This document shows, in pieces, positions 1-64,000 of a stretch of 64,000 bases of DNA (positions within the stretch are counted from its first letter, which is position 1; each line of letters starts with the position of its first letter). The notes under the pieces were generated by a model that saw only the letters and a program-made list of their open reading frames with translations, was not told the DNA's origin and made no database searches. Position numbers and translations under genes: made by a program. This stretch comes from Tubulanus polymorphus (lineage: Eukaryota; Nemertea; Palaeonemertea; Tubulaniformes; Tubulanidae): contig NC_134025.1 of the NCBI RefSeq assembly GCF_964204645.1, positions 1,927,001 to 1,991,000 of the forward strand, given 5' to 3'.

Positions 1-117
1 AATCCTTCTTTAGTAAGAGTTTCTTCCCATTCTTCTTGTGTTTCAAGTTCTTGTTGAAGAGCTACTTCTTGCTTTTTGCGAGCCATTTCTCTTGATGATG
101 ATCACCTCCAGAACTCC
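1..117 (-). CDS. NME8/NME9-like (thioredoxin-NDK family) first coding exon, partial
   Basis: Read on the minus strand, an ATG at 86..84 opens a frame that runs to the window edge and begins MARKKQEVALQQELETQEEW. This resembles the N-terminus of the NME8/TXNDC3 and NME9/TXNDC6 proteins, which start with a basic MxxKK stretch, a glutamine-rich strand and a LW/EW-E-x-L motif just before the thioredoxin fold. The catalytic thioredoxin and NDK parts lie outside the window. A good acceptor (pyrimidine tract ending TTCATTCTCAG) places the exon start at 117, so 117..87 is 5' untranslated and at least one upstream noncoding exon must lie further right. Family members are mostly axonemal or testis proteins; a ciliary role here is inferred. 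Only about 28 residues are visible, so the family call rests on a short match. Confidence 0.6.
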
Positions 118-3100
118 CTGAGAATGAAACAAATTAATTAATCCACCACAGATCACTAAGACACTATCATCAGTGTTGTCACTGTCAATATTAGTGTTGT
201 AGCAGCAGGAATCAATTCAAAATCTTCTAAAATTCTGATGATGAACAGTGACCAGACCAGTAGTGCAGTAGTGTCATGAGTGACTTGAGGAGTGACTGAA
301 TGAATGAGAAAGTGTGAAGAAGTCTGACTGACTTTTTCGGTAAAAGTGCAGATCCGCACTTCTCGTGATTGACGCAATCTGCTGAATGACAGAATCCAGG
401 CTAAAATCTTTCTAGTGGAGATATCTTAAAATTAACCAATGGCAATGTACCGAATTGCTGATGAAATTTTGAATCTGAAACAATGATATTTAATGTAATT
501 GATTGAACCGTTTACGCGGAGAGGTGCGGATCTGCACTTTTACCACTTTTTCTCTTTTTTTTGGTTCTGTTCTGGATGCACTGACTGACTGACTGATGAT
601 AGATTTACAGTTATCTCATGCGATAAATTTAATATTATTCTAAGAGTAGGTAAAAGCTACAAACCGGTGTTACTGTTGGATGATAGACTGTATTTTTATT
701 TTTCTATACTAGAAAAATAGAATTTAGCCTGAAGTAGTATTGGTTACTGTAGTTGCTAAGCAGCGAAGTCACTTTGCCAATACCTAAAGTTTGGTAGCCA
801 GTGTAGGGTTTCTCCAAGTGCGGCCTGCTCCGAGAATCGGATAGCCCCAGGATCACCTTTACAAATTCGTTTCAGCTCTCTTAGAGGCTCAATTTATATC
901 AAACTGAAAGTCGCCTTGATTCGAGTCCGATAACGCGACAGGATTTTTAAAGAATCTCTCAATTTAGTTCTCTTTGCTCGATTGTGCTCCTCTTCGAAAA
1001 CTCGTGAAAGACGCCGTCTTAAACCTGAGTAGAAATAAACAATATCACAAAAAGCAGAATGTGATATTTATGTTTCTCGTCTGGTCACAACAAAATTCGA
1101 CGCCAAAACTGCGTTTCAAGATCGAGAAAGAAATTAAATTGTCGAAAAGTTAATATTTATTTCTCAATGAAAATCCCAAAAACCACAATGATAAAATTCA
1201 AATAAATTGGATTGCTTTCGAAGTTAATTTATTTACGGTACCATATACAGTAACTCCAACGAAATCAAACGAGATTGAGCTAGCAAAGAATATTAAAAAA
1301 AAAACAGTTGATAGAAATATTGGTAATAATCAATCCACCTGTCATAAGGAAATTGGAGTACACAATACCAGTTTTCAACTAACGAGTGAATTTAACAGGT
1401 CAAGAAAACAACCTTAGGAAGCTGTGGCACTACGGTACTTAACAAGTTAATTTCAAAGGTTACAATACATCTTTTTCTCACGTAGGCCTACGTACGCAGG
1501 AGGGGTGGCTCCGAACGTATGCTTGTACAGGGGGAGGGGAGGGGGTTAAAAAAATCGGAATTTTATGCGTACGTTATTAATGAATGGTTCCTTTTAATGA
1601 AATTATCTTCATGACGCAGGGGCTACTCTTCAGTCACCAAGAGGTGTCTGTAAATACTCGCAGAACACTGCCATTATGGACCATTGTGAACTCAGGCAAT
1701 TACTATCTGCTCTCAAATCTTTGGTACCACTTTTAAGTCGCACCGGACTGGTCAGTAGTCCTTAAAAATCTTAAGATACATTTAAATGATTTCCAATTGC
1801 AGAAATTGGTTTCCAAACAAATGTTAAAAAGCATAGCCAGTATGCACAGAACTGTAGGTGCTACTTACACTTCTTGGCGAAGTCATGATTTTTAAGACAT
1901 CGTTCTTTGAAATCCAAAAACGAAAATATTACGCATAACAACTTTTTATCGCATCTAAAGTCTACGGTTTATTAAAGTCTAAAAATCCACATATTTTCGC
2001 ACATACAACTTTTTAAAATCCTGGCTACTTAAAACGCTTAGGCTAAACACATTATTTTCACGCCAAGGAAATATAAAATGAAACACTATTTCTAAGATTG
2101 ATTAATAGAAGACTAAAAGACCATTTCATCCAATCATGGCAGGCTGATATGGAGAACAGGTTTATATGTAATTATCACAAAACATTCAAAGCTATGCTTA
2201 ACTAAGTATAAAAATTATCTGAACTTAAGTTCACAATGTTGATATTATATCCCAGTTTAGACGTAACTATGAGTCGAAACCAGGCGGTGGACGCGATCAT
2301 TTAAACAGCGTCACCAACCTAACTTAACTAATCTTTCTGGGAGCAAAAATCAAAATCATGCACCGTAGATTTTATGAGACCGAGAAGGAACTTTCAGTCA
2401 GATTACAAAACAGAATGACTCCTTTGTTTACAGATTTGTCGCCACGAAAACAGTTCGCCCAATCAATTAAAAGTATAAGGATGCGATTCTATTGAGATAT
2501 TCAAATGTAGATAGTTCCTTCCAGGCCACAGAACCCTAATTATCCTTACTTCAATTTCATTAAACAAATCATTACAAGTAGGCTGTAATCTGGTAAATTA
2601 TGTGAACTAAATTTTGTGACTAGACCAGTTTGTATAAGTGTGATGTGTAAAAATAAATCAGTACTTTTCTATACTTTGAAGTCAACTATTGTCTCTGTTG
2701 CTTCTTAGTGTTGTTTATAAGATTCACTAGCTGCTCCTCAGTCAGTGTTTGTAAGATTCGCTAGCTGCTCCTGAGTCAGTGTTTATAAGATCCTTATATA
2801 TCCTGAGTCAAAGTTACACTATTGTCTCTGCTGCTCCTGAATCAGTGTTTTTAAGTTGCGCTATTGTCCATGCTGCTCCTCGAGTGATGAGCTGTTGAGT
2901 GTCCATTACTGCTGCTCCTGAAGTGTTAGTAGAAATCCATCATTTGTTGAAGAAATCCATCGTTGGGCGATAACTTGCTGCTGCTGGCTACACAACTTCT
3001 CATCTGGATGTCTGCAGTTTTCATCAGCATCAGTAGTTGTCTACTTCTGGTTGTTGTTTACCAATTGACGATCATTATTTCCAGGATAGAGTTTAGCTGA

Positions 3101-3230
3101 AATAAGAAACAAAGAACATCCTTTGAGGCAGACGATCCTAACAAGCATTGATGATGATTTACACGTTAATGATTTCTGGTCGGTAGGAACTAGATAGCTA
3201 ATGTATCTCATGCTGGGCCTTTCCAGATTC
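118..3230. other. Upstream/intronic region of the NME-like gene, no coding sequence recognised
   Basis: No exon with family similarity is seen on either strand. The stretch holds a short inverted-repeat pair (340..543), a G-rich run at 1529..1546 next to a palindromic GTAGGCCTAC at 1485..1494, and imperfect repeats of a GCTGCTCCTGAGTCAGTG-like phrase between about 2725 and 2920. A noncoding 5' exon of the minus-strand gene should lie here but cannot be placed. Confidence 0.4.
340..543. repeat. Short inverted-repeat (MITE-like) element
   Basis: The 20-mer GTAAAAGTGCAGATCCGCAC at 340..359 recurs as its exact reverse complement at 524..543, and similarity continues inward for five more bases with one mismatch. 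The 204-bp span has no coding capacity. It could be a nonautonomous DNA element or a cruciform-forming repeat. No clear target-site duplication was seen. Confidence 0.55.
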
Positions 3231-3236
3231 AAGTTT

Positions 3237-3856
3237 AGCTGAAACGAGTAAAAGAACGACATTTCTGTAGTCACACAATCCTTTGATTAATTGAAATTGA
3301 CATGTGTATCAACTTAACTCTCTTAAAATTGCAGAGCATCCTTTTTTTCATCGTCCTATGGTGTCTCTGTCATCTTCTTAATCATGGTGATGGGCCTGTT
3401 CAGATTAAGTTTACCTGAAATAGTAAAAAAAGATATTTCTGTAGTCAGACAATTCTTTGATTAATTGTAATTGACATGTGTATCAACTTAACTTTCTTAA
3501 AATTGCCGAGTATCCTTTTTTCCATCGTCCTATGGTGTCTTCGTCATCTGCTTAATCATGGTGATGGGCCTGTTCAGATAAAGTTTACCTGAAATAGTAA
3601 AAAAAGACATTTCTGTAGTCAGACAATTCATTGATTAATTGTAATTGACATGTGTATCAACTTAACTTTCTTAAATATGCCGAGAATCCTTTTTTCATCG
3701 TCCTAAGGTGTCTCTGTCATCTTCTTAATCATGGTGATTGGCCTGTTCAGATTAAGTTTACCTGAAATAGTAAAAAAAGACATTTCTGAAGTCACACAAT
3801 TCTTTGATTAATTGTAATTGACATGTGTATCAACTTAACTTTCTCAAGATTGCCGA
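3237..3856. repeat. Tandem array, period about 174 bp, about 3.6 copies
   Basis: The phrase CTGAAATAG followed by a poly-A stretch and CATTTCTGTAGTC recurs near 3237 (diverged), 3415, 3589 and 3762, giving spacings of about 174 and 173 bp. Each unit also shares the phrases GACATGTGTATCAACTTAAC, TTTTTTCATCGTCCTA and AATCATGGTGATGGGCCTG. A more diverged partial copy of the beginning seems present near 3090. Read on the minus strand, every unit carries a T-rich tract ending in CTATTTCAG, which looks like a splice acceptor. Confidence 0.85.
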
Positions 3857-3959
3857 GTTCAGTATCTTCATGTTGTAGATTCTTTCTTCGTCATCTTTTT
3901 TCTTCTACATCGTCGTCTTCTGGGGAGTCCTGAAATGAAAAAAAAAGAACAGAGATGAA

Positions 3960-4141
3960 AACCTGGTACGGAACAAAACAAATGTCCGAAAGCGTCGGCT
4001 CTCCTTCGCCGGTCATGTGCGGAGGATGCCAGAAAAAGAGTCAGCCAGGGATTCGCTGCCCTCTACATGCCCTCACACAGAACGCGAAAAACCAAGACGA
4101 CAACCGCTTCAAAATCACCATCTAACTACAGGATGTGCTGA
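3960..4141 (+). mobile_element. Non-LTR retrotransposon C-terminal fragment
   Basis: One forward frame reads NVRKRRLSFAGHVRRMPEKE and continues to a TAA at about 4157. The R-x-R-R-L-x-F-x-GH-x-x-RM-P motif is characteristic of the region after the reverse transcriptase in many LINE-type elements. No reverse transcriptase or endonuclease domain is present, so this is a dead 3' remnant. A second, reverse-oriented, frameshifted copy sits at about 4569..4745. Confidence 0.55.
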
Positions 4142-4227
4142 GCGACGTCAGTAACTGACAAACCTATCAGATTGCACAACACTAAAATAGCGCAGTACAA
4201 CCAGATTGACCGAATCGAGATTCAAGA

Positions 4228-4500
4228 TCTCAACTAGCACTCAAAGGCGTGACAAGAGACTTCATCCACTGCCCGAGGTTGTCACAAGGACACAATGAAA
4301 CTAGCACTCACACGCCGACAAGAGACTTCATCTCTGACCGAGGTTGTCACAAGGACACAATGAAAACTAGCACTCAAACTAGAAATCAAAGGGCGAGACA
4401 GTAGAATCATCTCTCAGCCGACTCAGAATACCAGAAACAAAGGGCGTGACAGTAGAATCATCCCTCATCCGAGCGGTCACAAGGACCAATGAATACAAGT
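4228..4500. repeat. Imperfect tandem repeat, period about 66 bp
   Basis: The phrase ACTAGCACTCA recurs near 4233, 4299 and 4366, and GACAAGAGACTTCATC near 4251 and 4317, each followed by CGAGGTTGTCACAAGGACAC. Later units diverge to GTGACAGTAGAATCATC. The array lies in the loop between the two inverted retroelement fragments. Confidence 0.75.
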
Positions 4501-4568
4501 GGCGTGACAGTCCAGTATAACCACCCCATTTTAACCCTGGGTAACCCAACAGATATGCCCATCATTGA

Positions 4569-4745
4569 CATCACTCAGCACACTCTGCGGTGAGATGTTG
4601 AAGTGAAGCAGTTGTCGTGTTGGTTTTCGTGTTCCATGCGAGGGCATGTAGAGGGCAGCATTTCCTGACCGACTCTTTTTCTGGTATCCTCTGCACGTGA
4701 CCGGACGGAGAGCCGATGCTTTCGGACATTAGTTTTGTTCCATAG
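4569..4745 (-). mobile_element. Reverse-oriented second copy of the retroelement fragment
   Basis: The reverse complement of this stretch aligns with 3960..4141 across nearly its full length, sharing AATGTCCGAAAGC, AAAAAGAGTC and CTGCCCTCTACATGCCCTC. The Arg-rich GH motif is destroyed by a frameshift and substitutions. Together with the first copy it forms a roughly 180-bp-arm imperfect inverted repeat with a 430-bp spacer. Confidence 0.6.
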
Positions 4746-5550
4746 AACGTTGAAAATCGACAGAGAAATCGGCCCTGAAAAATTAAACGGGTTAATCGCT
4801 GAAAAATAGAACGGATTAATAAACACAGAACTGCACAGGACAGCACAGAAACGAACAGTATCACGTAAAACATAAAGACGTCGTTCCTCATGAAGGAACC
4901 AGCTTGTAGAGCGCAGCGTAATCGCGAAGAAGAACGCCAGGAGGAGAATCCACGTCAGCATAGTGTCTACACGGTGTGAAGAGCCTGAGGTGAATGACTG
5001 GCCTAGCGATTCTACTTACTGTCGACCGGTGGCGTATTTCAATATTGACCAATCGGCAGCTGCGCTGTTGTCCCTTACCTTTGAATGGTTTATATTGCAG
5101 TTTGTGTAACGTTCCGCGCTGATACACATGCGGGTCGATCGTGACGTCACCCCTGTATACATCCAGTATATAGACCGGGCAGGTACCATTGAAATATAGT
5201 GATCTAGACTATAGAAATTTCTCTGAACATTTCGAAGTTACCGCATGATAAAACACTGCACGACGTCACCTCTATACACTCGGCATATGGTAATGGTATG
5301 GAATTCCTGTAGGGACATGCCAGTTGCTAGAGTTGCTAAAAAAATCGTGGACAATCAAAAATAAATAGACTTTAGTTGCTAGAGTTTTTTGGTGGATCCT
5401 CGCTTGCCACTGACTGTCAGACCGTGACTGAAATTTTTAATTTTGTATTTTGCCCTGAGATTTGATAATGTCTGTTTTGTATGGAAGACCTGAGGGACAT
5501 GCTTGTATGTTGCAAATTGCCAATTGCACATTTTTTAATCCGCCAGGGCC
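4746..5550. other. Intergenic stretch, no gene recognised
   Basis: Open frames here have no recognisable domain. A local duplication of a GACGTCACC-(C/T)CTGTATAC-like phrase is visible near 5141 and 5268, the first including a CRE-like TGACGTCA. This could be regulatory but nothing in the sequence proves it. Confidence 0.3.
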
Positions 5551-5554
5551 GGGC

Positions 5555-5870
5555 GCCAAAGGCACCGTCCTGAAGTGAGCACTGGATTCAAATTTATTTC
5601 ATCACTCGATTCAAATTTATTATAAATTTTTTAGTGGTTTTTAATGTGTATTTTTTGCACTGAGAAATATTCGAGAGCTACAGTCCAGTATATAGTTGTT
5701 GCCCGGTGCAAGGGCTCCTTGGGGGTCTAATTGACGCCCAAAGACCCCAAAACATCAACAATAATGTTTAGAAATTAATAAGAAATTTGAATCGAGTGAT
5801 GAAATAAATTTGTATCGAGTGATACCGAATTCAGTGCTCACTTCACGACGGTGCCAAAGGCACCTCATGT
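5555..5870. mobile_element. Foldback (MITE-like) element with long inverted arms
   Basis: The left arm at about 5560..5625 (GCCAAAGGCACCGTC, GAAGTGAGCACTG, TTTATTTCATCACTCGATTC) recurs in reverse complement at about 5786..5870. The arms are roughly 65 to 80 bp with a few mismatches and an indel, around a loop of about 160 bp. There is no coding sequence, so a nonautonomous DNA element is the simplest reading. Confidence 0.65.
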
Positions 5871-6474
5871 TTTAATATTTACCATTTACCCAGCGCCAGA
5901 CTCGGTGCTGCCAGAACCCCATCTAAAAGTACTAGCTTTATTCTTTTTTCAGATACTAGAGCCTACTCCAGACTTGAGTCAATGAACCGAAACCAGTAAA
6001 ACTGGTATTTTTATAAATATAATTTTAAATCACGCTAAACTACTTCTTAAGATCCAGAGTCAATGAAACCAAAAGAAGTGAACTTCAGGGGTCTAACGAT
6101 TCGACCTGTCTATTGGCTCCCGCGTGCGCAGACATGACCAAAATACTGAGTCGCCTACACGCTTGAGTCCTATTGAAATTACAGTGCCGACTCGACCGAC
6201 AATCGGAATAATTTTATATTTATTTATAAAGTGCATTTCTATAAAACATAATCATTGCACTTAAATATATCTAAATACATCTAACCATAAGACTTTTTTT
6301 TACATTTATGTAATCATATCTCCATATTTTATTGACTCAACCATCGGAACGCTGCTACCGGCGCCAACCCGTTAGCATGGCCGCGTTTGATAGGTTGGAT
6401 ATTCTCGGAACCTCCCTTTCTCTATTTCTAACGCAAATAATTACAGCCACGACGTAACATCTTTCTGAATTAAG
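5871..6474. promoter_or_regulatory. Probable VPS8 promoter/5' untranslated region
   Basis: This is the 600 bases before the VPS8 start codon. It is less AT-rich near 6100..6170 and 6350..6420 (several CpG-containing stretches). No TATA box is placed convincingly. The transcription start is not determinable from sequence; the location is inferred from the complete coding frame that follows. Confidence 0.3.
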
Positions 6475-9400
6475 ATGGCTGATATAAAAGAGTCTGCTTC
6501 AGACGCTGATGCGCTGAATATCGGTGTATCTACCACTGATATAGACGACATTTTAGGCATTGATGAAGTAATTCTATGGTTTTGTGAATATATTTTTTCC
6601 AGTGTATACCAGAAACCCTTGATAACCCACCCTTACTCGTGGAAGACCTTGGCTTGTACAATGTACTAAAAGTAAAAGTAAAACTAAAAAAAGAGCGTCC
6701 CTCCCTTCCCTTTTTTGGCCTTTGCTTTGCCTTTGGTTTGCTTTTAGTTGCTCATAGGCGTCCCCAGGAATTTTCATAGGGGGTTTGATTGAGCATCAAT
6801 CCAGCATCCATGCACAATGTCGAGTGTTTGGTGGGCCTCCCCCAAAAAACCTCTTGAACATTTGAGGCTTTAGAGACGTTTTCCAGGCTCTAAATGGATC
6901 ATTTAGAGTTAAAAGACTAGTCAAATTGGCAAGAAAGATCTTGAACATTGATTACATAGTATCTTGAGAAGTTAGCAAAGAAGGGGGTGGGTCCACTACC
7001 CCCGCACCCCCCTTGGGGACGCCTATGTTGCTAGCCTACCTACCCAGACCCCGGCCTTCCCTTCTCCTTACTTTTTGTCGAAAATGAATATTTTGAGTTG
7101 ACTGTTGAGTATTTCTGTTACAGTCACAATTTGAGACTGCAGTCTCTGTATGTCACTCCTCAGCTGCTCCTCAGCCCCATTCCTTCCGCTCTCTGGAATG
7201 GATGGACCCACCCTCTGCCCTGGTCTGAAATGTGAAACGAAAACCAATGTGGCTTCATCATGCTCCCTTGAACAAAAATTTAGCGTTAGGCCTTAATGAT
7301 GATTTTATTTTCGTTTCGAATTGTTAGTTTCGTATTTTCAATTTAGTTGGAATTAGATGATGAAGAATTCGATCTACCGACTGTTGGAACTCCTCCAACT
7401 TTAGAAAGTATTCTAAATGAGGTCAGTTTATATTCAACAACAATAAATACAGATAATCGGAGGAGTTGGATATTCTGTAAACTCTGATGATATATTTTAT
7501 TTTGTAGCCGGATAATGATTTGCTGAGCGACGATGAACTATCAGCGATTCCAGCTCAAGTATTCCAGGAGGACGACGCGTCTTCGATGTCCAGTCAAGAA
7601 GGAATTCTGTCTGATAAACCGAAGAAGGGGTAAAATACGAACGCTCGAATGAAAACTAAAAGGCAGTTATTTTACCGGATCCGGTCACCGACTTCTGAAC
7701 GCTATTATGCCCCATATCGTCTCTAATTGGCTGATTTACTCCGTGCATGCGCAGAGTTTGAGAAAATAGAGCGGATCGAGCGAGACTCGAACCCGGGACA
7801 GTAAATTTAGCGCAGCATCATACCACTAGACCACCGAGCTCGCTGACAGTCGGTCGAATGTTTTAACTACATATAGCCTCACCTTACCCTAACCCTATCC
7901 CTAGTTGTGAAACGGAACCCTCTGGACCCTCTTGACACTAACCCTATCGAAACCCTAACCCCAATAAAATGATCTTATAGTTACTTAATATATGGATCCT
8001 GCAAAATAGCGTTCAGAAGTCCGCGACCAGATCTGGCTAAATAATCACTTGCCAACTAAAAATTCATTTTAATTTTCGATGATTTTACAGCGAATCTGTC
8101 TTGATTCATTTTTTTAGGAGTAAAAACGCGGCTAAATACGAGAAACATGGATCAATAGTTCGTCACGTTTCACTGAAGGGGATTTCAAGACAACTCATGT
8201 CAGCCGCAGTATGTATAAATATCACAAGCACTACGTCTCATATTCAATAGATATTCACTTGTATCGTCGATTGTGTTATTATATTCTAGGATCGCGTCGA
8301 TGCTGGTATGCCTACTACTATGGTAAGTGATCAGGCTCCGATGCACGGGTCAGGGATGCTACTGCTTCCCTCTAAATTCTGCTTAGATTTTCCATCTCTC
8401 TTTATTCACGGTTTCTCATGAAAACCTGTTTTATTTGTAGGCCGTTTCCACATTGATCGCTATCGGCACTTCGCATGGATTAGTCTTAGTATTTGGTGAG
8501 TATATCCTCTATTATTTGTCTATAGTTTATTAGAATATGAATGATTATTTTACTGTTAATTGCGTCGTTCTCTGATGTTAGATCCTAAGCAGGCGTTAAA
8601 GTGGTGTTTAGGAAGTACTGCCGTAGGTGCTCAGTATGGTTCCGTATCTGCTCTTAGTTTCAATAAGGACTGCACGCGGTTACTGTGTGGATTTGCTCGA
8701 GGACAGGTGATGATGATGATGATGATAATGAGGATGATAGTTTACTGGGCGGTGTTATTATTATGTTTTTTAAACGTTTGTTATCGTTTATTTTAGATAA
8801 CGATGTGGGATATTACGAATGGAAAACTTCTGAGAACAATAACAGACGCTCATCCTCCCGGAACAGCCGTATTACACATCAAAGTGAGTTTTGAATAGCG
8901 TCGATTGATTTCTGATTTCATCCCATTTTTAGATCTGTCAGTGAATTGAATTCATTTTATATTTTTGATTAGTTTACGGATGATTTAACAATAGCTACGT
9001 GTAATGATAGCGGTGGTTCTGTGTTCGAATTAGAGTTCAAGTAAGTGATTTTTCTATACAGTATGCTGTACTAGTCTTCGATTATCAGATGCCCCGCATG
9101 ACGAACTGACCTGGAAATCCCGGAATACTCGGGAATCAGAAAAATCGGGGAAAACTCATGGAATTTGACAAATCTTACCAAAAACCTGGAAAACTCACGG
9201 AATCAGAAAAATCGAGTTAAGATCAGGAAAACCTGGAAAACTCAGGGAATTGGAATAATGCTTCTTTTAAAATATGTGATTCAAAGAAAAATTGAATGAA
9301 TTGTAATATTCTAAACCTAATCTCGGGGAATTTTGTGTTTCAATCACATGGGAAAAACTCAGGGAAAAAAAGTGGCCACCCTGTCACCCATCGTCACTGC

Positions 9401-12400
9401 AACTGCCCCAGAATTCAAGCTTTTCCTCAAAGAAGATTTATTGATGAGATGCAGTCTATCGTATTTATGTTTATGTCTGATTGATTGTAGGCGTTTAATC
9501 GGCGTTCGAACCTGTGAATCTCGGTGTTTATTTTCGGGAAGTCGCGGTGAAGTTTGCGTCATTGAACCTCTACACATGAATTATCAGATTAAAGATCATC
9601 CGATGAAAGATGTTTTGGTTCTCGCGATGGGAACTTTATCGAAGGTTCTCGTCGTTACTTTGAGACCGAAACTGAAAGTCATGTTTATGCATCCATTAAA
9701 GGTAATATTGATTATAAATCGATGAAAGAATCCTGAAATTTTGAAATGATCATTCGGTAAAAACCCTTTCAATTGAATTGGAAGACAACGATCCTATGAA
9801 AATTGAATATTACAGAATTATTTATATTTCAGGGAGACCCTACAACATTGCCGATACTAGCGTGGCAGTTTGTTATTATACAAGTGTCTGATAGCGACCG
9901 GGTTATTGATCCTGTCCTAGCTTTCGGACGCGATCGTACGATCTATTTCTATCAAGTCGTTTGTAAATCCGCTGATGATATTACGTTCTGTTGTTTACAA
10001 AAGATGACTTTGAATTATACTCTATTAGCGATTGAGGTAAATTAACTCAATATTCTGATATCACCTACCGATATATCGTCATCTATTTTACTAATGTTGT
10101 TGTTTATTGATTGTGATTACAGTGGATGAACACAAAAACATTGATTACACTGGACACCTCAGAAAAATTACATATAATCGATGTGCGAACAGATGAGGAA
10201 CTTGCTGTAAGTATTTCTGACTGTTTCTTCAAGATTCACGCACTGTTTTCATGTATGTAATGTTTTGCTATGAAATATCTGTAGGAAATTGATGTCAGTT
10301 ATGTACAACTCGGTTATGCGTCGAGTATATTCAAGTCACTTGCCACAGGTGGAAACGTCAGTAAAGCTCTGGTAAGTGATTTTGATCCTCATGTCATAAG
10401 GTAAGATAAAAAACTGTTTGAATCTACTGAATATAATGCGATATTTTCAGGCATTAGCCGGTGAAAGAGCGTGCTATAATTCAGTTGTATGTAATGAAGG
10501 TCAGTTTTTATTACTGGGTGTGAAATCAGTTCATGTGATGACATTAAGAACGTGGGAAGAGGTTTGTATCTTATAACGGGCTCCTGAGTTCGCGTGCTAT
10601 ATACGAGCACGATTCACTGAGTTGATGCTGTTTTTTTATTCTAACAGAGAATCGATGTACTCGTTAAAGCTGACCGGTATCAGGATGCCTTACAGCTCGC
10701 TTACTCGTTTTACGACGGTAGCGCTAAAGCTGTTATTGGTTTACTCGGAGGACGAACGAAACGAAGAAGTACCGTGTCTGCCAAGGTAACGAACGGATGT
10801 ACCGAGAGAATCCGAGAATAGAAATTTATTTACCCGGTAGTTTGGATTCAGGAAGAAGAATTGGATGTAACAAGATAACGGGGCTACACTTATCATACAT
10901 GAAGTTTAGCTTCGTCATTATAAATGTCATCTATAATTATTGATGTGATGTATGTTTTATCATAAATGCCTTAGATCATTACTCGAGCTTTGAATCGGTC
11001 AATATTTGTGTTTGAAAAATAAGATAAAATCCCGCTATTTACAGATTAAAAGAATTTAAAAACCAGAATTTATCTATTAAATCTAAAATATTTAAAAGAC
11101 ACGACGTTTCGATCTCACCCTAGAGATCATCGTCAGGATTTTATCTTATTATCCGTTCACCACGTTTGAGTGTGGTCATCGTTCTATTTGTGTTTGAAGT
11201 TTAGCTATTTCTAATAATGAATCACGTACATGAATATTGTTTGTATATTGTAGATGATGGACCTGCTGTATAACTATGTAGATTTATCAATGACCACAAA
11301 TTTACCGGAACGAGGAAAACTAGAAGAATTAGAGGAATATTATCAGAATGTTGTTCCAGTTTGCGTTGATTACTGTTTATCACTCGGTAAAATGTACGTA
11401 TCACTAACAACCCCTCACCTTTTTTCAATTTTCCCAAATGGAAATGAACACATATGGTTATGCAACAGTCAACATTTTAGCGGTGACTGGTTGATAAAGG
11501 TGATTTTCAAGGGAAATTGCTGAAGAAAGTTGCCTTTGGCAAATGCAATATGTGAAATGTAATGAATTTCCCAAGTATTTCCCTGATTTGAGGAAAATAT
11601 TTCAAATTCCCAAATATTTCCAAACTGGGAATTATTATTTCAAAATTCCCGAGTTTTTCCCAATTTCCCTGTTCTGTGTGAACCTTGTTTATCAGGCTCA
11701 TTTCATAAACTGGTTAAGTTTAGATTTTTGCAGACAGTTACAAACAGTTCAATGTTCTGACATAACTCTGGATTCTGACTCTACCTACGGTGATCATAAC
11801 TATGAGTTTCATCCTATATTCAACGTTAATTTAGATCTCTATTTTGTTGAAAAGTCAGGGAATTTTTTGTTTCTTGGTTTTCTAGCTGATAAAAAGTGGT
11901 ACAAGGAACCACTAAAAAAAAGGCCCACTCGGGATATCTTATAATTGGATCAGGGAATTTTTGGTCATTGGGCAAATATCAGAGAATTTTGGATTCTCTG
12001 ATGAGTAACAATGTGTATATTGTATTTGATAGGAGTGTATTGTTTGGTCGGATCTATGAACGGTTCAGTATGGATCAACTCGCTAAAGGTGTTTTCCTCG
12101 AATGTTTAGAACCGTTTATTCTAAACGATAAACTGATTTCAATCACTCCGTCGGTGATGAAGGATTTCATCAATCATTACGAAGCTAAAGGAATGTTACA
12201 GAACGTTGAAGCTTGTATCGTTCATCTGGATATTGCTAGTTTAGATATTCATCAGGTAACAAACATCTATCCATCTATTCTATAGAATACTTGATATACC
12301 ATAACTGTGTAAATCACTTCAAATTTTCATAGTTTCTCCTCAAAAACTCCTCAAATTCTCCGATGATGGAAAAGTATGAACAGTGTTAGGACGATAACCA

Positions 12401-15400
12401 CACTCAAACGTGGTGAACGGATAATAAGATAAAAACAAGAATTTATTTATTCAATCTAAAATATATAGAATACACGACGTTTCGATCTCAGAGATAATCG
12501 TCAGGTGATCAGAGATCACGAGAGAGATCGCAGGCGTTACAGATCATCGACACCTGACGATGATCTCTGATCTCTATATATTTTAGATTGAATAAATAAA
12601 TTCTTGTTTTTAAATTCTTTTCATCTGTAGATAGTGGGTTTTTATCTTATGAACAGTGTTGTTGTCTATTAATCAGTTGCTGAGATATGTCTAATGGCTG
12701 ATGTCTAATGGCTGATGTCTAATGGCTGATGTCTAATGGCTGATGTCTAATGTACATGTTTCTTCAGGTTGTTGTATTATGTTGGGGTCATGGATTATAC
12801 GACGCCATCATATACGTGTACAATAAAGGAATGCAGGATTACGTGACGGCGTTAGAAGAATTACTGCATATTCTGTGTAGAGCAGTAGTAACTGGAAAAC
12901 AGCTCACTGGTACGTAGAGAAATAAAAATGTTTTTTTTTTGCCGTACTATAAAAACTGATTTCTTATATTTGTAAATTATTTTCAGATGATCAAATTCGA
13001 CTAGGAAACAAACTATTAGTTTATATCAGGTATCTATTGTCACCATGTTTTACAGCTTTGTCATCTGGTGCGATATTACATAAAAACTGATTTTATTTCA
13101 CGATTGTCTTTTTGTTTACAGTTGTTGTTTGGCCGGAAGAGCGTACCCACTCGGTGATATTCCTGCTGAACTTGTTTCCAATGTAAAAGAAGATGTATTC
13201 CGCTCTATAACAGCTCTTCACACGAAGGAACCTGCGGCAGGTATCGATATTCGTACTTGTATTCGTCGTAGATATCACGTATTAATAGAATTCACTCGAT
13301 ACCGATTCAGTTCATTGTATTTTCAGATGAAGAAATTTATCCATATTTACGAACTTTATTGAGATTCGATACTCGTGAGTTTCTCAATGTACTGGCGTTA
13401 GCATTCGAGGAACCTGAGTTTAATTCCGAAGATGGGTAAATATATAGATCGATTAGAATTATGTTATTTACCTCGTTATAACTACTATCTTCATTTTAGA
13501 ATGAAACTTGCTTAAGTCGTCATAATTGTGATGATCATTACGTTGACTTGTGGAAATGAAAACATAGTGAATCGATTTGGAAATACAAGTTGGGACTTGA
13601 ATATAGTGACGACTTAAGTGATGTGATGAATTAACTGACTGTACATGTACATTGTTATTGAAGGATCCGACAGCGTCAAAGAGTTGTAGATATTCTACTG
13701 CAGGTTATGGTAGAAAGTGTTGGATTTTCGGTAAGTCAATTCTCAAGAGTTGAATGTTGTTTTATACGTGAACCGGTAAGAACTGATTTGATATTCGGAA
13801 TATTTTCAGCCGACTCAAGTTGGAATATTGTTTACATTCCTCGCGCGTCAAATGGCTCGACACGAGAACACAATCCACGTGAACAGAGTCTTGTTTGAAC
13901 AGGTAATAAACTGAATTATATGAAGTTTTTTGGGCCCAGTGTCACGAAAAAGTGTAAGCCTAACACGGTTAAGTTTGAATTGTTGTCCTGAAGTAACCGA
14001 TAGCGATTACACCAAAAATTTGAGTGAAACTGGGCCCAGGTGATATTTTCGACTGCTTTGATGACGTATTTTCTTCGTTTTTGTAGGTGCTTGAATTTCT
14101 GTCTAATCCTGATGACGAATCTCGACATGAAGAAAGACAACAAGCGTTGATGGAATTGTTAAACGTTGGTCAGATTCAGTTTGATGAAGATCGTTTACTA
14201 TTACTCGCGGAAAAAGCTCAATTGTAAGCAAGTAAATCGCTTGGAAATTCGCTTGGACTCATGCATCAGATTTTAATCGTTAAATTATTAAAACGTTGTT
14301 TATTTTTGTAACTATTAGTTATCGTGTTTGTGAACATTTGTACGAGAAAAGAAGACAATTTGATAAAATTCTCGCATGTTATTGGAGCGATGCATCACGG
14401 AAGGTTTGTTTGATAATGAATGAATGGTTTTATCATCAGTTTGATACTGATATCAGGTTCAGTTCGATACTGGTATCAGTTACTAATTTCTGTATTGTTT
14501 CCAGCATCAAGCATTCGCGTACATTGAAAAGATTATAATAAGTCGTAATTTCACCGAAGATGAGAAAAATGACGTAAAGAAAGAAGCATTGAAACATCTG
14601 CCTGTAAGTTAATTACTTGATTCTAATGTTGTTATAGTATTTCACATATTTTGGTTAATACAGTCCAACTTGCTTAAGCCGTTATTGCATCACGGAAGTG
14701 TCACTATTTGTTAGTCCTAATTTGTATATCCAATTAGATGTACTAAATTTAAGTCCTCATTTGGATTAAATTTGTCATCATGCTGAACGTCCCAACTATG
14801 ACAGCTTAAGCAAGTTCCACTGTGTTTCACTCTACAATTAAAACTGGAGTCAAAATCAGTGAACTATGAACTGTATTTTGATTTTTCTTGTATATTTGAT
14901 ATAGGAATTGATTCAAATCGACAGCAAGAAGGCGGCTGAATTAACTATTATCGGATTCGCTAATGCACTCAGCGATATCATTAAGAAACTATCCGACGAT
15001 TCAAAGATGCTTTATGAGTTTCTGAAAGGAGTTTTTGAATATAAGTCAGTCATTGAAAATTTACAGTTATTTGTAATCGTGAATGTGTTATAATTAAAGC
15101 TGTTTTTCTGTTTTATTTGTTTTAGAGAAGCGAATGAAAGCGCTATTTATTCCGATCGTCAGATCATCGTTGAACCAGGGATTCATGAGTTTTATATCGG
15201 TTTAATGTGTCAACACGAACCAAATACTGTTTATAATTACATCATGCGTGCAGATAATTACAGAATAGATGAAACACTGGCTGTAAGTTTAAACTGAACT
15301 ATTGGTTATAATAAACTGTAGTAAACCAGAAGCCAGTTGCGTAGTCATGGCTTAGATTTAAGACCAGTCTATGACCAACTTAGGTCGATAGCGGAGCTAA

Positions 15401-18400
15401 CAACTTAACATCAGTCGTAAAGTTTGAGGTCGCTTTTTAAGACCACTATTTGACTTATTGTTTTAATCACATTTTGACCGAGAACTATTGAACTGGGTCC
15501 TGATCTCATACAATACATATCTATAATTATAGATTTGTCAGAAGTATCAACTGTCTGAACCGACTGCTTTCCTCTTAGAGAAATCTGGTAAAATTCAACC
15601 AGCATTTGACATCATGTTGCAGGTAATTTGATTTAATTTCCTCTGAAGTTCGTATTTATGAATCGTGAAGCTTTATTCTCCTTCTCAATCATCTGGAATA
15701 TTGTAGACTGTACACAGTAAAATACAAGAGCTTACAGATATCTTACAAGTTACGAAACAACAGTTAAACCAGGAACAAAGTAAGTACAGCGTCTATCCTC
15801 GTACCTGTAGACCTGGCTCATACTATAAACTAACAGCAACTAGATCTAAAATGAAAACAAATCTTACTTTTTTCTCAGTTTTCAAAGTTAAGAAATGTAA
15901 GTCATTTCTCAGTATATATATGTAGATTGTTATTTCGCTACTGCTTTTTGCTGCATTCTAGACTCTTGGATCCCGTGATGGTTTTCTGTTTTTATTTCTA
16001 CTCCCGTTTTATGAATTACGTGGATTCATTTTTATCGCTGTTGTTGTGAATACGAGCATGTATTTTCAATTAATCGTATTCATTTGTAGCGTATTTCAAA
16101 GCGTGTAACTTTTGTTTTGAATTATTCGTCGTTGCTACAATATTCAGTATATATTGTGCGTGATATATTTCAGCTATTGCCGGGTGCATGAAAAAGATTG
16201 AAATTGCCCTTTTCAATATCATCCATTTGAGTCAAAGAAGTTCACCTAGACTAGATGAGAGCGGTAGAGAGGTAGGGATTTACATACTCGCTTTCATTTC
16301 ATCTAGCTCCTCTTTGTACTGTATGGATTAGGCTAAACAAAAACGATACCTTGTTTCTCCGCAGCGGCCGGGTCATTTTTGTAAAATATGATAAAATTTA
16401 TAAACAGTTCATTTCTATAGCGGCCGGGTCTGTTACGGTAAAATTGATCACGATTTTTAAAAAAGTAATGTATAGGGTAGATAGGCGGCCGGCCGGGTCA
16501 ACATTTAAGCTCAGCAGAGCGGAGAAACAAGGTATCAATTTTTTTTAGCCTTATATATGTATATATTTCAGGCATTGTGGTTCCCATTGCTGGATTTAAT
16601 GATGACTTCTCAAAGGAAACTGAAGGAAGAAATTAGTAAACAATTCTGGGAAGGTAAATGAAATACTTGCGCATACTGTATAGCTTGATCCATTCTAAAT
16701 TGGAACGGACTAAATATTGAATATTCTAAATAATATAATGTAAACATAGCTTATGCTAAAGAAATGATACCTTGTTTCTCCTAATCAGGTCATTTTGTGA
16801 ACTGCAATAAAATTTGTAGTTTTAGTTCATTTGTATAACTGCTGAGTCTGTTATTGTTAGCTTAATCATCATTTATGAGAAAGATATGTAGGCCTACATG
16901 GTAGATTGGCGGCTGGCCGGGTCAACTTTTAAGCTCGGCAGATATGAGAAACAAAGTAAAAATTTTTAGCCTGACATTATCTTTTTCTTTAACTTGTTAT
17001 AATTGTAGATTTTAAAGGTTTAACGGGGCAGGTTCTCAATAGTATGATGGGATTCATAGCTTTACCTGCGATACTACAAAAAATCATTCAGGATCCGACG
17101 TATAGTTCCGGAAAATTCGGTGATATTCGAGAACTCATTCTCGGAATGCTCGATACTTATAACTATGAAAAAGTGAGTGCTTCGTCGAGCATTTTCTCGT
17201 ATATTCGGAATATTTCACGCAGATTTTCGTTGATATCTACTTAATTTCAGACGTTATTGAATACATGTAATAATCTGTTAAACTACGATCTACATCTTCA
17301 ACTGGCCAGTTTACATCGAGCTGCTAACAGAGGTTTCGTTCCGCGCGGTGAATTCTGCAGTCTTTGCGGTAAAACGTTCGGAATTGCGGTCAGTGCTGCA
17401 ACTATTATTGTATTCAGGTAATGAATCTGATTTATGAGTTTATGGTTTTGAGTGTTTACCTTTCGAGCGACGGAACGTAACTTCATACAGCAAGTTTTTC
17501 TAAGGGATAATGATGAAATTTTTACTAGAGGAAATTGCATTAAATTTTAGAAATTGCTGAGTATTATTTACTATGAAACTCGTTTTGCTAAAGGATCACC
17601 CCTCTTCCTAAATCCTCGGGGGAACTGACTTTGGATTCTGGAAAAAGTATTTACTTATGACTTACAGAAGTGCTTACCGGTATTAGTTTTGTGTCAGGCT
17701 TACTGCTGCGGATTCAACACGGGGATATTTTTCTATTTTCAGATGTGGACATAGTTATCATACTCAATGTCTTCACGGAACTGAATCGCGTCATGTTATA
17801 AATGGAGAAGAACATTGGGCGTGTTATTTATGCAGTAATACGAAGGAGGGCAGAGGTTTATTGGCTGGAACTCGATTACAATGGCACATGAAAAAACCAG
17901 AATCGCCAAAATTACTGAAAACGATGAAAAGGAATCAGGTGATTAGAATGATCTTAGAATTATTAATTTTTGTTACATCATCATTAGATAAAAGTGAAAT
18001 AAAATTGAAGAAAAACCCACAATATGAAGATAAACTAACACAGTATTTGACATTTTGACTCAATTCTGAGCCATTATCAAAACTGAAAAAAATGTTTTGA
18101 AAATTGCTCACAGAATTGACTCGAAATATCAAACGCTCTCTTAGTTTTTCCTACACATTGTGGGTTTGTCTTCAATTGAATTAGACGTTCACTTGTCTAT
18201 GGAAACCAAAAATGTATCTTTATCTAATTCTAGGCTGTAATGAATGAAGAACAGATTTTAGCTATAGAAAACCTACGTAAAACTCAGAAGACTCCATCAC
18301 GGGTAAATATTCTCTCGAAATATTCAAAATCACCGGTACAAAACATGTACAACATGTACTCATAGAATAGTTTGTATTTTCAGCTCGCTGTTCTGGATCA

Positions 18401-18539
18401 ATTAACTAAGAAAGATCGCGGTTCTGGAAGAGCTGTTAATCCATTCATGCATGAAACTAATGATTCTTCTAACGGTGGAATATTTCAGCGTGAAAACTTT
18501 CAGTTACAGTTAAACGCTCCGCCTTACAATGTTACATGA
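6475..18539 (+). CDS. VPS8: VPS8, CORVET complex subunit (complete, 37 exons plus an optional microexon)
   Basis: Exons: 6475-6567, 7347-7421, 7508-7629, 8118-8208, 8290-8322, 8441-8495, 8582-8706, 8797-8883, 8973-9040, 9491-9701, 9833-10036, 10123-10206, 10285-10371, 10451-10561, 10648-10785, 11254-11393, 12033-12255, 12768-12909, 12987-13029, 13122-13240, 13327-13435, 13664-13730, 13810-13902, 14087-14223, 14319-14403, 14505-14603, 14905-15044, 15126-15282, 15533-15622, 15707-15779, 16174-16271, 16572-16653, 17009-17172, 17251-17417, 17743-17938, 18234-18302, 18384-18539. All have GT/AG ends and join in frame to 4233 nt, 1410 aa plus TGA, close to human VPS8 (about 1430 aa). The start (AAGATGG) is followed by an acidic N-terminus and PPTLESILNE at residues 47-56, a VPS8 signature. 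VPS8 is the Rab5-side subunit of CORVET, which tethers early endosomes before fusion. A single intact copy; no frameshift or stop was found. Confidence 0.97.
6753..7027. mobile_element. MITE in VPS8 intron 1, with target-site duplication
   Basis: The 14-mer CATAGGCGTCCCCA at 6753..6766 is matched by its reverse complement TGGGGACGCCTATG at 7014..7027. Immediately outside, TTGCT occurs on both sides (6748..6752 and 7028..7032), a plausible 5-bp target-site duplication. The 275-bp interior is noncoding. Confidence 0.7.
7667..8044. mobile_element. Inverted-repeat element filling most of VPS8 intron 3, with a tRNA-like core
   Basis: About 40-bp arms at 7667..7706 and 8005..8044 are imperfect reverse complements sharing GACTTCTGAACGCTATT and TGGTC/GACCA-type blocks. 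Between them lie a minus-strand tRNA-like sequence (7774..7844) and short CCCTAA-like repeats (7875..7960). The structure combines a foldback DNA-element outline with a possible Pol III promoter. Confidence 0.6.
7774..7844 (-). pseudogene. tRNA-like sequence (tRNA-Pro/Gly-type, degenerate)
   Basis: On the minus strand the stretch reads through an A-box-like TGGTCTAGTGGTATGATGC and a B box GTCCCGGGTTCGAGTC, spaced as in a tRNA. The 5' half and the CCCGGG T-stem resemble tRNA-Pro, but the acceptor and anticodon stems do not pair properly, so a functional tRNA is unlikely. It is best read as a tRNA-derived SINE head or tRNA pseudogene captured in the surrounding inverted-repeat element. Confidence 0.6.
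8118..10561 (+). CDS. VPS8: VPS8 exons 4-14: N-terminal beta-propeller region
   Basis: These exons encode about residues 97-482. Recognisable VPS8 blocks in order are RHVSLKGISRQLMSAADRVD, TSHGLVLVFDPKQALKWCLG, GQITMWDITNGKLL, ITDAHPPGTAVLHIKFTDD, GVRTCESRCLFSGSRGEVCV, IEPLHM and SLATGGNVSKALALAGERAC. The repeating pattern of strand pairs ending in WD-like or equivalent positions is that of the VPS8 WD40-type propeller, the part that contacts Rab5-type GTPases in the CORVET family. Domain limits are inferred from the family, not computed here. Confidence 0.9.
9090..9400. repeat. Dispersed GGGAAAACTC-type repeat in VPS8 intron 9
   Basis: Phrases such as GGAAAACTCA-GGGAAT, GAATCAGAAAAATCG and GAAAACCTGGAAAACTCA recur several times, ending at GTGGCCACCCTGTCA. 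Related AGGGAATTTT/TTTCCC phrases occur in intron 16 (about 11575..11670 and 11860..12000). This looks like decayed copies of one interspersed family. Confidence 0.45.
10648..17172 (+). CDS. VPS8: VPS8 exons 15-34: alpha-solenoid (clathrin-heavy-chain-like repeat) region
   Basis: These exons encode about residues 483-1215. Conserved landmarks include AKGVFLECLEPFILNDKLIS, ITPSVMKDFI, HLDIASLDIHQVVVLCWGHG, YDAIIYVYNKGM, SCCLAGRAYPLGDIP, IYPYLRTLLRFDTREFLNVL, QRQRVVDILLQVMVE, PTQVGILFTFLARQMA, ALWFPLLDLMM and MMGFIALPAILQKIIQDPTY. The helical repeats form the scaffold that binds the VPS-C core in CORVET. One possible 18-nt microexon lies between exons 30 and 32 of the full count (15879..15896). 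Alternating phases 0, 1 and 2 at the junctions all match, which supports the model. Confidence 0.93.
11012..11185. mobile_element. Penelope/hammerhead-like terminal repeat, copy 1 (VPS8 intron 15)
   Basis: The unit carries AAGATAAAAYCCYRCTATYTACAGAT-like sequence, then ACACGACGTTTCGATCTC...GAGATCATCGTCAGG, then TTATCCGTTCACCACGTTTGAGTGTGG. On the minus strand the middle part reads CTGACGA, a stem-loop GATCTC/GAGATC, GAAAC and a GTC: the order of hammerhead ribozyme core elements as in Penelope-like elements and animal retrozymes. One extra base sits before stem II and stem I is weak, so activity is doubtful. A related, rearranged copy is at 12383..12655. Confidence 0.45.
12383..12655. mobile_element. 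Penelope/hammerhead-like repeat, inverted duplicate copy (VPS8 intron 17)
   Basis: Two halves of the same repeat face each other: AAGAATTTATTTATTCAATC followed by TAAAATATATAGA on the left is mirrored by the reverse complement on the right (to about 12603), each ending at a CACCTGACGAT / ATCGTCAGGTG block. The left end contains ATAACCACACTCAAACGTGG, the reverse of the end of copy 1. The left half also keeps ACACGACGTTTCG. The arms would form a long RNA hairpin. Confidence 0.55.
12687..12752. repeat. Minisatellite, 14-bp unit ATGTCTAATGGCTG, about 4.7 copies
   Basis: Four exact head-to-tail copies of ATGTCTAATGGCTG start at 12687, 12701, 12715 and 12729, followed by a partial copy. The array ends about 15 bases before the acceptor of the exon at 12768, so length variation could affect the branch-point region. 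Confidence 0.95.
13504..13622. mobile_element. MITE-like element, AACTTGCTTAAG family, copy 1
   Basis: CTTAAGTCGTCA at 13511..13522 is matched by TGACGACTTAAG at 13607..13618. The left end AAACTTGCTTAAG is shared with the element at 14661..14822, suggesting one family. Confidence 0.55.
13926..14040. mobile_element. MITE-like element with GGGCCCAGT ends
   Basis: TGGGCCCAGTGTCAC near 13930 and GTGAAACTGGGCCCA near 14024..14038 form an inverted pair around a roughly 85-bp noncoding interior in the intron between VPS8 exons at 13902 and 14087. Confidence 0.55.
14661..14822. mobile_element. MITE-like element, AACTTGCTTAAG family, copy 2
   Basis: The left end CAGTCCAACTTGCTTAAGCC and the right end, whose reverse complement is CAGTGGAACTTGCTTAAGCT, give 22-bp inverted termini with about three mismatches. 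The 162-bp element has no coding sequence. A CAGTGGAAC start is typical of some cut-and-paste families; the superfamily is not assigned. Confidence 0.65.
15320..15460. repeat. Dispersed repeat with TTAAGACCAGTCT-type phrases
   Basis: CAGTTGCGTAGTCATGGCTTAGA followed by TTAAGACCAGTCTATGACC resembles, in inverted order, sequence at about 61370..61445 (TTGAGACCAGTCTTAATACC, ACTTAAGTCGTGG, GCAACTGCGCCC). The two seem to be members of one short interspersed family. Confidence 0.4.
15879..15896 (+). CDS. VPS8: Candidate 18-nt cassette microexon of VPS8
   Basis: A strong acceptor (TTACTTTTTTCTCAG) and a near-perfect donor (AAT/GTAAGTC) bracket 18 bases. The flanking exons 15707-15779 and 16174-16271 already join in frame, and inserting 18 nt also keeps the frame, changing Thr1101 to IFKVKKS. 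The addition is basic and lies in a family-variable loop of the solenoid (human VPS8 has a long insert here). Inclusion is an inference from splice-site quality only. Confidence 0.55.
16331..16550. mobile_element. MITE with 31-bp inverted termini, copy 1
   Basis: The left end GGCTAAACAAAAACGATACC continuing TTGTTTCTCCG is the near-exact inverse of the right end (reverse complement GGCTAAAAAAAATTGATACC then TTGTTTCTCCG). TTA flanks both sides (16328..16330, 16551..16553), a plausible 3-bp target-site duplication. Three GCGGCCGGG or GGCCGGGTC motifs lie inside. Confidence 0.75.
16752..16976. mobile_element. MITE, diverged copy 2 of the same family
   Basis: The stretch parallels 16331..16550 base for base in many blocks: ATGATACCTTGTTTCTCC, AGTTCATTT, TCTGTTA, GGCCGGGTCAAC, TTTAAGCTC and GAGAAACAAAGT-AAA-TTTTTAGCCT. 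It sits in the next VPS8 intron, on the other side of exon 16572-16653. Confidence 0.75.
17251..18539 (+). CDS. VPS8: VPS8 exons 35-38: C-terminal RING-H2 finger and tail
   Basis: These exons encode about residues 1216-1410. Zinc ligands can be read as C1251-x2-C1254 (FCSLCG), then C1272-G-H1274-x2-H1277-x2-C1280 (CGHSYHTQC), then C1298-x2-C1301 (CYLC), the C-C-C-H-H-C-C-C order of a RING-H2 finger. The RING starts in one exon and is completed in the next. The protein ends with the conserved FQRENFQLQLNAPP, comparable to FQNENFQLQLIPPP in vertebrate VPS8. Microexon residues are not counted in these numbers. No canonical AATAAA is seen within 200 bases after the stop. Confidence 0.95.
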
Positions 18540-21500
18540 ACCCAAGATCGGGTTATTACTCGCCTAATTCATTATTGCTGTATTGTATAGATATATTTTT
18601 AGTTGTGTTTATAATATATCAAATATATAATGATATCTAGTCATCTTTTAAATTGTCTTCGTGTGTTATTGTTGTTTAATTGCGGATTCTCGCCGTCCTT
18701 ACGTCTATGCTTCAGAGGATCTCAATCGACGGTGCTGCCACTGATTAATATTGATATACGGCCACTAGAGACATCAAACCACCGCCGCCGCCGCTGAGTC
18801 TCTAACCGTCGAGGCCATCAAGTGTAGTTGGTGGTTGCGTCACCATTTATGGATTCGGCTTGAATCGTGTGCGGAGGTGACTTATGGCTACCTCCTCTCG
18901 CCAGGCACTAGAAAACCACCGCGGCTATATTCCTCTTTCTTTATTTCTACAATAGATATACGTAGAATATTTTTTAAACAAAATACGAATTCATCAAGTC
19001 CATGAAAATATACAGGATTCAAATGATTTGAGTCCCCGGGGCACACACCCGGCGTGCTCGGTTCTTTCACGGCTGTTTTTTAATTGTCTTGTGCCCATAA
19101 AACTCAGCGTTTTGACACTCCACGTAGGTGCGTCCCGGGATCGGACTCAGACCCACTGTCTCCGTATTTTTCAAAAAGCTGATAAAAGACTGACACAGAG
19201 ACAGTGATGAGTTATTTCGGAGATGGACGATTGTCTCGTCGGTGAAAAGATGAATTCATCCAAAACAACCGACGATGACGATCGAGTGCGGGTACATTCT
19301 AACACTGGCACGCGCCAAACCCCTATAATATACCCTAACCACGTACACAATCGTTAGTATCCTCAAACTTAAAGAATGGTCCCGGGTGTCTGTGCACTTT
19401 TATGAAATCAAAACAGTGACCGTAATGAGAATAACGCGGCGCGTGTGTAACGTGGTCTCGATCACGTGGCACTCTTGAGAGGACTGTCCATGAAATCCTC
19501 CGTGTTGACGTCACCGATATTTTCAAAATCTCTGGTGAATCGTTAGAATCAATTCAAGTTTTTTTTTCTTTTTTCATTAAAACAAAAAGAGATTCCCCAT
19601 ATTATATGAGTGTAATTGATATCGATACCGAAATACCTATCTAAATTTATTCATCTCAAATAAAAAAAGTCTCTATATTTGATATATTTTTTCGTTAAGA
19701 ATATAATTTATGTCGATGATTTACGGCGCCTTTTGAAATTCAGATGTTCTTGGGATTGAGATCGGGTGCGCCGTTCGCGTGGCTGGCCTTTAATCCCGCT
19801 AATGAAAAGAATTATTTTGACACGCAAACAACGAAGTGTATAATAGCAACTGTAGGAGACTCACAGGTGATTCTCACTGAGCGACATCCCGTGTCTTTTC
19901 ATATCGTCAATTGTCACACCCACTGTCGTGCGATTGGATTGTTTGACTAATATATTCTAAGTTGAATGCCCACCACTAGACGGCGTGGATCGGTTTGATA
20001 CAGATGTCGTAGCACTTAATGCGGGACGCATTCATCATCGACGTTTTGAATTCTCAACTGGACTATTTATTTTAAGTCTAATCTTCATAAACGACTTGTT
20101 CAACAGTTTTAAGACATTTAAAGGATTTAGATAAAATCAATCCGATATCAATCAACACCATCGATTCAAATCGCTTGTTTAGGTAAGTTAATCAACTTTA
20201 TCTTTGACAACTGACTTATGATAGATATTTTCAAAATTTTCAAATATTTCTATGTTATTCACCGAGTCACTCGATAAATTATTGTTGATGCTCATGTAGA
20301 ATATCGAAGATGTCTTTACACTTTTACTGATCTTAGATATAGTAGAATTAATGTATAGATTGTTTAGATGTTATATGTGTTCTATGACATTGTGGATCTT
20401 TATATGGAATTCTGTTAGGCGATTGTTCCATTCTGACACTCGTATATTTTTTAGAAATTTTCGAAAGGTTTTCACTATCACGTACCAACCTCAACGGTTC
20501 TGCCGTGTGAATAGAGAAGATGGCTCTGTAGATATCACTATATGTTCATGTCATGTCGACTAAGAAGGAAATAGACGAGTCTTTATTATAGAATCATGAA
20601 CTTGTGATAAATGTAATAGAAAGAATCTGGGGCAGGTCCTCGAAAACAGTCAGTTCTCATATTATCATATACACAATATGTACTTCAAGTATAAACTGAA
20701 CGGGCTGGGTTTTCTTCTTCCGGTTCGGTTTCTCTGTATTATAATAAGAAAGTCACGAGATCCTAAAAGGATGCAGATATAAAGAATTAGGTTGAATGTC
20801 AGCAGATCTTGAGAAACACAAACAATCTTTATACAAAACGTCTGCTTCGGGTCGTAAAAACTCAAGTTTTCTTGAGTCACTCGATACTTTTTGACGCCGT
20901 TTGACGCGGGCTATCAGTAAAGAATCTTACCAGGAGTGGGTGAAGTTTACGTTAGAAACAGATGTTTGAGAAGTTATTTCCTTCCTGTCTCTTCGAGAAA
21001 ACTGCACGTTTTTTCCCCGATACAAACGTCATGTTTAACATATGCCTCGCGGCCAAAAACACAAGGATTAGTTTCCCTTCTCAGAGTTATACAAATATGA
21101 ACGTATTTTTTAAAATCTAATTAGTGGATCTGTTTTCAAGTGTTGATCACGATATTGATTATTTTCAGTCCTAATTAGGTTAACCTGCATGACGTCATTG
21201 AAATGACGCGCAAACACACAATGACATCTCTATGAAATGAAAAAATTTTGATTATCAATTATTTTCCAAACTTGAAGTTGCGAAGATCGCCGATAAAAAG
21301 ACCACCCACATGGGTTGAAAAAATTGTCATCCCGAAAATCGTGATATATCTCAAAAACTTTTGTTGATTGGTGGATTCGGTGTTTTTACCGACTCAATTA
21401 ACGCTTTTCATGAGACGGATCGTCCATGGCTTACAGACGAACGCTCAAAGATGTTATTGGTGTCGTGCCTATCCGGCTTCCTCTTCAAGATTGATCAAGT

Positions 21501-23870
21501 CTTTTTAAAGTTGACACGCGACGTTTATTGAGAAAACCCCCATCTTCTTTATGACAGTACTCGATCCTTCGCTAATATTAGCAAACCGCATCGAGCATAT
21601 GCTAGTTATAAGGGTTTTTGATGGCTGGCCACGTGTCTTTTAGTCCCATCATCTCATCACGGATAGGGCCGTGTGGCTCTGACATGGACAATGATATTGG
21701 ACCTCTTCTAGTCGATGTCGACACGCGTGCCGCTATTTGAAAGAACCTGCATAGTTCAAACTAGCTTCTGAAATAACTCAATCATATTATGCCGCGTACA
21801 CATTTTTATAAGGGCGCATTGAGTCAGAACGCATCATATTATTCTATTATTGAAATATCTGACAGGGGAAATCGAGACAGGAATCTTTAGAAAGGAGGGG
21901 TAATTGCTAGGACATTGTATCCGTAATCTTCATATTCACGTAGACACGCGGTTCTTTGTATTTTGCTCACTTCGAGGTATTTACGGGTCGTCAGAGATCA
22001 TGAAATACGAGTCGCTCGATATACATATATTTTTTCTAAGCGTTTCGGGAATGAACAACAGTCAAATAATAACTCGCGAACAATGTGTTTGATCGTTCTA
22101 AAATCGTTGTCGTAAATTGTGCGACGTATAGCTAGCTGTAATTATCACTGGTCGTTAAATTTTTTAAGATGCGGCTTTACGCATCTCCGTAAAAGGTAAA
22201 ATGGTCTCATCGACTTCCGCGAAAAATTCCCCTCGTTCGCAGACTCCGCAGACGATCAATGACAGGTTGCGTGTGTCACGTGACTCATTCACGCGTATAT
22301 GGCGGGTGATTATACTATAACGCCAAACTTAGCTCATCAAACGAAACTCGTCATTCTGCTAAATTTCTTAATTCGTATTCTGTGACATGCTCAGCGGTTT
22401 TCTCCGTATCCATAGAATTGTCGGCTTAAACTCATGTGAAATTAGAGTGTCCTGCCTTATCAACGCTGCAGTCTAATAGAGCGTTAATGGTCAGATAAAG
22501 AAGTCGTGCCGACTAAAGAAAAGTCGTGAAACTCGAGAATTGCATTTAAATTATTCTTAGCGCTCAAAGGCACTTCTCTACAATAAGCGGTCTTATCGCG
22601 ACTAACCATGTGTACCTAAATTGTTGGCTGAAGATCGCGATTCCTGCCGTATCAAGGAATCTTATACACCACCTAGTCCAATAAATTAATTCTAGGGTTT
22701 AATCGCACCTGAGGGCTAGACGACAGAGTCTGCAAGATAAAGACGCGATCAAGGAAAAATGAACGGTCACCGGTAGAGAGAACGTCAGGCTGTAATTAAT
22801 CGGATGAAAGAAATAACTGACAGCAAACCGATTTATAAAAATGTTTCCGTTGCTGATAATTCTTCGAGTTAATTACGTACATGGATGCGAATTAAATCGT
22901 GTAACGGCAAGAAAAAGTTATTGATGATAATCCGATTAGTCTATTATAACGACTGTTTATACGTATCGATATACGAGAATAATATATATCGTTTAGAATT
23001 TGACAATCGTTTCTCTGCGGTCCTATATCAATTTAAAAACCACAACAGCTAAATCGAATTCGGAGTTTGTATTCTCAAGGAAATAAACTCACAATAGACA
23101 TTCGTGTCTTATTATTTTGAAACATCTGCGATCTGGGCACATCTTGGTCATCTTCTATTGAAGTCAGAAATGTTCGTTCATTCATTTAAATGACATATCA
23201 CGGAAGAGACATTGTCCGCACATCTTCGCCGAGGTGTGACCTGTTGGACTCGGCTTAAGGCGATATGTCGCATTTCTTCAATTCAACTCCTGAACCGCGG
23301 CAGCTGGTTGACTCAGACTATTCTCTGCGCCTCAGCACCATAAAACAATAATAAGTCAGTGTTATGTAATAAAGCCACGCGTAATTAGCATTGTTCATAT
23401 CGTATAATAACAGTTTATACCGTTTTATTATTGGCAGAAGACCCCCACACGTTTCTTTACAATTTATGATACCAAAACCCCATAGACTTTCACCGCCGTC
23501 CCCGCAGTTGGAGGGTTAATCCGCTATTGTTTCCGTTTAACCGACCACCTGACTTCCCCTCTAAAGAAAGGAGGGAAGCATGTGTTTCCTAATCGACGAT
23601 GCAAATAATCCTTTCTAATTAATTCGCGGTGTCGACCCCTATTGTCGTATTGGCAATTTCGAGATGAGATGTTTCTATTAAAAGCCCAATTTGTCTTTTG
23701 TTTAAGAACACGGTGCTTACTTTCACTAATGATAACAACCGAATATAACCACACGAAACTCACATCAGACATATCGAACTGGGGGTTCCAATTCGAAAAA
23801 GTGTGACGTTCTTCTACCATCAACAACGGCTTACATTTCGCGAAACTAAAACGTGAATAACATAACCCAA
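18540..23870. other. Intergenic region between VPS8 and prospero, first part
   Basis: No exon with recognisable similarity was found. The VPS8 3' untranslated region must lie in the first part, but no canonical AATAAA is near. The open frames here (for example 19744..19950) show no domain. Since this is upstream of a developmental transcription factor, conserved enhancers are possible, but a single sequence cannot show them. Confidence 0.35.
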
Positions 23871-23877
23871 TAACCCT

Positions 23878-23952
23878 TTCAGTTGAGGGACTCGAACCCG
23901 CAACCTCGGGCACTCAGACCTTGTGTCTAACCACTAGCCCCATCGAACTGTG
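23878..23952 (-). repeat. tRNA-derived SINE-like head
   Basis: On the minus strand the stretch has an A-box-like GGGGCTAGTGGTTAGACAC and a B box TGCGGGTTCGAGTCCC at tRNA-like spacing. The acceptor ends do not pair, so it is not an intact tRNA gene. The sequence to its left (about 23520..23877) could be the SINE body, but no tail or repeat boundary was resolved. Confidence 0.55.
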
Positions 23953-26068
23953 GAGCTCTTAGTTTGAAAGTTTGTATCGTTGTGGGTGACCAGTCAGCCG
24001 ACGGTCACGTGTGAATTGCACTATTCACACTAAAAGCCTCCGATTACAATAATTCTTAATAAATAACTGATTTAATATGTATAAAGCTGAATTCGATCCA
24101 AAAACTGTTACATTTCTATTCACTGGCGAAATATCCCCTGCAGCCTTTCATCCTCGACGCGGCGCAGCCACTCTTTATAAACTCTAGTAAAAGGTGATTA
24201 GGATATAAGGCCTTTATGTCAACACTGTCCTTTAATGACTTCTTGTAAGAAACGGCGTGGAAAAATATTTACGCGGCCGCTTACTCGTTTTATTAAGTAG
24301 ACTCAATTAATTTTTAAAGAAGAAAGATGTCGATTAAGTAAATGCTAATCTTGTCGTTTTGTAAAGCCTCTTGATGGATTAATTTGTCGAAATTATTGAC
24401 TTTACACTCGAGAAAAGTCTTCTCGAGATAAAAGCGAATCGGGTTCGCGAATATTCGTGCACGATTCTCATCTACGGTATTACGCGACGAAACAAAAATG
24501 ATTTATAAGAAATAAAGGGATATCAAATAAAGCAGATTTGTAATATCGGAGTATGGATTTTCTTTTGTTCTTTTCTTATAGATCGGTTTATTGTGTACAA
24601 GCGCAATATTCTCACACCAAGAAATATCGCGAATTGTCACACATATATACATATTGCATAGCGCATCGCAAAAAAAATTCGAATAAAGCAATGTTATGAG
24701 ATGGGGGTTGCGCCGAGGTTGGAGGCATGGCATTATAGGGGTAGAGCGTCAGGTGTACGATTAAACGCGACAGTAGATGCATCTATCATCAGCGGGATAT
24801 AAAAATTCGCCGCGCTTTTATTGTTTGAAACGGTGTTTGTTGAGAGTTATCAATGCGAAACGGAGACCCGACCAACGGTTCGCCCGCGCACGTGTCAGTG
24901 TTGGTTCTTCGCACACGACCCGACCGCACAATTCTCCACAATCCAAGAAATGGTTTATGGTCTACAAGATATAGTTACCATATTAAGAAAAAGAGAAGAC
25001 CGTTGTCTCATGTGCCGTGGGCATTTGAACATCCGTCGCCACCGCAATACAATTATATTATACGGCGCTGCATTTTGAATACGGGTTGAGTGGGCCAATA
25101 AGCATATCGTGTCGATGTACACTTGACTGCACTTGTATTTGGCCAAGATTCGTATCTTTCTGATGGCGATTGTTTGAAACGTCGCCAAAGAACAAATACT
25201 CTCGTCAAGAAGAGTTTTCGCAGATGCTGAATTCAATCCTCACCTGCATTCGTATTTCAAGACGTCGATCTTTTGTCCAGTATTCACATAGAACGAGGAC
25301 TTCAAAGACTCGCTAATATAAATGTGGTAAGATGCACATACATTGCATACGTTAGGAATCTTTATAGAACCGACGTGTATTTATTTATACACAGTTTAGT
25401 AAAGAGATTGTGTGAAAAATCTAAGGTGTGATACACATGTGATAATCATTGTTCTCTTAAATCTTCTTGAGATGTTCCGCGTATTAATAATGAATAATTT
25501 ATGTTGCTATGTCCTCGGGTTTGTCGCACGTTAAGCGAATTACTTACTGAACTGCTTTCTATAAACAATCTTCGTCTGTCGCGGACTCGTATACTCGACA
25601 CTTACGACTATTTCTATGTTGGGATTATTGCAACTTCGGTAAGAATACATAAATAAGGATAGTTGAATAGCTGCCCGAAGTGAACAGATATTGTAGGATT
25701 ATTTGGTGCTAGTCGGGTGTAGGTTTCTTTTACATTATTCATATAAATATATTTGAATTTGTATTCTGTATATTTAAAATCCTCATGCGAATAAATTCTG
25801 TTGCGCTCTATAATCCGGAATACGATCTACATAAATCGTGTTCTTAGTGATTCCTGTCTTGTACGACAAGCTGTTGCAATGAAAGAATTTGCAGATTTTA
25901 CGTGTTCGGTAAATGTTCCTAATATGACGGGTTCATACATTATTCATTTACGAAACAAAAGTTGTCAGATGAAATGCGGGCTGATCTCGGGCTGGGTGAA
26001 ATATATACGATGTTTCGAATTGATCCAAATTGCCTAATAACGGATTGTACCTTTGTCTATTTTTCTAG
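23953..26068. promoter_or_regulatory. Upstream region/5' intron of prospero
   Basis: No coding exon was recognised. A good acceptor (TTTGTCTATTTTTCTAG) at 26068 shows that prospero has at least one upstream noncoding exon and that this is at least partly intron or promoter. The upstream exon's position cannot be fixed. Confidence 0.4.
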
Positions 26069-28151
26069 GTATGCTAATAAGCTGAAGTTTGTTCAACGAG
26101 TCGAGAGAGAGTTCCAAAAATAAAACCATGTCAGCGGCTGTTGTAGAGAATAGTGGCAACCTCTGTCAACCGATAGAAGAAAGATCACAGGACGTGGAAA
26201 GTGAGGAGGAAAGTAGAGAATTTGAAAGTATGAATTCGTCGACTGTTAACGGCGAAGATGATAGAACCGAAGATCTCGAAGAGGAGCAAATCGATCCCGG
26301 ATCGGATAAAGATGAAGATGATAGATTCATCAGATCGAATTCGTTTAATTCTCGTATTAACGGCGAGGCGATCGACGAACATTTATTAGCTAGTTACAAA
26401 CTTTCTCCCGATACGAATAAACTATTGCGAGATATTATTCAGAATCGTGAACGTAAACTACACGCGATGAGGCTGGCAAACGGGCAGTCGCCATTACAGA
26501 TCAACGGTGACCATAATGCCATGATAAACCAACTGCTGCAGGAGCGAGAAATCTACCGAAATGGAGAACTGAATTTAGATATGTCTTTAGTTTCTCAAGG
26601 TATTTCTAATAACTCTGACGACAGCGATAACGAAATGGATAAAAATCAAAACAAAAGATCGTGTTCTTCGCCGTTGATTAGTCCCGGGGGTAGTTCGAGC
26701 GGGCAGCTCAGCCCCAGCGACCCGGAGGCCGTGAAAGTAAAACGCGCTCGCGTTGAGAATATCGTTACTGGTATGAGAATGTCACCGTCGACTCAACCGA
26801 AATCCGAATCGGGAAATCCTCCTTTAGAAAAACGCAGCAATAAACGTAAACAATATCAACCTCAACAACATGACGTCAGATTCAACGAGGATGACGAACC
26901 GAGTGCAAAACGTGGCCGAGTCGAAAAAGACAATTTGAAAGATCAGTTGAAACAAATGCAGCAGCAATTGGTCGAAATGCAACAAAAATATATTCAATTG
27001 TTCGAAAAGACATCCGCAGCCGGTTTGGACACTGTCGATTCTTGTGTCAATGTTGACAGTTTTAATAAAACTAGTCAATGTGTCGGCGAAAATGCGAAGG
27101 AGACAAACAATAATAATACGAAATTAGGCGAAAAGTCGAAATCCCCAAGTTTGCCGTTCATAAATCTCGAAAATAAAGATATGGAACCCAGCCATTTTAT
27201 CGATCAGGTGTGTAAACTAGTCAAAGAACAGGAAGTTAAAATCAGTAAACCATCCGCTAATGCGCTGCCATCAAAAACTAGCATCGAGGACCTCGCGAAA
27301 TCCATAAAATCTGAAATCAGGGACGTAATCAGTAATACTGTTGATTCTGTGGTAAGCAAATTTCTACAAGAAAATAAACTAAAACTGAAGGAAGCGATGA
27401 CACCGGAACCACCTGTAGTTCAAGAGAAACTCAACACGACGCCAACTCCGATACCTCAAATGCCACGAGTCAGCACACCTAATAAAGCTGAACAGAAACC
27501 TCCTAAAACTAAAGTTACCGATAAAACACCTTTCAGAATACCTGACCTGGCCATATCGAATGGTTTCCACGATCCAGCATTCCATCCACTTCCCGCTCAT
27601 CATCCATTCCATCCATTCCCGCTGTTTGGACCGGCTCTTCATCACCACCACGCCATGTTCCACGCACCTAAGAAAGAACCCGAACAGACCGAAGCGTTGC
27701 CGCTGATCGTCAACACTCCTAAGAAGAAGCGCACGAAAGTCACCGATACTCGTTTATCACCGCGAGCAGCGAGAGCGTTATTACATGAAAATCAAATGGA
27801 AGCTGAGAAAATGATGATGCATCCACTGACCCACGATGGATATCCACTTATTCCCGTATCATTACCGACATCAGTTGCCATTCCAAACCCTGGTTTACAA
27901 CATTCTGATATCATGGCAATGCATAATAACCCTGAACATCATTCCGCCTTCCACGATGTGTCCCGTTCGCCTCCTATGGACCACTTTTCGCCTAATGGTC
28001 GACTATCGCCGCCAGATAGCATGCCGATGTCTATACCTGCCATGATGAGAAAAGATCATAGAGCTGACAGTCTGTACGGTGGTGACAGATCGAGAAGTGA
28101 AACTCCCACTTATGAAGCAAGTATGGCACATATCATATCCTTTTCAAAAAT
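26069..28151 (+). CDS. prospero: prospero large exon: regulatory N-terminal part
   Basis: The first 59 bases are 5' untranslated. Blocks shared with PROX1 are [13 protein letters not shown] at about residues 202-214 (basic, likely nuclear localisation), [10 protein letters not shown] at about 237, a Gln/Leu coiled coil [20 protein letters not shown] at 268-287, [13 protein letters not shown] at about 357-369, a helix [20 protein letters not shown] near 391-410 followed by [11 protein letters not shown], and QTEALPLIV followed by a basic PKKKRTK. A Pro/His/Phe-rich stretch spans about 480-514. The N-terminal acidic region and [20 protein letters not shown] block are typical of invertebrate Prospero. 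The exon has two possible donors, 28134 (U12 type) and 28151 (U2 type). Confidence 0.93.
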
Positions 28152-31100
28152 GTAAATCAATATTTCATATGCAAAAATTCCCAATTTTCTGGGAAATAGA
28201 TCCAGTCAGCGACAGTTACCTTCAGTAGCTTCATCCCCAAAAAAAAACCTTTTAAAACCTTGTGTCATTTGCCAATTAGTGCCGATGCTCGAAGCGAGTA
28301 AGCATTTTTCAATGGTATCACTGTATTCAAGAAGACGCTTATTGTAATACCTGGTAAATCAACACTCTTAGATAAACGATACTTCTGATATATTTCATAA
28401 ATGGGTGGCGACCATATCTTCATCCTCAACGTCATTTTTTGCAAAAAAGCATACTCATTCAAATCACGTGACTGCGAAATTCTATATATAGCCCTACAGT
28501 CTTAGTAAGAGAGATTGAAATCAATTTATTGATGTCCAAAGATCACGCTCTTGTTAACAGTTTCTTCTGGCTTATGAAGTTGGACAAAAGGACAACATCT
28601 GTGGTCAGAGACAATAAACCTATTGAAAATAGCTAATAAACTAAAACTATGAAAGATGCGTCTAAGCATCATCTGTAAATGTAAGAGGCAGGGTGTAAAT
28701 CTATTGTCAGAACGATGAGAATGGAACAAAGATGATGCCCTCGCGATGACGTGTGTCGTACATAAAATAATATGACCCGCCGCGAAATAAAGACAAGATG
28801 AGTGTGTTAGGGGCAATTGAATATCGAATTTTGAATGCTGAAGTCTTCGGAACACCTACTATCCTCTGCTTTGTTAAGCATCGGAAAGTGAGCGGAATTT
28901 CTCGTTAACAAAGCTTAGCTCCAACATCGTAGAGAAAGTTATCGACAATAGTATACAAGATACTATTCACTTTCATAATTACAACATACATTGTTCGTCG
29001 GGTCTAGATGTTGATTTGACTCGTGCGCATTTTTTCTTTAAGGATTGGTCATCATTGATCGTTCTTTGTTAGCGTCTAAAGCGTTCAGGTGTGCTATTTT
29101 AAGGGGTGGCGTTTGTTATTTTTTTTCTCGGGCACCGTTCAAACACACGACAATGACAATGGTTTCAACGATCATTTTTATATCACGTGAACTAGATGTT
29201 ATAAATTGGCTCTCATCCCTTTGAAAATTAAATATTTCTGCGAAGCAAGCCGTAAATCTTGAAAACAAATGTAATTCCCTCTTGAGATCTGAGATTCGTT
29301 TACATTTAAGATTTGGTCTCGATGATTCTTAAAAGCTTCCTGAAAATGTCGTTGATGTGTAAGAAACTGGTTCAACTGCTATCGGCGGTTCCATTAGAAA
29401 ACCTACTCTGTAAAACGATACTCATAGTCGTGAACGTGAAATGTCTGAAGGCAATCGATCTCAGTAAATACGTGAAAAAGACTTCAGTTTCTTATTTAGA
29501 AAATAATCATATACCGTATACTGTAAAATTATCGATCGTAGAAGTTCTCGTTACATAATTCATCGAGACGAGAAAAAAAAACCCAGAGAAAAATACCAAA
29601 GTGGAAGTCATTACCTTTAATGAGTGGGTTTGATGCATTATGAATTACTTTAAAAGAGGAAACTAGACAAAAATGATGTTAGTTAAGCACTGAAAGCGTC
29701 GTTGCTCAAGACACTTGAGGTTTCAGTCCACCAAATTCACCACCCTACACATCTATTTTGAGGTTAATTGGAAAAGTGGGCTGCTTCTTTTTAGGAAAAT
29801 TCTCAGAGCTACCTCTCATTAAAACTAGAAAATCAATTTGAATCATCAGATAGAACGGTAACTTGCCATTCATTATTGCACTTAAAGATTATTCGCCACA
29901 TCTCACAAAAATATGGATTAATAATGAAATTCTTTTAATTATGCATGGATACGTTTAGTCATCGATAGACTGTAGGTAGAAATTCAAAAACTGATATAAA
30001 AATTCGAATGTAAAGAGCTCGTATTTCGTGTTTATTGAAACCTTCCAGTTTTCTTCCTTTGTTACACTGACTGTTACTTATTCTATCGGCTTGAAAGGTA
30101 TTGAATTTTGATCGAGCCCTCAGGCTTTTGCGACATTAATCTTGAATTGTGTTTACTATAAAAGAAAACCTTACTTCAAAAAATAGGTATTAGTTACCAT
30201 TTCGGCTTTGTGTTACAAGAGAAGGCGATCGAGATATATTCCAATATCTGAAATTAGCCCGCGGTTCCACCCATCAATATAGTCATCTTTAGGTAATATA
30301 CGAGCCGGAAAATCAATGTAAATGGAAGGCTCTTGAAATCTTTTAAAGAAGTTCTGCGTATACTTCAAATATCAATCACGTATCATCAAGTGTAGGAGAT
30401 CAAATGGAACCTGAAGAAAATTCTAGAAAAGCAGCTTCATCTGAATAGAAATAACATATACACGTATCGTTTTACACGAGCAGATCAGGTTTTACACTTA
30501 GAAAAAAGATACATCATCTATTATTACTGCTTACATTTCGTCGCAAATGTCCATCGTTTTATTCACTATATTGATAGTTTCTAAGTAAGGACATATTTCT
30601 TTTCAGAAATCCTATGACAACCTGTCGCAAATTTCACTTGAAACCAGACATGAAAAAATCTTTATTTCAAAAAATCAACTTCTGTTCTCGTGTCGAACAT
30701 TCGTAGCACATGTCGAATCGTAATTGAGAGTCTGAATTCACTGACTTTTCTGGTAAATTATTTCGATGTAAAGTAACAATATGCTTTCTAATTTGCTGGC
30801 AGAACCGCGTGCGTGCATCATCAATCAATCAACCGCCCTCTAAACTAATAATAGTAAAGGAAAATATGAAAAGCTTGCAGGTACATAGTTGGTTATTGAT
30901 AATTCTGACAGATGTTTTGCTTGAAAATATAACTGCAACAAATCTTTTCAAACTCTATTGAACGCATAAGCTGCTAAATGGTCGGAACAATGCATTTAAT
31001 GAACAAATTTCTTATTATACACACTACTTAGCTATTTTTATGTTCTATGAAATGCGAACATTAGGGAAACCTGTGCACAGGTTTAACTGCATAAATTTAA

Positions 31101-34100
31101 CGAAGATGGATTCATGTCGGACTAATTAGTGTAACCTTCTATTATATATATACAAATGACTTTGAAAATCTGAAAAATGAAATACAATGAACAAGTGCAG
31201 GTCTATGATATACACGCATGGCGTTTTGAATAGAAAATCCTTTTAGTGTAATATGAAATATAACAACAAAAAACTAAAAGCCAAGTCACAAGATACACCA
31301 CAATATACCCACATCTTGTCGTCATAGAATTTTTTTTTTCAAAAATTGGGCCAAATACAATGAAGCTTCTACATTTGATTGGGCAATTTGAATTGATGAT
31401 TACAAGTCAAACAATAGTTATACAATTTGCAATATACTATGATAATCCTCTACAAAAAGGAACTTGTACGTATATACATATATCATGAAATGTATCATTT
31501 ATATTCGATCTTGGAGTTGAAATGGAGTTATGAATTTAACTAGTGGCTGTAGATGAGAACAGGTGTCATTGATTTAACTATTTCTCATCGGACATATCAA
31601 ACAAATAATAAGGAGAGGTTTATCTCGTATCTGCCATATTCAAAATTTCTAAATTCGATAAGAATGACTTATCGAGAACTGAAGTTTTAAGTTATAATCA
31701 TTTGACCACCTGTGGAATTTCTCTTGAAAGCAACATCTGGTCTTTTAGAGCGATGTTTGATGTGTAAATGAGGGGAAGGAAATCAGTTTTAGATATTCTA
31801 AATTCGATTATAGATCAAACACGGAAAGTTCTTGGGAACATTTAGGTTCATCGCGTTTGTATTAAGCACGCTTTACACAAATTTAATAATCATAATGATT
31901 GGTGTCGTGTAGTCGTGTGTCAGCTTGCCCGGGAACCAAATCATTTACTTTGAATATCTTAATCTTCACAGCGGTTAATAAAACCAAATTTGTTATCAAT
32001 ACATCGGCGTCAAAGGAAACCTTTCCGAGTTAATTGTTGATCGCTTTTCTAATAGCTTTTTCCAATCTCTGGAGTCATGTAGTTCTGTGGCTTTGTGCCA
32101 GTCCCGATGCCATTTCCTTGTGTTAAGAAAATAACAAAGTCAAGATATTGAACTTAGCGAAAATTGCTTAGCACGAGACACTGTAATGCATAATTAGTGA
32201 CTTGCAGTCGCCATCAGGAAGTTCTATCCATAAACCAATAACCAATTATTGTTTGCTTACAATTTATTTCATCGTTGCGACAGTATAGCTAAGGAAATTG
32301 ACAGGGAGCCCGACGGACTTTGCATGCACCTTCACACAAAAACAATGTCACAATCGATGGACATTTTAGTCGATGGCAACTAAACATAAAACGCATAAAT
32401 ATCTAATTAAACGCCAAGACGCGACTAAATTGATTAAATGTAAACTCACGTGAAAGCAATGTACATATTTAAACGCTTTAAATCTATCTAAGAATGATCG
32501 AGTATTTTTAGTTTTAACCTTAACCGATCTTACACCAGCACTCTAACGCCGATGCACCTGAGGAAAGCGAAACTGATGTTCTTCTTCGTGCGATATCCGA
32601 GTTCCGCTATTTTGAAGGTCTACTTTCCGGACATCAAATTCAACAAAAACAACACGGCTCAGCTTGTCAAGTGGTTCAGCAACTTCAGGTAAGATCATTT
32701 CTACATTTTATGTTTTTCAAAATCTTAATTATGATGTACATATTGTCAATGGTTTTTAGCTTAGCTTCAAAGCAACTGTGCTCTTATCTTACATCGAACG
32801 TAATCATTAATCGATAGGGTTCCTGCAGAAATATATATACATATATTTTCATTTCGGTTTCAAACGATAGATGTGCCTGACGTGCGTGTGCTTTGTCATA
32901 AATCTCAGACACCTCCCAGGTTCTGCAGCTCTTAGCAGTGTCAAGCTTGCTTTAAGCAAAAAAGGGAATTGCCTAATTGCTTTCGAACGATTAAGGTGAA
33001 GAGTTGTCTAATGCCTTGAGTGGGAAACAAAAGACCGATTCGGTCCCCAAGTGACAGTTTCAATCAACTAAGAGATGTTACTGCGCATATTACTGAACAT
33101 TTTACTTAATGCATGCATCAAAGAAAGCGCAGATAATTGTACGATGGTTAAATGTGTGTTAAGGGCTCGTTTTTTTTACTAGCTTCTCGCGTCTCATTAG
33201 CGTACACCATTCTACAGCTGCTGTCCTTCCTTAGTAAGCTCCTACTTTTACGGAATCAGCCAATCAGACGGCTAGGTGTTGCCACTTGCGACGTCAAGTC
33301 GTGCATTACTGCGACAGAAAGCGACTCTTGTTGATTACTAACAAGTTTCATAAGACTATAAAGAGCGCTTACAGTGACTCAATAATGTATAAGGAAATTT
33401 ATAGAAGCATTATAGGATTTTTAAAACATAAAACACAGACTTCTATTTGTGCAGTTGAGTAAATTTGCCAGGCAATTTTCTAGATGTCATGATTAGTGCT
33501 AGTAAGATATAGAAATAAAAGAAGCCAGGCTATAATTCCACCTGACTGGCGGTAACTATTGGCAAACAAAGGACGTTGAAGCGAAAAGAAATGCGACCGC
33601 CATCCGGTCTTTTGTTTGTTTAGCTGAAATTATAGATTACCAACATTTTCACAGTTCAATAACTAATGCATTAAAAGGAAGCGAGAGATTTAACATTTTG
33701 GAGAATAAAACACAGACCTGGATTGAACAGTTATCACTAGGAAGACAAATGATAAATGCGTCAACTCGTGATTCTAATCTTTAGGTCAAAAAGTATATCA
33801 AAGTAATTTGCTCGCTCGCGTAAACAACAATATCAGCTTTATAAAAATCTGAATACATGGAGCAAATACAGCACTTCCTAAACTTTGTTATTCATTGTTA
33901 GACGCAATTCAACAATATCATGCAAATGATGATCATATTTCATCAGATGTTTTGATAAATTTACATCTGCACAGATGCAGTTCAAGGCGAAAGCTACAAA
34001 ATGTATTTTCCATTGTACTTCATTAATGATAAAGTGGCAAAACTGGTAATGAGTACAAGACATAAAAATGGTTGGCGCACTGCGCCCTTCATCAAACATG

Positions 34101-37100
34101 ATAAGTGTGTAACATTTCAATTAAACATCATCGGATAATACCTAGCTAATCACCGTTATCCTAATGAGCTAACAAAAGACCGCGTTTCTTAATGGTCCTC
34201 AGTCGGTTCGTAATAAGATAAAATGCAATAAATAGGTTTATTTTAGACCCGTGATCTGTCATAAACTGTCATCTTGTGTCGCATGTAATCATTAAACAAA
34301 CGAAAGCATCACAAAACAGTTGGTTTGAAGTATAAATCACTATTTACTTTGGTGATGGACTATTCTTCTTCATTCAAATAAAGTGATATTAAGGACAGCG
34401 TGGTATAGAGGTACATTAAGATCTCCTCAAGTGATTTTGTAGAGCTTTCAATAGTTTTTGAAACCGGAAAACAGAACTGCGTTAAAATATCCGGGATATT
34501 CTCTGAGAAGTGAGCAATATGGTGAAATAGACATGTGTTGTGGAGATTCATCAAGGTCTTTTATTACACAGCTATAGATCGCACGTCATGGGACACTGAT
34601 ACATGAGCTGTTACACTCTAAATATTCCAGTGTCCCTGATTTATTTCATTATGAAAAATTATAATTTCTCCTCGCTAACTATGAATCATACTATGATAGA
34701 AATTTCTTAATGATGATTGTATAATTTTAGTATCAGTATTATTCGGTATAGAATTACTGCTATATCATTACGAGTAATAAATTAATCATTGACTCATTTC
34801 TTGATTGGTTTCTCAAGCCAATATACGCATAATATTCATATATTTATGATGTGAGAGAAGGTCGTTAATGAGCTAGTTGCCATGTCATGAGGCTACTTAA
34901 CAGCGGCGAGTGACCGCCGATACCGAGCCAGTGTCTGTCTCTCCCCACTCTCTCTCGTTGTAAGGCGCATGGAGAGAAACCTTCGTTTAGTTCCCATCGG
35001 AGAAGACAATTAACCTAATGTTTAATAGTAATATAGCAGCGCGCAGGGTAAAGCACACTACACGATCAACCGCATCCGTTATTGTCACACTGGAAATCTC
35101 TACATTGTTTAAGATCCTATTAAACTTTCATACAATCGGTTAAGGGAGTCATGCTATTAAGTCAGTTGACTTGCTACTGGAAATGGCTTCAATACAATCG
35201 TATTTACCGCAGACTTTCGTCAGTTTGTTCAGGTCAGCGTCCAGAATAAAAGGTTTAGACGTTGATCGACGAAAGGTGGTCAATATATGCCTCATAGTCG
35301 TCCACGTCGCTGCCTTTCTATTGTACTATGTTTGTCATTGTATCTGTAATAAAGATAATGTCGTGATCCCAACAGCACAATAGATCAAATACTAATGATT
35401 ATTCTCAGTTTTATGTCTGGTTAAACGTTAATGACCTCGTATTTACTAATTGTTCCAGTCAATTATTCAGCACACGATACTATAATATTCTTCCCCGATT
35501 CCTTAACTAACTTCGAATCACGATACGCTCGTACGTACAACCTTTTCAAACCACGGCTGATACGAGTGGTGTGTAGGTATATCTGAATCCATATCACAAG
35601 TTAGGACAATCTTTTAAGAGATGCATAGAAGAGGGATTAAAATAAACAGATGTTTTAAAGGGTGTTGAATATGCATGCAACTGTAATCGTGAACATTACG
35701 TGTATTAGGGATTATCATCATCTTTGACACTAATAGAAACATGAGTTTCATATTCAATATCAATCCGACGACACGAAATGAAAAACACAACACTTTCAAA
35801 AGATATCTATAACTTTTGAGTGTCATCTATCGGATTTTCTATTCGAGAGTACCACTCATTTTACATTTCATGCTGGTTATTCAAATGGTTTAATTCTTAA
35901 TTCTATTTCTCAGTTCTATAATCTCTTACGGATGTTTTTTGGTATTTCACTTTTCTAACCTGTCGGTCTGGTGGCTCTATAGATATGAGACATACTGCGA
36001 GTTCTGCGAATTAATGAAGGCGAATTGAAATTGACAATAGACATTTTAATAAAATCTACTCTGAAAGCCGCTGTATATCAAATTGAAGCACAGCCGCAAG
36101 AAATATTTCAATATGAATTTGATAAAATAAAGAACTTTATAATTTCCTTAATAATGCCCGACAGACTCTTCGTCAAAGTGACAATGAGTTATGGATAGTT
36201 TAATTTAATGCTAAGTTGGAGTATAAGATACACATTGAATAGATTTTATAAGAATCGCATGCGATATGGTATTATATGATGCTTTTGATGTAATCGCCCT
36301 CATATCCATAACAAAACATAGATTTATCAGCCCGATTCTCGGATCACAAGGAAGTTTACATACCTATTCCGGCTAATGTTCATATCCTTTTAAAAATAGA
36401 ATTTTCGAAACAACAGTTTTTATATCAATGATGGAAAACTAGAAGATTTTTGCTCTAGTTGGAAGGTGTTTTTGAATGAGTTTTGTAGAGTATTGTCTTG
36501 TGCGTGTCAATGAACATATGGAGCTCGGAAAAACGAGTAGCTAACAAGTAGTGAACGAACGCCTCGGGGAATAAAAACTACTGCTTTTTATAACATACGT
36601 AAATCTCCCTTTGTTGACTGTTTCATCAAAAAGATCCTCGAGTTGCATTCATTATATGGCAAAAACTACGTTTAAAATCGCATGTACTAACTAAGTACGT
36701 AGAAGTTTAATAAATTTTTAAAAGAAATAGTAATAAGTTGATGAACTGAAATTTATGTTGTTTTTGTGTCGGCTGGTGACAAGTTCAGGTTGTATGTAGC
36801 TGGCGCATATTACGCCTTCCAGGATGAAGTCTTGTGTAAGCAGAGATCCGTTTATTGCCACTTATAAAACATGCCTGTAAAATTAACTTGTCACCGAGGA
36901 AAAGACGAAATAACATCTTGTCCGATGACAAATTGTCGGCGATGTGTACACATCGGTCAAGGTTTCATATTTTCGACTTGCGGATTGCTCATTACTGCGT
37001 TGACAGCATCAATTACTGATATTAAAGGAGATAACCAGTAAATATCTGCTAAGGTTTTGTGATTTGACAACTTACTGAAAACTTGTTATGACATTGTTAA

Positions 37101-40100
37101 TTGGCGAATGATTGCCGCCTGGTTGAGACGTGATGCTTCAGGCTTACGAGACGTTCTGTATGAACCGTATCTATTACTTTGGGACACTATTATAATCATC
37201 AAATAAGCTCTACTGAGTCTGAAGAATCCACCGCCAATGGCAAAATTTAATTTTGTAATATAAAACTAGGCTCGATTCCGAGCTACTTAAAGTTGATAAT
37301 ATAATAGTATATGACAGTACGAGCAAGTCCAATCTGACTTACATTATAATCTCAAATTACAACTTGAGAATTGATATTCAATTAATCGTGATTATAATTG
37401 GGATGATACATTGACTCTTTAGTATCCGTGAACTGTTGCCTCGACGGTATCGAGGCTTCGGAAGCGTGCCAGACCCGAGTCATATCCCAATTGTATATTC
37501 AGAAGAAATATTAGCTCGCGTTTTGTATTCATATTGTCCATTTACCTGTAAGGAACGTTACAATGAATGCTTAAGACTCCGTAAATAATGGGCAACACCC
37601 AAATCCATCTCCAAAGTTTAGAACTTATAATAAAGAGATTGAATTGTCTGCTGATTTCAAAATAGTATCAATTTACCGATCTAATTGAAGTACAGCAGCA
37701 TCACCGCGCTCGTATAGCCCGAGGTTGTTCTCAGGGTGTGCGATTCTAATTATCATCGCTTATTGTCGGCACAGTGTTGCATCCTTCGATACACGCCAAC
37801 TTACTACGCATTTGAAGATGTTCACCCAGCAGGAAATCTCCTTTTCACGCGACAAGGCATAGAGCAATTTACATTTCTTAATTATTAATTATATCATTAA
37901 CTAGTTACAAAGCTATGGGAAAATAACAATATGGTAGACACAGTAACGCAACTTCTATCTATAAGTACCTCGTGGTTGCAATAATTCACTAAAACTGAAA
38001 CAGCTGGCTAAATATCAACTTTATTCATTCTTTGGTTTAATATTGATAGGTTTTATGACTGAATGTTTAAAATAATAACCATATAGTAAGGATACTAACA
38101 ACAAGTCATCGAGGCAGTAAATTGCGTCTCTCCCCGACGAGCAGGTGATACTGCAACTATGAATTCGAAGTAGATTTAGATGCTCAGCTCACAGGCTACC
38201 GGTGGAAGTTGGGCGGTGGCGTGGAATTGCCCGTGCCAATAGGCTGTGCCAAAAGTGTGATTTAGGGGCGGTGGGGGATGAATATCACTTTTTACTCGTC
38301 TGCCCGTATTTCCAGGAATCCAGAGCTAGATATATCCCGGAGCGTTATTGGAGATTCCCCAATAACGTAAAGTTGTATGATTTGTTTAACTCAAATTGCC
38401 AAACTCTTAAAAAATTGGCGTTGTATATACGCAAATGTTTAATACATTTCTAATGTTAAATGTTGCAATGTCTATTGTAAATTAATTTTGTGCTCTGTGC
38501 AATTGTATAATTGTGGAGTAAATAAACTTAACTTAACTTATCACTTAACTTAACTTAACTTAACTTAACTTAACTTAACTTAAGTCAGTATCCCGTGGAC
38601 AGAATGTCCCTTCACATTAGATTCGGGATTATGATTTTAGATTGTCTATTCTATGCTAATAAGCAAGTAAATAATTAGTCAGACAGCTGCGATGAAGATA
38701 TAGATAATATGTCATAATAATAGCGAGCTAGCTCACAGGTTAATCGTCGCAATATTCCCAGGAAACAGATGTCGCTACAGCAAGAAACTCGGCTTAAAAT
38801 TCGAATTCTACATAAATACAACGAAATTTATTCTATTTCGAAAATCATTTGCATACGAATTTTTCGATGTAAGTGTAAATGAATAGCAATTCAAGATATA
38901 AATTTAAGTACATCCCCTGCGTGGATACTTAATATCATCTATTACAGCAATAATAGTCAAATACAGCGTGTTTGTGGTATATTTGAATTGATGCTGATTT
39001 ACATTTATGGGCTGAATCGATATGTTTCTTAAAGAAATATAAATCTGCCGTAAAATCAGACCACACCTCAGCGATCAATTCTAATTTCTTGAGCGTTTTA
39101 GAGAAATGTGATATATCTCTAACGATCACTTAATATACGCCTTCAAAATTGATGACAGGCCCTGCAGACTTGTTGGTTTTACTGTACATCGTGTTCGCTT
39201 CGTTGAGTCGATCTTTTCATGTGTGCAGCAGTTTAAAGCCTTCTAGGCTTCAATCGTAGTTCATTTTTTCTCGGCAGCAAAAATCAATGACCCCATAAAA
39301 CTCCTGGATAGAATCTTCGTCTGGCTTCAAAAGTGATCCCAGAGGGGCCCCAGAGGTTCGCTCACTCTTCTAAGGCTCTTTAAAGTTTCATACACAATAA
39401 AAATTCGACCTTAATACGCACTGTAGTCAGAACATTAATCATAGCATCTAGAATTTCAGTAATAATTCTTTATGAAATGGGCCCCGATTATGCAGAAAAT
39501 ATGAATTATTATTTGATATACATGCGTTAGTCTGAACCTACCTTTATATTAACATACATAAAGGTAATTAAGGTTAATAGTGTAGGTAACATCTTGGTAG
39601 TTTATAACATAAGGGGACATGAATTCGCGAGCTGAACCACCTGTGTATTTAGAGAAATGGAAATAAAATAGATGCAGATTAATATCTATCATTCTAAACA
39701 AGCTGCTTTCTTGTAAAATGAATGGCAATTTCAATTCTGATTCATTACCATCCAAGTCATTCGTATTAAGCCATTTTCAAGCGCAAATCTACGAAACATT
39801 CCGATTGAGCGCATTATGCATTTCCATGGTAATGTTCAATTAGAGCTTATGTCACTAATCATCTCAGCGGTCAAGAACTGGAACTACGATCACTTGACAA
39901 GAAATCCAATAACGGTCAGAGCGCACCTGATGGATTTAATTTCATCCTATAAATTGCCGTCTTCTTAAACTTACAATAGCTGTAGACAAAGGTCGGTTGG
40001 AGAGGTCAATATTAGGTTTCAAGTAATGGTCAATTATGAATATTCAATAAAGTTTTATGAGGAAATCTTACTGTTCTCGGCGCGCGCGTTCGCCAAACCT

Positions 40101-41403
40101 TTAGTTATCGGTGAAAGGATATTTATATCCTTTCATGATAGAAATGAAAAGCTCCACACGCAGCCAGGCTAACACAGAGGTTTATTCTATCTATGAGCCA
40201 CGTGCCCATATTCCTAACTGAATATTGGAAATTAGGTGCAATTACAAGTGCCAGCAACTGGCGAAGAATAAACAATCGAAATTCAAATTATGTTGAAAGA
40301 GTGTAAATTTGAAGATGTAAGTATTTGTTATCTTGGATAGACCGAGTTGATTTTGGATCATTTCAAAGATGTGGAAGTTGGTTCAGCAGTTTTCATTAAA
40401 GTTGCACCTGTTGCGACGATCAAACACTAGAAAAACGCCCTGTTATCAAAAAGAAATCGAAATGAACAAAAAGCATCGAGTCACTCGTAAAATCAATAAT
40501 TTCTTTATTTTTTTGTATTCATTTTCCCCGGTTTGATAGAGTCGGGTAACCACACTTGAAGAGTATAGTGTCTACTTTATACCCATATGTTTAAAACTAA
40601 AGTAAGAAACGGCTATTGTTCAAATGTTGACTATTACAAACAAATCATCCACTTCCCGTATAGGATCCAGTTCCACGTTTTACTATTTTTCTTTTGTTAG
40701 AAAAATCGGAAATTTCTCTCACATCCGTGGAACTGGTGGTGAACTTTTAGATTTTGGCGCGGAGGACACCGGTCACAATCGATGTAATTTCTGTGGCAGC
40801 AGCCGCCATCGCGCGTAGCGTGAGCCATTGATTCAGAGTGTGAAAATAAAAAGTACCGGTGCTTTTCACGAACGAGACTTCCCCTCAGAACGGAAAGCCA
40901 TGAATAAACGCGCTTACAAAAGGATGTCGTCTTTCTCTTCAGTGATAAAAATCATGAACAGGATGCACGAATATCCCGATCATTCATCGGAGAATTTATA
41001 GTCATAATTTTCTCCTGTCGATTATGATCGCAGCAGCTCTCAAGAAGAAAAGTGATTAGCATGTAAAAACGCCAACAGAAAAGACACGACGATAAACGAA
41101 GACAATGAACTGCACTCGATACAAACAATGGCTACAGAATTCACAAAATACTCCCTATCTCTTCCATCTAGACAATGAATACATAAAACATCTCGTCTGT
41201 TTCTATAAAACCATATGGTTAATAAGATATGAAAAAGAACAATCAGAAATGCACGTGGGTGACTCCAAGTATACGGGCTTATTCATCTATCTCTCGCGGT
41301 GATATCCGCAAAAAATGATACTAAAACTTCATTTCAATTTACATTCGAATTCTTTGTTGTCGTCTCTTACATTTTTTATCGCCGGAATCAGACTCGGACA
41401 CGA

Positions 41404-41440
<37 letters not shown>

Positions 41441-44400
41441 CATTGCTTTGATTATCTTGGACGGGATATATTTATACGGATAGTTTTGTCGACTAATTTG
41501 CTTCGGATTAAGTCGACTTCAAGAAGAAGCTCTTGTAAATCCTTTATAATGAATGCATCTTTCATATTCCTACCGTCCAGCGCAATTTCCAAGTTAATTT
41601 TGTAGCTGGCATTGCAATTTATTGTACTGACAGGCTCGTTGCAAAAGTGAACGAAAACTTAAGCTACTTAAGCTTTGCTATTAAGTCGTTGCTGGATTGA
41701 TGCAGTGAATAATTACCCTTCACCGATATTTGATGGTCTCACGGTGGCTTTCGGGTACGTTTTAAATAGCCTATCGTTATCTCACATCTCGTCAAGAAAG
41801 CATAAGATAATTACGACGTGAACACATCACGACGTAAATCTGACAGATTAAAAACCACGGTTTACCAGGGAAGTATAGTTCACACACGAGGCATCAGCTC
41901 GGATTCGTTGTATTCTAGTTCATTTTGCCCCAATTATTCATTTTATATGCATAAAATACCCCCGAATATTCAATTCAAATAGAATTCGCATTTTATGCGA
42001 GTAATCTCGATCTGCATATAGGCGCCAATCCCTATTTCTAGATTTATTTCTTTTCTCAAGGCATTCGTTCTATCGAGGAAAGTTTGAGAGGAAACCCGCG
42101 TGTATGCGTGGTCTTTTGTTGTGGCATTCTACATTCTGAAGGATCGAGTCTCAATGAGTTACAGGCTCTCAATCACCGTGAACTGTCTTCTGGCGATGTC
42201 TCAGACAATATAACCGGCTTCCCGAATTGACAGTAAGAAGCGTAGCTACTTCAACGATCAATGATACTTCAAGACAGTACTATCGTTTACAAGACGGCCT
42301 TAATGAATCTTAATGTCAAAAGCACGGTGTAGGTTTACTTAGGTGAAGACTCACATAAAATAACATCAGAGGTAGAATCTTGTGTAAGTGTCAATCTACC
42401 TGAAGCAAACAGATTGTGTAGACACCTCTCAACCTTACTTCCTACAGCGTACCAATTACCGGTTACTGATTCTAAGACCACTTCATCGACGAACGACAGG
42501 AAAACTCATATCTTTCCAACACGACTTTCATCTTTCCTTCGAGCAGTGACAAATACTTTACACGATACACTGATTTCCTGTAGAACGTCAATTCAGATCA
42601 AAGGAACTTTTGACATAAGGCACCAGTGACCATTTTTTTTGACCTGTTCAAATTTTGATGAAGAACCATCACCACATCAAACAAACATATTAAACCAAAA
42701 GCAAGCTCGAAGCATGCAGTGGTTGGAAAGTGCTTCCGTTTTATATTTCCACGTTTCTCTATAACGGCCATCGTCAAAAGATAGTTTATACGGTTACTAC
42801 TAATACCAGGAAGGGTAACGTTGCCTCTTGAGAGTGCTTTATAACAACTCAAGATTAATGATCAAAGCCATCAACATATCATCCATTTTCCTTGATGGGT
42901 CGGCGCCCTTTCTCTTCGTATTTCCCCTTAGATTCCCCAAATTACATCAACCAAGCGGAGGCCACTTTATATAATCATATTAGGCAAGATATCCTGACGT
43001 GTTGAAACTACACATAGATACATTAGATCGACTTGAATAATAAATAAAGCACTAATCTTTGTTGAAAGATATTATATATAGCGGATCTGAACTAATGGAT
43101 ATAAGTCTCCAGATAGTTGGAAGATTTTAATAACGACGTACAAAGAGCTGAATGAAAATATCATCGTTGTTCACCCGAGGGAGACGCGTTATAGATCTTC
43201 CCGCATCCTCCCACTTTACTTTTCAACCGTTAATTTGTAGAGTCGTTTGAATGCGATGTTGCCCCGCAGTCAGAAATGAAACCAATGATTAATGACAACA
43301 TTCAGCAATGAATTGCTAATTCTGACATTCTGTGAAATTCAACTGCGGACATCTGTTTTGACGGACGGTTTTGATAGCTCTTTAAGGTGTTTAACTTCAT
43401 GGTGTAGTCGATCGAGTATTTGACATATGGTATTAAACAGTAAAGGTTAAGATGATTTTGTGCTGATGGCATTAAATGTCGCCAGAGTTTGAAATGAATA
43501 GTAATGATAAGTAGTATGAATGAAAACGAAACAATAGTCTTTATAAATGGTCGAGAAATGTCGCATCGTTTTTGCTAGACTGTTGTAGCACACGCGGGCT
43601 GTGTTTCGTGCCATCTGCTTTGGGAAACACTCGAACTATCGCACAGGAGACAGTTCGAAATGTCTGATATTGGAGAACTTCATGCAGCGCACACGTATAT
43701 GTGACATCTGATGTGGATATCTATATAACTGTACCACACAAGAATTAAATGCAACCGCAACTTAACACCTTTTTTCTATTCAGTCTAAAACGTGATTTTG
43801 ATTCTTTTTGAAATGGAGATTATTTTCATTGTGATGTCTTTATATCGGATGACCGTGTCATTTTTTTAATTGATCTTAATATCGGATATCCGTGAACGCA
43901 ACATATGGCCTTTGTGTAGTCGATTGTGTAGATAGTTTATGCATAATCTAGGAAATAATGATTTAATTTCTAGACATAATGTTTATCTAATCAAATAGTC
44001 GTTGAATAGAAAAAAATAAATTTTCCTGTTGATGATCTTTTCTACATTGAAACATCAATGTTTTTTTAAACCGCGTGTCATTTGTTTTCTAAACAATCGA
44101 TTCTTGGATTTTTTTAACAGGATAACAAACAGTCGATATTTTTGTCATCATATATTATGTATTTCAACGATTTCCTAATTCTACAGTTGAAAAATGTCCG
44201 CGCGACCTACCACGAGGTGTACTGCACATGCGCATTACCCGAAGCGGTTTTGAATAAAAGGGTGTGGAATTTAAATGGCAAAAAAGACGCTTTGGTGATT
44301 CGCGTGTAAACTGATATTTAGAATAATTTGAAGATAAAGATTTCCCGCTGCCGCTTTTTAGTGACAAAGATAGTTTCACTATTACTGGTCATCACTGTTG

Positions 44401-47400
44401 GCCATTCTAGTGCAACTCACTATTCGTTCACGGTTGACATTAGTTACTGCTCGCATTTTCTAGCACTATAAAACGGATAATTTGTTGTCAGTCGACGATA
44501 TTTATGCCAGGCCTTATCGTCCAGATCTCGCTTTGATGACCGACATTAATGTAACCTTTGCATGCATCTCAAGTTTTGTTCCTTAATTTTTAAATGTCTC
44601 TCGGAAATGGACAAGACATTTCTCAATAAAGCAGTTATTACCTTTTCGCTACATTACTCAGGTGATTACGACGGTAACTCACCTAATTCATTTTGCCGAA
44701 ATTTACTGAAGATTCCTTGCAAATGGATAACTTAAGTGACATCGGCCATAAATGTAATGGAGTTTTATTGCTATTCGCGATTATAGTGGTCGTGGACGAC
44801 TTTAGCTGTACGAGACAAACATAAAACAGTTTTCATGAGACTAATTCCTCACTAAATTTGTTAGAAACAATACCGTTTATGGTCCCCAGTATATTCCGGG
44901 AGAATCGACGCGGCTTTAATCCATCGGTGGTTTGCTAATTTCTACATGAACATTAAGTCTATCAGCCATCTTAATCTATCATGCCAACTTTCATTTCCCC
45001 GAAGATCAAGAGTCAGATACGTGAATCCATCATTTCCAGTCGACATCAAAGATGGTTTAATATATCGAACATTAGGTTTAATGACAACTCGACCGAAGCC
45101 TGGTATTATATACAATCAGCTGATACTGATCCATCATTTAACACTCTTGTTTTATAACTTTCCTAAGAACATTTGCAGTAATTCAACGCAAGTGATTTGT
45201 GTTCATCAAGAACAATATCAATTTATCATTATTCGTATGATATGAAATATGAAGTATTCTATATCTGTGTGTGTGTGTTTTATATGTATAAACATTTATC
45301 ACAATAATACAGCGATGAATTTAATTATCATTAGTTGAACAAAGATAAATTTCAAATTTGCCAGCCGCTTAATTAATCGTAGATATTGATTTCGTACCGA
45401 GTTACATTTTGAACGATGTTGAAATATCTACCGAACGCTTTAATCTTTGCCTCATCGCACGAATGTCGAAAAAGACGTCAATTATGTATGGGATGCATAC
45501 ACGTCATCGGGAGCCATCAGCGGTTTTACAAAACGGTCTGAAGATTTCTCGAGTAAACCAACTTTCTATTCACGAACCATGTATAATTAATGATTTGGTT
45601 AAAACAAGACTTCTATTGATGACACTTAACGGAAAGCGATGCGGCAATGGAGACAGTTATTGCTATCTGTGGTTGTCAGTTGGATGGATACTAACAGGAT
45701 GCTTTGTTATCGGCTAAATTTGACAGTTGATTTAAGCATCGTAAACTACACCGAATATCATTTCAATATCTGACTGTTTGTTAAATCTCTATCGGTTCTA
45801 AGCCGTTTCACTGATATCGTAAAACATGCGAAATATTGAACAAAATATCAGTTTTTCGATGAAATTAAGATTCTTGAATTTGGCTTCATACCATTGTCTA
45901 ATACCGGACGGTATCGTGCGTTTTGGATGTGATAAAAACAAAGTGTCCACGAAATGAACTTCTGACATTTTTGTCTATAAAGCCTCTTATAGAAAACTGG
46001 TTCATAAATTCTATGAGGAGTGCTCAGATATTTCCAAAGAAATTCAAGTATGTACGCATGATAAGAATACCGAGGCCCAGGTGATTCTTCTAGAAATTTT
46101 CAAGCCAAAAGAACTTCTTGTCGGGCACTCGAAAATATGTAGTTTGTCAGTAAGGAGGCACTATCGGGTCATAGCAATGTTTGATCTGAAGGAAAGAATT
46201 GTCTCAGCTCGGATGGCCGACCCATAGGTCTTAGTTGCACTTAACCCATTTCTTTTCAATCATACAAGTATAACAAACATTATCTGCGCCCACTTATCAT
46301 CTAAGATAGATATTGCAAAATTCAAAGTGGCTGGCTCAATAGTGTGAAACACAATAGACATCCTTGGTCAAACATTAGGTTTTTGATTGAGAGAGTACAC
46401 TAAGACACATTTTTATTCCCAAGAATTTTCGTTCAACCGTTTTTACTCGAAAAGATCTTTCTTTCTCTGTGAAAATCGTACATATATAAATGTTGGGTAC
46501 AGTCGATTAAGTGAGTCATATTTAGATATAGATATATCGGTCGTAAATGAATTAAACCGCATACATATTTTCAAATACACATAACTTATAACAACATTAG
46601 ACAAATATCTCTCATGAAGTATATCGCCAAACATCAGATGTTTAAGCAGACCACGAGTACCTGCATATTTTCAAGATATAATCAATGAGGGAATATGTAT
46701 ATCTATATCTATATATTATAGAAAATAAATTCATGTATAGATAATTTATGTTGACGCGGCCGGGAAGAAACGAGTGCTGCCGGTAATTTAGAGAACTGGG
46801 ACACTCGCGTGAATCATTCAATTATTGATCGACTATATATAAGTTGCTTTTCCCATCAAACTATCAATTCATGGCTAAAATCTATCGCACTTGCCATCTA
46901 TTCATCGATTCATTATCCATCCTTTTCACGCATCTTGCGGTTTTTATCCGTGAAAAATTACATCACTGCATTAATGCATTCAATTAATAAGGAAATGCCA
47001 GCGTTTTTTTTTTTGATGCGGCAAAGTTAATTTTATCAGAAAACACTCGACTGTTGATGCGTGTTCTCGAGCAAGGAAACACTTCCTCTTTATCTATAGA
47101 CATTAATGAAGGCAACAGCAGTAACATAGACGAGACAATTTAGATTTCAATAGTGACGCCATCTCCGTTGTTAGATTACACCTAGAATGATAATGTATAG
47201 CTTTTAGTGACCGATTCTAGCAAGTATACATAGCGATAAAAGGAATCGGGCAAACACATAATGGCTTATGATTGGATGTTGAATGATAGGATGTTCCTCG
47301 GAGTGCTGCAAATCAAAAGACCGTATTCACTCATGTAAATCCATTAGCAATCAACCATAGACACAAAGCAGTACTTCAGTCGTCATTTTTCACTTTGACA

Positions 47401-50400
47401 GTTTGTGTTTTATTTATAAATGCTCTATCCCCGATCGGAGATTGTTGTTGACTTTGCTTAGTTGAAATTCTCAGTTGATATCATGCGCAATCTCAGCGTC
47501 AGCAATTAACGTATTATTCGCACCTGTCAATAGTTGATGCAGTAATATCCATTAGACGATGGACACGCATCAAATCTACAATTAAATCATTAATATTCAC
47601 AACCAACATTTACTTACTGCCTTGATAAATACTTTTATCATTCTCAGATTTTCTCGTTTCGGAGGAAATGTAAAAGTTAGCCGATTCAGCGAACTCATTA
47701 CGTTCGGTTGAATGCAATTTATTAAACGGTGATCGTAAATTCAATGTTACTTTAATTATTCAAATAAACCATCCACGGATTACCATTGAATCGTATAATT
47801 TTCTACGATAATTACGCAGAACTAGGAACAAAAAATATCCGATCATAAAAAAACTCAATAAGGCCATCAATTTGTGTTATGATCCATCAGCTTAATGATG
47901 AGACTGCTTCTTTGAACGGTTTAATCGTAAATGGATATTGAGTAATACACTTAACCACCGCTGCAAATATTTGCAAATGCTGGAAATATACTTTAGAAAA
48001 TTAATGACTTTTTAACTGGGGTCCTAATATGAATAGATAGTTTTGAAGTAGAAAGAGAATAATGAATAATTTGTTCTTAGCTTTAAACATGTTTTATATT
48101 CACATTTGCTGTGATCGATTCGCCGAATGCAAAAAAATAATGTATTTGTATCTATTGTATTTTTTAGGGAATTTTATTATATACAAATGGAGAAATACGC
48201 TCGTCAAGCGATCGCTGAAGGTGTCAAATCAGCCGAAGATCTGATCGTTACTACCGATTGTGAACTGTATCGTGTTCTAAACCTTCACTACAACAGAAAT
48301 AACCAAATTGAGGTAAGAATCAATTCATTTGCTTCATCTATGGTTGTTTTTAGAAATTCAATACGATTGATCAATCGCATTAGGGTCTATAAGTAACCTA
48401 TCACTTTAACAGTTATATCGCCATGCTTCATTCGGTTAAAATCGATTACTCGTGTTAGACATTTGTCTATATTGTCAAAGCTCTGCCAATAAATCTTGAC
48501 AACTTTTTTCCACGTAATATCCAGTTGATGACCGATTATTTGATGAATATAAATTCATAGTTATAACTCGTGGGCACTTGGCAATTTTCTTATAGATCTA
48601 TTATCCTCGACATCCTGTGATCTATTCGTCGTTCAGATTACAACTGATTTTGTCATTGTTATAAATTCACAGACGTCCAATTTCCCAGCAATCATTCATA
48701 AAAAAAGACCTAAAGAAGACAGCGTTTATTAACGGCATGAATAATAAGCGTTCTTACAGGACTGAGACGACATGACATGCTCGATAAATACAGCTGAGCC
48801 TTAATAAACTCTTTCAAGCTTAAATACGGTTTACACGGATATATTCTACTATTCGGTGTCTTTAGTAGAGTATAATGTATAGTTAAATGATCGGAAATCT
48901 TCAGCACGATTCAAAATAATCCGCAAGGAAATATTATAGATTTCCATCGCTTTCAATAAGCGATTTTGTCGACTAGAAAATGGTGGGAAAGCCTGCCATA
49001 ATTTGCATCTGTTCTCAGCGTCCAGGTGATCGGGCTCGAGTGTCTGACATCAATTAGAATATCGCAACGGGACCGCGACAAGACATCGTATAAAATCTGA
49101 ACCATTGGCAAAGCAAACTAAAACGCGTTATGTGAGATCTCAACAAGTGTTTTTAACGGGGGAAACATTTGTTGCGTCCTTGATATCGAAACTTCGAATT
49201 CAATTCTATAATTACCCGTATATCGTTGCTTTGTTAATAACATATTGTATATTAGTGACCAACACGCGAGAGTTGAAGGAATCTTTGTGTCATGTTGTAG
49301 CTATTTTCAGTACATCATTGGTCATATGCTCGAAAGCTATTATCGCAATTTGGCAGAAAACGTTTTCCTTGTTTGTATTCAGGATAATTACTGTTCTAGT
49401 TTGAATGTTCTTTCCAATCTAGAGATGTAATTATCATTTTCTATTCTTTGACCATCACAATAACCACACACACATATATAGTTACAGCCTACATACACTA
49501 CTTATAACTGATAATGTATCAGTGATTATTCTCTACGACAAAATTGCACACAATCTTTTGCGCAATTAGCTCTGACTACTTAATGTTCTAACCCTCATGT
49601 CCTCTTGTGAACCAATTTACCTCCTAACCCTGTCAAATTTTCTCCAGAAAAGCTAATTTCCTTTAATTGATGACATTTAGCAAATTCTTTCCTCCACGAA
49701 AAACCGTTCTCAAACCATTTCTGGCGCTCAACACAAACAGCCTAATTCTATAATGAGCCACTCAGAAGCTATAAACCTTGTAGTAATTACACATAATAAC
49801 CAAGAAAGGATGCCACCATCAGACTATTAGCCAACACGGCTATAACCATAAAGGAAATAACACATTAACAATTCTTCACATTTTTATATATGAATAGTCG
49901 CGCAATTTGCAGTAATTTCTTGCGCGTTTTTCCCGTAATATTTCAAATGTCATATGATTCCTTTATAAAGTGAACGCTATACTAGATGATTTATCAGTGA
50001 CTCCCACCACCGCTCGCCTGCCATCGCAGATAGTTTCTCAATATTTCATTTCCTTTTATATTACCGCTTGCTTCCTATTCGTATTCTACTGAGACACAAT
50101 TTACTGAGATTAAGAGCCATTACTCTGCGCTGGAAACGCGTTCGGTTTTAGTTTTTGTTTCGATGGAGATTATATCATTAGTCGGAGAGATTTGTCGTAT
50201 CTTCCCAGAATCTAATTACTATCCATGTAAAGAATACACAAGAGAAATAAAAAGGAGTAGACTTTGTTTTTCATTAGATTATTTTATTATCTAAAAGTAA
50301 ACGAACGACGAGATGATGATTTTGATGATTGCAACGTTTTTAAAGTACGAGAGTTACATCGAAGCGATACTAACACGGAAAACATCGTTTTTATTCCGGA

Positions 50401-50716
50401 TTTTCTTGCGATATTGCTATAGAGAAACTAAGTGCGCAGGTGCACTCTCTCTCTTTCACTTTCTACTTAGCTGTTGACATACATATTTTATGAATACTTA
50501 CAGATGTTCTTTCATTGCTGTATTTTGTAGGTTCCCGATTCCTTCCGATCTGTCGTTCAGTCAACGTTACGAGAATTCTTCAGGTCAATCGTCGCCGGTA
50601 AAGACGCCGAACAATCGTGGAAGAAATCCATCTACAAAGTGATCGCCAGGATGGACGACCCGATGCCGGAATTCTTCAAGTCGGCCAACTGGATGGAACA
50701 ATCAGGGGAACAATAG
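26128..50716 (+). CDS. prospero: Prospero/PROX homeodomain transcription factor (complete coding region)
   Basis: Coding exons: 26128 to 28134 or 28151; 32534 or 32512 to 32688; 48168-48312; 50531-50716 (TAG). The AT-AC route (28134/32534) gives 830 aa and the GT-AG route (28151/32512) gives 843 aa; both are fully in frame. The start is ATG 26128 (context AAACC), the first ATG after an in-frame TGA at 26083. The C-terminus holds the atypical Prospero homeodomain fused to the Prospero domain, a DNA-binding unit found only in Prospero/PROX proteins that drives neural and other cell-fate decisions from the nucleus. The homeodomain is closest in wording to protostome Prospero ([20 protein letters not shown]). 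Introns of 4.4, 15.5 and 2.2 kb separate the exons. Confidence 0.97.
28135..32533 (+). other. prospero: prospero twintron: U2-type GT-AG intron nested in a U12-type AT-AC intron
   Basis: The outer donor is ATATCCTTTT at 28135, an exact match to the U12 AT-AC consensus. Near the other end is CCTTAAC at 32518..32524, the U12 branch-site consensus, 9 to 10 nt before AC at 32532..32533, an ideal spacing. The inner U2 donor is AAAAAT/GTAAAT at 28152 and the inner acceptor TATTTTTAG at 32511. Joining 28134 to 32534 gives ...MAHI-TSTLTPM; joining 28151 to 32512 gives ...[24 protein letters not shown]. Both stay in frame. Drosophila prospero is known to use such a U2/U12 twintron at this place to make its short and long isoforms. 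Confidence 0.85.
28152..32511 (+). other. prospero intron 1 body
   Basis: No coding exon or intact transposon was recognised in 4.4 kb. A short hairpin (ATTCCCA...TGGGAAAT) with a purine-rich GGGAAATAGA at 28191..28200 lies about 40 bases after the U2 donor. A 9-bp hairpin pair CTTTGTTAA/TTAACAAAG lies near 28868 and 28906. Open frames such as 29313..29558 have no recognisable domain. Confidence 0.45.
32512..32688 (+). CDS. prospero: prospero homeodomain exon, first half
   Basis: The exon encodes [20 protein letters not shown], then [20 protein letters not shown] and [11 protein letters not shown], the first two helices and most of helix 3 of the divergent Prospero homeodomain. It begins at 32534 when the intron is spliced at AC, or at 32512 when spliced at AG (adding FNLNRSY plus the residues from the end of the previous exon). 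A third acceptor, CACCAG at 32538, is also in frame with the GT donor. It ends within the Arg codon before EFYYIQM, with donor AG/GTAAGA. Confidence 0.95.
32689..38160 (+). other. prospero intron 2, first part
   Basis: AT-rich, without recognisable exons on either strand and without clear repeats apart from short AT runs. Large introns of developmental transcription factors often hold enhancers; none can be shown from one sequence. Confidence 0.35.
38162..38584 (+). mobile_element. 5'-truncated non-LTR retrotransposon, 3' end with (CTTAA)n tail
   Basis: A forward frame from about 38163 reads [20 protein letters not shown], then [40 protein letters not shown], and ends at TAA 38451. The S-x-H-x-L-x-x-E-x-G-R...R-x-C-x-x-C...DE-x-H-F-L-x-x-C-P pattern is the well-known Cys/His region at the end of the ORF2 protein of CR1/L2/Jockey-like elements. 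A short 3' untranslated part with AATAAA-like GTAAATAAACTTAACTTAAC leads into a microsatellite tail. The reverse transcriptase is missing, so the copy is dead on arrival, and lies in the sense direction of prospero. Confidence 0.8.
38525..38584. repeat. (CTTAA)n microsatellite tail
   Basis: About ten copies of the pentamer CTTAA, interrupted once by TTATCA, end the retroelement fragment. Such simple-repeat tails are usual for CR1/L2-like insertions. Confidence 0.9.
38585..48167 (+). other. prospero intron 2, second part
   Basis: No exon was recognised. Small items: an 11-bp inverted pair CCAGTTCCACG (40667) / CGTGGAACTGG (40726), a (GA)n run at 41406..41438 and a short (GT)n near 45266. Open frames at 45409..45717 and 44946..45245 show no known domain and lack codon-like conservation cues. 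Confidence 0.35.
41406..41439. repeat. (GA)n microsatellite
   Basis: Roughly sixteen uninterrupted GA dinucleotides within the long prospero intron. On one strand this could bind GAGA-type factors, but that is speculative. Confidence 0.95.
48168..48312 (+). CDS. prospero: prospero homeodomain end and start of Prospero domain
   Basis: The acceptor TATTTTTTAG is followed by (R)[18 protein letters not shown], the end of the recognition helix and the bridge into the Prospero domain, then [20 protein letters not shown] and [10 protein letters not shown]. The donor is GAG/GTAAGA. The exon is separated from the previous one by a 15.5-kb intron that cuts the homeodomain. Confidence 0.97.
48313..50530 (+). 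other. prospero intron 3
   Basis: A 2.2-kb AT-rich intron with canonical ends (GTAAGA ... TATTTTGTAG). No repeat family or coding sequence was recognised. Confidence 0.6.
50531..50716 (+). CDS. prospero: prospero last coding exon: Prospero domain C-terminus
   Basis: The exon reads [40 protein letters not shown] and [20 protein letters not shown], ending Q-stop. This is the four-helix Prospero domain that packs on the homeodomain. In the family it helps DNA contact and masks an export signal in the homeodomain (known for Drosophila). Confidence 0.97.
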
Positions 50717-52450
50717 AAACCGATGAACCGATATCATTATGCAAGATTCACTGTAAAATACTTGTTTATTTGTTAAAAAATCGAGAAATTGTAGTTACCG
50801 CAATATAAACTTCAGTGCTACACAAACTATATATATATATACATATTATTAAATTGAACATTCCGGATTGGAATTCAGATTTTAACTATTTTTGTTAATC
50901 CAGCTATAGTGTGTATGTAAATAATCGTGTATATTATACTATACTCTTTATAACTATCAATAAGCATTACGTAGTTGGCTTATTTTTCTAAAGTGATTAT
51001 TAGAAATGTAAATATTAAGCTTATATATGATATGTAGGACAAAGGTTAAATATTATCATTATCATTATTATTATTAATTCATTGTCTGTGGGATTTTATT
51101 GCTTTAGTTACACGTCGCTAGTGTAACGGTTTATCATGAACTTAGTGTTGTTCATCTGAAGATAGTTTTTTCTTTTCTCGAAATAGATTTATTCATTTCT
51201 TTTCTTTCATAAATCTATCATCAATTCAATGTTCTATCATTCTATATCTCTAGGTGTATATATTATAATCAAGATTGTCAAATAATAGAAAACTGTTTAC
51301 ATGGAACATTTTTTTCGCGTCGCATAAAATACGTAATTGGATTCAACCGTGGCACGAATTGAAGCAAGACGCGCGCGGTAGTTATTTGTAAATATAGATA
51401 TTAAAAAGTGACGAAGTTCTCTTGTGTAGAATTTGTACAGAATACTAAAATATTTATTTATCTCGAAGATCTTTATAGATGAGAATATATTATTCAATTG
51501 AAAGGTGCAGTATTTTTTTCAACGAAAATTAGAGAAAAAAAAAACAGAGTTGGGCATTTAGCTAAGAATAAGATGGTACGTGTTTTTAAACAGCATTTAT
51601 TTTCTTCTAGTCATAGCTAAAATAGATTCAGATTGTGTTCAGAATTCAAAATATAATTCATCCCCCTGCAGCCAGTATATGAGAAAAAAGAATCCGCATA
51701 AAGGCTCTAGATTTTGTGATAAGATTTTCATTCGTACCGATGTTTAGATTTCCAGCCAGTAATGGAATCGTTTAAATTTAATTTTTCATCATAGAATCGA
51801 AGAAGAATATTCCCATTAGTCGGCTGCCAGTAATGATACTTCATTAAACTTCTCCCAATCTTACGTGTTCAAGTGAACTGCTGTTCGTTCTATTTTGTTG
51901 AGTGAATTCAGAAATTAGTTTTCAGGTTGTAGCTACAGAAATTGGGATCTATGATTTTTTTCTTTTCATACGTCGAAGAAAAGCCCTTTGCATTTAAAGC
52001 TACTTTCGTTTCTTTGTATGTGTTTTAAATTTGGAATTAAGTGCAGGATTCAGTTCCACTTGTGAGTTAACATTTTATCCCAGAGTCAAAAAACATTAGA
52101 AATGACCTAATTTACTCACAGTTAACTTTAACTTACAACTGTGGAATCGGGTCCAGAATTATATTTTATCTACCGACCCAATGTCCTTGTCAGATACACT
52201 TTAACCGTGGTCGGCTGCTATACCGAGAAAAATCTGTTCGATGAATCTAAAATCCAAGCACAAATAGTAAATTCATAGATAGCAGATTCGATCACAATAC
52301 GTTATCTAACCGTTTATGAAGGGAGATTCTGTCTTCCAGTGGGTTAAGTAGCTTTTTAAATTGTCTGTATAGATGTAACATCACTGCCCAACTTGTTTTC
52401 TTATGTTTATACCTTGTGTTTTCTTGAAGCATAATAAAAAAGAATTAAGT
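50717..52450 (+). other. prospero: Probable prospero 3' untranslated region
   Basis: After the TAG the sequence is AT-rich with short (AT)n and ATT repeats. An ATTAAA at about 50846 and an AATAAA at 52433..52438 are candidate poly(A) signals; the second would give a 1.7-kb 3' untranslated region. The choice is inferred only from the hexamers. Confidence 0.4.
52433..52438 (+). terminator. Candidate prospero polyadenylation signal
   Basis: Canonical AATAAA followed within about 70 bases by T-rich sequence. No other exact AATAAA was noticed between here and the stop codon. Confidence 0.35.
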
Positions 52451-62318
<9,868 letters not shown>

Positions 62319-62434
62319 ATAGAAAACCCCACATTCAGAAAGGAAAATAAGTCTATACAAAGTTTTGCTTCAGTTAATGGTTTATTTCCAACGTTTCATA
62401 TCATTACAGTCATCTTCAGAGTGGGATTTTCTAT
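62319..62434. mobile_element. Small foldback element with ATAGAAAAYCCCAC ends
   Basis: ATAGAAAACCCCAC at 62319..62332 is matched, with one mismatch, by the reverse complement of GTGGGATTTTCTAT at 62421..62434. Inside, the minus strand reads CTGAAGATGACTG then ATATGAAACGTTGG, the same CTGANGA...GAAACGT wording as in the Penelope/hammerhead-like repeats of the VPS8 introns. Confidence 0.55.
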
Positions 62435-64000
62435 ACGATCAGATTTAGTTTGAGATGGTTTTACGCTTGATGCGATTTCAATTTCAATTCCGCTGAGAGT
62501 CAAACACTTATCTCTTACTGTCCGACTGCGCCAGTCCAGAAAGGCCCTGTTGGTTGAGGTCATGGCCCTGCGGGTTAAGACATTAAGTTATTCAGGTAGA
62601 ACAAATTTATATTAATGGATATTAAATCCATACAACATAAACATGTCGAAATGCTGGTAATATCCTAATGACCAAAGGATAGATACTTCACCATTAATAA
62701 TGAGATTAGATTCGATACAGAATACGTTTATAGTTTGAAGGATGAGCACTTTTGCTTGTTATGAAACTTTCATACTGATTAAGTGTCGATCTGCAGTGCA
62801 TGAAATATTAATGATTTCAAATTGTGAAATGAAAATTTAGAATCGTTTGTCTTGACAGCCATAAACTCCCTGGAGACGTAAGATAACGGTGAGTTGAGGC
62901 AGATGCGACTCATCACAAATTACTTATTTATTTCAATCTATTGTATATGAAACGAACGACAAAAGTTCCAGTCGGATGCGCCGAACAACTAATCAGCAAA
63001 TTCAATATCTTTAATGGATCTAACAGAGTAATTCACAGTTTACTCCGTTACAATAGAAATCCTATTATAATTATAATTATAACTAGTTTAGTATTCCAAT
63101 GAAATCAATGTATTAGTGTTATGGGTTAGGCACTTCGAAATGAATCAATGCCCTCTTCAGGGCTTTAAGGTTCAACTGATAAGTTTTAAAAACTGCTCGA
63201 ACTGAAAATGTTGTAAGCCTGATGATACAAAATAATCTCGATATCTTCAAAACTGTGATGATTTTCTTTCATAATTCGCCTCCTCGTGAAAGCATAAAGC
63301 GTTCTGTCATCAATTTTCGTGTATTGATATCTTACATATAACATGACGTTCTATAAGCGTGTGTCGTATTTCGGTATGGTAACGTTATTACTAATGTAGA
63401 ATAATGAAACATTAGGTGTCATTTTCTAGCCATATAAACTTGCTTCGCTTACGCTACTTATCCCTGGGGATACACAGTCTTGAGATCATTTATTAGGTTA
63501 ACACGGCATTATTGTTCAATTATCCCGTAGCGCTGAAGTGGCTTCGCTAATTCTTCCATATACTGCCGCGACTTAATAGCGCCATCAAACCAACCGATTT
63601 ACATTATTAGCCGATAAAGGCTGGAACAGATCTCCCTGTCTTAAATACAAACTGTTCAGACGTTCTTACTATTTCCGCTAGATTTCATAAACTGTAAAAA
63701 CTATGAAGCGGCGTCAAATTGAGTAATTTGTCAAATTTAATGTAAATATAAACTGCAGAACGATGGCGGAAAAGATGATGTCTTTTCAATGTAACAATGC
63801 ATTATAGCATGGGTTATTAGTTTGATGGAAAATTTAACTTTCGAGACTCAGAAGATATTGTTTCTCTATAAAACGATTCATCCACGCATTGATCGAGGTT
63901 CAGAATATCATCGCAGCAATTATCAAAAATCGTTTTTTATCTAACGCATAAATGTATCGACATGAAGCTACCTAGAAATATTGACAATCTATTCTTCAAA
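62435..64000. other. Intergenic to window edge
   Basis: No gene was recognised. A stretch at about 63125..63175 (GCACTTCGAAATGAATCAATG, CCCTCTTCAGGG) again resembles the CTGAAGAGGG...TTTCGAAGTGC ends of dispersed elements, with CCCTGAAGAGGGC forming a local palindrome. Confidence 0.35.

Follow-up and report, generated by a model that had tools for sequence, protein, structure and literature searches.

Introduction

The textbook example of one intron contested by two spliceosomes, with a changed homeodomain protein as the outcome, is prospero. Table 2 of PMC2831892 gives the fly gene as a twintron and human PROX1 as carrying a U12-type intron at the orthologous position, and the prospero U12 intron has been called ancestral (PMC3564746). 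Among the papers listed by searches of an open-licence library, no title or abstract opening reports a prospero twintron outside insects. Below we compare with these systems a prospero locus in which a sequence-only reading had described a conserved U2/U12 twintron.

Results and Discussion

The prospero gene and its source

The window, by which we mean the whole 64-kb stretch of DNA that was analysed, carries a gene with the following coding exons, of which the last three were placed by their matches to the homeo-prospero domain (HPD).

26128..28134, + strand: prospero coding exon 5' of the intron, from ATG to a phase 0 end, 669 codons
32534..32688, + strand: exon opening the homeo-prospero domain
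48168..48312, + strand: second HPD exon
50531..50716, + strand: third HPD exon, ending with the stop codon TAG

The upstream exon is contained in an open frame at 26086-28155 and its last base, 28134, falls on a codon boundary, while the exon starting at 32534 reads ACC AGC ACT CTA (TSTL...). Translation of the joined exons gave predicted proteins of 830 aa by the U12 route and 843 aa by the inner U2 route considered below. The Pfam model of the HPD, the domain of the prospero/PROX family, matched residues 672-824 of the joined 830-aa protein at 270.9 bits, the PDB matches were fly prospero and human PROX1, and 47 of the 50 aligned residues in the first homeodomain exon were identical to fly prospero. 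These matches bear out the earlier naming of the locus as a probable prospero gene, and its identification as a prospero/Prox orthologue is supported by its sequence. The gene sits at a single locus of the 267.8 Mb searched (77 contigs), with three exon matches in one search of the genome and one 121-base match in another; a second copy or allele was sought in this genome and none was found. Upstream of prospero, VPS8 exons lie at 9321-18058 on the + strand, with Pfam matches to the beta-propeller, the central TPR and the RING zinc finger, and 56806-56953 is a perfect repeat of 74 AT units. The 64-kb window held no RNA family at gathering score and no tRNA.

The 115 homeobox matches of the genome include ten Hox genes that share a strand and form an intact cluster on contig C6 (5318228-5634747); by their signatures we take these to be Post2, Lox2, Lox4, Antp, Lox5, Scr, Dfd, Hox3, pb and lab. 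A gene off the cluster, at C7:16160411, is by its signature presumably Post1-like. This set, with Lox2, Lox4, Lox5 and Post2 clustered and Post1 elsewhere, points to a spiralian, annelid-like animal and not an insect and, with names assigned from signatures, agrees with the earlier description of the source as a non-insect lophotrochozoan. The Hox complement of Capitella numbers 11 genes, of which Post1 lies away from the cluster (PMC2603591). Most minor introns have been lost in two annelids, Helobdella and Dimorphilus (PMC10639083), so that retention of one in an annelid-like genome is worth noting. Mitochondrial COX1 was sought in the assembly and was not found. Two further loci deserve mention in their own right: at C4:4125126-4126944 four matches in a row cover almost the same part of the myosin head (profile about 112-152) and have the look of alternative, mutually exclusive exons in a gene for muscle myosin, and at C3:26132386-26134986 a single open frame of 1824 codons encodes four homeodomains, an arrangement like that of a large zinc-finger homeobox gene.

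The U12-type AT-AC intron

28135..32533, + strand: U12-type AT-AC intron, 4399 nt, phase 0; ends read from the sequence, at the position of the fly and human U12-type intron (PMC2831892, Table 2)
28135..28144, + strand: U12 5' splice site ATATCCTTTT, its TCCTT complementary to AAGGA of U6atac
32518..32524, + strand: U12 branch site CCTTAAC, matched by GTAAGG in the U12 snRNA of this genome
32532..32533, + strand: U12 3' splice site AC, read from the sequence

The intron begins with ATATCCTTTT and finishes with CCTTAACCGATCTTAC, and the branch A (32522/32523) lies 9-10 nt 5' of the terminal AC. Both parts that mark a U12 AT-AC intron, an ATATCCTT donor and, some 10 nt ahead of AC, a branch site resembling CCTTAAC, are in place, as the sequence-only reading had claimed of its exact donor and of its branch site. 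GTAAGG pairs with CCTTAAC, and AAGGA with TCCTT. The genome contains the corresponding minor-spliceosome RNAs, the search having covered U12 and U6atac: the U12 snRNA gene gave one match (111.8 bits) and carries GTAAGG, and U6atac gave three over the cut-off, at 96.5, 93.5 and a weaker 40.5 bits, the two better copies carrying AAGGA. By themselves the intron motifs are not rare, the window holding 5 copies of RTATCCTTT where 1.8 are expected (5 were reached in 1 of 100 shuffles) and 2 of CCTTAAC...YAC where 0.8 are expected, so what counts is their position at the intron ends; the U12 ends go beyond chance because they are placed exactly at the conserved junction. Since the orthologous intron of human PROX1 is published as U12, the U12 half is ancestral and expected here. 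Judged by its sequence, the assignment of this intron as the conserved U12-type AT-AC intron of prospero/PROX1 is supported.

Elsewhere in the window, a U12-donor-like GTATCCTTT at 3510 falls inside a tandem array at 3214-3871 (unit of about 174 bases, 3.7 copies), and more ATATCCTTT motifs occur in the next prospero intron at 36382 and 40114-40133, two of them forming an inverted pair 2 bases apart.

The candidate inner U2-type splice sites

28152..28157, + strand: candidate inner U2 5' splice site, AAT/GTAAAT (GT at 28152-28153), read from the sequence
32510..32511, + strand: candidate inner U2 3' splice site TATTTTTAG, exon resuming with TTT, read from the sequence
32501..32502, + strand: alternative inner AG, in frame, exon start 32503, adding 16 codons; very weak, score -8.6
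32537..32538, + strand: alternative U2 AG (CAG) within the next exon, exon start 32539, net gain of 4 codons; score -3.95

A candidate GTAAAT donor and U2 acceptor do lie inside the U12 intron, at 28152 and 32511, and the claim that both routes keep the frame and differ by 13 codons before the homeodomain holds as well: the inner route keeps 17 + 22 nt, that is 39 nt or 13 codons, stop-free and in frame, reading ISFSKIFNLNRSY. The same donor has two further in-frame acceptors, with exon starts at 32503 and 32539, the latter also mentioned in the sequence-only reading, and the TAA at 28153-28155, overlapping the inner donor, is the first stop met on intron retention. Because the I-S-F start of the peptide is fixed by the U12 donor and its L-N by the branch site, peptide likeness is no independent evidence; the ISF...LN peptide was accordingly rejected as a sign of selection.

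Site strength was judged against 42 donors (40 from homeobox introns of this genome, picked by eye from the 115 matches, and 2 from prospero) and 16 acceptors (14 from 20 long loci and 2 from prospero). The GTAAAT core is usual in this genome, being found in 5/42 sampled donors. The candidate AAT/GTAAAT is without both G-1 and G+5; of the sampled donors 21/42 are without G+5, 3/42 without G-1 and 0/42 without both, in homeobox donors that share an exon context, mostly Q/K codons, where -1 G or A is synonymous and T is impossible. This shared context makes an unfair sample of exon ends, so the exon-side weights came from a generic table, and with those weights the candidate donor scored 1.68 (sample minimum 0.92, median 5.7). 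The candidate acceptor scored -0.75, and all 16 sampled acceptors were higher, at 0.7-8.3. Counting the candidates themselves, 11 of the 225 GTs in the 4.4-kb intron equal or exceed the candidate donor in score, and 23 of its 223 AGs the candidate acceptor; the donor is the best GT in the first 219 nt, with a better one first at 28354, and the acceptor is the best AG in the last 245 nt, with a better one at exon start 32284. A simple purine count over the 100 nt 3' of the U2 donor, from which a divergent or distant enhancer could escape, found no fly-like purine-rich enhancer, the maximum of 13/20 being equalled in 0.87 of intron windows. RNA folding around the donors was unremarkable (z -1.31).

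Chance expectation was estimated by fixing the U12 ends and filling the interior with random intronic sequence of prospero (n = 20000). Some nested GT-AG pair that kept the frame and met no stop, whatever its quality, appeared in 0.40 of these trials, a pair with a summed score at least that of the candidate in 0.029, and a pair in which both sites were each at least as good in 0.006; a version without the exon side gave 0.41 and 0.006. In grafted controls, where real sequence adjoining real introns was put behind U12 ends (672 combinations), 250 held some nested pair and 10 a pair as good as the candidate. Thus an in-frame U2 pair is present at the U12 intron but is weak, and an equally good one is expected by chance in about 1.5-3% of cases, figures that must be read knowing that the pair drew attention through prospero's fame. 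We concluded that the inner pair exceeds chance only moderately, bettering most accidents without being beyond accident.

Interpretation and alternatives

The explanation that we favour, with fair though far from full confidence, combines an ancestral U12 intron with a cryptic or seldom-used inner pair. The ancestral U12-type AT-AC intron of prospero/PROX1 would have been retained in a lophotrochozoan. From the signals, the frame, the gene and the U12 and U6atac snRNA genes found in the genome, we infer that excision of 28135-32533 by the minor spliceosome is most likely the usual route, which would give the 830-aa protein, and that, again most likely, the inner GT...AG sites are cryptic or seldom used rather than a regulated switch. 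We prefer this explanation because a perfect U12 donor and branch site stand where fly and human also have a U12-type intron, and because the U12 and U6atac genes carry the expected pairing motifs; the inner pair is thought cryptic because chance nested pairs are common (0.40 of trials, 250/672 controls) and because its donor is without G-1 and G+5, its acceptor scores -0.75 and no purine-rich stretch was found. By judgement, and not by computation, a cryptic or rarely used pair seems to us more probable than not, and a used U2 route with 32511 possible but less likely.

Several observations count against the favoured explanation. Regulated splice sites are often weak. Chance seldom gave an equal or better pair (0.029 of trials when scores are summed, 0.006 when both sites must be as good, 10/672 controls), GTAAAT occurs in 5/42 donors, the inner sites are the best locally, and in the fly a working twintron occupies the same intron (PMC3564746, PMC8329584). 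The usual GTAAAT core, the local rank of the sites and the fly precedent, with the modest chance probability of 1.5-3% for a nested in-frame pair, speak for a working U2/U12 twintron, in which the minor spliceosome would give the short form and the major spliceosome, using 28152/32511, would insert the 13 residues before the homeodomain. We consider such use possible and would put it forward only tentatively; equally tentative is its corollary that the switch predates insects or was gained in parallel, with the published early-insect dating wrong or incomplete. Weighing against it are a weak donor, without G-1 and G+5, a weak acceptor and the missing purine-rich element directly behind the U2 donor, together with the literature, in which the U2 sites date from early insects (PMC3564746) and human PROX1 is listed with a U12 intron only (PMC2831892). 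Of the conserved twintron named in the earlier title, only the U12 half is documented as common to fly and human; "conserved" goes too far, the U2 half being published as an early insect gain. A prospero-domain pattern scan of genome and viral contig collections gave 53 and 7 matches, with no relative among them.

Splicing from 28152 to another acceptor, likeliest the CAG at 32538 with its net gain of 4 codons, or regulated retention ending at the TAA of 28153-28155, is improbable in our estimation. Both are possible in the sequence, and minor introns, PROX1 among the studied cases, can stay unspliced (PMC6717393), but the exon starts 32539 and 32503 score -3.95 and -8.6. That the intron is U2-type only, or its U12 signals fortuitous, we regard as barely credible: although neither motif is rare in itself (RTATCCTTT 5 against 1.8, CCTTAAC...YAC 2 against 0.8), both stand exactly at the ends of an intron whose fly and human counterparts are U12-type, and besides the inner pairs no GT-AG pair preserves the frame without loss of coding sequence.

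Comparison with known systems

If the twintron were real, the prospero intron would provide a further case outside insects, the switch would be either deeply conserved or evolved more than once, and the animal could serve to ask whether the U12 intron persists because of its role in switching. If instead, as is likelier, the inner pair is unused, the locus would be a clean example of a U12 intron readily offering an in-frame U2 alternative, and such alternatives within U12 introns may be the raw material for twintrons.

The closest counterpart is Drosophila melanogaster prospero, whose U12 AT-AC intron falls where the homeodomain begins and holds an inner GT-AG pair, with both routes in frame (PMC3564746, PMC8329584, PMC6865273). 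The fly insert is 29 residues long against 13 here, the fly U2 route and its enhancer have been shown by experiment whereas the inner pair here is a candidate, and the fly has a purine-rich enhancer 3' of the U2 donor to which nothing in the first 100 nt here is comparable. The human PROX1 intron orthologous to that of the fly is listed as U12-type (PMC2831892, Table 2) and as U12 only, and PROX1 is missing from the table of 18 human twintron genes in PMC3564746. In SRSF10, as in the arrangement proposed for this locus, a U2 intron is nested in an AT-AC U12 intron and the two machines compete; there the choice decides whether an exon with a poly-A site is in or out, whereas here it would decide the addition of 13 residues (PMC8329584).
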